64,000 bases of DNA from Solanum dulcamara. Taxonomy: Eukaryota; Streptophyta; Magnoliopsida; Solanales; Solanaceae. Below the pieces are notes generated by a model. That model made no database searches, had not been told where the DNA came from, and saw nothing but the letters and a program-made list of their open reading frames with translations. The position numbers and the translations under genes were made by a program. Location: NCBI RefSeq assembly GCF_947179165.1, contig NC_077239.1, positions 35,110,134 to 35,174,133 of the forward strand, read 5' to 3'. The number at the start of each line of letters is the position of its first letter. The first letter of the stretch is position 1. Of this stretch, positions 1 to 64,000 are shown one piece after another.

Positions 1-231
1 GTTACTTTCTTCTATCGATATTTTCTTTCTAATGAAATCACAAGTTAGTATGAGGAATTTCATTTCCTATGACTCAGCTCTATTGCACGATTCTAGATAT
101 GAAAGAAAGTAACATCCTAAATGTCCTGTAGCCTCTTATTTATAGATGTGGTGCACAACACACCGATAAACAAGACTTTACTAGAAATGGTCTGTAGACA
201 TTCCAAGGACGACCTGCTATGATACCACTTC
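1..231 (-). mobile_element. R1 internal region next to its 5' LTR (partial)
   Basis: This is the primer-binding-site end of the internal region of a minus-strand long-LTR element; the rest lies left of the window. It aligns by eye with the matching part of R3 (12900-13111), R7 (51530-51752) and R10 (59743-59960). On the plus strand the first 40 bases read as the tail of the conserved antisense frame, ending in a TAA one codon earlier than in R3. No sense coding sequence is visible. Confidence 0.85.
216..227 (-). other. R1 primer binding site (initiator tRNA-Met type)
   Basis: On the minus strand this reads as TGGTATCATAGC, one mismatch from TGGTATCAGAGC, the complement of the 3' end of plant initiator tRNA-Met. 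A GAAG spacer (228-231) separates it from the LTR. It marks the junction of internal region and 5' LTR and fixes the element strand. Confidence 0.85.
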
Positions 232-3200
232 TGTCACGACCCAACCCCATAGGCCGCGACTGGGGTCTGACCTAGACCCCCTTATGCGTATCTATCAGCT
301 ACCCTTAAGTTGAACCGTGTGTGATGTGATACTATATACAAACCTTAGTGGGTCAAAAACCTTTTTTTAGGAACGTATAGCCTCATTCACCTGTATAATA
401 ACAGGAAAGTCCATGCAAGCCGACGAGGCTGCCATACCACGAAAACATTTTCAATACGTCGTATAAGCACAACTGAAATAAACTTACAAATAACCCACAT
501 ATACATGTCTATAGACCTCTAAGAGTAATAACTGCATCATATGGCGGGACAAGTCCCCCACCGTACCCCTGAATAAATAAATATGTATATTAAATGACTA
601 GTATCAAAAATTAGGCTCCAGGACAGTGAAACACTTCCAACATAGCTGAGAGGAAATCCTAAGCTGACCGATCTCCAAAATAAACATTTGTACCTGCGGG
701 CATGAAACGCATCTCCCCGGAGAACGGGGGGTCAGTATGACATATGTACTGAGTATATAAAGCATAACATATCATAACTGAAACAACAACTGAAATGGGG
801 ATACAGAAAACATGTATAACAATTAACAGATTACTGTACCTACAGCTTAGGACATGCAGTCATATACCTTATCATACCCTGTACCCGACCCTCTAGTGAA
901 CTCAGTATCATAATCGCTTCATCATAATCATGCCCGGCCCTTCATGGGATGCGGTGAATGATCATTGCATCATATATCATGTCCAGCCCTTCATGGGACG
1001 CGGTGAATAATCATTTCATCATATATCATGCCCGTCCTTTCATGGGACGTGGTGAATTTATCATGCCCGGCCCTTCATGGGACACGGTAAATTTATCATG
1101 CCCAGCCCTTCATGGGATGCAGAGAATTTATCATGCCCGGCCTTTCATAGGACACAGTGAGTTTATCATGCCTGGCCCTTCATAGGATGCAGTGAATTTA
1201 TCATACCTGGCCCTTCATGGGACGCGGTGAGTGACGTATTAACAGCCTGCACGAGTAAAGTAACAAGGAACCATATGCAATTAGTTCATCCTATGAGATT
1301 CGGTATAAAAACCGTCATGGATTATCATTTGAGGATCAAAACTATCATCGTCTCACGTATCCTCTAACTTCTATTAGGGGCCATATCGACGGAGTCTCAA
1401 GAGTCCTAGGCATTTATTAAGGTAATACCAAACGGCTTATGCAATCAAAGAAACTTGTCATTATAGAGTTCTTAGGCATGGGATCTCATACATTCAATTA
1501 GTATTCATCATATAGGGACTCGAGGGTAGCAGTTCAACTACTTCAAGAACTTCGATATTAAGAAATGAATAGGAGTTATAGTTCATGCTTCCCATGCATC
1601 TGGTTACTATTTCCTGTATAGAAGGCTTGAGGGTGATAACTCAGATACCTTAAGAGCCTTAGAATTTAGAAGTGAACACGAGTCAATAGGATCTACATAT
1701 ATTACCTTTTATCCTATAGAAGCCTTAAAAAGGCAATAGCTCAACTATTACAGGAGTTCTACCATTACGGAGTGGATAAGAATTATGGACTGTACTCGGA
1801 GCTTTACGAATGGAACTATCCCCAAGTTCCATATACAAACCATTCATAACTTATATCTAAGACATTACAAAATAAAGAAGAATAGCTTTACCTACTTATG
1901 CCAAAAACATGCCAAGAGAAGGGATAAGCTTTACATACTTATTCCAAAACCATGCCAAAAGAAAGCTTCACATACCTGTTATGGGTTAGTCTTTATCCCG
2001 GTCGCCTTGTCGTCCCGTGAACCTAGGTAATATGAAATCAATATGAGCGTCAAACTCTTTAGACCTTTCAGTATCTTACATTACTTAAGAGTATTCCTAA
2101 ACCCCATTCCCTCGCTCGCCTTCTCGACTAGTTCCTTAACTAGTTAAGGCATTAACGAAAATCGGACAGTACCTCCCCTATAATGTGCCCTATCTGAATT
2201 CCCAATCACATACCTAATATCTACAGCCAACCAACAACATAAATATAAGCTCGTATATATAGAAAACTTTGCAACATTACAAATTACAACCTCCAAACGA
2301 CTCGCTCAAAATTACGATATCCAAAATAGGGTTTCTAGTTTCTATTTTGCGAAACCTTTAATCATACGAAGTTTGGAATTGTGTGGGTGCAACCATAAAC
2401 TTCCACACCTATTTTAAAACAAATTTAGAACCTTAAAAACACACCACCCAACCATCAACATCCTCCAAACACACCACGCCTCACTTCGACTACAATTTAA
2501 CTACGGCGACTTCAATTTAGATTGTTTCTTTCGTTGAGCATCACCATGATTTTTCGATACTTCCAGCAGTATAAAAGGTACATAATACACTCCATAAAAA
2601 CCCCATAAAGTCCAAATTTAAAGGGTAAATCTTACCTTACCCGGAATTGGCCAAACTAGCCAAAATCGCGCCTCGGAACCCTTCTTAGCGTGCTGAAACT
2701 GTGTGGACTGGTTGCTGTCCGTTTTGGCTGCACCAAGACGTGATTTTATACTTCTAATACCTCCATATCATCGTGGTATATGCTAGATAATTAATTTATG
2801 GAACGAAATCGAGACTTACCTCTTTTTTATCCTCCTAGCCGTCGCTAGTTTCTCTCTAAACTTGGGTTTTGTTCTTGAGTTTTTGCTGAAGTTTAATGGA
2901 TCAGAACTGAAGTATAAGAAACATATACATGTATATATGTGGTCCTAGGAGGTGACACGTGTCATCCCTATATGGTGACACGTGTCGCGCCCCTATTGGA
3001 CCACGGATCCATGCCTTACCCCTAGGCAGCCACGTGTCCTTGTGGGCCCCACCTCCCAAGTAGGTGGGTCACCTACTTGAACCTAAGTAGGTGGGTCACC
3101 TCCTTGCTTGAGGTGCTTCCACGTGTCGCTCCTCCATTGGCTTCCACCTATTATCTTTTCCCCTTCCTCGTGGGTTTGTAATCTCGTCTTATTTTAGGTA

Positions 3201-3484
3201 CCTATGTAATCCATGCTACGTAAGCTTAGTATGTCCTCAAGTAGCTCAAGTATGTAAGACCTCTAAGTTGGTAGCTTACGTGGGTAAATCGCATCCTACG
3301 ACTCATTATTTGGCCTCCAATTCCTTCCGGATTCTTATGACTCTATTTTCAACCTTATCTACTATGGGGTAACACATTCTCCCTTCCTTAGAGTTATTTG
3401 ATAGCGTCGTAGATTATCCGGCTCACATGATAATATCTAAAGAACTTAAGAGACATTCCAAGCTCAAGAGTGTGGGGTGTAACA
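232..3484 (-). repeat. R1 5' LTR
   Basis: A complete 3253 bp LTR in minus orientation. On the plus strand it starts TGTCACGACCC and ends GGGGTGTAACA, so it begins TG and ends CA on its own strand. It lies next to the primer binding site, so it is the 5' LTR. Its right edge abuts sequence from the interior of another LTR (LTR B), so the element inserted into LTR B; AGAAC (3485-3489) is the predicted target duplication, with the partner outside the window. It contains a minisatellite (925-1235), two GACACGTGTC palindromes (about 2952-2990) and a splice-donor-like GTAAGT on its strand near 2820. The leader start codon seen in sister LTRs is ACG here. Confidence 0.9.
925..1235. repeat. LTR minisatellite, about 36-50 bp units
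   Basis: About eight imperfect copies of a unit built around CATGCCCGGCCCTTCATGGG followed by a GCGGTGAAT-like end. Units start near 928, 979, 1027, 1062, 1098, 1132, 1168 and 1203; the first two carry an extra ATCATTTCATCAT spacer. The same position in other LTRs of the family carries different unit numbers. Confidence 0.9.
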
Positions 3485-6082
3485 AGAACCCCAGTAGGTC
3501 ATAGCATTTTCATACCTGTAGCCTCTTTTATTTGTATCTTATCATTAAAGGGCGTGCAAGCCAACAAGGCTGTCGTACTATCTTAATATCTATAATACAT
3601 CATGTATATATAACTGAATAGAACTTACACGTATAACCTATACATATGTCTACAGACCTATAAGAACATTATAGTAACATATGACGGGACAGGTCCCCGG
3701 CCGTACCCTTGAATAAACAAACATATACATAGGAGGTTTTGTACTACAACTCGACTCCGAATTAATGAAGCTTCTTCGAAACTAGCTGAGTGGGATGCTA
3801 AGCTGGCGGACTCCCAACACCTGTGTCTGTACATGCGGGTATGAAACACAGCCCCCCGGAGAATGGAGGGTCAGTATGACATATGTACTGAGTATATAAG
3901 CATAATATAACTAAGATAACAACTGACATAGGGATGCAAGAAATCAAGTATAGCATTTAATATGGTACTGTACCTGCACCTCACAAAATAAAGCCATGTA
4001 TACCTTTGTCACGTACCTTATCTGGCCCGCTCGGGGAATCGGTGTTACAATTATATCATTTATCATGATAGGCATATGCATATTATTAACGTTGTAGAAC
4101 ATACAGCCGATCCATATATATAACAGGTTAGTGCCGAGGAGCGTTCAGCCCGATCCATACATATAATACGTTAGTGCCAAAGAACATACGGCCCGATCCC
4201 TATACATATAAGACATTACTGCTAAGGAACGTACGACCCGATCCCTATATATATAATATGTTAGTGCCGAAGAACATATGGCCTGATCCCTATATATATA
4301 ACAATGTATATACGTGTACGTAAAACTTTGTAATATATCGGACCTCTCTTGAATATCCTCATAAGATATATCAAAGAGCCTCTAGGTATAGGAGCTTATA
4401 CATACAATCATTATTCAGCATATAGAAGGCTCGAGGAATAAGAGTCTAACCATTTTAAGAATCCTAACCTCAAGGAGTGAATACGAGTCGTGAGTTATAC
4501 TCGAAACTTATGAATGGAATCACCTCTAACTCATATCATATATCACTTCACCTACCTTAAAATGTTTCAAGAGAAGGAAGGGATAGGCTTCACATATATT
4601 ACTTTTCATCATGTAGAAGACTTACGAGACCATAACGCAACTATCGCAGGAGTTCTAACGTTAAGAAGTGAATAAGATTTACAAATCATGCTCGGGGTTC
4701 TAAGAATGGAATTGTACCCACATTACATATACCAACCACTTATGGCTAAGACATGCCCAAAAGAAAAGAAAGATAGACTTTACGTACTCCTCACTTCCTA
4801 ATGTATGGAAGGCTTGAAGAGCCCTAGTTCAATTACTGTAAGAGTGCTTTCATTAAGAAGTAAATAAGGGTCGTGAATTACGCTTGGCATTTATGAGTAT
4901 ATTTACTCTCAAGCTCAGATCATTCACTACTTAACTTGAAGACATGCCCAAAAGAAGAGAAACACAAGCTTTACATACTTATGCCAAAAACATGCCAAGA
5001 GAAAGCTTCACATACCTCTTATGGGTTATTCTTTGTCACGTTCGCCTCGTCATTCCTTGAACCTATTCAAAATGGAAGAAATACGAATATCAAAAACCCT
5101 CTACCTTCCAGCATCTTAAGTTACATTCGAGTATTCATAGAACTTACTTCCTTGCACACCTTTCTCAACTAGTCACTTAATTAGTTAAGGAGTTAACGGA
5201 AATTGGGAAGCACCTCCCCTATAACTCCCCTTATCAACAATTCCATTTTACCCCCAAAACTTAGCATCCATAACAATCACAATAAAAAGAAGCTATACAA
5301 CATATAAATATCACATTACGATGCAATATAAGTTCCAATAACTAGCCCAAAACTACGATACCAAAAGAGGGTTTTTAATCTTTATTTCGTAAAACCTTTA
5401 ACTATACGAAGCGGGTGGTCGTGTGGATGAAACCAGAAGAACCCACGCCCCATTTCAACCATGCGTAATCCCTGCAACACACCACCACACACCTGCAGCA
5501 GCACCCCACACGCACAATACCTTATTTCGATCACAATTTAACTATAGCGACTCCAATTTAGTTTGTTTCGAGCGTCAAGCATCTCATTGGATTTTTTATA
5601 TTTCCATCCACATAAAAGGCCTATAATACACTCCATAACCACACCATAAAGTCCAAATTGGAAGGAGAAACCTTACTTTACCCGAAATTAGCAAAAACTT
5701 TGCAAAATTACGCCTTGGAACTTCTATAGTGTGATTAAAATGTCATGGCTTCTTTCTATCCATTTAGTTCTGATAAAAACCATTATTTTATACTATTAAT
5801 ACCTCCATAAAATATCCAAACCCTTACCAAAATGAGGGAGAAGAGAACCAAGTCATACCTTGCTAAAACTTACTAAAACTTGTCTCGGAAGTTCTTTTGA
5901 CATGCTGAAAATTAGCGGACTGTTTGTATCTCTTCCTTGCTGCCCCAAAATGAAAATTTTCATTTTAAAACACCTGTATATTACCGTAGGATACCTAAAA
6001 TAATTAATTCATGGAACAAAATCGGAGGCTTACATCTCCTTGGCCAAATCCGTGGCTAGTCTTTCTTTTTCACTAGCTTTGT
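3485..6082 (-). repeat. LTR B, left part (split by R3)
   Basis: LTR sequence of the long-LTR family, minus orientation. It starts inside the LTR because R1 inserted there, and stops at 6082 where R3 inserted; it resumes at 15901. The junction is clean: CACTAGCTTTGT before R3 and CTAGCTTTTTTT after it, with TTTGT duplicated on both sides. With the right part it totals about 3.35 kb. Its right end is followed by unrelated DNA rather than a polypurine tract, so it is a 5' LTR or a solo LTR. No gene seen. Confidence 0.88.
4075..4320. repeat. Minisatellite in LTR B, about 57 bp units
   Basis: About four to five degenerate units of the form GTTAGTGCCGA-GGAACGTACGGCCCGATCC followed by TATACATATAATA. 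They occupy the hypervariable slot that holds other units in sister LTRs. Confidence 0.8.
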
Positions 6083-8814
6083 TGTCATGACCCAACCCCA
6101 TAGGCCGCGAATGGGGTCCGACCTGGACCCCCCCGACACATATCTATTAGCTGAGGTCACATTGAATCATAAATAAATAATATCATGCAACAGAGCTCCA
6201 CTGGGCGATAACATTTTCATAAACCTGTAGCCTTTTTCGTTTGTGTCACAACATGATAGGGCATGCAAGCCGACAAGGCTGCCATAACCTAATCACGTAT
6301 ATCATATATCAGGTAGACCCAGCTAAATCAAACTGACATATACAACCCACATATACAACCCACAGACCTCTAAAAATAATAATGACAATATATGGTGGGA
6401 CAGGGCCCCCGCCGTACCCTTGAATAAATAAAATAATGAAATACATCAGTGGGTAGTGCCAAAACTAGGCTCCGATATAATGCAGCCTCTTCCAGCTGAG
6501 CTAAGCGGAATCCTAAGCTGACGGACTCCTAAAACCGTACCTATACCTGCGGGCATGAAACGCAGTCCCCCGAAGAAAGGGGGTCAGTACGACATATATA
6601 CTGAGTATGTAAAACATAACATAATACAACTGGAAGCATATCTGAAGTAGAGAAACAGGGGATAAACTATCAAAATTGGATACCTGTACCTGTACTCTGT
6701 GAGTCATAAAAGCATGTATGCTCAAATTATACAATATAGCCGGCCCTTTCAGGGATCCGGTGAATCATATCTATAGTATCAGTATCAGGCCCCGTGCCAT
6801 CACCACCTTATTACAACACATCATCATCATATATAAACATACGTACCCGGACCTCTAGTGAAGGGCTCGATGGATAATGCAGTGAATTGCACGAATATGA
6901 TAACCGGCCCAGGACTCGGAGAAGAAGTGTTACAGTATACACGAGTAGAGAAGTGAGAAACCAAACACAGTTTAAATCATTATCCGAGACTCAACTATAT
7001 AAAAGGACTAAGTTATTGTTTAAGAATTCGAGTAACAGTATAGTCATTCTAGCTTCCCTCTAAGTGCCATTAGGGACTACATTAGTTTCATCTTGAGGTT
7101 CCTAGACATATACCAAAGTAGGACTATTCACCTAAGAACTCCAGAGTATTCGTCTTCAAATAATTTTATGACTAGGAGTCTGTATATTCATTAAGTCCTC
7201 AGTGTATAAAAGATTCAAGGAAATTAGCTTAACTATCATACAAGCTTTAACATTCAGAATTGAATAAGGAGCATTAAAGAATGGAATTACTTTAGGCATT
7301 ATATCACTGCTTACTTACCTCTATGACATGCCAAAAGAAGAGAAGGGACAGGCTTCACATACCTCTTATGGACTTCCCTTAGTCGTGTTTACGTCATCTT
7401 CCTCGAAACCTATTTAACACGGAAATAAGGTGAATATTAACAACCTTATATTTTTCAGCAACTTAGGCTACCTACTAGTATTCATAGCATTTATCCCCTC
7501 GCTTGCCTTCTCGACTAGTTCCTTAACTAGTTAAGGTGTTAATGGAAATCGGACAGCACCTCCCCTATAGTGTGCCATATCCGAATTTCCAACCATGTCC
7601 TTAACACCTGAAGACAACCAACAATACAACCAGCAGATCATATATATATAACGTGGCAACATTACACAATATAAATTCCAAACGACTAGCCCGAAGTTAC
7701 GATACCAAAAGAGGGTTTCTAGTTTCTATTTTGCGAAACCTTTAACCGTACGAAGCGGGGGGGTCGTGTGGATGTAACAAGAATCTCCCCCACCTAATTT
7801 ACAGAACTATTAGACCCTTCAACACGCCACAACACACCCAGAATCAGCCCCCACGGGCACAACACCTTACTTCGACAACTATTTAACTATAGCGATTCCA
7901 AATTCGTTTATTTCAAACGCCGAACTTTTCAAACCTTTTCCCCAACTTCCAGCAGACCCTAAGGTGTGTAATAAAACCTAATTTAACATTATAAACTTCA
8001 AATTAGAGGGTAAGAACTTAGATTTCCCGAAATTGGCTAGAACTCGCCGAAATCGTGCCTCGGAATTTTGTTTTAACGTGCTGAATCGTCGTGGCAGCTT
8101 GCTGTCCATTTTTTGGCTGCAAAGAACTCTAATTTTATTCTACTAATACTTCCATATCATCATGGTATACTCTATATAATTAATTTATGGAACGAAAGCG
8201 GGACTTACCTTATTTTTCTCCCAAGCCATCGCAACTTTCTCCTTAGCTCTATGGTTTGTTTTCTCTTATTTTGGCTGAAGTTTGAGGAACAAACTGAAGT
8301 ATATGATTCATATACATACATATATGTGGATGTAGGGTGTTATACGTTTCATCCCCAAGAGGTGACACATGTCCAACCCCTATTGGGCCACCGTATCTAC
8401 ATGCTGAAGGAGGGGCTACCACATGACAGTGGGGCCCACCTCCCCCAAGCAGGTGGGTCACCTACTTGACCCCAAGCAGGTGGGTCTCCTCCTTGCTTAG
8501 GTTCTTCCACGTGTCACCCTCCCATTGGCTTCCCCGCGCAATTTTTTTCCCCTCCTTGTGGGTTCATAATCTCATTCGTAATCTCGTCTCACTATAAGAG
8601 CCTATGAAATCCTTGCTACGTAAGCTTGGTATGTAATCAAGTAACTCACGTATGTAAGACTTCTAAATTAGTAGTTTACGTAACCTTCCCTACCATGGGG
8701 TGTCACCTTCTTCTTTCTTAGAGTTGTTCAATAGGGTCGTAACTTAAGTGGATCACATACCAGCTTCTAAGTAACTTAAGGAACCTTCCGAGTTCAAAGA
8801 TGTGGGATGTAACA
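6083..8814 (-). repeat. R3 3' LTR
   Basis: 2732 bp, TGTCATGACC to GGGATGTAACA on the plus strand, directly followed by the reverse complement of a polypurine tract. On the element strand, ATG at 8229-8227 in the context GCGATGGC opens six further codons and then reaches AAG|GTAAGT (donor at 8209/8208). A hairpin of five C and five G lies at 6567-6583. Confidence 0.9.
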
Positions 8815-8829
8815 TCCTTCCCCCCTTTA
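8815..8829 (-). other. R3 polypurine tract
   Basis: The minus strand reads CTAAAGGGGGGAAGGA immediately upstream of the 3' LTR start. It is the expected second-strand primer and matches the tract of R5 (32588-32600). Confidence 0.85.
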
Positions 8830-10560
8830 GAACATTCATCCTCGAATGTTAAACAAAATCTCCCTTAGAACTTTATACCAATTGTAGGGAGATTCTTTAC
8901 GATCTTCTTAATACATACTTCCCTACAAGTACTTAATATACGTATTTCAGGAGTTGGGGTTCTCGTAGACATTGGGAATAGGTGCGAATACTTGTGTTTC
9001 ATTTTCTCTTTAGCTTCTCCGGTTATCCTCTTTTTGGTTTTGGTTTTGCCACAGTATCTTGACGAAAGGCACGTCCTTAGTCTACAATCTTCCAGTTTGC
9101 TGATCTAAGATGGTGATAGGTTTTTCCTCATAGGATTTCATCTCCTGGACCTCATCTATGGGATATACTCTGGGTGGCTCATCAGTATCTTTGCGAAGCA
9201 TTCCTATCTAAGGGACTGGGTGTATAGTTTCCAAATGAGCTAGTAAGCTCAACTTACCAGCCATATTGCCCACCTTATGAGTAACTTGATACAGTCTAAT
9301 ATATTTCAGGTTAAATTTCATTTTCTAGGTGACTCCATTATGAAAGTCCAATCATCGATTTGAACTCTATATGTCGATGTCGATCATCTGTATATCATTT
9401 CTGCCGACTCTGGGTGGTTAGTCAATAGCTTGCATAATCATGTAGGGGCCTTTTTAGCTTAGTTTTTCTAACATCGGCCCATCCAATAGGGGACTTACAC
9501 GTCTTGCTCTACCAATCTTGTACGGGGCCATTGGAATACGGGAGTAATAGTTATTATTCTAGGCAACTTGATAAGTGATAGATAATCATCCCAGCTATCT
9601 TTGAAGTTAACAACACCACCTCATGACATATCTTCTAGCGTCTGATAGTATGCTCAGTCTGTTCAGCAGCTCGAAGGAAAATGCAGTACGAAGACCTAGC
9701 TGTGCTCCTAATCTCTAGATGTTAATCATAATTAAAGTCCCTCTATCTAAGATATTAACTGGGAAACCTCACGAAACCTTACCATTCTCCATGTTCTATA
9801 ACTCCCCCTAACATCAGCAGCATAGGTTCTCTTGATTTGGAAGCAAATGGGCTGATTCCTTAGCCTACTCACAATAACCCATATAGCAACCTACTCTTAC
9901 AGAGTATAAAATGGGTGCGTAATGACGTTGATAACTTGGGGTCGTTAGCCTCGTATAGTCCTTCTCGACTCTTTCCAAAACTTTAACTGGCATTCTATCT
10001 TTTGGGTTCTGCTTTTCAATCCTTAGGGTTGGCTACTAAATAATGTTGCATCCCCCTCGTGTAATGTCTCTCATACTCGTTCTATGCTTTATCTAACAAG
10101 ATCTGTTATAATTCTGACGGAATATTGGCGTATATACTCGCCATCCTGTAGTAACCGGTTATTTCTGCCTATTTCGTTTAAACTCTTTCACCACTTTCCT
10201 CACCCCCACTGGTAACCTTCTAGACATATTATCCTGTGTCATTTTCTTCCTTACAAATTGACGAGAGGGTACAAGGCGTATCCTGGCGTTATCTCGCTAG
10301 TCCTCATGTTTTACCTTGCCTTTTTATCCCTTATCCTATATTTGATGTCGGGGGAGCTCTTTGACCCAATCGTGGCCATGTATTATGTCACCTGTATTAT
10401 CAATTCCATCTCGATAGTTTGTCTTAACCTATCCTTGCATCTCTCGATAGTTAATTGTAACTTGGGCTTCTTTGCCTGGAATAATAGCTATGGGGACTCC
10501 GTAAGGTCTTACCATTTCTTCACCCTACACTTTTACACCTTCTCGGCTAAATAGGTAGCC
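8830..10560 (-). pseudogene. R3 decayed integrase C-terminal region
   Basis: The minus strand holds frame-broken remnants of a Ty3/Gypsy integrase. Near 9600-9700 are traces of the end of the catalytic core (HTIRR, then FKDSWDDYLSLI, resembling the family motif around HPQT-GQ-E). Near 9140-9300 is the C-terminal segment with GNMAGKL and RVYPIDEVQ, matching the better preserved copies in R5 (32177-32392) and R7 (44560-44760). Several stops and frameshifts mean no functional product. The conserved AACATTCG-GGACGAATGTT end before the polypurine tract is present. Confidence 0.75.
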
Positions 10561-11015
10561 TTTGATCAAAGGAGAAAGGGCCAATATCATTAATCCATGG
10601 GTAACATTCCATTAAGAGTCATCTATCGATGGAGTGTGGAATGAGTCTTGTAGTCCTGGTCATATTATGGAATTTTCGACTTTGGGAATTACTTCCTGGC
10701 TTCCATAAATTATATCAATTAGTACCCTTACCTTTTTGGGTTTTGCTTTTTTTTTTCTTTTTCGCCCTCGGAGTTGGCTGCCAATGGTGTCGAAATTCCC
10801 TCGCCCACTGGCCCATATAGTCATTTTATGGTTTTCCTTTCATTAATTGGTTCTATGTTGAAGAGCTGTGGTATTTGAGTGTGTCGTCAGTTAGCAATTA
10901 GCTAATCCTTCTTGTTTTGCTTAAGCCCTTGTTACAATTGCCTTAACGTATCTTATAATACTCTAGGTACATAATCTCATATTGTTTCTCCGTTGCTAGT
11001 TCAGATTTCTCAATC

Positions 11016-11135
11016 TCGCGCGGTCAGACCAGCACTAATTCATTAAGTTCCATCAGAATTTTGAAGTTAAGCGTGCTAGGGTGAGAGTAATATTGGGATG
11101 GTTGACCTCCCTGGGAAGTCTTCATGTCGCGTTTC
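11016..11135 (+). rRNA. 5S rRNA-derived sequence inside R3, antisense to the element
   Basis: Aligns end to end with plant 5S rRNA over 120 bp; identity is roughly three quarters by hand against a consensus recalled from memory. The best part covers the internal control region: GTTAAGCGTGCTAGGG-GAGAG corresponds to the A box and intermediate element, and GGGATGG-TGACCTCC to the C box. It starts like 5S (GCG-TCA-ACCAGCACTAAT) and ends GGAAGTCTTCATGTCGCG. The C box has a G to T change and an extra C follows CTCC. The following bases are TTTC, so no four-T terminator remains. It is probably not a functional rRNA gene, but the length and full span are striking. Confidence 0.85.
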
Positions 11136-11758
11136 ATTGTAATCCTTGCCATAATGTGTGGGGCACTCGACTTAGCTCCAGATTTACCTTAGCGTTGTCT
11201 CGCGAGTCTTTATGTTTAGCCTTGTCCTTTTGTCTGTTATCTTGCATCCAGTATCGGCGTAGACCTTTAGTTCCACGATCCTTTATTCACTTTGTGTTAT
11301 CCTCATTTTCTACCATAGGAGGCTTTCTATTCCTCTTTCTTTGATTATTTATCTATCGCAACATCATTTGCGACTAACTCTATAACCAATATTTTGGCTT
11401 TTGGTCTAGCATGTTGTCATTATCCTTTGTAATGTCTCTTAAGTTGATTGATATCCTTTCATGGTTACACTGTTTTGTTTTTATACGCAGCCGCCTTCTA
11501 GTGTTATGTTTTTCAGGGTCTCGTCACAACTTCTTATCGCTGCCTTATGAGCATTCTGGCTTCCATCCAATTATTGGTAGCTTCCGGACCTTTATAACTT
11601 GGTTCGGCAAGATATCTTATTGAAGTTTAGACGTCCATCCCAAATATATTGCCATATCAGTTGTCTTCTCCTATTTTTGCTATTTTCTTACTAACTTCTC
11701 CCCTTTAGAGGGTACTTGTACTTTCATTTATTGGTGCTTGTAGGCGTTCTAACTTCAA

Positions 11759-11962
11759 CTAGACAGTGCTAGTATTCTGACGATAACTATTCCAAGTTTT
11801 CTCGAAGTAGTGGCTTTGTCCCAACCTATATCCTTTGATTCTTGGGGTGAATAGAAGTTGCGTCATTTGTTCCTTAAGTTTTCCATCCTCGTCCCTTAAG
11901 GGTTCCACTATTTTTGGGGCAACGTTGTGTACATGCGTCATTTTTTGTATCTTAAGCCCCAT
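11759..11962 (-). CDS. Small sense reading frame of unknown function in R3 (67 aa)
   Basis: An open frame in the element's sense direction, between the antisense frame and the 5S sequence. I do not recognise it. It contains VEPLRDEDGKLKEQ, a charged, helix-prone segment. A decayed homologue in R5 (about 30373-30560) keeps VEPLRDED-KLKE with stops, and R10 has a weaker trace near 60740-60850. It may be a fragment of a former gag N-terminus, but no gag signature or zinc knuckle is visible. It could also be chance openness in homologous DNA. Confidence 0.4.
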   Translation of the reverse strand: MGLKIQKMTHVHNVAPKIVEPLRDEDGKLKEQMTQLLFTPRIKGYRLGQSHYFEKTWNSYRQNTSTV

Positions 11963-12537
11963 GCTCTTACTGCTTTCTCAACGCATGCCTTTAACTTAGT
12001 CAACGCATACTAAGTGCGTCTTACTAGTGGTTCCACTTTATCCCTGCATACTCGTATCACACTGTTCAATTCATACTTACATATCGATATCCCTCTTTTA
12101 GTTCGTATTCGTATTCAGTTCCTGACATCTCTTTGAGGTATTTCTATTAGAAGGTCTTTCCCCAAATTAGTCAATGGAGAACTATAAATTGTTATCATAA
12201 ATCATTTTCCAACCATTGTTGGAAGAAATCAAAACCCCCTAAACATCACAGTACTCTTGAGTTGAGGGCTTGGTATTTTTTTCAAAAAGAGTGAAACTCA
12301 TTCGCGGGACATCTTATCCTTCATCCCGAGTCCTCAGTTTATATTTCTACAGTACAAATATGGCTGGAGATACCGTAGTCTGAACTTTACTACTTAAATA
12401 AGCTTTTGTTCCTTCGAAATAAAATTCTTCAAGTGAAAAGGGTACCCCTTATCAGCGACCTGAAGGATACCTCTTACAGCTTTGGTTAAACACAGTAGGG
12501 GTACTTGGTATCAATTTCTCAAACATCTTAAAATTCT

Positions 12538-12918
12538 ATGCTTCATTTCCTTTTCCCCATTCTGGGAAAAAATTCGGTAGAGTTTCCTCTACACTTCTTA
12601 CTATCCCATAACCTGCACGCAGAAAACGCCAACAATGCCTCACTGGGCCAACACACACATATACATATTCATGTCATATCACAGCCACACAGGGTTTTCA
12701 ATGTCAATACTAACATAAAAATACTGGATTTACCTCGTATGTCCAACTTCAAACTGCATCTGTTGCACTTCCTGTCTGCTTTCCTTTCAGGTTTCAACTT
12801 TATATTTCAATACCTTACCCGACGAATATCTTCTGTGGCTTTACTTTACTTACCTACATGCTTCGTAACTTTCCCTATCGTCAATTACCTCCTTCTATTG
12901 GTGTCTTCTTTCTGTTAA
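12538..12918 (+). CDS. Conserved antisense reading frame in R3 (126 aa, unknown)
   Basis: Open on the strand opposite to the element, ending about 180 bp from the primer binding site. Rich in Leu, Phe, Ser and Tyr, with a hydrophobic C-terminal stretch and the central motif VISQPHRVFNVNT-IKILDLPR-SN. R10 has a co-linear 168 aa frame with ISQPHGAFNINN-MKIMDLSHVSNSN, and R5 keeps the C-terminal 70 or so codons and the same stop. Function unknown; shared openness could reflect DNA homology and low stop density rather than selection. Confidence 0.4.
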   Translation: MLHFLFPILGKNSVEFPLHFLLSHNLHAENANNASLGQHTHIHIHVISQPHRVFNVNTNIKILDLPRMSNFKLHLLHFLSAFLSGFNFIFQYLTRRISSVALLYLPTCFVTFPIVNYLLLLVSSFC

Positions 12919-13095
12919 GATCCAAGGTTAGTATAAGGAATTTTCCTATGACTCGGATGTAAAGCACGATCTCAGATGTAGAAGAAAAGTAACATCCTAA
13001 ATGTCTTGTAGGTTCCTGTTTATAGATGTGGAGCGCAACACATCTATAGCCAAGACTCTACTAGACACGGTCTGTAGACACTCCAAGGACGAATT

Positions 13096-13107
13096 GCTCT
13101 GATACCA
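13096..13107 (-). other. R3 primer binding site (initiator tRNA-Met)
   Basis: The minus strand reads TGGTATCAGAGC, an exact match to the complement of the plant initiator tRNA-Met 3' end, separated from the 5' LTR by GAAG (13108-13111). Confidence 0.93.
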
Positions 13108-13111
13108 CTTC

Positions 13112-15895
13112 TGTCACGACCCAACTTCGTAGCGACTGGGGTCCAACCCGGACCCTCGAACACATATCTATTAGCTGTGGTCATATTGAATCGTAAATAA
13201 GATAATATAATGCAATAGAGCCCCACTAGGCGATAACATTTTCATAAACCTATAGCCTTTTTCATTTGTGTCACAACATGACAGGTCACGCAAGCCGACA
13301 AGGCTGCCATAACCTAATCATATATATCATATATCAGGTAGACCCAGCTGAATCAAACTGATATACACAACCCACACATACATGTCTGCAGACCTCTAAA
13401 AATAATAATGACAACATATGGCGGAACAGGACCCCCGCCGTACCCCTGAATAAATAAAACGATGATATACATCAGTGGCTAGTGCCAAAACCAGGCTTCG
13501 ATACAATGGAGCCTCTTCTAGCTGAGCTAAGCAGAATCCTAAGCTGACGGACTCCCAAAACCGTACCTATACCTGCAGGCATGAAACGCAGTCCCCCAAA
13601 GAAAGGGGGTCAGTACGACATATATACTGAGTATGTAAAACATAACATAATACAACTGGAAGCATATTTGAAGTAGAGAAACAGGGGATAAACTATCAAA
13701 ATTGGATACCTGTACCTGTACTCTATGAGTCATAAAAGCATGCATGCTCAAATTATACAATATAGCCGGCCCTTTCAGGGATCCGGTGAATCAGATCTAT
13801 AGTATCAGTATCAGGCCCCGTGCCATCGCCACCTTATTACAACACATCATCATCATATATATACATACGTACCCGGCCCTCTAGTGAAAGGCTCGGTGGA
13901 TAATGCAGTGAATTGCACGAATCTGATAACCGGCCCAGGACTCGGAGAAGAAGTGTTACAGTATACACGAGTAGAGAAGTGAGAAACCAAACACAATTTA
14001 AATCATTATCCGAGACTCAGCTATATAAGAGGACTAAGTTATTGTTTAAGAATTCGAGTAACAGTATAGTCATTCTAGCTACCCTCTAAGTGCCATTAGG
14101 GGCTACATTAGTTACATCTCGAGGTTCCTAGACATATACCAAAGTAGGACTATTCACCTAAGAACTGCAGAGTATTCGTCTTCAAATAATTTTATGACTA
14201 GGAGTCTATATATTCATTAAGTCCTCAGTGTATAAAAGATTCAAGGAAATTAGCTTAACTATCATACAAGCTTTAACATTCAGAATTGAATAAGGAGAAT
14301 TCAAGAATGGAATTACTATAGGCGTTATATCACTGCTTACTTACCTCTACGACATGCAAAAAGAAGAGAAGGGACAGGCTTCACATACCTCTTATGGACT
14401 TCCCTTAGTCGTATTTACATCGTTGTCCTTGAAACCTATTTTACACGGAAATAAGTCGAGTATTAAAAACCTTAGATTTTTCAGCAACTTAGGCTACCCA
14501 CTAGTATTCATAGCATTTATCCCCTCGCTTGCCTTCTCGACTAGTTCCTTAACTAGTTAAGGTGTTAACGGAATTCGGACAGCAGCTCCCCTATAGTGTG
14601 CCCTATCCGAATTTCCCAACCATGTCCTTAACACCTGCAGACAACCAACAATACAACCATCATCTCATATATATATAACGTGGAAACATTACACAATATA
14701 AATTCCAAACGACTCGCCCGAAGTTACGATACCAAAAGAGGGTTTCTAGTTTCTATTTTGCGAAACCTTTAACCGTACAAAGCGGGGGTCATGTGGCTGT
14801 AACCAGAAGCTTCCCCACCTCATTTAGATAACTCTTAGACCCTTCAACACGCCACAACATAACCAGCAGCATCCCCCACGCGCACAACACCTTACTTCGA
14901 CAACTATTTAACTATAGCGATTACAAATTCGTTTATTTCAAACGCTGAACTTTTCAAACCTTTTCCCCAACTTCCAGAAGCCCCTAAGGTGTGTAATACA
15001 CCCTAATTTAACATCATAAACTTCAAATTAGAGGGGAAGAACTTACCTTTCCCGAAATTGGCTAGAACTCGCCAAAATCGCACCTCGGAATTCTTTTTTA
15101 GCGTGCTGAATCGTCGTGGCAGCTTGCTGTCCGTTTTTTGGATGGACCGAACTCTAATTTTATTCTACTAATACTTCCATATCATCATGGTATATGATAT
15201 ATAATTAATTTACGGAACAAAATTGGGACTTACCTTATTTTTCTCCCAAGCCGTCGCAACTTTCTCCTTAGCTCTAGGGTTTGTTTTCTCTTATTTTGGC
15301 TGATATTTGAGGAACAAACTGAAGTATATGATTCATATACATACATATATGTGGCTGTAGGGTGTGACACATGTCATCCCCAAGAGGTGACACATGTCCA
15401 TCCCCTATTGGGCCACCGTATCTACATGCTGAAGAAGGGGCTGCCACATGGCAGTGGGGCCCACCTCCCCCAAGCAGGTGGGTCACCTACTTGACCCCAA
15501 GCAGGTGGGTCACCTGATTGCTTAGGTGATGCCACGTTTCACCCTCCCATTGGTTGCGCCGCGCAATTTTTTTTCCCTCCTCGCGGGTTCGTAATCTCGT
15601 CTCACTTTAAGAGCCTATGAAACCCTTGCTACGTAAGCTTGGTATGTAATCAAGTAACTCACGTATGTAAGACTTATAAATTAGTAGTTTACGAAAATAA
15701 GTTGAGTCCTACGACTCGTTACTTGGCCTCCAACTCCTTTCGGCTTCTCTTGACCCTATTTCCAACCTTCCCTACCATGGGGTGTCACCTTCTTCCTTCT
15801 TAGAGTTGTTCAATAGGGTCGTAACTTAAGTGGATCACATACCAGCTTCTAAGTAACTTAAGGAACCTTCCGAGTTCAAAATGTGGGGTGTAACA
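13112..15895 (-). repeat. R3 5' LTR
   Basis: 2784 bp, TGTCACGACCC to GGGGTGTAACA on the plus strand. The leader start codon present in the 3' LTR is ACG here (minus strand, near 15253). A stem of five C and five G lies at 13593-13609. Near 15370-15400 are GTGACACATGTC-type degenerate copies of the G-box palindrome. Confidence 0.92.
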
Positions 15896-15900
15896 TTTGT

Positions 15901-16652
15901 CTAGCTTTTTTTTGGCTAAGTATAGATGCTGAAAATGAGAAGTTAGTCATCAAGACCTACATATATACCTCCTTAGGAGGTGACACGTGTCATCCCCTAA
16001 GGGTGACATGTGTCCAGCCCCTATTGGGCCATGAATCGATGCCCTGCCCCTAGGCTGCCATATGGTGAGGTGGGGCCCACCTCCAAGCAGGTGGGTCACC
16101 TACTTGACCCTAAGTAAGTGCATCACCTGCTGCCACATGTCACCTTTCCTTGCTTCTACGTGTTGCCTTCTCTTGCTGCCACGTGTCGCCCCCTCTTTCT
16201 TCCACGTGTCCCCTCCTCTTGCTGCCATGTATCGCCCTCTATCGCTGCCATGTGTACCTCTCACGTGATGCCATATGTCATGTAGGTGCATCACCTACTT
16301 ATTCTAAGTAGGTGCATCGCTTGCTTATTTCTTCTTCGTGGGTTCGTAATCTCGTCTTACTTTAAGGACCTATGTAATTCTTGTAATGTAAGCTTGGTAT
16401 GAACTCAAGTAGCTTAGGAATGTAAGATTTTTAAGTTGGTAGATTTCGTACGTAAGTTGAGTCCTTCGACTCATCACTTGGCCTCGAACGCCTTCCAACT
16501 TCTCATGACCCTATTTCCAACCTTTTCTACTATGGGGTATCACATTCTCCCTTCCTTGGAGTTGTTTGATAGCATCTTAGCTTAGGCGGTTCACATGATA
16601 ACTTCTAAGAACCTTAAAGGACATTCTGAGCTCAAGAGTGTGGGGTGTAACA
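15901..16652 (-). repeat. LTR B, right part
   Basis: Continuation of LTR B after the R3 insertion, ending GTGGGGTGTAACA at 16652. The next bases AAAGA (16653-16657) are its predicted target duplication. It holds the U3 region, with GACACGTGTC near 15983 and the G-box-like array at 16126-16265. No polypurine tract follows, so the right edge is an outer element boundary. Confidence 0.88.
16126..16265. repeat. Degenerate array of CCACGTGTC-containing units in LTR B
   Basis: Five to six imperfect repeats of about 25-28 bp based on TGCTGCCACGTGTCGCC, with variants CCACATGTC, TACGTGTT, CCATGTATC and CCATGTGTA. The core is an ACGTG G-box/ABRE-like element. Sister LTRs carry one or two intact palindromic copies rather than an array. 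Confidence 0.7.
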
Positions 16653-18138
16653 AAAGACTAAATAAGTGTTGAAATTTTCTCTTCATTTGTGGGCTGATTT
16701 GGGCCCTATTTCCTCTCATCTTGGACCTAGTTCTGGATAAAAGAAATTTCGTCGAAGAACAAAATGAAAAATCACAATTGCGCAGAAACACCTCAGTATC
16801 ATGGACTCTACTTCAAGGATTTCAACTTTGTATTTCTTGAGGCTATAAATAGTTCACTTGTATTGTATTTTAAAACATTTAATTTTTAACTAAGGTTTTG
16901 GCGGAGGAAGACAAAAGGAGAACTTTTCTAGGGCATTATTTCTTCTTCTCTTTCATTTGTAAGTTGACTCTTTATGCTATTAATTATGTTTTTGATTCTT
17001 TTAAACATTATGAGAGGATAGACTCTCTTGTTCTAGGGTTGTTGTGATAACAGACAAGGTTGGTAATCCGAAACTAACTAGAGTATTAACTAAAATAAAT
17101 GCAGAAGCAAAAACAGAAACTAATTAAAGATACTAAACAAGAATTAAAAGATATGGGTTTGACACGATTAGAGTAATAACAAATGGGTTAATAGTTGAAC
17201 CAAATGCCTTTACTTGAGAAGCTAATCAAGTTTTAGAATCAAATCCTAACCGCTTCGTGGGTAATGCTAGACAACAACTAGTAATAGTATTAACCGCCTT
17301 CTAAAGAATACATGGGGGAAACCAAAGATCTCAAACAAGAAGTTATCTTACAACCTTGAACTATGAACTAGTTATGTTGAAAGATAAATTCAAAAGCAAT
17401 TTGACACAAAGGTTCAAAATAACTCTCAATATATTATTCTTCCAAATCTACATTTTAAAGTAACAAAGCTCCCCTTTATATAGTAGTAAGAAGGGGTTGT
17501 TCAAGATAATTTTTTTTGCATTTTCTAGAGTCCTAGATGGCTGCCCACACACATGACAAATAATGTCAAAATAGAAAAAAAAATATGACACCTTCTAAAT
17601 TCTTAGTAGGCTTCCCACATATATGACTTATAATGTCAAAATATAAGAAAAAATGACACCTCCTAAAGTACAAGAAGTCTGCCCATACACATAGGTACCA
17701 TAAGGCCAACATAGAAGAAAAATGATATTAAAGGCTAGTTCTACTTAAAAGACTAAATAAGTGTTGAGATTTTCTCTTCATTTGTGGGCTTATTTGGCCA
17801 TATTTTGTCTCATCTTTGACCTAGTTCTGGATAAAAGATATTTCTTTGAAGGAGAAAATGAAAAATTACAACTGCGCAGAAACACCTCCGCGTCACAGAC
17901 TCTACTTCAAAGATTTCAACTTTGTATGTTTTGAGGCTATAAATAGTCCACTTGTATTGTATTTTAAAACATTTATTTTTTAACTAAGGTTTTGGCGGAG
18001 GAAGACGAAAGAAGAACTTTCCTAGGGCTTTATTTCTTCTTCTCTTTCATTTGTAAGTTGATTCTTTAGGCTATTAATTATGTTTTTGATTCTTCTAAAC
18101 ATTATGAGTGGCTAGACTCCCTTGTGCTAGGGTTTTAG
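16653..18138. repeat. Tandem duplication, unit about 1.095 kb, left of R4
   Basis: Sequence beginning AAAGACTAAATAAGTG recurs at 16653, about 17748, about 18860 (inside the R4 3' LTR) and about 24968 (inside the R4 5' LTR). Each of the first two units holds about 390 bp not in the R4 LTR, including CTATAAATAG (16844 and 17937), followed after CTAGGGTT by TGATAACA (17045 and 18139) and about 700 bp of R4-type LTR sequence. The duplicated 390 bp piece is unassigned; it could belong to an LTR or leader of a related element. No coding sequence recognised. Confidence 0.75.
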
Positions 18139-19197
18139 TGATAACACAAAAGGATGGTAATCCAAAACAAACTAGAGTATTAACTAAACTAAATGCAAAA
18201 GAAAAAATGAAAACTAATTAAAGAAACTAAACAAGAATTAAAATATATGGGTTTGACATGATCAGAGTAACAACAAATGGGTTAATAGTTGAACCAAATA
18301 TCTTTATTTTAAGAAATTAATCAAGTTTTAGAATCGGATCCTGACTGCTTCATGGGTAATGCTAGACAACAATTAGTAATAGTACTAATCGCCTTCTAAA
18401 AAATACCAAGAAGAAACCAATGATATCAAACAAGAAGTTATTTTACTACCTTGAACTATGAACTAGTTATGTTGAAAGATAAATTCAAAAGCAATTTGCT
18501 ACAAAGGTTCAAAAGAACTCTCAATATATTATTCTTCCAAATCTACCTTTTAAAGTAACAAATTTCCCTTTTATATAGTAAGTAGTAACAAGGGGTTGTT
18601 CAGGATAAAAAAATAATTAAAAAATAGCATTTTTTAGAGTTCTAGATGGCTGCCCACACACATGACAAATAATGTCAAAATAAACAAAAATGACACCTCC
18701 TAAATTCTTAGTGGGCTGCCCACATATATGACCTATAATGTCAAAATATAAGAAACAATGACACATTCTAAAGTCCAAGAACGCTGCCCACACACATAGG
18801 TACCAGAAGGCCAATATAGAAGAAAAATAATATTAAATGCCAGTTCTAGAAACTAGTTAAAAGACTAAATAAGTGCTGGAATTGTTTCTTCATTTGTGGG
18901 CTGATTTGGGCCATATTTCATCTCATCTTCGACTTTAATTTGGGACTAGGTTGCACAAAATTGGGCCCTAATATTCATCCTCTTGCACTTGAATTTGGTC
19001 CACCAAATAGTTGTAGCATTTGGACAATTCATTTTTTCTTGGGCTTTAGCTTTTCTTCCCCAGCAAAACACTTTTTAATTGCTAATTCTAGCCCATCAAG
19101 ATTGTCTTAAAATTTTCTTAGTTGGGATATTGTCATCGGGCCTTTTGGAAACTTCAAAGCTTCCTTAAATATTATTGAGCTTCCATCGATGCTATCA
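18139..19197 (-). repeat. R4 3' LTR
   Basis: 1059 bp, TGATAACAC to GATGCTATCA on the plus strand. The 3' part of the integrase reading frame continues into it from the internal region (see the integrase entry). Matches 24286-25304 along most of its length. Confidence 0.88.
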
Positions 19198-20190
19198 TTC
19201 CCTTTTTCTTCAAGAATATTCATCCTTGAATTTAATTCTGCATCAAATAAAGAAAGATCAAAAACATTAAAGGTCTCACTAACTTGATAATCACCAGGAA
19301 GATCAAGTTTGTAAGCATTACCTCCAATCCTTTCAAGGATTTCGAATGGACCATCTCCTTTTGGGTCTAATTTGAATTTTCTTTTATTAGGAAATATTTT
19401 CTTCCTAAAGTTTACCCATACTAGATCTACAAGATTAAAAATAATAGATTTTCTCCCCTTATTTCACCTCAAGGCAGTTTTTTCATTCTTCCTTTCAATT
19501 GCAAGTCTTGTTTGTTTATGTATCTTCTTCATCATTTGAGTTTTTTTCCTACCATCAATATCATAATATCATTAGTTGGCAAAGGCAGTAAATCATAGGG
19601 AGTGAGGGGGTTAAAATTATAAACAACTTCAAAAGGAGACTTACCAGTAGAAGAATGGATAATTCTATTATATGCAAACTCTATTATGGGAAAATGTGCC
19701 TCCAAAGAAATTATGTTTTCTTTTAAAACAACCCTCAACATATTTACCAAAGTCCTATTTACTACTTCCATTTACCCATCTGTTTGTGGGTGACAAGAGG
19801 TAAAAAATAGCAGTTTAGTTCCTAACTTTCCCCAAAGAACTCTACAAAAATGACTTAAGAACTTCGTATCCCTATCACTAATAATAGTTTTAGGTATACC
19901 ATGTAATTTAACCACTTATTTCACAAAAAAATTAACCATATGTGATGCATCATTAGTCTTCAAACATATAATGAAATGAGCCATTTTTGAAAATCTATCT
20001 ACCACTACAAATATACTATCCTTACCAAGTTTAGTTCTAGGCAAACCTAACACAAAATCCAAAGAAATATCAATCCAAGGAGAAGTAGGAATAGGTAAAA
20101 GAGTATAAAGGCCATGTGCTAATACTCTTGATTTCCCTTGTTTATATTTAATACATTGAGAGCACACTTTCTCAACATCTTTTTGCATGC
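19100..20190 (-). pseudogene. R4 integrase (broken), C-terminus encoded within the 3' LTR
   Basis: Minus strand. N-terminal zinc-binding end: [13 protein letters not shown] (about 20125-20165). Catalytic core: [16 protein letters not shown] then [16 protein letters not shown], holding the first catalytic Asp. Later core: MEVVNRTLVNMLR and FAYNRIIHSSTGKSPFEVVY (19532-19771). C-terminal segment: KLDPKGDGPFEILERIG, NAYKLDLPGDYQVSETFNV, DLSLFDAE. The frame crosses the LTR boundary at 19197 and continues as NDSIDGSSIIFKEALKFPKG into the LTR before a stop near 19105. Breaks between 19771 and 19916 remove the region of the second catalytic Asp from a single frame. Confidence 0.88.
19198..19211 (-). 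other. R4 polypurine tract
   Basis: The minus strand reads GAAGAAAAAGGGAA directly upstream of the 3' LTR. Confidence 0.75.
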
Positions 20191-20879
20191 CAGGACAATG
20201 AAATGTTTAGAAAGTATATCCAAAGTTTTAGGAAATCCAAAGTGTCCCATGATTCCACCAGAATGTGCTCTCCAAAATATAATTCACGCAAAGAGCAATT
20301 AGGGACACACAATTTATTTTCTGTAAAAAGAAATCCATCTTTCATATTGAACCTATCACAAGGTCCCATCATACATTCTGCAAAAACCTTTTCAGAATCA
20401 AGATCATTAGCATAAAGGTCTTTGATTTGATCAAAACTCATCAATTTGGAAGTAAGAGTAGATATCAAGACATACCTTCTTGAAAGTGCATCGGTAACAA
20501 CATTCTCTTTTCCTTGCTTATAAGCAATCACATATGGGAAAGTTTCGATAAATTAAACCCATTTTGCATGTCTACGATTAAGATTACCTTGGCTCTTCAA
20601 GTACCTCAAGGATTCATGGTTATTTTTAACAACAAACTCTCTAGACCACAAATAATGTTGCCATATAGCTAAAGCTCTTACCAAAGTATATAACTCTTTG
20701 TCATAAGTGGAGTAGTTCAATATTGCTCCACTTAGATTTTTACTAAAGTATGCAATAGGCTTAGAATTTTGCATCAAAATAGCACGTATTCCTCTACTAG
20801 ATGCATCACATTTAACTTCAAAGGAGTTAAAAAAATTAGGTAATTGCAAAAGAGGAGCAGAACACAATTTTCCTTTCAA
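20172..20879 (-). pseudogene. R4 RNase H domain (broken)
   Basis: Minus strand, two overlapping open pieces. The first (20553-20879) has [48 protein letters not shown] and WQHYLW, the Ty3/Gypsy RNase H signature, and ends HAKWV. The usual TDHESL is NNHESL here, so the catalytic Asp is lost. The second (20172-20531) starts in the KQGKENVVTDALSRR motif and runs into the RNase H-integrase linker. Confidence 0.88.
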
Positions 20880-21060
20880 TAAGCTAAAAGCATTATCTAG
20901 TTCTTTTCCCTATGTAAAAACTTTATCCTTCTTAATAACTTCAGTCCAAGGAGCAGCAATGGTACAAAAATCCCTCACAAATCCCCTATATTAACTGGCA
21001 AGCCCATGAAAACTTTTAATCTCAGTTACCCTTTTAGGTTTAGGCGACTATTTAATTGCC

Positions 21061-21855
21061 TTGAATTTCTCCCCATCTACTTTAACTCCCTGAGAAATGA
21101 CTACAAACCCTGAGAATACCATAGGATCAACACAAAAATGATACTTTTTGAGATTAGCAAATAGTTGTTGCTTTCTAAGAACTCCAAAAACTCATTTTAG
21201 GTGTTCTATATACTCTTCCAGATTCTTAGAAAAGATCAAGATATCATCAAAATAAACTACAACAAATTTTCCATAAAAATTCTTTAAAATATGATTCATT
21301 AATCTCATGAAAGTGCTGGGTGCATTAGTCAAGCCAAAGGGAATAACTAACCACTCATAAAGCCCATATTTGGTCTTAAAAGTACTTTTCCATTCATCTC
21401 AAGGATTCATTCCAATCTGATGGTAACCACTTTTTAGATCAATTTTAGAAAATATTTTGGATCCACGCAATTTATCGACAATCTACACACATCTTCCAAG
21501 ATCCATCCTTCTTGGGTACCAATAGAACAGGAATAGAGCAAGGACTCATTCTCTCTCACACAAATCCCTTTTCAAGCAACTCTTCAACTTGGTTTTGCAA
21601 CTCCTTTGTCTCTTTGGGATTACTCCTATAAGCTGGCCTATTTGGGATTTGTGCACGAGGCACAAAGTTAATTTGGTGCTCAATTCCATGCAAAGATGGT
21701 AGACCTTTAGGATTATCCTCAAGAAATATATCACTAAAATCATGCAAAAGAGAAGAAATACTACTTGGCAAAGAAGATGTTAATGGCTTAGAATTAATCA
21801 AGAATTCTTCGTAAGTTTGTAATATTATGGACAGCCTCTCCTTCCTTGCACTCAA
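21061..21855 (-). pseudogene. R4 reverse transcriptase (broken)
   Basis: Minus strand. The N-terminal part (21556-21855) has FSDIFLEDNPKGLPSLHGIE, NRPAYRSNPKETKELQ and VEELLEKGFV. Then [38 protein letters not shown] and the catalytic block [14 protein letters not shown] near 21237-21275 (YFDD box) are in different or stop-broken frames. About 20 residues usually found between VDCR and SKIDLKSGYHQ appear deleted near 21470-21490. Confidence 0.88.
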
Positions 21856-22017
21856 ACATTCTTTGGCTTTTATATAGAAACTCTCTTTTTTCGTTTCCTT
21901 CGTCTCTTTCCTCTCACCACAACTTTCTCATTTTTTCACTCGAACCCTCTTTTTGTCTCTCTTGGCCACCTTTTTTTTTCTAATTCTTGGCTAGAACTCT
22001 TTTCTTTTCCCTCAAGC

Positions 22018-22440
22018 TCACTTTTTTCCTCGTTTTTGTTTTTCCATTGATTCCCTCAATCTCTTTTGATCTTGAAATACTTGAGAAGGTGATATAGGTG
22101 AAAAAGTATACTTCTTGCCATTAAGATCAATAGAATATCTATTCTTTCTTCCATCATGAAAATTATGACAATCAAACTTCCATAGACAACCAAGTAAGGT
22201 ATGGCAAGCTTGCATAGAAATCACATCATAAAGGGTATCATCCCCATACCTACTAACATTGAATGAAATCATGCATTATTTGTTCACTTTCAATTCAATA
22301 CTATCATTTAACCATTGGGGTCTATAGGGCTTAGGGTGTTTCATGCATTCAATCCCTAACATATCTACCAAGTATGAACCACATTTGCCCAACTACTATT
22401 GTCAATAATCATAGAACAAGCTCTCCTCTTTATCCCACAC
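22018..22440 (-). pseudogene. R4 retropepsin-like aspartic protease (broken)
   Basis: Minus strand. CSMIIDNSSWANV (about 22395-22440) aligns to the retropepsin active site, but the expected Asp-Ser/Thr-Gly is Asp-Asn-Ser, which should abolish catalysis. The C-terminal half (22018-22272) has ISFNVSRYGDDTLYDVISMQ, ACHTLLGCLWKFD, DGRKNRYSIDLNGKKYTFSP and SPSQVF. Stops separate the two parts. The protease-RT linker (21856-22017) is Ser/Lys/Glu-rich. Confidence 0.82.
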
Positions 22441-22672
22441 CTAAAATGGAATATATTCTCCATTTGTTCTTCATTATTAGTTCCTAAATTGATAGACATA
22501 AGCCTCCTAACTACAATAAACAAACCATCATTAAAGGGAAAATTTATATTATCTACACTCTCATCTCCCTCTTCTTCCTTTTTCTTACTTTTTTAACTCT
22601 CAGATCCTGTGTTAAGAACCCTCCTAGCTACCCCAATAAAACCATCATTAGGTAATTTTACATCATCTTCAC

Positions 22673-23480
22673 TCATACATCCCTCTTCTTTTTCTTCCTC
22701 CCTTTTTTACTCTCATAGTTTCCATCTTCTTTAATGATAATGTTCGTCCTAGTTGGGCATTCATGCATCATATGCCCTCTTATGTGATATTTATGACATT
22801 GAATGGAGGTAGAATGCCTATAAACCTTAGAGAAAAAAGATTTACCTCCCTCTTTTTCATCCACTTTACCTTTTCCCTTGACTTCCTGATGTTTAGAAGC
22901 CACTTCTTCTTTTGACCATGGTTTCTTACAAATGGTGTTAGGTCTACTCTTCCATGAGCTAGCTTGTTGATTTCTTTTTATATATTTTTCTACTTTTACA
23001 GCTAAATCTACCAACTCATCTAAAGTTACATATGGTTTTATTTCTACTACATCAGTTATTTATCTATTTAAACCATTAAGAAATCTATCCATAATAGTTT
23101 CTTCATCATCGTTGCAATTGGCTTGAATCATAGCCATATCCATAGACTTAACGTATTCATTAACAGTCATGGCTCCTTGCTCCAATGATTGAAGACACCA
23201 TTGTAGATCACTTTGAAAATAGGAAGCCACAAACCTATTCTTCATGACTCTCTTCATCTTAGCCCAGGTTGCAATGGGGGGTTCTCCCTCTTGTTGTCTA
23301 TGCCTTGTAAACTTTTTCCACAAAATAGAAGCATAGTCAGAAAATTCAAAAATCACCAGCCTAACTCTTGACAATCAAAAATAGCCTCAACCCTTATCTT
23401 CCAATCAAGGTACAAATCTGGTTCTCTTATGCCCTTGAATGATGGTATCTTCATCTTTATGCTATAAATGTTGTCATCTT
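22673..23480 (-). pseudogene. R4 gag (broken)
   Basis: Minus strand. The N-terminal core starts SFKGIREPDLYLDWKIRVEA (about 23400-23465), followed by the capsid-like segment in 23060-23374 with IATWAKMKRVMKNRFVASYF, SLEQGAMTVNEYVKSMDMAM and MDRFLNGLNR. A second piece (22673-23014) has the Lys-rich linker and a zinc knuckle, CHKYHIRGHMMHEC, where the second Cys of the CCHC box is Tyr. Stops separate the pieces. Confidence 0.88.
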
Positions 23481-24272
23481 TTAAGTTACCTCATTGTCCC
23501 CTCCTATATCACCCTATCCTATCTAGATTGACATCAAAATAATCAACAATAGCAGAATGGGGTACATTTCTCCTATTATGATTTCTATGATTATTTTAAG
23601 GTGGTAAAACATGTTGATTCCTCCTAAGTTCGCTATTTTCTTATTCTATTCAGTAATTGCATCCTTTATCTCTTGAAACTACAAGTTCCATCTTTCAAAT
23701 TATTGGTGGATGGCTTGTAAAGTTAAATCATTTATTGCTCGGATCTCGGCCTCTTGAATCCCTTCTTTCATCATTACTACCTGCATTAGACATTAGTTTT
23801 TTTTAAAATGGTGTATCACTCAAACTTTGGCTTTTTTCTTTACTTATTCTCACCCACTCTTGTCTTTTTCCTCTCAAATTACCTTTGAAAAATTACTTTA
23901 TGAATTTATAGTTAAAATCAACTTGTATCAAGTCCTTAGTAATAAGATAAGGATTTTTTAATTTTTTTAGAACAATAAAAAAAGTAAATGAAGAACCAAC
24001 CCTAGAAACGATAAGATTTAGTTTGGACAACACTCGAAGAAAAAGAAAATATTTTTAGAAAAAGATAAAGATATAGGATCCCCTCTTCTTGTGTTCTACC
24101 AAAACCTTTTTTTTTAAAAATAATATTTAGATGAAGAAACTTTCTTGAAGAGCAAAATTTTTTTTCCATTTGCAGTCCTATTCATTGATACAGACATTTT
24201 TTATTTTTTTTCTTTTGCTCTTTCTCAGACGAAGTTCTCAAGATTATCAGGAATAGAATCTTGATAGAACCA
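23481..24272. other. R4 leader and gag N-terminal remnant, no clear gene
   Basis: AT-rich sequence between the gag remnant and the primer binding site, with several poly-T and poly-A runs (for example around 23790-23800 and 24100-24125). Decayed gag N-terminal coding is likely near 23500-23800 but I cannot read it confidently. Confidence 0.5.
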
Positions 24273-24283
24273 CTCTGATACCA
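24273..24283 (-). other. R4 primer binding site
   Basis: The minus strand reads TGGTATCAGAG then TGG, matching 11 bases of the initiator tRNA-Met complement; a two-base AG spacer separates it from the 5' LTR. Confidence 0.82.
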
Positions 24284-24285
24284 CT

Positions 24286-25304
24286 TAATAACACTAACGA
24301 TGATAATCTAAAACAAACTAGAGTATTAACTAAAGAAATTAAACAAGAATTAAAAGATATGGGTTTGGCATGATCCAAGTAACAACAAATAGGTTAATAG
24401 TTGAACCAAATGCCTTTATTTGAGAAACTAATCAAGTTTTAGAATCGCATCTTGACTGCTTCATGAGTAATGGTAGACAATAATTAATAAAAGTAATAAC
24501 TGCCTTCTAAAGAATACCAAGAAGAAACCAAAGATATCAAACAAGAAGTTATCTTACTACCTTCAATTATGAACTGGTTAGGTTGAAAGAAAAATTCAAA
24601 AGTAATTTGCCACGAAGGTTCAAAAGAACTTTCAATATATTATTCTTCCAAATCTACCTTTTAAAGTATTAAAGCTCCCCTTTATATAGCAGTAAGAAAG
24701 GGTTGTTCTAGATTAAAAAAAATTAAAAAAATGGCATTTTATAAACTCCTAGATGGCTGCCAACACATGAGAAATAATGTCAAAATAGAAGAAAAACATG
24801 ACATCCCTTAAAGTTTTAGTAGGCTGCCCACATATATGACTTATAATGTCAAAATATAAGAAAAAATGACACCTCCTAAAGTACAAGAAGGATTCCCATA
24901 CACAAAGGTACCATAAGGTCAACATAGAAGAAAAATGATATTAAATGCTAGTTCCAGACATTAGTTAAAAGACTAAATAAGTGCTGAAATTGTTTCTTCA
25001 TTTGTGGGCTGATTTGGGCCATATTCCCTCTCATCTTCAACTTTAATTTGGGCCTAGTTTGTAGGAATTTAGTCCCTAATATTCTTTCTCTTGGACTTGA
25101 ATTTGGGCCATCAAATAATTATAGCATTTGGACAATTCCTTTTCTTTGGGCTTTAGCTCGTCTTCTCCAACAAAATACTTTTTAATTGCTAATTCTAGCC
25201 TATTAAGATTATCTTGATTTTTCTTATTTGGGATCTTGTGATGGGGCCTTTTGGAAACTCCAAAGCTTCCTTAAATATGTGTTGAGCTTTCATCAATGCT
25301 ATCA
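24286..25304 (-). repeat. R4 5' LTR
   Basis: 1019 bp, TAATAACAC (TGATAACAC with one change) to AATGCTATCA on the plus strand. It also keeps the integrase tail frame (25195-25377, minus strand), where GPITRSQIRKI is readable, a sequence typical of gypsy polyprotein tails. Confidence 0.88.
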
Positions 25305-25613
25305 TATATCCATAAGATGAATATTTAATATATTTTGCTTTGGTTGAAAATGGTGTCTTTGATATAATTGCTCTCATATTCTCGTTTATACTATTTTATT
25401 GCTTGATCACCATTAAAATACAGTAGTTGTCGACCCAAAACTTTTAAGACAGAAAGGAGATAGAATACCAAAATATATGGAGTATATTTATTCTAGAATC
25501 GCCTAGGATAATTCATGTATAGAATGCCCGTGACACATACCTATACACCATACTTGGTTATTAAATAGGATGATAGGATTAATGCATCTGTGTTGGTTCG
25601 TGCCTATCCCCAC
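25305..25613. other. Sequence between R4 and R5, no gene
   Basis: About 310 bp of AT-rich DNA. It was contiguous with 36181 onward before R5 inserted, so it may be part of the decayed R6 5' LTR. Nothing recognisable in it. Confidence 0.55.
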
Positions 25614-26111
25614 TCAACTGTTACACCCCACTCTTTTTAAACTCGGAATGTCTCATAAGTTCCTTGGACATTATCATGTGAGCCGGATACGCTACGACAC
25701 TATGAAACAGCTCTAAGAAAGGGAGAATGTGATACCCCATAGTAGAGAAGGTTGGAGATGAAATCATAAGAGTTCGGAAGGAATTGGAGGCCAAGTAACG
25801 AGTCGTAGGACTCGACTTATCTATGTAAACTATTAAGTTAGAAGTCGTACATATGTGAGTTACTTGATTACATACCAAGCTTGTGTAGCAAGGATTTCAC
25901 GGGCTCTTAAAGTGAGACGAGATTACGAACGAGATTATGAACCCAAAAGAAAGAGAAATTTTTTTTGCGGGGAAGCCAATGGGAGGGTGACACATGGCAG
26001 AACCTAAGTAGGCAGGTGACCCACCTTCTTGGGGGAGGTAGACCCCACTACCACGTGGCAGCACCCTATTGGCCATATGGTTGAGGTGGCCCAATAACGG
26101 CCTGATAGGGT

Positions 26112-26138
26112 GACACGTGTCACCTCATATATATATAT
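26112..26138 (+). promoter_or_regulatory. R5 5' LTR putative promoter: G-box palindrome and TATA-like tract
   Basis: The perfect palindrome GACACGTGTC (26112-26121) is followed 5 bp later by an ATATATATATAT tract (26127-26138). The same pairing occurs in the 3' LTR (33136-33145, then 33151-33160) and in R10 (56827-56860, then 56880). ACGTG is the bZIP/bHLH core. Promoter function is inferred from position. Confidence 0.5.
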
Positions 26139-26238
26139 GTGTGTATATGACTCTTTATGTGTTCATTTATCCAAAATCAGTCCAAAAACAACAGCAACAT
26201 AGGGAGAAAACATGAGAAAGAGAGATAGGGAGGCAGCC

Positions 26239-26264
26239 ATGGCGTTTGAAGTTTAAAGGTAAGT
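26239..26264 (+). other. LTR leader mini-ORF and 5' splice donor
   Basis: AGCCATGG gives a good plant start context; ATG is followed by GCG TTT GAA GTT TAA, then AAAG|GTAAGT (donor between 26258 and 26259). An identical copy lies in the 3' LTR at 33259-33284. Related LTRs keep the ATG and donor with different codons between them, some without the stop. Confidence 0.5.
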
Positions 26265-29135
26265 TTCTCAATTTTTTCTCCGTGAATTAATTATATACGA
26301 TGTTCCTAAAATATGTGGAGGTGTATATATGTATATTAAGATGCTTACGGAACTATATTTTTAGTTCTACACTTGGAAAACTAAGAGAAACTTAAAGAGA
26401 AAACGCTAGTTAACAAACCCCATTTTTGGAAGGGACAGTGATTAGTAATATTGGTATAACTTCTTGTATATAGCTTAGTTTTGGGTGATTCAATATGTTT
26501 TGGCAATTTATTTCATATTTCTATAACTTTCATTTAGACTCCAAAATCCAGTTTTACTTTTATCATCTCAAAAAAGGGTAATGAAGTGTAGAGGAGGTAC
26601 TGCCCAGATTTTGGTTTTGGAAATCTTACAGGGACTGCTGTTGGTGTTTCGGTTATATATTTTCGTACAAAATTATTGTAGGGGTAATTCAATTTTTTTT
26701 TTGACCTTGATACACATGTCTATAAATTTCATTGAGGACACAAATCCTATTTCCCTCAATTACCCCTCCGAAACTAAGTGACAATATAAGACAGTGGGCT
26801 GTCTAGATTTCACATTTTGGATAGTTTTGGCGAGTTTGACAAGTTTAATGTAAGGTAAGACTTTTCCTTTTAAATTTGAGTTTATGGTATTGTTATATGG
26901 TGTATTACACCCCTTGTATGCTGCTGGAAGTTTAAGAATGTCGTAGAAATGCTCGACATTCGAAATAAACTAAATTGGAATCGCTATAGTTAAATTGTCG
27001 TCGAAGGATAGTGTTGTTCATGTGAGGTGCTGCTGCAGGGGTTTGATGTATTGTTACAGGGCCTAAATATGTTCTAATGTGAGTTAGGGTGCTTCTAGTG
27101 GAATCCACACGACCCCTCATTGCGTATAATGAAAGGCGTTACAAAATAAAGGCTAGACGCCCTATTGTGCTACCGTATCTTTGAATAAGTCGTTTGGAGT
27201 TTATGTTATATATTGTTGGTCCAAATTGATGAAGGTTGTTGTTGTTGGTTGGCTGTAGGTCTTAGGGACCTAATTGGAAATTTGGATAGGGCACATTATA
27301 GGGGAGGTGCTGCCCAATTTTCGTTGACGCCTTAGCGAATAACAGAACTAGTCGGGGAAACGACTAAGGAAATGGATTCCATTAATACTAAGATGTAACC
27401 TAGGGTGCTGGAAAGTAAAAGGCGTTGATATTAATACTACTTTCATGTTGAATAGGTTCAAAGGACGGCGAGGCAAGCAGGATAAGAAATAATTCAGACA
27501 AGGTATGTAAAGCTTTCTCTTGGCATATTTTGGTATAAGTTCGTACAAGTATCTTTCTTTCATTTTGGCAATGTTTAGCCTTAAGTGGATTGTTTATGAA
27601 GTGCGGGGATAATTCCATTCCCAGGATTCCAAGTACGCCTCATGACCCCTACCCACTGCTCAATATTAGAGTTCCTGTGAAGATTAAGTATTGCCTAGTA
27701 GGGCTTCTATGTGTCAGAATGTAATGTATAGGAAGCTATCTCTCATTTTCATTAAGATGTATTTGATATGAAAATGATGTTACAATGCCATAGTGGTTCA
27801 CCGAGTCCCGTGAAGGGCCGGGTACAAAATATGTATATGAAGATCACCTGAAGGAAAGTACAGACTATATAGAGCTTATTCTCTTTCTTCTTGTGGGGCA
27901 TGTCCTTGTCTTAGTTGTAAGTTGAATTTGATCTGAACTCCGAGGTAACTCCATTCTTAAACATCTCTTAATTACTTTTGAATATTAAACTCCTATAGTA
28001 GTTGAACTACTTTCCCTGGAAACTTTTATACGTTAAAGAGGTAACAAATGTACAGGCTCTACAACCTAAGGACTATAAGGTAATAAGTGTTTCTGATTCC
28101 ATAAATGATTTGGCCCTATGTTAATACATGTCCAGGGCCTCCAAGATTACTTTTGAGACAACCCATAATGGCTTTTAAGGGACACTCGAGATGACTACAC
28201 CGTTACTCGGGTTCTCAAATAAAAGCTTAAATTTCTTATTCTGTCGAGTCTCTGATAATGATTTAAATTGCATATAGTTACTCACTACTCTACTCGTGTA
28301 TATTGTAACACTTCTTTCCCTGAGTCCTGGGCCAGGATATGGTCTTGTGCACAGTTCACTGCATTATTCCCTGAGTCCCTCAATAGAGGGCCAGGATACG
28401 TGTATAGATATATGATGATGTGTTGTAATAAGGTGGTGATGGCACTGGGGCCATGATGGTTTTACATAGGTGATTCACCGAACCCCCGAAAGGGCCGGCT
28501 ATATGATATGACTCAAACATGCATGTTTTTGAAATTCACAAAGTATAGGTACAGGTTTCTGAATTGATATCTTATCCTCTGTTTCTCTATCTCAGATATG
28601 CTTCCGGTTGTATTATATTATGTTTTACATACTCAGTACATATATCGTACTGACCCCTTTTCTCGAGAGGCTGCGTTCATGCCCGCAGGTACAAATACAG
28701 ATTTTGGGAGTCCATCAGCTTAGGATTCCATGTAGCTCAGTTGGAAGAGCCTCCATTATATCAGGGCCTAATTTTTGATACTGTCCACGGATGTATAAAA
28801 ATTATTTCATCCATTCAGGGGTACGGTGGGGGCCCTGTCCTACCATATGTTCTTATTTATATGTTTAGAGGTCTGCAGACATGTATATGTGGGTTGTATA
28901 TGTCAGTTTGGTTCAGCTGGGTCTATATGATATATTGTATATGTTGTTATGTTATGGCAGCCTTGTCGGCTGGCGTGCCCTGTCATGTTGTGATACAAAC
29001 AAAAAGGGCTACAGGTATATGTAAATGTTATTGCCCAGTGGGGCTCTATTACATGATATTGTTTTATTTATAGTTCAATGTGACCACAACTGTCGGACCC
29101 CAGTCGCGACCTACGGGGTTGGGTCATGATAGAAG

Positions 29136-29147
29136 TGGTATCAGAGC
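29136..29147 (+). other. R5 primer binding site (initiator tRNA-Met)
   Basis: Exact TGGTATCAGAGC, four bases (GAAG) after the LTR end. Confidence 0.95.
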
Positions 29148-29322
29148 AGTTCATCCTTAGAGTGTCTGTAGACCGTGTCTAATAGTCTTGGTTATCGATG
29201 TGTTGCGCGCCATATCTATAAACAGGAAGCTATAGAACATTTAGGATGTTACTTTTCTTCTACATCTGAGATCGTGCTTTAGATCCGAGTCATAGGAAAA
29301 TTTCTTATACTAACCTTGGATC

Positions 29323-29723
29323 TTAACAGAAGGACGACACCAATAGTAGGAGGTAATTGACGACATGGAAAGTTACGAAGCATGCAGGTAAGTAAAGTAA
29401 AGCCACGAAAGATATCTGTCGGGTAAGGTATTGAAATATAAAGTTGAAACCTGAAAGAAAAGCAGATAAAAAGTGCAACAAATGTAGTTTTGAGTTGGAC
29501 ATATGAGGTAAGTCCAGTATTTTTATATTATTGTTGACGTTGAAAGCCCTGTGTGGCTGCGATATGAGATGACATTGAAAGCCCTGTGTGGCTGTGACAT
29601 GATATGTATATATATATATATATATATGTTGTCCTTGTGAGGCATTGTTGGTATTTTTTTGCGTGCAAGTTTTGAGATAGTAAGAAGTGTAGAGGAAACT
29701 CTACCGAAATTTTCCCAGAACAA
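29323..29723 (-). pseudogene. R5 copy of the conserved antisense reading frame (frame-broken)
   Basis: Minus strand. The upstream part (29523-29723) reads MSQPHRAFNV and then shifts, coinciding with a local duplication of a GACATTGAAAGCCCTGTGTGG-like segment (about 29538-29600). The downstream part is open as FNVNNNIKILDLPHMSNSK, ends VSSFC and stops at 29325-29323, the same stop as in R3. A TA dinucleotide run lies inside (about 29603-29626). Confidence 0.4.
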
Positions 29724-30372
29724 GGAAAAGGGAATAAAACGTAGTTTTATAACATGTCTTGGAAATTGATACCGAGTACCCGCATTATGCTAAAGTAAAG
29801 TTGTAAGAGGTACTCTTCATGTCGTCAATAAGGGACACCCTCTTTACTTGGGGAAGGTTATTTCGAAGAAACAAAAGTCTGTCTGAGCAGTACAGTTCAG
29901 ACCGCAGTATCTCCAACCGTAATTATGTTGTAGAACAACAAAAGAGAAGCTCAAGTTGAAGGGTAAGATGTCCAGTAATTGAGATTCACTCTTTTGAAGG
30001 TACCAAGCCCCCAACTCCTATTATAAATTAGATGAGTTATTCATAACTCGAGGGTACACTCGGAAGGGGACCAGGTAGGTCAAGTATTAACAGAAGTACT
30101 ATAATGTTTAAGAAATTTTGGTTTCTTCCAACAATGGTTGGAAAATGATTTATGGTAATAGTTTATAGTTTTCCACCGACTAATTGGGAAAAGAACTCCT
30201 AACGGATGCATCTCAGGAGATGTCAGGGACGAATACTAATTAAAAAGGGGATATGTAAGTATGAATTGAACAGTGTGATACGAGTATGTAGGAACAAAGT
30301 GGAACCACTAGTAAGACACATTTAGTACGTGTTGACTATGATAAAGGCCTGCGTTGAGAATGCAGTAAGAGC

Positions 30373-30560
30373 ATGGGGCTTAAGATAAAAAAAATGAAAT
30401 GAAAAATGACGTGTGTACACAACGTCGGCCCAAAAATGGTGGAACCCTTAAGGGACGAGGATGAAAAACTTAAGGAATAAATGGTGCAACTCCTATTCGC
30501 CCCAAGAAGCACATGATATAGGTTGGGATAAAGCTACTACTCCAAGGAAACCTTATAGTC
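30373..30560 (+). pseudogene. R5 decayed copy of the small sense frame
   Basis: Homologous to the 67 aa frame of R3. It reads MGLKIKK, then HNVGPKMVEPLRDEDEKLKE and a stop, with further stops downstream. Function unknown. Confidence 0.4.
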
Positions 30561-31204
30561 GGAATACTAGCACTTCCTAGTTGGAATTGAAATGACTACA
30601 AGTACAAACAAAGGAAAGTATGAGTACCCTCTAAAGGGGGAAGTTAATGAGAAAATGGCAAAAGTAAGATGAAGGCAATCGATATGGGAATATATTTAAG
30701 ATGGACGTCTAAACATCAACAAGATATCTTACTGAACCAAGTTAGAAAGGTCCGGAAGCTACCAATAATTAGATGGAAGCCAGAATGCTACATAAGGCAG
30801 CGTTAGGAAGTTTTTGACGAGACCCTGACTAACATAACACTAGAAGGCAACTGCGGATAAAAACAAAAGAGTGTAACCATGAAAGGATATCAACCAACTT
30901 AAGAGACATTACGAAGGATAATGACAACATGCTAGATCAAAAGCCAAAATGTTGGGTATAGAGTTAGTCGCAAATTATGTTGCGATAGATAAATAATCAA
31001 AGAAAAAGGAATAGAAAGCCTCTTGTGGTAGAAAATGAGGAGAACACAAAGTAAATAAAGGATCGTGGAGCTAAATATCTATGCCGATACTGGATGTAAG
31101 ATAACAGACGAGAGGATAGGGCAAAACATAAAGACTCGTGAGACAATGTTGAGGTAAATCTGGAGCTAAGTTGAGTGCCTGCACCTCATGGAAAAGGTTA
31201 CAAT

Positions 31205-31324
31205 AAAACGCGACACGAATACTTCCCATGGAGGTCACCCATCCCAATATTACTCTCGCCCCAACACACTTAACTTCAAAATTCTGATGGAACTTAATGC
31301 GTTAGTGCTGGTGTGATCGCGCGA
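31205..31324 (-). rRNA. 5S rRNA-derived sequence inside R5, antisense to the element
   Basis: Minus strand, 120 bp, aligning end to end with plant 5S rRNA. It keeps ACACCAGCACTAA near the 5' end, GTTAAGTGTGTTGGGGCGAG (A box region, with changes), GGGATGGGTGACCTCC (C box region, almost intact) and TGGGAAGTATTCGTGTCGCG at the 3' end. Immediately after, the minus strand has TTTT, as expected of a Pol III terminator. It shares derived changes with the R3 copy, for example TTCCATCAGAATTTTGAA in place of the normal ATCCCATCAGAACTCCGCA. Confidence 0.88.
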
Positions 31325-31734
31325 GATGGAGGAATCTGAACTTGTGATGGAGAAACGATATGAGATAATGTACCTAGAGTATTATAAGATATGTTAAGGC
31401 AATTGTAATAAGGGCTTAAGCAAAACAAGAAGGATTAGCTAATTGCTAATTGACGACGCACTCGAATGCCACAACTCTTCAACATAGAACTAGATAATGA
31501 GAGGAAAACCGCAGAATGGCTATATGGGCCAGTGGGCGAGGGAATTTTGACACCACTTGGTAGCAAACTCTAAGGGCGAAAAAGCAAAACCCAAAAAGGT
31601 AAGGGTACCAGCTGATGTAATTTACGAATGACAGGAAGCAGTGCCCAAGGTCGAAAATCCCACAATATGACCAGGACTACAAAACTCATTTTGCACTCCA
31701 GCGCCAAATGACTCTAGAGGGAAGGTTACTTGTG

Positions 31735-32580
31735 GATTAATGATATTAGTCCCTGCTCCTTCGATCAAAGGTTACCTACTCCTCCGAGAAGGTGTAAAAT
31801 TTTAGATTAAAAGAGTGGTAGGACCTTACGGAGTCCCCACAACTATTGTCCTAGGCAAGGGAGCCCAAGTTGTAATTGACTATCGAGAGACACAAAGATA
31901 GGTTAAGCCAAATTACCGAGATGGAATTAGTGCTACTGGTAGAGTAAGACGTGTAAGTCCCCTAGTGGATGGGTCGATATTAGAAAAACTAAGCTAAAAA
32001 GGACTTGACATGATTAAGCAAGTTGTTGACTAAAAGCCCAGAGTCGGCAGGAATGATATACAGATAATCGTAATCGACATACAGAGTTCAAGTTGATGAT
32101 TGGATGTTCATCATAGGGTCACCTAGAAAAGTAACTTAGCCCAAATTATATTAGATGGTATCAAGTTGCTCGTAAGGTGGGCAAAGTAGCCGGTAAGTTG
32201 AACTTACCACCTTATTTGAAAACTATACGCCTAGTCCCTCAGATAGAAATGCTTCGCAAGGATACTGACGAACTACCTAGGGTATATTCCATAAATGAGG
32301 TCCAGGAGATGGAATCCTGTAAGGAAAAAAAAACTACGGCCATCTTAGATCCGCAAGGGATGTTGGAAAAACTGAAACCAGAAAGAGGATGATTGGGGAG
32401 CTGAAGAGAACATAAAATACAAGTATTTGCACCTGTAATCGATATTTACAGGTAACCCCGATTCCTAAAACACATATATGATGTATTGGTATGGAAGTAC
32501 GTGTTAAAAAAATAGCAAAGAATCTCCCTACGATTTGTATAAGGTGCTAAGAGAAGTTTTATCTAACATTCGGGGACGAA
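31735..32580 (+). pseudogene. R5 decayed integrase and C-terminal segment
   Basis: Plus strand. Around 31810-31870 is GPYGVPTTIVLGKGAQ, aligning to the integrase core around the second catalytic Asp (R10 has YGVPIAIVSDEGA); the Asp is Gly here. From 32177 to 32392 is open GKVAGKLNLPPYLKTIRLVP, MLRKDTDELPRVYSINEVQE, the integrase C-terminal segment. It ends in GGGGACGAATGTTCT before the polypurine tract. Multiple stops. Confidence 0.78.
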
Positions 32581-32587
32581 TGTTCTA

Positions 32588-32600
32588 AAGGGGGGAAGGA
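32588..32600 (+). other. R5 polypurine tract
   Basis: AAGGGGGGAAGGA immediately upstream of the 3' LTR TGTTACACCC. Confidence 0.9.
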
Positions 32601-35600
32601 TGTTACACCCCACCCTTTTTAAACTCGGAATGTCTCATAAGTTCCTTGGACATTATCATGTGAGCCAGATACGCTACGACACTATCAAACGGCTCTAAGA
32701 AAGGGAGAATGTGATACCCCATAGTAGAGAAGGTTGGAGATGAAATCATAAGAGTTCGGAAGGAATTGGAGGCCAAGTAACAAGTCGTAGGACTCGACTT
32801 ATCTACGTAAACTACTAAGTTAGAAGTCGTACATACGTGAGTTATTTGATTACATACCAATCTTGCGTAGCAAGGAATTCAAAGACTCTTAAAGTGAGAC
32901 GAGATTACGAACGAGATTACGAACCCACGAGGAAGAGAAAAAAATTTGGCGGGGCAGCCAATGGGAGGGTGACACGTGGCAGCACCTAAGCAGGCAGGTG
33001 ACCCACCTGCTTGGGGTCAAGTAGGTGACCCACCTGCTTGGGGGAGGTGGACCCCACTGCAACATGGCAGCACCCTATTAGCCGCATGGTTGAGGTGGCC
33101 CAATAAGGGCCTGACACATGTCACCCTTAGGGGATGACACGTGTCACCTCATATATATATGTGTATATGACTCTTTATGTGTTCATTTATCCAAAATCAA
33201 TCCAAAAACAACAGCAACATAGGGAGAAAACGTGAGAAAGAGAGATAGGGAGGCAGCCATGGCGTTTGAAGTTTAAAGGTAAGTTTCTCAATTTTCTCTC
33301 CGTGAATTAATTATATACGATGTTCCTAAAATACGTGAAGGGGTATATATGTATATTACGATGCTTATGGAACTATATTTTCAGTTCTACACTTGGAAAA
33401 CTAAGAGAAACTTAAAGAGAAAATGCTAGTTAACAAACTCGTTTTTGGAAGGGACAGTGATTAGTAATATTGGTATAACTTCTTGTGTATACCTTTGTTT
33501 TGGGTGATTCAACATGTTTTGGAAAGTTATTTCATATTTATATAACTTTCATTTATACTCCAAAATCCAGTTTTACTTTTATCATCTCTAAAAAGGGTGA
33601 TGAAGTGTGGAGGAGGTACTGCCCAGATTTTGGTTTTGGAAATCTTACACGGACTATTGTTGGTGTTTCGGTTATATATTTTCGTACAAAATTGTTGTAG
33701 GGGTAATTCAAAATTTTTTGATACCTTGATACATATGTCTATAACTTTCATTGAGGACACAAATCCTATTTCCCTCAATTACCCCTCCGAAACTAAGCGA
33801 CAATATAAGACAGTGGGCTGTCCAGATTTCACATTTTGGATAGTTTTGGCGAGTTTGACAAGTTTAACGTAAGGTAAGACCTTTCTTTTTACATTGGAGT
33901 TTATGGTATTGTTATATGGTGTATTGCACCCCTTTTATGATTCTTTAAGTTTAAGAATATCGTAGAAATGCTCAACGTTCGAAATAAACTAAATTGGAAT
34001 CGCTATAGTTAAATTGTCATTGAAGGATAGTGTTGTTCATGTGAGGTGCTGCTGCAGGGGTTTGATGTGTTTTTGCTGGGCCTAAATATGTTCTAATGTG
34101 GGTTAGGGTGCTTTTAGTTGAATCCACACGACCCCTCGTTGTGTATAATGAAAGGCGTTACAAAATAAAGGCTAGACGCCCTATTGTGCGACCGTATCTT
34201 TGAATAAGTCGTTTGGAGTTTATGTTGTATATTGTTGGTCCAAATTGATGCAGGTTGTTGTTGTTGGTTGGATGTAGGTCTTAGGTACCTAATTGGAAAT
34301 TTGGATAGGGCACATTATAGGGGAGGTGCTGCCCAATTTTCGTTGACGCCTTAGCGAATAACGGAACTAGTCGGGGAAACGACTAAGGAAATAGATTCCA
34401 TTAATACTAAGATGTAACCTAGGGTGATGGAAAGTAAAAGGCATTGATATTCATACTACTTTCATGTTGAATAGTTTCAAAGTACGGCGAGGCAAGCAGG
34501 ATAAGGAATAATTCAGACAAGGTATGTAAAGCTTTCTCTTGGCATGTTTTGGTATAAGTTCGTACAACTATCTTTCTTTCCTTTGGGAAATATTTAGCCT
34601 TAAGTGGATTGTTTATGAAGTGTGGGGATAATTCCATTCCCAGGATTGTAAGTACGCCTTATAACCCCTACCTACTGCTCAGTATTAGAGTTCCTGTAAA
34701 GATTAAATATTGCCTAGTAGGGCTTCTATTTGTCAGACTATAATGTATGGGAAGCTATCTCTCATTTTCATTAAGATGTATTTGATATGAAAATAAGGTT
34801 AAAATTTCATATTGGTTCACCGAGCCCCGTGAAAGGCCGGGTACGAAATATGTATATGAAGATCACCTGAAGGAAAGTACAGACTATATAGAGCTTATTC
34901 TCTTTCTTCTTGTGGGGCATATCCTTGTCTTAGTTGTAAGTTGAATCTGATCTGAACTCCGAGGTAACTCCATTCTTAAACATCTCTTAATTACTTGTGA
35001 ATATTAAACTCCTATAGTAGTTGAACTACTTTCCCTGGAAACTTTTATACGTTAAAGAGGTAACAAATGTACAGGCTCTACAACCTAAGGACTATAAGGT
35101 AATAAGTGTTTCTGATTCCATAAATGATTTGGCCCTATGTTAATACATGTCCCGGGCCTCCGAGATTACTTTTGAGATAACCCATAATGGCATTTAAGGG
35201 ACACTCGAGATGACTACACCGTTACTCGAGTTCTCAAATAAAAGCTTAACTTTCTTATTCTGTCGAGTCTCTGATAATGATTTAAATTGCATATAGTTAC
35301 TCACTACTCTACTCATGTATATTGTAACACTTCTTTCCCCGAGTCCCGGGCCAGGATATGTTCTCGTGCACAGTTCACTGCATTATTCCCTGAGTCCCTC
35401 AATAGAAGGCCAGGATATGTGTATAGATATATGATGATGTGTTGTAATAAGGTGGTGATGGCACTAGGGCCATGATGGTTATATAGAGGTGATTCACCGG
35501 ACCCTCGAAAGGGCCGTCTATATGATATGACTCGAACATGCATGTTTTTAAAATTTACAAAGTACAGGTACAGGTTTCTGAATTGATATCTTATCCCTTA

Positions 35601-36175
35601 TTTCTCTATCTCAGATATGCTTCCAGTTGTATTATATTATGTTTTACGTATTCAGTACATATATCGTACTGGCCCCCTTTCTCGGGGGGCTGCATTCATG
35701 CCCATAGGTACACATACAGATTTTAGGAGTCCGTCAGCTTAGGATTCTATACAGCTCAGTTGGAAGAGGCTCCATTGTATCGGGGCCTAGTTTTTGATAC
35801 TGTCCACGGATGTATAAAAACTATTTCATCCATTTAGGGGTATGGTGGGGGCCCTGTCCCTCTATATGTTGTCATTTATATATTTAGAGGTCTGCAGACA
35901 TGTATATGTGGGTTGTATATGTCAGTTTGGTTCAGTTGGATCTATATGATATATTGTACATATTGTTATGTTATGGCAGCCTTGTCGGCTAGCGTGCCCT
36001 GTCATGTTGTGATACAAACAAAAAGGGCTATAGGTATATGTAAATGTTATTGCCCAGTGGGGCTCTGTTACATGATTTAATTTATTTACAGTTCAATGTG
36101 ACCACAACTGATAGATATGTGTACAGGGGGTCCAGGTCGGACCCCAGTCGCGACCTACGGGGTTGGGTCGTGACA
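32601..36175 (+). repeat. R5 3' LTR
   Basis: 3575 bp, TGTTACACCCC to GGGTCGTGACA, followed by the TCAAC target duplication. It keeps the same promoter-like block, mini-exon (33259-33284) and R/U5 hairpin (CCCCC at 35673-35677 and GGGGGG at 35684-35689). Confidence 0.95.
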
Positions 36176-36180
36176 TCAAC

Positions 36181-37184
36181 GATGTAATTAGGCTATCAAT
36201 AAAGGTAGGCAATTAGAGGTCGTGAGATCATGATTCTAAAATCAACCTTGTAAATCAGTAATTGAGATATTCATTAAATGCTAAAGTGAAGTGTGTTAGA
36301 CTTGAAATCTGTAAGTGCTATAACCCTGGAATTACTTACTCATTTGATCACAAGTCATTTAAGTTCTGAAGTATTTCTTAATTGTAGTTTCAATAACATA
36401 GTGGACAATATAATTGAAATCAACCTTTTTACAACACTAGAGAACAATTTAGTCAACTGGAGATATTACTTACGCCTGATTAAAGTATTTTAGGTTCAAA
36501 AATGTGATTCTGAGAGGAGCTACTTTATTTCATTGAAGACCACGTACACTTGTGTGTGCTTTGGTAGCAATAATGATGATGATATTTTGATGCATTAACC
36601 ATTGAGTTTAATGTTTTAATATTTTCATGACTTTATTCATGTTTAAAAGATATTGGTCTTGCATGTAATTATTCAAATTGATTATGTCCTATATTTATTG
36701 TTCAAGCATACTTCTCAAATACTTATTATATTCCATGGTACTAACACATAGTTTTTACCTACATTGTATCATAATGTAACGTCCGACGATCACGCTCATT
36801 CACCTGTTCGTGTCTAGTGCTTAGTACAGTTGTTTTTGTGGGGAGTCCTAATGCTTTGAGGAAAAGACACTTTATTTTCATTGTGTCCTTTGATTATTTC
36901 ATTTATCCTATGTTATCATGGGTAAGCTAATAGCTTGTGTTACGTCCTCTTCCAGTTAGTAGAGGTATGTTAGATGCTCATAGAGTCTATGTTGTCATAA
37001 TATTTGATGTTGTTTCTCCTTTATTGAGATATTTCTGTTGAGACATTACTTCTGCTTTCATGATTAGCTTTATTTCTTATAAAAACCTTATTTATGCTCA
37101 TGAACGATATGCTAACAGGATTGGTTGGGGTCCCTCAGGATTCTAATCATCGTTCACGGCTAGGCCGTACTTCAGGTCATGACA
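36181..37184 (+). repeat. R6 5' LTR remnant
   Basis: AT-rich sequence ending CAGGTCATGACA at 37184, followed after AAGTT by a degenerate primer binding site. Short blocks such as GGGGAGTCCTAATG and CACGGCTAGGCCGTAC look like known plant gypsy LTR ends, from memory. The left boundary is unclear; 25305-25613 was contiguous with it before R5 inserted. Confidence 0.6.
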
Positions 37185-37189
37185 AAGTT

Positions 37190-37200
37190 TGTATTAGGGC
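37190..37200 (+). other. R6 degenerate primer binding site
   Basis: TGTATTAGGGC resembles TGGTATCAGAGC with one deletion and two changes, and is followed by GGTTCAAGTGTCCTAGG, a common sequence downstream of tRNA-Met binding sites in plant gypsy elements. Confidence 0.6.
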
Positions 37201-37378
37201 AGAAGGTTCAAGTGTCCTAGGAATTCTAACATATCGCATCAAGTGGAGTCTTGTTAATCATTGTGAAGCATGCCACATTAATGAATAGGAATCTATGAGA
37301 CATTTTAGGAAATACATCACTTCTTTCATAATCTTATCATGTGATAGAATTGTACTATATGAGAATTCTTTCTAATTC

Positions 37379-37830
37379 ATGACCTATACATTTTCGAAGA
37401 TATCTCATCAAGGTGAGGACAGTCAGAAGATTGATCAAGATGGTAGCCCTTCCACTCCGGTAAATTCACCCTCAAGTGTTGATATCTCTAATGTAGAGTT
37501 TAATGATACCATGTTATTAGGTCGAGCTGCGACTGCTCAGTTGAATCAACAAAGGGAGACTCTTATGAACGTGAATGTTAAGAAAAGGAAATGGGTGAAC
37601 AAAAGGAGTGATATTGGAGGTAATGACTTTAACTGTTAGATGATGTCAAATGGCGAGGTGTCTGGCTCTTGTTCTAGGAAGGGTGATGGCAAGGAAAAGT
37701 CCTACCCCTCATGTGGCACGTTTAGAAAGAATCATCAGGGAGGTTTTTTAGCCGGTACTAGAGTATGTTTTCGATAAAGTAATATTAGACAACGGGTGAG
37801 GGATTAACCTTCGATTGCCAAAAATAATAA
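37379..37830 (+). pseudogene. R6 gag remnant
   Basis: Plus strand. The first part (37379-37639) reads NVEFNDTMLLGRAATAQLNQ, resembling the start of plant gypsy gag (NAEFR--LGMLA-A-TAQ-N). After a stop, about 37690-37790 reads SCGTFRKNHQGGFLAGTRVCF, a degenerate zinc-knuckle region. The capsid core between them is missing. Confidence 0.65.
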
Positions 37831-38760
37831 GGATAGTCATTGGTGAGCTCAACCTTACCCTTCTTTGGGTCATCCCACTCAATGAAGTACTCATCAGGTA
37901 TGTAATACACTTTCGGAAATCCTTCCAGAATGGCTTGGGGATACTGATAGCATTAGTAAGACACTTACTTCATCCTCAAACAAACAGCCAAGCTGAATAT
38001 ATGATCCAGATGCTCGAGGAAATGTTATGGGTCTATGTGCTAGATATCAAAAGAAATTAGGATGATCACTTACTACTTTTTGAGTTTTCTTATAATAATA
38101 CCTATCATTCAAACATTGGTAAGGCACCATATGAGGCTTTTTAAGGAAAATAATGTAGATCCCCTCTTGGTTTGTTCGAGGTTGGAGAATCAAGATTGTT
38201 TGGACAACTTAAAACAACAGGTCATGGAACAATTTAAGTTAATTATAGAGAATCTTTTGATACCTCAGAGGCATCGAAGATTATATGTGGATGTTAGGCA
38301 GCGAGACTTGGAGATTGATGTTGATGTTTGGGTCTTTCTGTAACTTTTGCCTATGAATGGTGTTATGATATTGGCAAAAAGGTCAAGTTGAGCCCTAGCT
38401 ACATTGGGCCTTATTGCATTTTGTGATGGATAGACTGAGTTTTCTATGATTTAAAGTTGCCTCCAGAGTTAAAAGGAGCACACCCTAATATTCATATTTC
38501 TATCTTATAAGAGTATAATAGAGATACAAAAAGTATAGTGTCAACAACAAATGTTTAGATTTCAAAAGAGTTATCTAATGAACAAGTATTTGTTTCCATT
38601 GTAGATAACTATTAGAATAATATAAAATAAGAATGTATCTTATGTGAATGTATTATTTTGGAGACTTATTATTGAATAGCTGAAGTGGGAAGCTGAGGAA
38701 GACATGAAGTTCAAAAATCCCCATTTGTTCGTTCCTTCATATGAATAGATCCACCTTTGA
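37831..38760 (+). pseudogene. R6 integrase remnant with chromodomain-like tail
   Basis: Plus strand. 37815-38060 includes FRKSFQNGLG and HPQTNSQAEYMIQMLEEML, the core region after the second catalytic Asp (usual HPQTDGQAER). 38062-38343 continues through FEFSYNNTYHSN-like sequence in another frame to RHRRLYVDVRQRDLEIDVDV and WVFL. 38370-38510 has LSPSYIGPYCIL and DLKLPPELKGAHPN in shifted frames. Near 38670-38750 is WEAEEDMKFK, typical of the end of a chromovirus integrase/chromodomain. Protease, RT and RNase H are absent: the sequence passes from gag zinc knuckle to integrase core within about 100 bp. Confidence 0.8.
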
Positions 38761-38852
38761 GTATATAAGGTATGTTAGTTAGGTTTTATATGAGTTCTTT
38801 TATTATTTCTATGATGCGCAAATATCATTACCATTCAAGGACGAATGTCTCT

Positions 38853-38865
38853 AAGGAGGGAATGA
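38853..38865 (+). other. R6 polypurine tract
   Basis: AAGGAGGGAATGA directly before TGTAACACCCC, preceded by CAAGGACGAATG, a conserved pre-tract motif shared with the long-LTR elements. Confidence 0.8.
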
Positions 38866-41371
38866 TGTAACACCCCGATTGTTTGAGCACTGGAATTAAC
38901 TTGTATTGTTGGAATAAGACTAAGACTTCTTATATATTAGAAAGGCTGTTTTATGAGTTATTTTAATTTCAAAAAGTTCATATTTTAAGTTTGGAGTTCA
39001 AGGAATATGTGAAATAAAACTGGGAAAAAGGTATTGTAAATATCGTGAAGAAATTCTCTGAAATTTTAGGTTAAATGTCTCAGCCCTTTTCTTCGAATAT
39101 ATGAAGAGTTAGAATGTCCATGTATCAAATCAAAGGTGTACTAGTCTAGTATCCAACGAACTAAACTATTTGTCAATACAACTTCATAATTGAGAGATAT
39201 TCACGTTTTTGTGAGACTGCACAAACAGGCAGACACCTCAAATGGGTCCCATAAGCTCTAAGTTAGTTTTGCTTTATATATATCCATCTATTTCATTTAT
39301 TTTTCTCTAAAACTTATCTAAATGCACGGTAAAATAAGAAATGAAGCAACTAAAGACTCCATCGATGATGATCATATCAACTCGGAAGTGTAACTGAAGT
39401 TGCTCTAATTTATGAGCTCATCATTTTGGTGTAGTTTTCTTGATGATTTTCAAGATTCATATTTTCAAAATTTTTATTGAGGTAATTGTCATCTTACAAC
39501 CTCTTTATTCCATGTCCTAGTATCATTTTTATAGATTTTCAAGCCGCATGGTGTTGTCTTTGATATTGTTGTTGTAGGAAGCCCCATTTTCTAAGTTAGT
39601 TGGATGTTATTATTGTTTACTGATAGTGTTAAGATGATGGAGGGAATGGGAGGTTGGTGTGATTCCTATTTTAGTTGCTTATTATGGTTCTTGGATTGAA
39701 CGGTGTGAATAATGCATAGTTAAGTTACCTCGGGAGCTTGTCGCTCCTTCGAGATGTTGCTAGAATTTCTTTATTGGATATTAGTTATTGTTTATTGTTG
39801 TTATTGGCCTCATGTGATGTATTGGACTTAGCTATTCATTATTTTGACACAGGCACCTTAGCGATGAGTTATGGCTTGATTTTGCAGCTTTGTTGATTTT
39901 CATATTGTTGCACTATTTTATGTCGGCCAAGCTTCATGGCGACATCTTTTGAGCTTTGGTTAGAAGGTATGTTAAGTCTATTTATTTCTCTTCTGGCATG
40001 ATCTTGATGGAATGAGCTTGTCATGACCTATTTATAGTCGTTATATTAATTGTAGTCTTATCCTATTGAGTTGGTACCACCGTATGATTAATGTCTATCA
40101 CGGACACTCTACTACTGGCCTAGTAGCATAGAAAAGCATGATATGATTATATTTAGATCAATTATGATTACTTGTTATTGCTGTGATGTTTTATCATCTA
40201 GCTGCCACCTATGAGCTTGTTTTAATATTACCAAACACTGACACTGTAGTATAATTGAGCATACAGATTGATTGTTATACTGAGTCTACAGGTTGGGTAG
40301 ACCGAGCCTACGCGCTGGGTAGCCCGAGCCTATGGGTCGGTTAGACCATACCTATGGGATGGGCAGGCTGTACCTATAGGGATGCTTATATGTGTTGTAC
40401 CTTAGAGCTTCAGAGTTGCATTTTTTCATGACACATGTACATTCAGACAGTTCAAATTGGATTATCATTGGGATCCAGGTGAGGGGGCTAATATGGGTAC
40501 TTAGTTATTGTTTACACTCATTAGGACTTATTTTGATTGTGTTCTAGTTGTACGTACTAGGTTTAGAGGGGCCAGGTCAAGTTATTACTTGTTATGTGTT
40601 ATATTGTATTTTTATAGGTAGATAAGGTATTGTACTTTTGTTTCACCCGTTCCTTTTTATTTAGTACATATACTTTAGTTTTAGCTTTCTATTTGCCTTA
40701 CATGCTCGATACATTTTCATTTAGTTACCATCAGACAAACCTGCCGAGTAGCATAGCCGAACTTTAGCGGGTTGGCAGGCTCCTTTCCTTTTAGGGGTTG
40801 CCAGAGACTTAGAGGTTTGCCTTTTTACTATATATAGTCTTTGGGTAGTTTGGAGATATGTCCCACCAAGTATTGTATTCATAGAGGCTTGTAGTCTAGT
40901 AAATTTGGTTGTATAGCTGCGATGGTGGCCATTTTGGCTTTATATGTTTATGAGTTGCATCTTGATAGCCAATTGGGGCTTGTTGTTGTCTTGATAGTAG
41001 TTAGCAGCTTATTGGCCTAATTACATTATGTATACATGTTTTCAGTTATTGTATAAATATTATGGAGGCCTTGTCGACCCGTATAGTACTTATGCTTTTC
41101 TAGATATCATGGCGGCCTTGAGGCCAAAACAAGACTTGTGTGCTACCTGCTTATTTCTTTATATGACCTATTGGGAGTAGTTATTTTATTTCTAGAGTTG
41201 TTGATAGGGGACTTGCCGAACAAGGTCTTTCTTTTAAAGTCAGATATACTTATTTTCTTTCTTGATTGTGTGTGGCTGCCACACCCTTTAGCAAGTGGCT
41301 CAGCAAGGTCTTCTTTTGTCTAAGTTTTGGCAATAGGTTTCTGTTGCACCCCATGATTTTGGGGTGTGACA
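38866..41371 (+). repeat. R6 3' LTR (right end tentative)
   Basis: Starts TGTAACACCCCG after the polypurine tract. I place the end at GGGGTGTGACA (41371), just left of the R7 insertion. Contains a tandem array at 40274-40380. The 5' LTR remnant is too decayed to confirm pairing. Confidence 0.6.
40274..40380. repeat. Tandem array in R6 3' LTR, about 26 bp units
   Basis: Four degenerate units of the form CTACAGGTTGGGTAGACCGAG: ACCGAGCCTACGCGCTGGGT, CCCGAGCCTATGGGTCGG, ACCATACCTATGGGATGGGC, then CTGTACCTATAGG. Confidence 0.8.
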
Positions 41372-41378
41372 ACATAAT

Positions 41379-44345
41379 TGTCAGGATCCAACCCTATAGA
41401 CCATGACTGGGGTCCGACCTGGACCCTGTATACATAACTATCAGCTGTAGTCAAGTCAAACTATAAACAATGTGGTACTATACATAAGTACCATATATAA
41501 GAACCCCAATAGGTGATAATGTCTTCATATACATATAACTTCTTTCATTTGTCTCTGGAGCAGTTACACTAATCATGTCATGAAAGGGCATGCAAGCCGA
41601 CAAGGCTGCCATAACATATTAACATTTATAACACATCATGTAGACACAACTGAACAAAACTTATATACAACCCATATACACATATATCTACAGACCTCTA
41701 AAAGTGTCAACGGTAACATATGGAGGTAGAGGGACGACGCCGTACCCCTGAATGAATGAACATATACATCAATAGAACAATACCAACAATTTAGGCTCCG
41801 GTACAATGGAGCTCTTCCAATATCGCTGAGTGGAAATCTGTTGATATATACTGAGTATATAAATAATAACATATCAGAAAAGGGATCAGATCTGAAATAA
41901 AGGTTCAAGAGACAAGTATGATTCTCAAGAAATCACTGTACCCTTGCTTTATGAAGTAAAATTATGCATGCTCATATCATATATCATTTTTGTCCCTTTA
42001 TGGACTCGGTGATTTATATAGGACCCATCTTGGGGCCAGCACCATCATCACATCATTATGTCATTATATCATCATATATAACTATACCGAGGAACGTATG
42101 GGCCAATCCTTATATACATATAATAATATTGAGGAATGTACGGCCTGATCCTTATATAGTAAAATAATACTGAGGAATGTACGGCCTGATCCATATATAC
42201 ATATATCATACCCGGCCTCTAGAGAGAGACTCGGTGAACAATGTAGGAAATTGAGCACGATAACATATCCATCTCGGGACTCAATGAAAGATATGTTACA
42301 GTATACACGAGCAGAGTGGTGAGTAACCATACACAATTTAAATCATCATTTGAGACTCGATGAAGTAATCAAGTAAACCATCAATTGAAGATTAGGGTAG
42401 TAATCATCTAAAGTATCCTCTGAATGTCACTAGGGATCATATCAAATGGAGCCTCAAAAATCATAGACATGAAAATGCTAAACAACTTATTTATCAAAGG
42501 TATTTGTCATCGTAGAGTCTTTAGGGATAGGATCTTATACACCACATTATTATTCAACACATAGAAGACTCGAGGTTAGTAGCTCAACTACTTTAAGAGT
42601 TTTCATATTCAGACGTGAATAAGAGTCACAGATCATGTCCAGAACGTATGAATAGAATTAGCCAGAAATTTCATATCACACAGCACTTATCTCTAAGGCA
42701 TGCCAAAAGAAAAGAAGGGATAGGCTTTACATACTTACTACTTTCCTTCATATATAAGACTTGAGAGACAATAACGCAACTATTGTTGGATTTCTAACAT
42801 AAAGAAATGGGTAAGAGGCATGAATCATACTCGGAGCTTTATGAATGAAATTATCTCCACATTTCATAGACAAACCATTTATGGCTAAGACATTCCAAGA
42901 GAAAAGAAGGATAGCTTTACATACCTTGAGCGCTTATTCACCGCCTAGAACGTATGCTGCCCAATGACATTTTAATCTATATTAAGGCATTAAGCACTAT
43001 AGTTAAGTTACAGAAGGGAATTGAACATGCTTCATTGTTAGTAGGTTATTTCTAGAAAATTGGACAACACCTACCCTATATTACTCACTTTCCTTACATC
43101 CAAATCAGCCACACAACTACCACAACCTTATCCGTTTATATACAAGACAATCATGTCAATATTACGGTAAGTTCCGCAACAGCCCACAAGTCCAATTCAA
43201 TTTCAATTTTAACCATTCAATCCCTTTCTTCTCATTACATAATTTATGCTAATAACAAACAAATGATAATGAAAATTGGATTGCCATGTCTAACTACAAC
43301 CAGTTCCTACGTGGCTTTCAACAACATTTATCAAAATAGTAATTTAAATGGATTCACCATTTCCAAGTACACAAACAGCCCTAAATGTCTTCCAACAACA
43401 CCCAATTCAAACGTACAATCATTTATACTTACAATCCACATTTACACATTTGCAATATGTCTAAACCCTTACATAAAATGTGTAAAATGACGATTACATC
43501 TTACCTTAATAAGTGGGTCTCTCAAGTTGGCTGAAATGTATGGTGTACATGTTAAGCTCCTGTTGCTTCCCCAACACTTAATCCAAGTTATTAACTCCCT
43601 TCAATTGATCAGAAAATACCTTAGAAAATTAATTTATGGAGCAAGGTTCGAGGGCCTAATTTGGAGCAGCCATGGTCACTCCTCTCTTATTTTTGCTTTC
43701 TCTCAAATTTTCTCTAAGTTTCTAAGTGTGAAAGAATACCAAAATTAAATCATTAGTAATAAATTAGGTTTATATACACTTTCTTTGGGAGTGACACATG
43801 TCAGCCCCTAAGGGTGCCACGTGTCCAATTTCTAGGGAGCCACCTCATTCATGCATCCACCCCATTGCTACCACGTATCCTTGGTGGGGTCCACCTAAGC
43901 AGGTGAATCACCTACTCATGCCAAGAAGGTGCATAACCTAATTGAAGTAGGTGCATCACCTGCTTGCTTCTTTTCGTAGGTTTGAAATCTAGTTTTTTCT
44001 CCTTTTTGTAGGTTCGTAATCTTATCTCAGTTTAAGAACCTATGTAATCCTGGCTACTTAAGCTCGACATGTACTCTAGTAGATTAATTAGGTAAGACAT
44101 TCAAATTAGTAGCTTACGCAAGTAAGTCTATTTCCACGACTTGTTATTTGGCCTCCAACTCCTTTCAAACCCTTACGCACCTATTTCCACCCTTCCCTAC
44201 TCGCACAGAATTACTCTATGCCAAAGATGGAGCATCACATCCTCCTTTACTTAGAGTTGTTTGATATGATAGATAGTATAGATCACATTTCACTTTTAAA
44301 AAGCTTAAGAAAATGTTCCAAAGTACATAAATATGGGGTATAACA
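41379..44345 (-). repeat. R7 3' LTR
   Basis: 2967 bp, TGTCAGGATCC to GGGGTATAACA on the plus strand, followed by the reverse complement of a polypurine tract (TCTTTTCCCCTTTTA) and AACATTCATCCTCGAATGTT. On the element strand the leader ATG (43671-43669) reads ATG GCT GCT CCA AAT TAG; the splice donor is lost. The R/U5 hairpin segment near 41835 is deleted. Short GAACGTA-GG-C-GATCC tandem units lie at 42085-42205. Confidence 0.88.
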
Positions 44346-44779
44346 TCTTTTCCCCTTTTAGAACATTCATCCTCGAATGTTAAACAAAATTTTCCTCAAG
44401 ATTTATACTGATATTAGGGAAGTCTCTTTTATTGCTATAACACACAATTTCACCTAGAAATTGATGTAATAATTTCAGAAGTTTAGATTACTTGAAGACG
44501 TAGAGAACAGGTACGGATATTTCTTCTCTATCTCTTTTTCGGCTTTTAGGTCATCTCTTCTTTATTCTTATTTCACCACAATACTTTAATGGAAGCCACG
44601 TCCTTGGTGCGCAACCTTCTGACTTGGCGATCAAGTATGTCTATAGGGTGTTCCTCATACGAGAGTTCCTATGTCACCTGGACATCATCCATGGGGAATA
44701 CTCTAGAAGAATTACCAATACATTTGCAAAGCATCGACATATAAAAGAACGAGTGTACTGCTTCCAAATCTGATTATAG
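44346..44779 (-). pseudogene. R7 internal 3' end: integrase tail and chromodomain-like sequence
   Basis: The minus strand gives the best preserved C-terminal coding of the long-LTR family: YMSMLCKCIGNSSRVFP, DDVQVT, ELSYEEHPIDILDRQVRRLR and TKDVASIKVLW, with one stop between DVQVT and ELSYEE. It matches the integrase tail leading into the chromodomain-like segment of Ty3/Gypsy chromoviruses. The core lies beyond the LTR E insertion and is gone. Confidence 0.8.
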
Positions 44780-45244
44780 TGTCATAACCCAATCTTATTG
44801 ACCGCGACTAGGTTTTGACCTGGACCCCCGTATATGTATCTATCAGCTATAGTCAAGTTAAGCTATGTAGAATGTGATACTTCTCACAAAAACCCCAATG
44901 GTTCAACACTTTTTCATGTACATACAACCTTTTTCATTCGCACTATATCATGAAAGGGCACGCAAGCCAACAAGGCTACCATAACATAAAAACATTTACA
45001 ACGCGATGTATAGGCATAATTGAAATGACTTTTAAACAACCCAAATACACATATCTACAAACCTCTAAGTATAGTAATGGTAACATATGGTGGGATAGGT
45101 CCCCTATCGTACCCCTAAACAAATAAATATGTACATAGGAGGACTAGTACCCAAGTAGCTAGGGCGGATCTCCGTAATGAACATCTGTATCTATGGGCAT
45201 GAAATGCAGCCCCCTAGAGAACGGGGGGTCAGTACGATATATGT

Positions 45245-45334
45245 TATGTTGGAAAGTTGGGGGAAGAGTGCATTTCCATCATGAAAGATTCAATCCAGCC
45301 ACAGGTTCCCCTAAGGCTACCTTGTTACGACTTC
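45245..45334 (-). pseudogene. rrn18: Mitochondrial rrn18 3'-end fragment (NUMT) inside LTR E
   Basis: The minus strand reads GAAGTCGTAACAAGGTAGCC, then TTAGGGGAACCTGTGGCTGG and ATTGAATC, the conserved 3' end of plant mitochondrial small-subunit rRNA including the segment before the anti-Shine-Dalgarno region, followed by about 45 bp that I take to be the mitochondrial downstream sequence. Cytosolic 18S (AAGGTTTCCGTAGG) and plastid 16S (GTACTGGAAGGTGCGG) end differently. The flanks are ordinary LTR: CAGTACGATATATGT on the left and CAGTATATAAAGC on the right. Relative to sister LTRs, about five bases (ACTGA) were replaced. Confidence 0.85.
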
Positions 45335-45589
45335 TCAGTATATAAAGCATAAGATAACATAACTGATATAACAACTAAAATAGAGATGCAGGAAACAGGT
45401 ATAACATTTAACGATTCACTATACTTGCATCTTATAAAATGAGGGCATGTATATCATCCTCACATACCACACCCAGCCTGCTGTGGGACCCCGTGTTACC
45501 ATATCATCGTATACGGCATAATCTCATACATGACAAATACATCATTATGTTTTAACATACATGACTATTTATTATATCCGGCCCTTTAG

Positions 45590-45970
45590 TGAAGGACTCG
45601 GTGAAAGAGTAGTGTACATATCATACCATACTCGGCCCTTTAGTGAGGGACCCAGTATCATTATTTCATCATATCATCGCATATCATGCCTGCCCGACCC
45701 TTAATGGGATGCGATCATGCCCAGCCCTTGATAGGATGCAGTGAATAATCATTTCATCATATATCATGCCTGCCCATCCCTTTATGGGATGCGGTTATGC
45801 CCGGCCCTTTATGGGACACGGTGAATAATCATTTCATTATATATCATGCTTGCCCGACCCTTCATGGGACGCGGAAGTGCCTGACCCTTTATGGATGAGG
45901 TGAATAATTATTTCATCATATATCATGCTTGCCCGGCCCTTCATAGGATGCAGTGAAAGATGTACTAACA
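45590..45970. repeat. Minisatellite in LTR E
   Basis: Repeated TGCCCGACCCTTCATGGGA-like units separated by ATAATCATTTCATCATATATC, with a higher-order unit of about 85-90 bp that pairs two CCCGGCCC motifs. Confidence 0.85.
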
Positions 45971-46631
45971 GCATGCACGAGCAGAGTAGTTGTTACACCC
46001 TGCACTCTCGAGCTCGGAATGTCTTCTTAAGTTCCTTAGACACTATCATATGAGTCGGATAAGCTACAACACTATCAAATAACTCTAAGGAAAGAAGATT
46101 GTGATACCTCATGAGAAGGAAAGTTGGAAATGGAGTCATAAGAATCCGAAAGGAATTGGAGGCCAAGTAATGAGTCGTAGGACTCGATTTACCTACGTAA
46201 ACCACTAAGTTAAGAGTCTTATACACTTAAGTTTCTTAAGTATATATCAATCTTACGTAGTGCGGATTACATCGGCTCTTAAGACAACACGAGATTACGA
46301 ACCCACAGGGGAGAGAAGAAGGCGACACATGGAAGCAAAAGGAGGAGCCACATTGCAGCCTAGGGAAGTGCAATGTGGAAGAAGGTGACCCACCTGCTTG
46401 GGCCACCTACTTGGGGGTGGGCCCCACCAAGGACACGTGGCAGCCGTGGAGGCTAAGGGTGGATCCGTGGCCCAATAAGGGCTTGACATGTGTCACCCTT
46501 AGGGGCTGACATGTGTCACTTCCTAAGGAACCATATATGTATGTGTTAATGACTCTTAAGTCATTTGAAGTCCAAAAACATGAGCCAAACATAGAGAGAA
46601 AACGTGAGAGGAAGAGAGTACTAGGGCAGCC

Positions 46632-46657
46632 ATGGTTCAAGAAGAATTAAGGTAAGT
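46632..46657 (+). other. LTR F leader ATG and in-frame splice donor
   Basis: CAGCCATGG start context; ATG GTT CAA GAA GAA TTA AG|GTAAGT stays open to the donor at 46651/46652, unlike R5 where a stop precedes the donor. Confidence 0.5.
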
Positions 46658-48175
46658 TCTTCACTTTTCTTCCGTGAATTAATTATCTATGGTGTTCCAT
46701 AAGCACGTGGAGGTGTATATATGTATTTTACGATGTCTACAGAATTAATTCTTCAGCTTGGAACTTGAGAGGAAGCTGAAAGAACAAAGAGGAAAAATGT
46801 TAAAAACTAGTTAACAAACCCATTTTTGGAGGGGACAGTTGTTAGTAATATTGGTATAACTTCTTCTGTATAGCTTCGTTTCGAGTTATTTAATATGTTT
46901 TAGAAATTTATTTCATAGGTATATAACTTTTATTTAGACTTTAAAATCCAGTTTTGCTTTTAGCTTCTCGAAAAAGAGTGATGAAGTGTAGAGGAGGTAC
47001 TGCCCAGATTTTGGTTTTGGAAATCTTACACAGACTGCTGTTGGTGTTTTGGGCATATACTTTTGTACAAAATTGATGTAGGGGTGATTTGAAATATTAT
47101 TCAACCCTAAGACACATGTATATAACTTTCATGAAGGACGTAAATCCTGTTTCCCTCCATTACCCCTTCGAAACGAAGCGACAAGGTAAAATAGTAAGCT
47201 GTCCAGAATTCACGTTTTGATAGTTTTGAGTGAGTTGTTGCTGTAGGGGTGTAATGTATTGTTGCAGGGCCTAAATGCATTCTAAAAGGAATGTGGATGC
47301 TGCTGGTTGCATCCACACGACCTCTCATTGCGTATAATGAAAGGCGTTACAAAATAAAGGCTAGACGCCCTATTGTGATATCGTATTTTTGAATAAGTCG
47401 TTTGGAGTTTATGTTGTATATTATTGGTGTGAATTGCTGCAGGTTGTTATTTTTAGTTGGCTGTAGGTCTTAGGGACCTAATTGGAAATTTGGATAGGGC
47501 ACATTATAGGGGAGGTGCTGCCTAATATTCGTCGATGCCTTAGCGAATAACAAAACTAGTCGGGGAAACGACTAAGGAAATAGATTCCATTAATACTAAG
47601 GTGTAACCTAGGGTGCTGGAAAGTAAAAGGGGTTGATATTCATATTAATTTCATGTTGAATAGGTTCAAAGGACGGCGAGGCAAGCAGGATAAGGAATAA
47701 TTCAGACAAGGTATGTGAAGCTTTCTTTTGGCGCATTTTTGGAATAAGTATGTAGAGCTATTCTTATTTTCTTTTGGCATGTCTTAGATGTAATCTATAA
47801 ATGATATGTATATGACATTTGGGATTCAATCCATTCGTAAAGCCCTGAGTATGAGTCGAGACTCTCGTTTACTTCTTGATATTAGAACTCCTGCAATAAC
47901 TGAGTCATTGCCTTTAAGTCTTCTATGTGATGAAAACTAGTACATGTAAAGCCTATCTCTTCTTTCCTTTGGAATGGCTTAATTTTAAGTGAAATGAGAT
48001 ATGATATAGATTTGGGGAAAATTCCAATTATGATCTCTGAGTATAATTCGTGACTTGTAGTCATTTCTGACCATTAAAAGCCTGAAAGTAGTCAAACTAT
48101 TATTCTCGAGCCTGCTATATAGTGAATAGTAAGTGGAGATACAAGCTCCTTTTCTTGAAGGCTCTGAAATGATCA

Positions 48176-48290
48176 ATGTCTCTGATTGCATAACTGTGTC
48201 TCTGATTGCATAATTGTGTCTCTAATTGCAGAACCATGTCTCTAATTGCATAAACCATGTTTCTGATTGCATAAGCTATGTAGCATTGTC
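48176..48290. repeat. Tandem array in LTR F, 22-26 bp units
   Basis: Five copies of TGTCTCTGATTGCATAA with small spacers (CTG, TTG, CCA, ACCA). Not seen in the R5 LTRs at the matching position. Confidence 0.9.
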
Positions 48291-49689
48291 TTGATGCATG
48301 TCTGTGATTCCTGATGCCCCAATTGATGTAACCCCTAATGACATCTAAAGGGCACTTCGGATGAGTACCTTCCTGGTCTTCAGGTGACGGTTCACTTGAG
48401 TATTTCATTGAGTCTTAAAGGGTGACTTAGTTGCATAAAGTTTCTCATTACTCTGCTCGTGCATGCTGTAACCCTTCTTTCTTCACATCCCACGATGGGC
48501 CGAATATTATGTCGGGCGTAGCTTTACTACTTCTTCACCGCATCCCGGGCCAGATGTGTATAGTTCCATGCACGAGGAGATGATGTCTTACGTGAGGTGT
48601 GATATATGTTATATTTTATGACGATACAATTATTCACCGAGTCATGGGCCAGCTGTAATATGATAGTATATGTGGCAAAATAAGGAAGGAACACCGAGTC
48701 CCTCCTTAGAGGGCCGGGTATGATATGTATATTATGATGGTACGCTATAGACGTACACCACTCCATTCAATGAGTCCCTCACTAAAGGGGCCGAATACTT
48801 TATGTAGGCATGCATATGAGATTAGAGTGATATATTTGCGACCCCGAGCCCCGTAGTGAACCGAATGTAATACGATGACATACATGATAAGATTATACTG
48901 TATACGATTATATGATACCGTATATGATGATATGAAACCGTATATGATGATATGATGAAATAAAATACATGATGATACGATGACATGTGAATATGAGAAA
49001 ATGCTTATGACACCAAATTCACTAGAGGGTCGGGCACAGCATATGATGATGTGTATGATTTACGTGTCCTAAGGTACAGGTACAGTAATTCATTAAGTTA
49101 TTATACTTGTCCCCTGCATCCCTATTTCAGTTATGGCCTCAGTTATGATATTATGCTTTACATACTCAGTACATATATCGTACTTACCCCCATTTTCTCG
49201 GGGGGCTACGTTTCATGCCCGCAGGTACAGATGTTCATTCTGGAGATCCGTCAGTTTAGGAGTTCCTCTTAGTTATGTCGGAAGTGCTTTACTGTTCTAG
49301 AGCCTAATTTTTGATACTGGTCACTTAATGTATATATTTGTACATTCAAGGGTACGACGGGGGCCCTGTCCTGCCATATATTGCTGTTACTATTCCTAGA
49401 GGTCTGTAGACATATGGATGTGGGTTGTTTATAAGTTTGTTTCGACGGTGCCTATACAGCATGTTCTAAATGTTTTTTATGTTATGGCAGCCTCATCGGC
49501 GCATGCCCTTTCATGATATGATACGAATGAAAGAGGCTACAGGTATATGAAAAAGTTTTAAACTATTGAAGTTTTTATGTATAGTATCACATCACACACG
49601 GTTCAACTTAAGTGTAGCTGATAAATATGCATAAGAGGGTCCAAGTCGGACCCAAGTCGCGGCCTATGGGGTTGGGTCATGACAGTAGT

Positions 49690-51300
49690 AAGAAACCATA
49701 CAAAATTTAAATCATTATTTGAGACTCAATGTAGTCATCAAGTGAACCGTCACTTGGAAACCAGGGTAGGAATCACCTACAATTGGATCATCCTCTGGGA
49801 CTTGATAAGACAATCGTAATGAATGATCATTTGAGGATTCGAATAGTATTCATCTCAAGTATCCTCTAAATGCCCTTCGGGCCATATCAAATTGAGTCTC
49901 AAGAATCATAGAGATGTTTTAAAACTAAGCTAAACAACTTATGAAATCAGAGATATTCATCATTGTCGAGTCCTTAAGAATAGGAGCCTATGCATCCAAT
50001 TATTATTTCACATATAGAAGGCTCGAGGGTGATAGCTCAACTACCTCAAGAGTCTTAACATTCAGAAGTGAATAAGGGTCATGAGTTGTACTCAGAGCTT
50101 ATGAGTAGAATTACCCTTAAGCTCATATCATTCATTACTTAACTTGAAGATATGCCAAAAGAAAGGAGAGATAGGATTTACATACACTACTTTTCAGCAT
50201 ATAGAAGACTTCAAAGCAATACTCAACTATTGCTGGAGTTCTAATATCAAGAAGTGGATAAGATTTATGAATCATAGTTGGGGTTCTATAACAATCACTT
50301 ATGGCTAAGACATGCCAAGAGAAAAGAAAGATAGCTTTACATACCAGTTATGGGTTTATCACATTCAAACTCTCTTACTACTCCTTTAACCTATTTAACA
50401 CGAAAGTAATACTAAGGTTAGTGACCTTTGACTTTCCAGATTGTAATTCTAACACCAATTACCCATAGGAACCAATTGCTTATTCGTCTTTCTTGACTAG
50501 TCTGGACTAGTCTATTAGTTAGTTAGAAGTTAACAGAATTCGGGCAACATCTTCCCTATAACTTGCCCTATATGAATTTCCAATTATACCTCTGATTATT
50601 AAAGCCATATCACAACAACAACCAGCAGCCAATACACAATTATACCACTTCAACATTACACAAAACAAGTCCCAAACAACTCGCCCAAAACCATGATATC
50701 AAAATAAGGTTTTCTATCTCTATTTTGTAAAACTTTTAACCACATGAACCAGGGGGTTATGTGGATGAAACCAGCAGAAACCATACCCCTTTTACACCAT
50801 GTTTCAGCCCTGCAACACACAATTAAACCATCTCCAACCACAACACCACAATCGCAATAACACTACTCAACTTTAATTTAACTAGAATGGCTCCAATTTA
50901 GTTTATTTCTCACGTCAAGTATACTTGTGCAAGTTTCCTACTTTCAGCTTCATTCAACACATGTAACATACTCCATAACAACATCATTAACTCAAACTTG
51001 AAAGGAGGGATCTTACCTTGCTGAAACTCAACTTTAGAAGCTCCTTAACATATTGAAAATTAGTGGACTGTTTGTTGCACTATCCTGCTGCCCCAGATAA
51101 TTAATTTACTCTATTAAACACCATTATATCACCGTATGATACCTTAAATAATTAATTCATGGAGTGATATCAGAGGACTTACTTTGTTTTCTCTTTGCCA
51201 TGGCTCTCCTCTCTCTCACACACTTTTTCTCTCTTTTTTGGCTAAGTAAAGCTGAAAATGAGACATACTTTAGAGACAATATATATAAAGATATTTATAT
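49690..51300 (-). repeat. LTR E, right part (truncated)
   Basis: Resumes LTR E after the GTAGT duplication. It runs through the leader region (minus strand AGCCATGGCAAAGAG with a degraded donor AAAGTAAGT near 51180) and stops near 51300, just after GGCTAAGTAAAGCTGAAAATG. The U3 part (about 600 bp) is missing and R7 internal sequence follows directly. The breakpoint position is approximate. Confidence 0.8.
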
Positions 51301-51752
51301 GTACCATATCATATCACAACCATACAGGGCTCCCAATATCAACAATGGTATGAAAATAATGAACTTACCTCGTATAGTGAACTCAAACTGCACCTATTAT
51401 TTTCCATGTTTACTTCCCTTTAGATCTTCAACCTTACATTTCCATCGTACTTCAATACCTTACCCGACATATATCTTTTGTACCGTTGCTTACCTGCGTA
51501 CTTTGTAACTTCCAACATCATCAATCATCTTCTTCTATAGATGTCCTTTTTCTGCTGCAATCAGAGGTTAATATAAAGAATCTCATTTTCTATAACTCGG
51601 CTCTAGCTCACGATCTTAAATATGAAAGAAACGTAATATTCTAAATTTCATGTAGCCTCCTAGTTATAGATGTGATGCACAATACACCAATAAATAGGAC
51701 TCGACTATACACGTTCTATAGACACTAGGATGAACTGCTCTGATACCACTTT
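51301..51752 (-). mobile_element. R7 internal leader next to the primer binding site
   Basis: Aligns with R3 12650-13111. On the plus strand it shows a degraded antisense frame with ISQPYRAPNINNGMKIMNLP. An in-frame open stretch starting in LTR E (51164-51508) is a chimera across the breakpoint, not a gene. The primer binding site (minus strand TGGTATCAGAGC) is at 51737-51748. Confidence 0.82.
51737..51748 (-). other. R7 primer binding site
   Basis: Exact reverse complement of TGGTATCAGAGC, adjacent to the 5' LTR, whose first bases are mutated (TTTTAGGACC instead of TGTCACGACC on the plus strand). Confidence 0.9.
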
Positions 51753-54386
51753 TTTTAGGACCAAACCCCATAGGCTGTGACTGGGATCTGACCTGAACCC
51801 CCGTATATATATTTATCAGCTGTAGTCAAGTCGAACTATAAACAATGTGGTACTATACATAAGAACCATATATAAGAACCCAATGGGTGATAATGTCTTC
51901 ATATACATATAACCTCTTTCATTTGTCTCCTGAGGAGTTACACTAGACATATCATGAAAGGGCATGCAAGCCGACAAGGCTGCCATAGCATATTAACAAT
52001 TATAACATATCATGTAGACATAGATGAACAAAACTTACACACAACCCATATACACATATGTCTATAGACCTCTAAGAGTATTAACGGTAATATATGGCAG
52101 GACAGGGCCTACACCGTACCCCTGAATCAACTAATATATACATCAATAGAACAATACAAACAGTTTAGGCTCGAGTACAATGTAAATCTTCCAACATCGC
52201 TGAGTGGAAATCCTAAGCTAATGGATCTTCAAAATGCATGTCTGTACCTGCGGGAATAAAATGCAGTCCCCTTCCCCCCCTCCCCCAAAGAGAGGGGGTT
52301 AGTACGACATATGTACTGAGTATATAAAGCATAACATATCATAAATGGGATCACATCTGAAATAGAGGTTCATGAGAAAAGTATGATTCTCAAAAAATCA
52401 CTGTACCCATGCTTTATGAAGTAAAATCATGCATGCTCATATCATATATCATTTTTAGCCCTTTATGGACTCGGTGATTCATATAGGACCCATCTTGGGG
52501 CCCAGCGCCATCATCACATCATCATGTCATCATATCATCATATACATTTATGTCAAGGAACATATAGACCGATCCTTATATACATATAATAATACCGAGG
52601 AACGTACGACCCGATCCTTATATAGTAAAATAATGATGAGGAATGTACGGCCCAATCCATATACACATATATCATACCTGGCCCTCTAGTGAGGGACTCG
52701 GTGAACATTGCAGGAAAACTGAACACGATAATATATCTGGCCCAAGACTCAGTGAAAGATGTGTTATAGTATACACGAGAAGAGTAGTGAGTAACCATAC
52801 ACAATTTAAATCATCATTTGAGACTCAATGAAGTAATCAAGTGAACCATGACTTGAAGATCAATATAGTAATCATCTCAAGTACCCTCTGAATGTCACTA
52901 GGGATCATATCTAATGGGGCCTCGGGAATCATAGACATGAAAATGCTAAACAACTTATGGAATCAAAGGTATTTGTCATCATAGAGTCTTTAGGGATAGG
53001 AGCTTATACACCCCATTATTATTCAACATATAGAAGACTCAAGGTTAGTAGCTCAACTACTTTAAGAGTTTTCATATTCAGACGTGAATAAGAGTCACAG
53101 ATCATGTCCAGAACGTATGAATAGAATTAGCCAGAAATTTCATATCACACAACACTTATCTCTAAGGCATGCCAAAAGAAAAGAAGGGATAGGCTTTACA
53201 TACTTACTACTTTCCTTCATATAGAAGACTTGAGAGACAATAACTCAATTGTTGTAGGAGTTCTAACATCAATAAATGGGTAAGAGGCATGAATCATACT
53301 CAGAGCTTTATGAATGGAATTATCCCCACATTTCATATACAAACCACTTATGGCTAAGACATGACAAGAGAAAAGAAGGATAGCTTTACATACCTTGAGT
53401 GCTTATTCACCGCCTAGCACGTACGCTTCCCAACAACACCCAATTCCAACGTACATACTTTTATACTTCCAATCCACATTTACACATTTTCAATACGTCT
53501 AAACCCTTACATAAAATGAGTAAAACAACAATCACATCTTACCTTAACAAGCGGGTCTCTCAAGTTGGCTGAAATATGTTGTGTGCACGTTAAGCTCCTC
53601 TTGCTGCCCCAATGCTTACTCCACATTATTAACTCTCTTCAATTAATCAAAAAATATCTTAGATGATTAATTTACGGACTAATATTTGAGGGCGTAATTT
53701 GGAACAGCCATGGTCGTTCCTCTCTTATGCTTGCTTTCTCTCAAATTTTCTCTAAGTTTCTCAGTGTGGAAAAAGACCAAAATGAAATCCTTAGTAAAAA
53801 ATTAGAGTTATTTACACTTTCCTTGGGAGTGACATATGTCAGCCTCTAAGGGTGCTACGTGTCCAGCTCCTAGGGAGCCACCTTATTCATCCAGCTACCC
53901 CACCGCTTCCACATGTCCTTAGTGGGGTCCACCTTAGCTGGTGCATTACCTACTCTGTCCAAGCAGGTGCATCACCTACTTAAAATAGGTGTGTCACATG
54001 CTTGCTTCTTTTTGTAGGTTCGGAATCTAGTTTTTGCTCATTTTCATAAGTTTGTAATCTCGTCTTAGTTTAAGAACCTATGTAATCCTGGCTACTTAGG
54101 ATCAACATGTACTCAAGTAGCTTAATTAGGTAAGACATTTAAATTGGTAGCTTACACAAGTAAGTCGAGTTTTACGACTTGTTATTTGTCCTTCAACTCC
54201 TTTCAAACCCTTACGCACCTATTTCCACCCTTCCCTACTCGCACAGAATTAGTCTATGCCAAAGATAGGGAAACACATCATCCCTTCCTTAGAGTTGTTT
54301 TATAATGTGATAGATAGTATAGATCACATGGCACTTTTAAGAAGCTTAAGAAAATATTCCAAAGTACACAAGTACGGGGTATAACA
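51753..54386 (-). repeat. R7 5' LTR
   Basis: 2634 bp, ending GGGGTATAACA on the plus strand. The same tandem GAACGTACG-CCGATCC units as the 3' LTR lie at 52555-52670. An expanded C-tract around 52268-52285 enlarges the R/U5 hairpin stem region. It retains CCATGG near 53709 on the leader. Confidence 0.88.
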
Positions 54387-56244
54387 ATAACTATAAGTAA
54401 AGAAATAAGTAATTTTGTATAACTCATCAAACAATACTTACAAAGATATAGAATATCAACACATGAACCCAACAATGTAAAACAAGCAATCAAAAACTTG
54501 AGTCAATTCTCAAAAAATAGCCAAGAAAAACAAGTTGCCATTTTATTTCTCTTGCTATAGTCCAGCATATTTATTCAAAGAATGAAGTCTCAATTTTTTT
54601 TTGTTTAGGTTGTGTATTAACGCATTCAAAAAAGTAGTAAAAATGTAGGGAAAGAACATATTAAACCTAGAACAAAATAGCATATTTATAGAAGTTGAAT
54701 CCTAATCCTAAACCAACTAGGAAAGCTAAAGTTTCTATTGGATTCGCGTGGTCACTGGACGGAACCACCACCACTAGTAGTGAGCACCTCGGCTCATTGT
54801 GGTGTTACTTGCTATTTTACTTCGCATTTTGTGATAGGCCACCCTTCCACAGAACCCACAAAGGCTAGTGGTGAGAACCATGGCTCATGATGAGGCCTTT
54901 GGTGGACCACCTTAGCCATGTTGCTTCTTACCTTGACTCCTTATGGTTGTATTGGAAATGTTACTTCTTACCTTGGAATTTGGTGGCTGGACACACCACC
55001 ACTATACCCATCATGACCAATGGTGAGCACTACGGCCAGGGGTGGTGCTTTCTTGGTTTGAGCCTTAGCCAATTTCTTCGCAACATTCTTAGGAAACAAT
55101 CTTCATGACTGAAGGTACTTTTTCACAGCCAGTATTGCACACCGCAGCTCGTAATTGCTGTTTTTGTGTGTAAACTTGGTCAAGACATGATGATTCAGCC
55201 TCTATATATCCAGTACAAGGTCCTTTATGACATGGTGACATTCGTTCCTTGCTTTTTCCTCTCAAGTTGTCCAAACAACTCATAGGAAATATATATAGCC
55301 GTACAACATAAACCATAGGCCCCACTTCACTCGTGCTCTAACCAACTTACAAGGATTGCTTTATAACATCATACTATTTATAGCTAACCAAATTAATGCA
55401 AACAGTCATGTACTAGTTAATAAAGTAACCAAACAACACAATCACAGTTCCATCACCATAAAGAAATCTCTCACACAGTGTATAAAGGATAAACAGAGAC
55501 TGCAACAAAACTACTTGCACTCTCAAAAGAAGTACAAACAATGCAAAAGTAAAGACCATAGGCTTGCCCTTATTTTGAACACTTCCACTCTTGAAAAACC
55601 TTTTTAGGAACACAATAAGACTTTTTAGGCTTGTAACATGGGCTCATGCTTTGGTAGGGTATATTTAAGATAAAAGTGACTACTTTTCCATTTCTAACAC
55701 TACTTTGGCTTAGATATTTGTTTTCAACCCCCCAAATTCTTGTGTTCCCTTATTTTCTCATTCTTTTTTCTTTGGAGTAGTTTTCACTTTTGTTCACTCT
55801 TATTCTTTCTTTATGACTCATGTTTGCATTTTTTTACTTTTTACAATTGCGGCCACAACCCATACAGTTTTCTTTTCTTCTCATCCCACCATTCTTTTTA
55901 GACCCTAACTTTTTTATTTTTTCTTATGGTAGCCACCCTCAACTTAGGCTTTTACCTTGAGTTGAAATACATAATCTCCTAGGAGAAACCATGGCAAAGA
56001 TAAAGGTTCACAAACTGATTCTTCTTATATTAGCCACCCTAAACATAGGCTTTTAGTCTGAGTTGAAGTACATATTTTCCTTGAAGGGACCAGGGCAAAT
56101 ATTTGGATTCACCGTCTCAAATGGAAAGTGAATTGTGTTTAATCAAAGAAAAGGTCTATTAAAGCTTAAACTTTTGGTTCAAAGGGTATAATTTCTTTTG
56201 GTCGGTTAATTTTAGGTTTAATGACTCATTATCACAAAGGCCTA
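54387..56244. other. Unassigned repeat-like DNA between R7 and R10
   Basis: About 1.86 kb with no convincing gene. It was contiguous with 41371 before R7 inserted. 54740-55030 repeats GGTGAGCACC/GGCTCATG/CACCACC motifs. A minus-strand open frame (55089-55325) contains CLDQVYTQKQQLRAAVCN, which I do not recognise and would not call a gene. 55620-56240 is T-rich with a two-copy tandem repeat. Some of this resembles dispersed Solanaceae repeats, from memory only. Confidence 0.5.
55931..56130. repeat. Two-copy tandem repeat, about 100 bp period
   Basis: TAGCCACCCTCAACTTAGGC at 55931 recurs as TAGCCACCCTAAACATAGGC near 56032; both are followed by TTTTA-TGAGTTGAA-TACAT and then a GGGACCAGGGCAAA-like end. 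Confidence 0.8.
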
Positions 56245-56826
56245 TGTTACACCCTATACTTGTATACCTTGGAACGCGTTCTTAAGTCTCTTGAAAGGCT
56301 CTTAAGTTTCATGGAAGGATCGTAAGCCTCTTAAGTTTCTTAAGGTTTCCTAATTTCTTAAAGCTTCTAAAAGCTTCTTAAGAGCTCTTAATCTTCTTAA
56401 GAGTTTCCATGTGAGATGGATAATCTATAATGCTATCAAACAACTCTAAGGAAAGGAGAATGCGATACCCAATAGTAGGGAACATTAGAAATAGAGTTAT
56501 AAGAATCCAGAAGAAGTTGGAGACCGGATGATGAGTCATAGGACACAAGTTATTTATGTAAGATATAAACTTGGAAATCTTACATACTTAAACTACTTGA
56601 GTACATACCAAGCTTACGTAGCAAGGATTACATAAGTTCGTAAATTAAGATGAGATTACGAAGCCACGAGGAGAAGAAAAGAGCAACACGTGGAAGCATG
56701 GGGGAGTGCCATATGGAAGTAAGATGGAGGTGCCACGTGGCATCATCTGCAGCAAGGGGGTGGGCCCCACTTGCCACTTGGATGCCCCTAAGTGGAGGAG
56801 GTGGTGCGTTGGCCCTATGAGGGCTT

Positions 56827-56888
56827 GACACGTGTCACCACTTGGGGTTTGACACGTGTCACCTCCTAAAGTGGCCTCTATATATATA
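56827..56888 (+). promoter_or_regulatory. R10 5' LTR putative promoter: two GACACGTGTC palindromes and TATA-like tract
   Basis: Identical palindromes spaced 24 bp start to start, followed 20 bp later by TATATATATA. Same layout as in R1 and R5 LTRs. Function inferred from conservation and position. Confidence 0.5.
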
Positions 56889-58639
56889 ATTTATGAGTTT
56901 AAGTTCATATTTATCCAATAAGTCTCATCTTCATCCAAGAATAGTCTAGAAAAACAAAAAGAAGAGAAGAGGTACTTAAGCTAGAAAGAAGAAAGAGCTA
57001 TAGTTTTGGGGGGAGAAAAAGGTAAGTTCTCCAATTCTGTTCTGTGAGTTAATTATATGGGGTATAAACCAAAGGTATTAAGGTGTCATTAATGTAAATT
57101 TATGGTTTGTAGCATCCCCAAATGGACAACAAACAGCCACGAAGTTTCAGTCAGGCTAGAAGATCTTACGAGGTAAGTTTTGGCGAGTTTTGGACAAAGT
57201 AAGGCTTTCCATTTCATCATAAAGTTTATGATGTGTTTATGGGGTCTTAAATAAGTCTGGAAGTGGAAAAATTGCATAAGGATGCTTGACATTAGAAACA
57301 AACTAAATTGAAGTCGCTAGCGTTAAATCGAAGTCGAGTAGTGTGTTGTGATTGTGGTGCTGCGGTTGTAGCTGGTTGGATGGCGTGTTGAAGGGATGTA
57401 TAGTTTTTTAATAGGGGTGTGGGTACGTCTGGTTGTATCCACATGACCCTCCATTTCATATTGTTAAAGGTTTTATGAAATAAAGATTAAAAATTCTATT
57501 TTCGTATAATAGTTTTGAGCTAGTTGTTTGGAGTTGTATTGTGTAATGTTGAGGTGGTTTACTTGTATATATGACGCTGGTTGTTGTTGTTGGTATGGTT
57601 TTTGACACTGTGGATGAGTTGAAACCTTGGGGATGTTGAAGTTACAGGGGAAATGCTGCCTGATTTTTGGTTGCATCAGAACTAGTAATAAGCTAGTCGA
57701 GAGTAATGGATAAGGAAATGACTCCTATTAGTACTTGGTTGTAGAGTGGGATATTGTAAAGTGAAAGGCTATTAATCTTAGTATTACCTTCATGTAAAAT
57801 AAGTTAAGTATGTGAAGCTTACCCTTTCTTTCTTTTGGCATATCTTAACCATAAGTGATTGATATACGAAATGTGGGGATAATTCCATTCATATAACTTC
57901 AAGTATGACTCATAAGTCTTATTCGCTTCTTGATAGTAGAATTCCTATACTAGTTGAGTTATTTCCTCTCAAGGCTTCTATATGATGGAGAGTAGTAAGT
58001 ATGCGAAGTTATTTCCTTTCTCCTGACATATTTTTGCATAACTACTTAGAGCTACCCTTTTTTCCTCTTGATATGTCTTTAACATAAGTGTGGTTATATG
58101 ATGGTAAGGTAATGCAATAATAAGGTTATGATACCGAGCCCATGATGGGTCGGGTACAATATATGTAATAATGACTCCTTGAGGAAAGGTAAAGACTAGG
58201 TAAAGCTTATTCTTTCTCTTCTTTTGGCATGCCCTAATTGTAAGTAAAATGTGATACGAGTTCTGGGGTAACTCCACTTTTAAGTCCTAAATGTAATCTG
58301 TATATCTTATTCACTCCTAAATGTCAAACTCTTGTAGTAAGTTGAACTACTTTCCTGGAAATCCATAGGTTGAGAAGTACTGGACGCATAAGCTTCTAGT
58401 TCTAAGGACTATGTGAAGACGGGTATCCCTAATTCTATGAACTATTAGTAAAACTTTAGTACATGTCTAGGTTCCCCGAGATCCTAAGTGATATAGGCCT
58501 CAATGGCATTTAGAAAGCAATCGAGATGGCTACACTACTATTCTGGTCCTCGGACGATAGCTTAATCTTCTTACATTTTCGAGTCTCTGATAATGATTTA
58601 GATTGTATATGGTTACTCACTACTTGATTCATGTATACT

Positions 58640-59100
58640 ATAATACATGTAACACCGAGTCCCATAAAGGGCCGGGTATGGTATATGATGATTATGACAC
58701 CGAGTCTCATGAAGGGCTGGGTATGATATATGATGATATGATGACACTAAGTCCCATAAAGGGCCGGGTACGGTATATGATAATGTGATGACACCGAGTC
58801 CCATAAAGGGCCGGGTACGGTATATGTATGCAATGATATAATATGATGATGTCGATCGGACCAAACATTCCGCGGCATTACTATATGATATATGGATCAG
58901 GTCGAACATTTCTCAGCATTACTATATAATATGTGGATTGAGCCAAATGTTCCTCTGTATTATTATATGATATCTAGATCTAGCCGAATGTTCCTTGGTA
59001 TTATTATATGATATCTGGATCGGGCTGAATGTTCTTCAGTATTACTATTTGATAAATGGATTAGGTCGTACGTTCCTCTACATTATTATATGAGATAGAA
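58640..59100. repeat. Two minisatellites in R10 5' LTR
   Basis: First array (about 58653-58825): ACACCGAGTCCCATAAAGGG then CCGGGTA-GGTATATGAT, four units of about 45 bp. Second array (about 58855-59090): ATGGATCAGGTCGAACATTC then CTC-GCATTACTATATGATAT, five units of about 58-60 bp. The first is the reverse-complement equivalent of the array in R1. Confidence 0.9.
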
Positions 59101-59746
59101 TTAATAGTATATAGATGCTTATGATAACAGAGTGATGTAGTTGTTACACCAAGTCCCCGAACAGGCCAGGTACGGTACGTGATTATAGTATGTATGACTT
59201 TATGTTATAAGATACAGCTACAGTAAATGATTGATGTCATACTTGCCCCTGCATCCTTACGCCAACTGTAATTTCCTTATCATGTCTATGTTTTACATAC
59301 TTAGTACATATGTCGTACTGACCCCCCTTATGTGGTAGGGGGCTGCGTTCATGCCCAGAGGTACAGATACACACTTTGAGGATCTGTCAGCGTAGGAGTT
59401 CCACTCAACAGTCTAGAAGTGCTCCATTATGCCGGAGCCTAGTTTTGGTATTAACCCTCGATGTATATATTTATTTGTTTGGTGGTACAGCTGGGGCCCT
59501 GCCCTGGCTTATATTACTGTTCTTACTCTTAGAGATTTGTGGATATGTATGTGGGTTGTGTATGAGTTGTATATACATATATGTACGGTGGTGCCTATGA
59601 TAAGCCTCACCGGCTTATATGTTATCCTGCCTATTGATGTGCTATAACTTAAATAGGGGACAAATTTATTTAAAGATAGCAGAGATATACGCGAGTGCCC
59701 AGTTTGAGCACCCATCATGGCCTACGAAGTTGGGTCATGACAGAAG

Positions 59747-59758
59747 TGGTATCAGAGC
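59747..59758 (+). other. R10 primer binding site (initiator tRNA-Met)
   Basis: Exact TGGTATCAGAGC after the GAAG spacer. Confidence 0.95.
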
Positions 59759-59919
59759 GGTTTGGTCCTTGAAATGTCTATAGATCGTGTCTAGTAGAGT
59801 ACTATTTATCGGTGTGTTGTGCACCACATCTATAAATAGGAGACTACAAGATATTTAGGATGTTACCTTTCTTTTACATCTAAGATCGTGCGATAGATCC
59901 AAGACATAGGAAAAACTCC

Positions 59920-60426
59920 TTAAACTAACCTTGGATTTGAACAGAAGGGCGGCATCAAATAAGAAAGTAATTGATGATGTTGGGAGTGAAAAAGCACGCA
60001 AGTAAGCAAAGGTATGAAAGAGATATATTGAGTAAGGTAGTGAGCTTGAAATGTAAAATTGAGAATTGAAAGGAAAGTAGACAGGAAAGTATAACAAATG
60101 CGGTTTGAGTTGGACACATGAGATAAGTCCATTATTTTCATACAGTTATTTATATTGAAAGCCCCGTGTGGCTGTGATATGAATAAATATATGTTAGTCC
60201 TGTGAGGCATTGTTAGTATTTTCTGAGTACAGGTTTGGGATAGTAAGGAATATAGAGGAAACTCTGCCGAATTTGTTTTTTGAAAATAGAAAGAAAATGA
60301 GATATAAGGTTGTAATGTATCTTGAGAGATCGTATCCACGATAACGATAAGATCCGACGAAACTAGGAGTACAACTAACTTTGGGAAATAAGTTAATTGT
60401 GATATGGGTGGTAAGAAGAAGGTCAA
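59920..60426 (-). CDS. Conserved antisense reading frame in R10 (168 aa, unknown)
   Basis: The longest open frame in the long-LTR family here. Opposite strand to the element, starting about 680 bp and ending about 180 bp from the LTR. Contains NSAEFPLYSLLSQ, TMPHRTNIYLFISQPHGAFN, MKIMDLSHVSNSN and a hydrophobic C-terminal half; co-linear with the R3 frame (NSVEFPLHFLLS, VISQPHRVFN, IKILDLPRMSN). No known domain recognised. Its longer C-terminus results from loss of the stop seen in R3 and R5. Confidence 0.4.
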   Translation of the reverse strand: MTFFLPPISQLTYFPKLVVLLVSSDLIVIVDTISQDTLQPYISFSFYFQKTNSAEFPLYSLLSQTCTQKILTMPHRTNIYLFISQPHGAFNINNCMKIMDLSHVSNSNRICYTFLSTFLSILNFTFQAHYLTQYISFIPLLTCVLFHSQHHQLLSYLMPPFCSNPRLV

Positions 60427-62034
60427 TACTTATATGGTTAGAAGGATGGTGATGGATATGAATGTCTTAAGACAGCTTGCGAGGTATTAAGGATGAGAAT
60501 GACGAGAAAGGATAAGGGGTTAAGTAGGCTTGCTCTACCAGGTGGAATTAACCTAGTATAAGAGTTGTGAATAAAGGTTAAGAAATATTACCCTCTGGGA
60601 TTGACCATGAACAGGATATAGTGTGAATACAATGAAGATCATCATGGAAGTACGTAGAGCCTAATAAAGAAGTAACTAAAAAAATATGATTGTGAGTAAG
60701 GTTAGGAGTTAGCATCGAGTACACGATAAGGATGAAAGCTCATAAAGCATAAAGGGGTATTGTGTATATGTACCTCCACTTTGGAAAATAGTGGGATCCC
60801 TTAAAGATAGGGAATAGAAATTGCAAAACAACTGAGGCATTGTGAAATTATCAAAGGAGCAAGTGGTATCCATTGGAAAAAAATTGTGATAAACAAAATG
60901 TGAGACATATGTCATCAAAGTATAAGTGCCCCGAATGGAGAATCGGATATGATTATAAGCACTAGTGACGAACTGGTTGGGATGAATGAAATGTGGCTTT
61001 GGCTAAACTAATACATTAGTTATATGACTCAAGTACCAGTACTTGGACTAGATTGGGTACTAGTTATTGAGAGTTCTGAGCACCCCATGGTTATATTAAG
61101 GTTTCTTATAGGGGCAACCTAAAGTATAGATGAGTTAATAGAAGGTGTAGACATGGTGCAGTATGTCAAATGTGTTGGAAAAGAATCATATACGTATGAA
61201 CAGTTGAAAATAAATAGAGGATGACATGGGTACACCCTAAAGAGGGGAAGTGGACAAAAGAAATACAAGTGTGAGAGGAAGTCAACTAACACTATCAGTT
61301 GTAGATAAGACCGCTTAAATTTCAAGTGAGATCCCATACTGGCACGAGTTAGCAAGAGCTCAAGGTTAACAATAAATAGATAGAAGTTGCGGTATTTGAG
61401 ACCGTGCGAAAAATCATGGGTGCCTACAAAAAGGGGTAAATACGATAAAAGAGTAGGACTGAGCAAACTAAGGGCCGCGAAAAGGGTAGTAGAGCCATGT
61501 TTGAGTAAAGATTAAGATATGACAACAGCATCATTGGTCTCTAATATCGAGACATACAAGTAGCAAGGAGAATAGAAAATCCCCTACAGTAGGAAATAAG
61601 GAAATCAAGGAATACGTAAAGGAAGAAAAGAAAGAAGTAGGACAAAATAGCATTAGCACGAGCAAGTCCGAGTGTGAAGTCGATATGTAAAGCAAGATGG
61701 GACGGGAGACGAAAAGACTGCGTTTACCTCATACCAGTGGTATAAGAGTAGTTGTGCAACCTATGAATAGTTATATACAACATAAGACTAAGTGGAGGAG
61801 TACATGATGAAAATGAGTTATGATGTTTTAGAGACGTTATAGAGAAATACGAAGAGAAGTTAAATCAAATAGCCAAAAAAGACACAATCATGGTTGAATT
61901 AAAGATCTACCTCGACACCGGTTGTAAGAGAGAAGAAGAGAAGGCAAGGCAAAACATGAAGAATAGCGAGAAGATGCTAAGGTAAATCTTGGGCTAAGAT
62001 GAGTGCCTTCACACATTATTGCAAGGATAGCAAA

Positions 62035-62154
62035 GGAACATGACATGAGGACTTCCCAGAAGGGTCACCCATCCTAGTACTACTCTCGCCCAAACACATT
62101 TAACTTTGGAATTCTAGTGGGATATGGTGCATTAGTAATGCTATGATCGCACGA
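62035..62154 (-). rRNA. 5S rRNA-derived sequence inside R10, antisense to the element
   Basis: Minus strand, 120 bp, about 80% identical to plant 5S rRNA by hand alignment against a consensus from memory. The segment holding the intermediate element and C box is unchanged: GGGCGAGAGTAGTACTAGG followed by ATGGGTGACC. The A box is altered (GTTAAATGTGTTTGGG). The 5' end GCGATCATAGC and 3' half TGGGAAGTCCTCATG are clear. No four-T run follows. It keeps several bases changed in the R3/R5 copies, so it diverged before they did. Confidence 0.88.
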
Positions 62155-62579
62155 GATAGGAATCCGAACTAGCGGAGAAGCAACGACACGAGATTATGTA
62201 CCTAGAGTGTTATAAGTTACGATAAGCGAATTGTAAAAGAGCTTAAGAAACATAAGCAGGATAAGCCGATTACTAACAAATGGCACACTTGTATGCCATA
62301 ATTCTTCAACATAGTACCAGTTAATGATAAGGCAAACCACGGAACGGCTATATAGGTCATTGTGTGAGGGGACTTCAACACAAGTTGGTAGCCTACTTTG
62401 ATGGGAAAAAAGAAAAACCCCAAAGGCGAGGGTACTAGTTGATATCATCTAAAGAAGGAAAGAAGTAATATATGAGGTCAAAGATTCCATAATACGACCT
62501 TGTCTATAAGACTCACTTTGCACTCCTTGGACATATAATTTTATATAAAATGTTATCCGCAGATTAACAATATCAGCCC

Positions 62580-63560
62580 ATGTTCCTTCAATCAAAGACT
62601 ACTTGTCTAGTCGAGATTGTGTAAAATTATACATCAAGAGGGTGGTAAGACTTTACGGAGTTCCCATAGCTATTGTCTCAGACGAAGGAGCCTGAATTAC
62701 AATTAACTACTAAAGATCAGCCCAAGAAGAGATTGGGAAGACAGATAGGTCTTCGTACACCATTGTACCCTCAGACCGAAGGACAGACTAAGCTTACTAG
62801 CTAAACGCTAGAAGAGGTGTTGCGAGCCTATATAGTTGACTCCAAAGGTAGCTTGGATAATTGCCTACTACCTATCAAGAGTATTTACTACATCAACTAT
62901 CATTCTAGTCTCCAGATGGCCCCAGAAGAGACATGGTATAGCAAAAAGAGTAGGTCGTCAATTGGTGGGTTGATGTTGGTAAAATGCGACTAATGGGCCA
63001 GGCATAGTTCAATAAGCCATTGAGAAGGTGAACCTTATTCAGGAGAGAGTGTTAGCAGCTCAGAGTCGACAGAAGTCATATATAGGTTATCGACATCGAC
63101 TTCTAGAGTTCAAGTTAATGATTGGGCATTTCTGAAGGGACCCCCCCCACACACACAGAGAAAGTAATGAGATCTAGCAGGAAAGGGGACCTTAGTCCCG
63201 GATACATTGACCTTATCAGATCCTCTGCCGAATAGGCAAGGGTGCCAACGAGCTAGACTTACCAGCGAATCTGGAAGCGGTACATCCAATCTTCCATGTT
63301 TCAATGCTTTACAAGTATGTTGGTAATCCAACCCAGGTATATCCCGTAGAGGGTATCTAGGTCATATAGGAGTTATCCTACGAGAAGCAACCTATCGCCA
63401 TCCTGGGTTGGCGAAGTAAAAGATTGTGAAATAAGGACGTAGCTTCTGTTAAGGTATTATGGTGAAATAAAAATTGTGAAGAGATGACTTGAGAAGCGGA
63501 GGAGGAAATGAACCACAAGTATCCGTACCTATTCCATATGTCTACAGGTAATCCCAACCT
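62580..63560 (+). pseudogene. R10 decayed integrase with C-terminal tail
   Basis: Plus strand, three frames. 62635-62700: IKRVVRLYGVPIAIVSDEGA, the block around the second catalytic Asp, which is present. 62755-62930: YPQTEGQTK, TLEEVLRAYIVDSKGSLDN, INYHSSLQMAPEETWYSKK (the region usually holding the catalytic Glu). 63020-63115: VNLIQERVLAAQSRQKSY and YRHRLLEF. 63250-63360: ELDLPANLEAVHPIFHVSML, YKYVGNPTQVYPVEGI. Near 63490: EAEEEMNHKYPYLF. Many stops. Confidence 0.85.
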
Positions 63561-63685
63561 TTGGTACTCTGATCGTGATGGCTCAATGAAAGTATATGTT
63601 ATTGCAATGGAACAGAGAAACTTTTCATATAGTCTGTATAAGATCTCGAGGAAGGTTTTGGTTCTCATTCGAGGACGAATTTTCT

Positions 63686-63699
63686 AAAAGGGGGAAAGA
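63686..63699 (+). other. R10 polypurine tract
   Basis: AAAAGGGGGAAAGA directly before TGTTACACCCTG, preceded by GAGGACGAATTTTCT. Confidence 0.9.
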
Positions 63700-64000
63700 T
63701 GTTACACCCTGTACTTTTGTACCTTGGAATGCGTTCTTAAGTCTCTTGAAAGGCTCTTAGGTTTCATGTAAGGATCGCAAGCCTCTTAAGTTTCTTAAGG
63801 TTTTCTAAAGTTTCATAAAGCTTCTAAAAGCTTCTTAAGACTTCTTAATAAATCTTAAGCTTCTTAAGAGTTGCCATGTGAGCCAAATAATCTATAACAC
63901 TATCAAACAACTCTAAGGAAATGAGAATGTGATACCCCATAGTAGAGAAGATTGGAAATAGATTTATAAGAATCCAGAAGAAGTTGGAGACCGGATGATG
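63700..64000 (+). repeat. R10 3' LTR (first 301 bp)
   Basis: TGTTACACCCTGTACTT onward, matching 56245-56545 with small differences. Contains the same CTTAAG-rich stretch. Continues past the window end. Confidence 0.93.

Follow-up and report, generated by a model that had tools for sequence, protein, structure and literature searches.

An antisense 5S rRNA-like sequence in the internal region of large gypsy-type LTR elements of Solanum dulcamara

In PMC10853983, PMC7215508 and PMC10886601, 5S-derived sequences are placed either in SINEs or in the LTRs of short retroelements, namely Cassandra and Ajax. A locus of Solanum dulcamara raises the question of how 5S-like sequences came to lie in the interior of large gypsy-type LTR elements, antisense to them, and whether they have a role there. 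The window, meaning the whole 64-kb stretch of DNA analysed, was 38% GC and packed with related LTR sequences. A cmscan of the entire window against Rfam returned three matches, each to the 5S rRNA family RF00001 over model positions 1-120, and nothing beyond these three at E values up to 1. The matches fell in three elements, designated R3, R5 and R10 (Table 1), where the initial annotation had placed three full-length copies, and their E values ranged from 2e-10 to 4e-7. The claim that the whole of the 5S is spanned held for the Rfam model in all three copies, while the first three bases mismatched the plant 5S sequence used as the reference in all 5S comparisons. Identity to this reference was 90/121, 91/121 and 97/122 alignment columns for R3, R5 and R10, respectively, and the R10 copy had a 31-nt stretch, ending with the C box, of exact identity to it.

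Table 1. Positions in the window of the three elements, their 5S-like sequences and associated features
Feature	Position	Strand	Basis and remarks
R3 full-length element	6083..15895	-	LTR pair and TSD; 9813 bp
R3 LTRs	13112-15895 (5'), 6083-8814 (3')	-	92.55% identical over 2604 columns, K2P 0.067
R3 primer binding site	13096..13107	-	exact TGGTATCAGAGC
R3 5S-like sequence	11016..11135	+	RF00001 60.4 bits, E 3.5e-10; antisense to R3
R3 integrase C-terminal to chromodomain-like remnant	8941..9647	-	tblastn with P0021
R5 full-length LTR element	25619..36175	+	LTR pair and TSD; 10557 bp
R5 LTRs	25619-~29133 and 32601-36175	+	92.1% identical, K2P 0.063
R5 primer binding site	29136..29147	+	exact TGGTATCAGAGC, initiator tRNA-Met type, just after 5' LTR
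R5 5S-like sequence	31205..31324	-	RF00001 61.4 bits, E 2e-10; antisense to R5
R5 integrase C-terminal remnant	31943..32456	+	tblastn with P0006 and P0021
R10 element, cut by window end	56245..64000	+	LTR starts, primer site
R10 LTRs	5' 56245-~59742, 3' from 63700	+	LTR starts 87.7% identical over 302 columns
R10 primer binding site	59747..59758	+	exact TGGTATCAGAGC
R10 5S-like sequence	62035..62154	-	RF00001 48.8 bits, E 4.1e-7 (62154-62037); antisense to R10
R10 integrase remnant, mid catalytic core to chromodomain-like C-terminus, with stops	62534..63552	+	tblastn, PF24626

R3 and R5 inserted separately, and each is complete. Both had LTR pairs with TG...CA ends and a perfect 5-bp target duplication on either side (TTTGT for R3, TCAAC for R5), and in R5 a purine tract preceded the 3' LTR. 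Their insertion was dated to ~2.4-2.6 million years ago from LTR divergence at 1.3e-8, an often-used substitution rate for plants. The 3' end of R10 lay outside the window and target duplications were scorable for R3 and R5 alone; R10 had TGTTACACCC at both LTR starts and GGTCATGACA at 59733. The element length of about 10 kb proposed earlier was found for R3 and R5 (9.8 and 10.6 kb), largely because their LTRs are 2.7-3.6 kb long, and the internal region itself came to just ~3.5-4.3 kb.

Primer site and 5S were on opposite strands in each element (+ and - in R5 and R10, - and + in R3), at distances of 2069 bp in R3, 1972 bp in R5 and 2288 bp in R10. The antisense polarity and the spacing of about 2.0-2.3 kb given in the initial annotation were thus confirmed in all three elements (measured range 1.97-2.29 kb), as was the presence of an integrase remnant downstream of the 5S in each. 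There was one 5S per element, and in 3/3 elements it was internal and outside the LTR. A primer-site-like sequence with two mismatches was also located at 61738-61749, in element sense and ~300 bp before the R10 5S, and we estimate that a few such matches would arise by chance.

The assignment of the family to gypsy was supported by the Pfam match PF24626 in R10 (E 7.9e-11) and by the integrase remnants in all three elements. The R10 remnant aligned by tblastn to residues 347-684 of P0003 in three pieces, and the integrase ends of R3 and R5 were shorter. R10 and R3 aligned to the C-terminus of P0021, where that protein carries PF00385, a domain not reached in R10. Among the best 120 of 195 relatives of the integrase piece, the top 15 were metagenome proteins (55-56% identity over 40% of the query), Solanaceae accounted for 47 of the 64 organism-named rows, and the best organism-named relative was from Solanum dulcamara itself (53%).

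Between primer site and integrase end, tblastn detected no reverse transcriptase, RNase H or N-terminal integrase in R3, R5 or R10. A Pfam profile scan of pieces of R10 and R5, covering the forward frames of R10 and the six frames of R5 29750-31950, gave no match to gag or to other pol domains ahead of the integrase; strongly decayed genes could escape detection by either method. The filler gave no Pfam match above the cut-off in the three forward frames of R10 59760-62300 (PF13920, at E 0.093, was below it) or in the six frames of R5 29750-31950, and a protein search with a 54-aa ORF running across the R3 5S had no matches. The elements look non-autonomous. Over the scanned regions (for R3, by tblastn), they match LARDs in being large and in having an internal domain without detected coding, and on sequence grounds the carrier is most aptly described as a non-autonomous, LARD-like derivative of a chromovirus.

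Several other repeats and remnants lay in the window. Of a related copy at ~3484-232, the window took in just 230 bp of the internal region, and its 5S region lay outside. Another, at ~54386-41379, retained a leader with primer site (51750-51294) as well as an integrase end (44803-44460), separated by LTR pieces, the 5S region being gone or never there; nested in its LTR sequence was a solo LTR of the related family (45991-49684) with a perfect GTAGT duplication. On the minus strand, a gypsy element (19245-24283) contained remnants of the reverse transcriptase-to-integrase part (by tblastn, 21741-19245); its primer site, at 24283, had one mismatch, and the repeats at 16652-19198 and 24327-25305 may be its LTRs. 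A lone integrase remnant at 37896-38730 (plus strand) belonged to a further element, with no nucleotide match to the internal regions of R3, R5 or R10 at E 1e-8. Tandem repeats at 920-1230, 45668-45951 and 58652-58826 had in common the unit core ATGCCCGGCCCTTCATGGGACGCGGTGAA and variants of it, and repeats with this core recurred on both strands inside the LTRs of several copies. All three related copies that could be scored in this one 64-kb window carried the 5S.

A comparison of the three copies indicated how the 5S was acquired. Around it, ~850 bp aligned colinearly in R3, R5 and R10 with few gaps and none within the 5S, which bears out the flank homology described earlier. Relative to the plant 5S reference, nine derived bases were common to all three copies, twelve further ones were found in R3 and R5 only, one in R3 and R10 only and two in R5 and R10 only; the many changes that R3 and R5 had been said to have in common thus number twelve beyond the nine three-way ones. 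The competing explanation, that a 5S sequence was inserted independently at the same spot in each element, is extremely improbable, since a simulation of independent decay (n=5000) gave a mean of 1.26 three-way shared derived bases and a maximum of 6, and since the flanks are homologous up to both 5S borders. Nothing was found in its favour, and it was disfavoured on account of the derived bases common to all copies, unless these are present in the host 5S itself. Homologous flanks together with the nine shared derived bases point to one capture that was then propagated, as the initial annotation had proposed. K2P distances in the ~850-bp block were 0.17 for R3-R5 and 0.34-0.37 for R10 against either; since the R3-R5 value exceeds the divergence between each element's own LTRs (0.067 and 0.063), the 5S was already part of the replicating lineage when these elements inserted. 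Further from the 5S, R10 had no similarity to the R3 and R5 filler from 60330 to ~61210, so the homology was not extended to the whole filler, and after ~61210 the similarity was weak (local scores of 87 and 81 against shuffle maxima of 62 and 53).

As to what the captured sequence is, we consider it probable that the 5S is a passively carried pseudogene in a LARD-like chromovirus derivative. A chromodomain-type Ty3/gypsy ancestor (Tekay/Del-like) would have lost its genes up to mid-integrase, and the loss would have been filled by DNA without detectable coding that included one complete antisense copy of a 5S gene or transcript. The derivative keeps its LTRs and primer site as well as a polypurine tract and the 3' end of the integrase gene, so that its genomic RNA, presumably a Pol II transcript, was presumably copied in trans with proteins supplied by an autonomous relative. 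As passive cargo, the 5S would ride along and decay as a pseudogene. It may have entered by DNA insertion or repair involving a 5S gene copy, or by a template switch onto 5S rRNA, which during plus-strand synthesis would produce the antisense polarity; a near full-length antisense 5S would fit template switch and repair insertion equally. In keeping with passive carriage, identity in the 5S was nearly equal to that in the right flank for R3-R10 (87/120 versus 412/588) and R5-R10 (88/120 versus 404/577). Counting against it, the R3-R5 identity in the 5S (107/120) was somewhat above that in the right flank (486/587).

The initial annotation had also suggested a relic of integration at 5S genes, a reading that is disfavoured because the 5S lies ~2 kb inside the element and away from its border. 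A Cassandra-type short element or solo LTR inserted in the ancestor is a distinctly unlikely source. Cassandra is the known plant 5S-bearing retroelement, its promoter core is the best preserved part of its 5S, as it is here, and some Cassandras are described in PMC10853983 as having similarity regions of more than 100 nt. The same source gives ~70 bp, however, as the unit that every Cassandra shares, and the similarity here covers nearly the whole 120 nt. No TG...CA ends with a 5-bp duplication surrounded the 5S in R3 or R10, and R5 had one isolated match that the other copies did not share. In the 200 bp that follow the 5S downstream, no copy had TGGTATCAGAGC in 5S sense with up to two mismatches, a pattern that had 8 matches in the whole window. 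An insertion of a 5S-derived, SINE3-like SINE in the ancestor has a parallel in the proposal, in PMC10886601, that Ajax and Cassandra arose by SINE3 insertion into a TRIM. It is nevertheless very doubtful in the present case: none of the three copies had exact direct repeats of 8-14 bp in the 60 bp next to the 5S ends, and no A-rich or simple tail was seen by eye in the 5S flank. Both origins were left unsupported, as the searches for TG...CA ends with duplications, direct repeats and primer sites found nothing common to the copies, with the qualification that old duplications and insertion marks may have decayed.

The remaining question was one of function. The 5S may instead have been retained as a Pol III internal promoter whose boxes are bound by TFIIIA and TFIIIC, a reading to which we give a modest chance; at the same level of likelihood, its effect would be to produce a short antisense RNA or to keep the element accessible, aiding the spread of the family. 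A plant 5S gene has a TATA-like box at -28 and C at -1. The C at -1 was present in all three copies, but no TATATA-like box was seen by eye at -28 in any of them; ATATT/ATATC stretches occurred near -35 in R3 and R5 and had no counterpart in R10. The final four bases of the R5 5S were TTTT, but R3 and R10 had no T run at the 5S end, their first TTTT following at +93 and +81, respectively. Under the box definitions given for Cassandra in PMC7215508, R5 matched both box A (RGTTAAGYRHGY) and box C (RRRATRGGTRACY), the sole such pair in the window, but box C failed in R3, which had box A only, and box A failed in R10, which had box C only. The complete set of -28 TATA-like box, both internal boxes and terminal T run was found in none of the three copies.

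Tests of constraint on the internal control region (ICR) of the 5S gave divided results, and those for R3, R5 and R10 are not independent as the copies are kin. Identity to the plant 5S reference was higher in the ICR than in the remaining 5S of R3 (37/43 versus 53/77, Fisher P 0.028), R5 (37/43 versus 52/77, P 0.020) and R10 (40/43 versus 55/77, P 0.0036), the difference in R10 counting against passive carriage. When substitutions were redistributed with base type held, P values rose to 0.067 for R3 and 0.118 for R5, and R10 stayed at 0.005, again counting against passive carriage. Three-way invariance in the ICR was 0.79, a value reached by 6.3% of flank windows. The pairwise ICR identities were reached by fractions of 0.253 (R3-R5), 0.256 (R3-R10) and 0.0 (R5-R10) of 664 overlapping flank windows, so that the R5-R10 value (0.884) exceeded all of them, which likewise counts against passive carriage. 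On the other side, R3-R5 had no ICR excess (38/43 versus 69/77 elsewhere in the 5S) and R3-R10 a small one (34/43 versus 53/77, P 0.16). Of 34 base pairs in the 5S, 5 were broken in R3, 4 in R5 and 11 in R10, against random means of 7.7, 6.9 and 8.4; the slightly lower breakage in R3 (P 0.10) and R5 (P 0.07) counts against passive carriage. RNA structure was rejected as a conserved trait, since pair breakage showed no consistent constraint across the three copies.

With both boxes in one of three copies and constraint tests that disagree, the evidence for the captured Pol III promoter with antisense RNA put forward in the initial annotation is weak and mixed, and a promoter function of the 5S is possible. 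We conclude that passive decay accounts for most of the data. A further reading, which we regard as unlikely, is that the antisense 5S acts as a cis element, either by binding TFIIIA or Pol III in the interior of the element or as a stretch of the genomic RNA that pairs with 5S rRNA, the gain being escape from silencing or packaging. In R10, the antisense stretch is perfectly complementary to plant 5S rRNA over 31 nt. If this reading were true, a Pol III module would act from the interior of a large element, in contrast to Cassandra, whose module is LTR-borne.

Among known systems, Cassandra TRIMs are similarly non-autonomous LTR retroelements with a 5S-derived sequence and the primer site TGGTATCAGAGC. 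In PMC10853983 and PMC7215508 they are described as ~600-900 bp long and without gag/pol, with the 5S at about mid-LTR, whereas here a single antisense 5S is internal to elements of ~10 kb with LTRs of 2.7-3.6 kb; neither a 5S within the LTR nor a length below ~1 kb was found (R5 10557 bp, R3 9813 bp). LARDs, as defined in PMC7215508, are likewise large, have an internal domain without product and are presumably trans-mobilised, but the elements described here also keep an integrase 3' remnant and carry a 5S. According to PMC3605345, the Tekay chromovirus Bongo of beet likewise has a 5-bp TSD, a primer site of tRNA-Met type, LTRs 2.5-3 kb long and coding that stops before the 3' LTR with a chromodomain-like end; unlike in Bongo and Tekay, the reverse transcriptase to mid-integrase part is undetectable here and a 5S is present. 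The likeness to Tekay is a fit in LTR length, element length and ORF end alone, as given for the Tekay entries of the beet chromovirus table in PMC3605345. Ajax, a nemertean TRIM, and SINE3 also hold 5S-derived sequence within a retroelement, but in Ajax it is in the LTR of short elements (PMC10886601). Ty3 and other elements that target Pol III genes are likewise gypsy elements associated with such genes, and differ in inserting beside them, as described in PMC5911963, the 5S here being inside the element.

A scan with one pattern of viral and prokaryote contig collections, which may not include the genome that the window comes from, returned 0 further copies, and related-locus searches with P0003 and P0017 returned 8 and 15 pattern-matching stretches, respectively, none of which was confirmed. 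Among the matches listed, drawn from the titles and abstract starts of open-licence literature, an antisense 5S inside a large gypsy element was undescribed, and the earlier statement that no description was known stands for that literature.

An antisense internal 5S in a large LTR element is an unusual arrangement. It means that a large retrotransposon has carried and multiplied a 5S sequence, in antisense, within its own body, which sets it apart from the Cassandra model with its LTR-borne 5S. Copies of this sort could pass for 5S rDNA in repeat clustering, in cytogenetics and in Pol III or small-RNA mapping. The copies, all three from one 64-kb window, also form a dated series for asking if a captured Pol III promoter stays functional in a Pol II-driven element.
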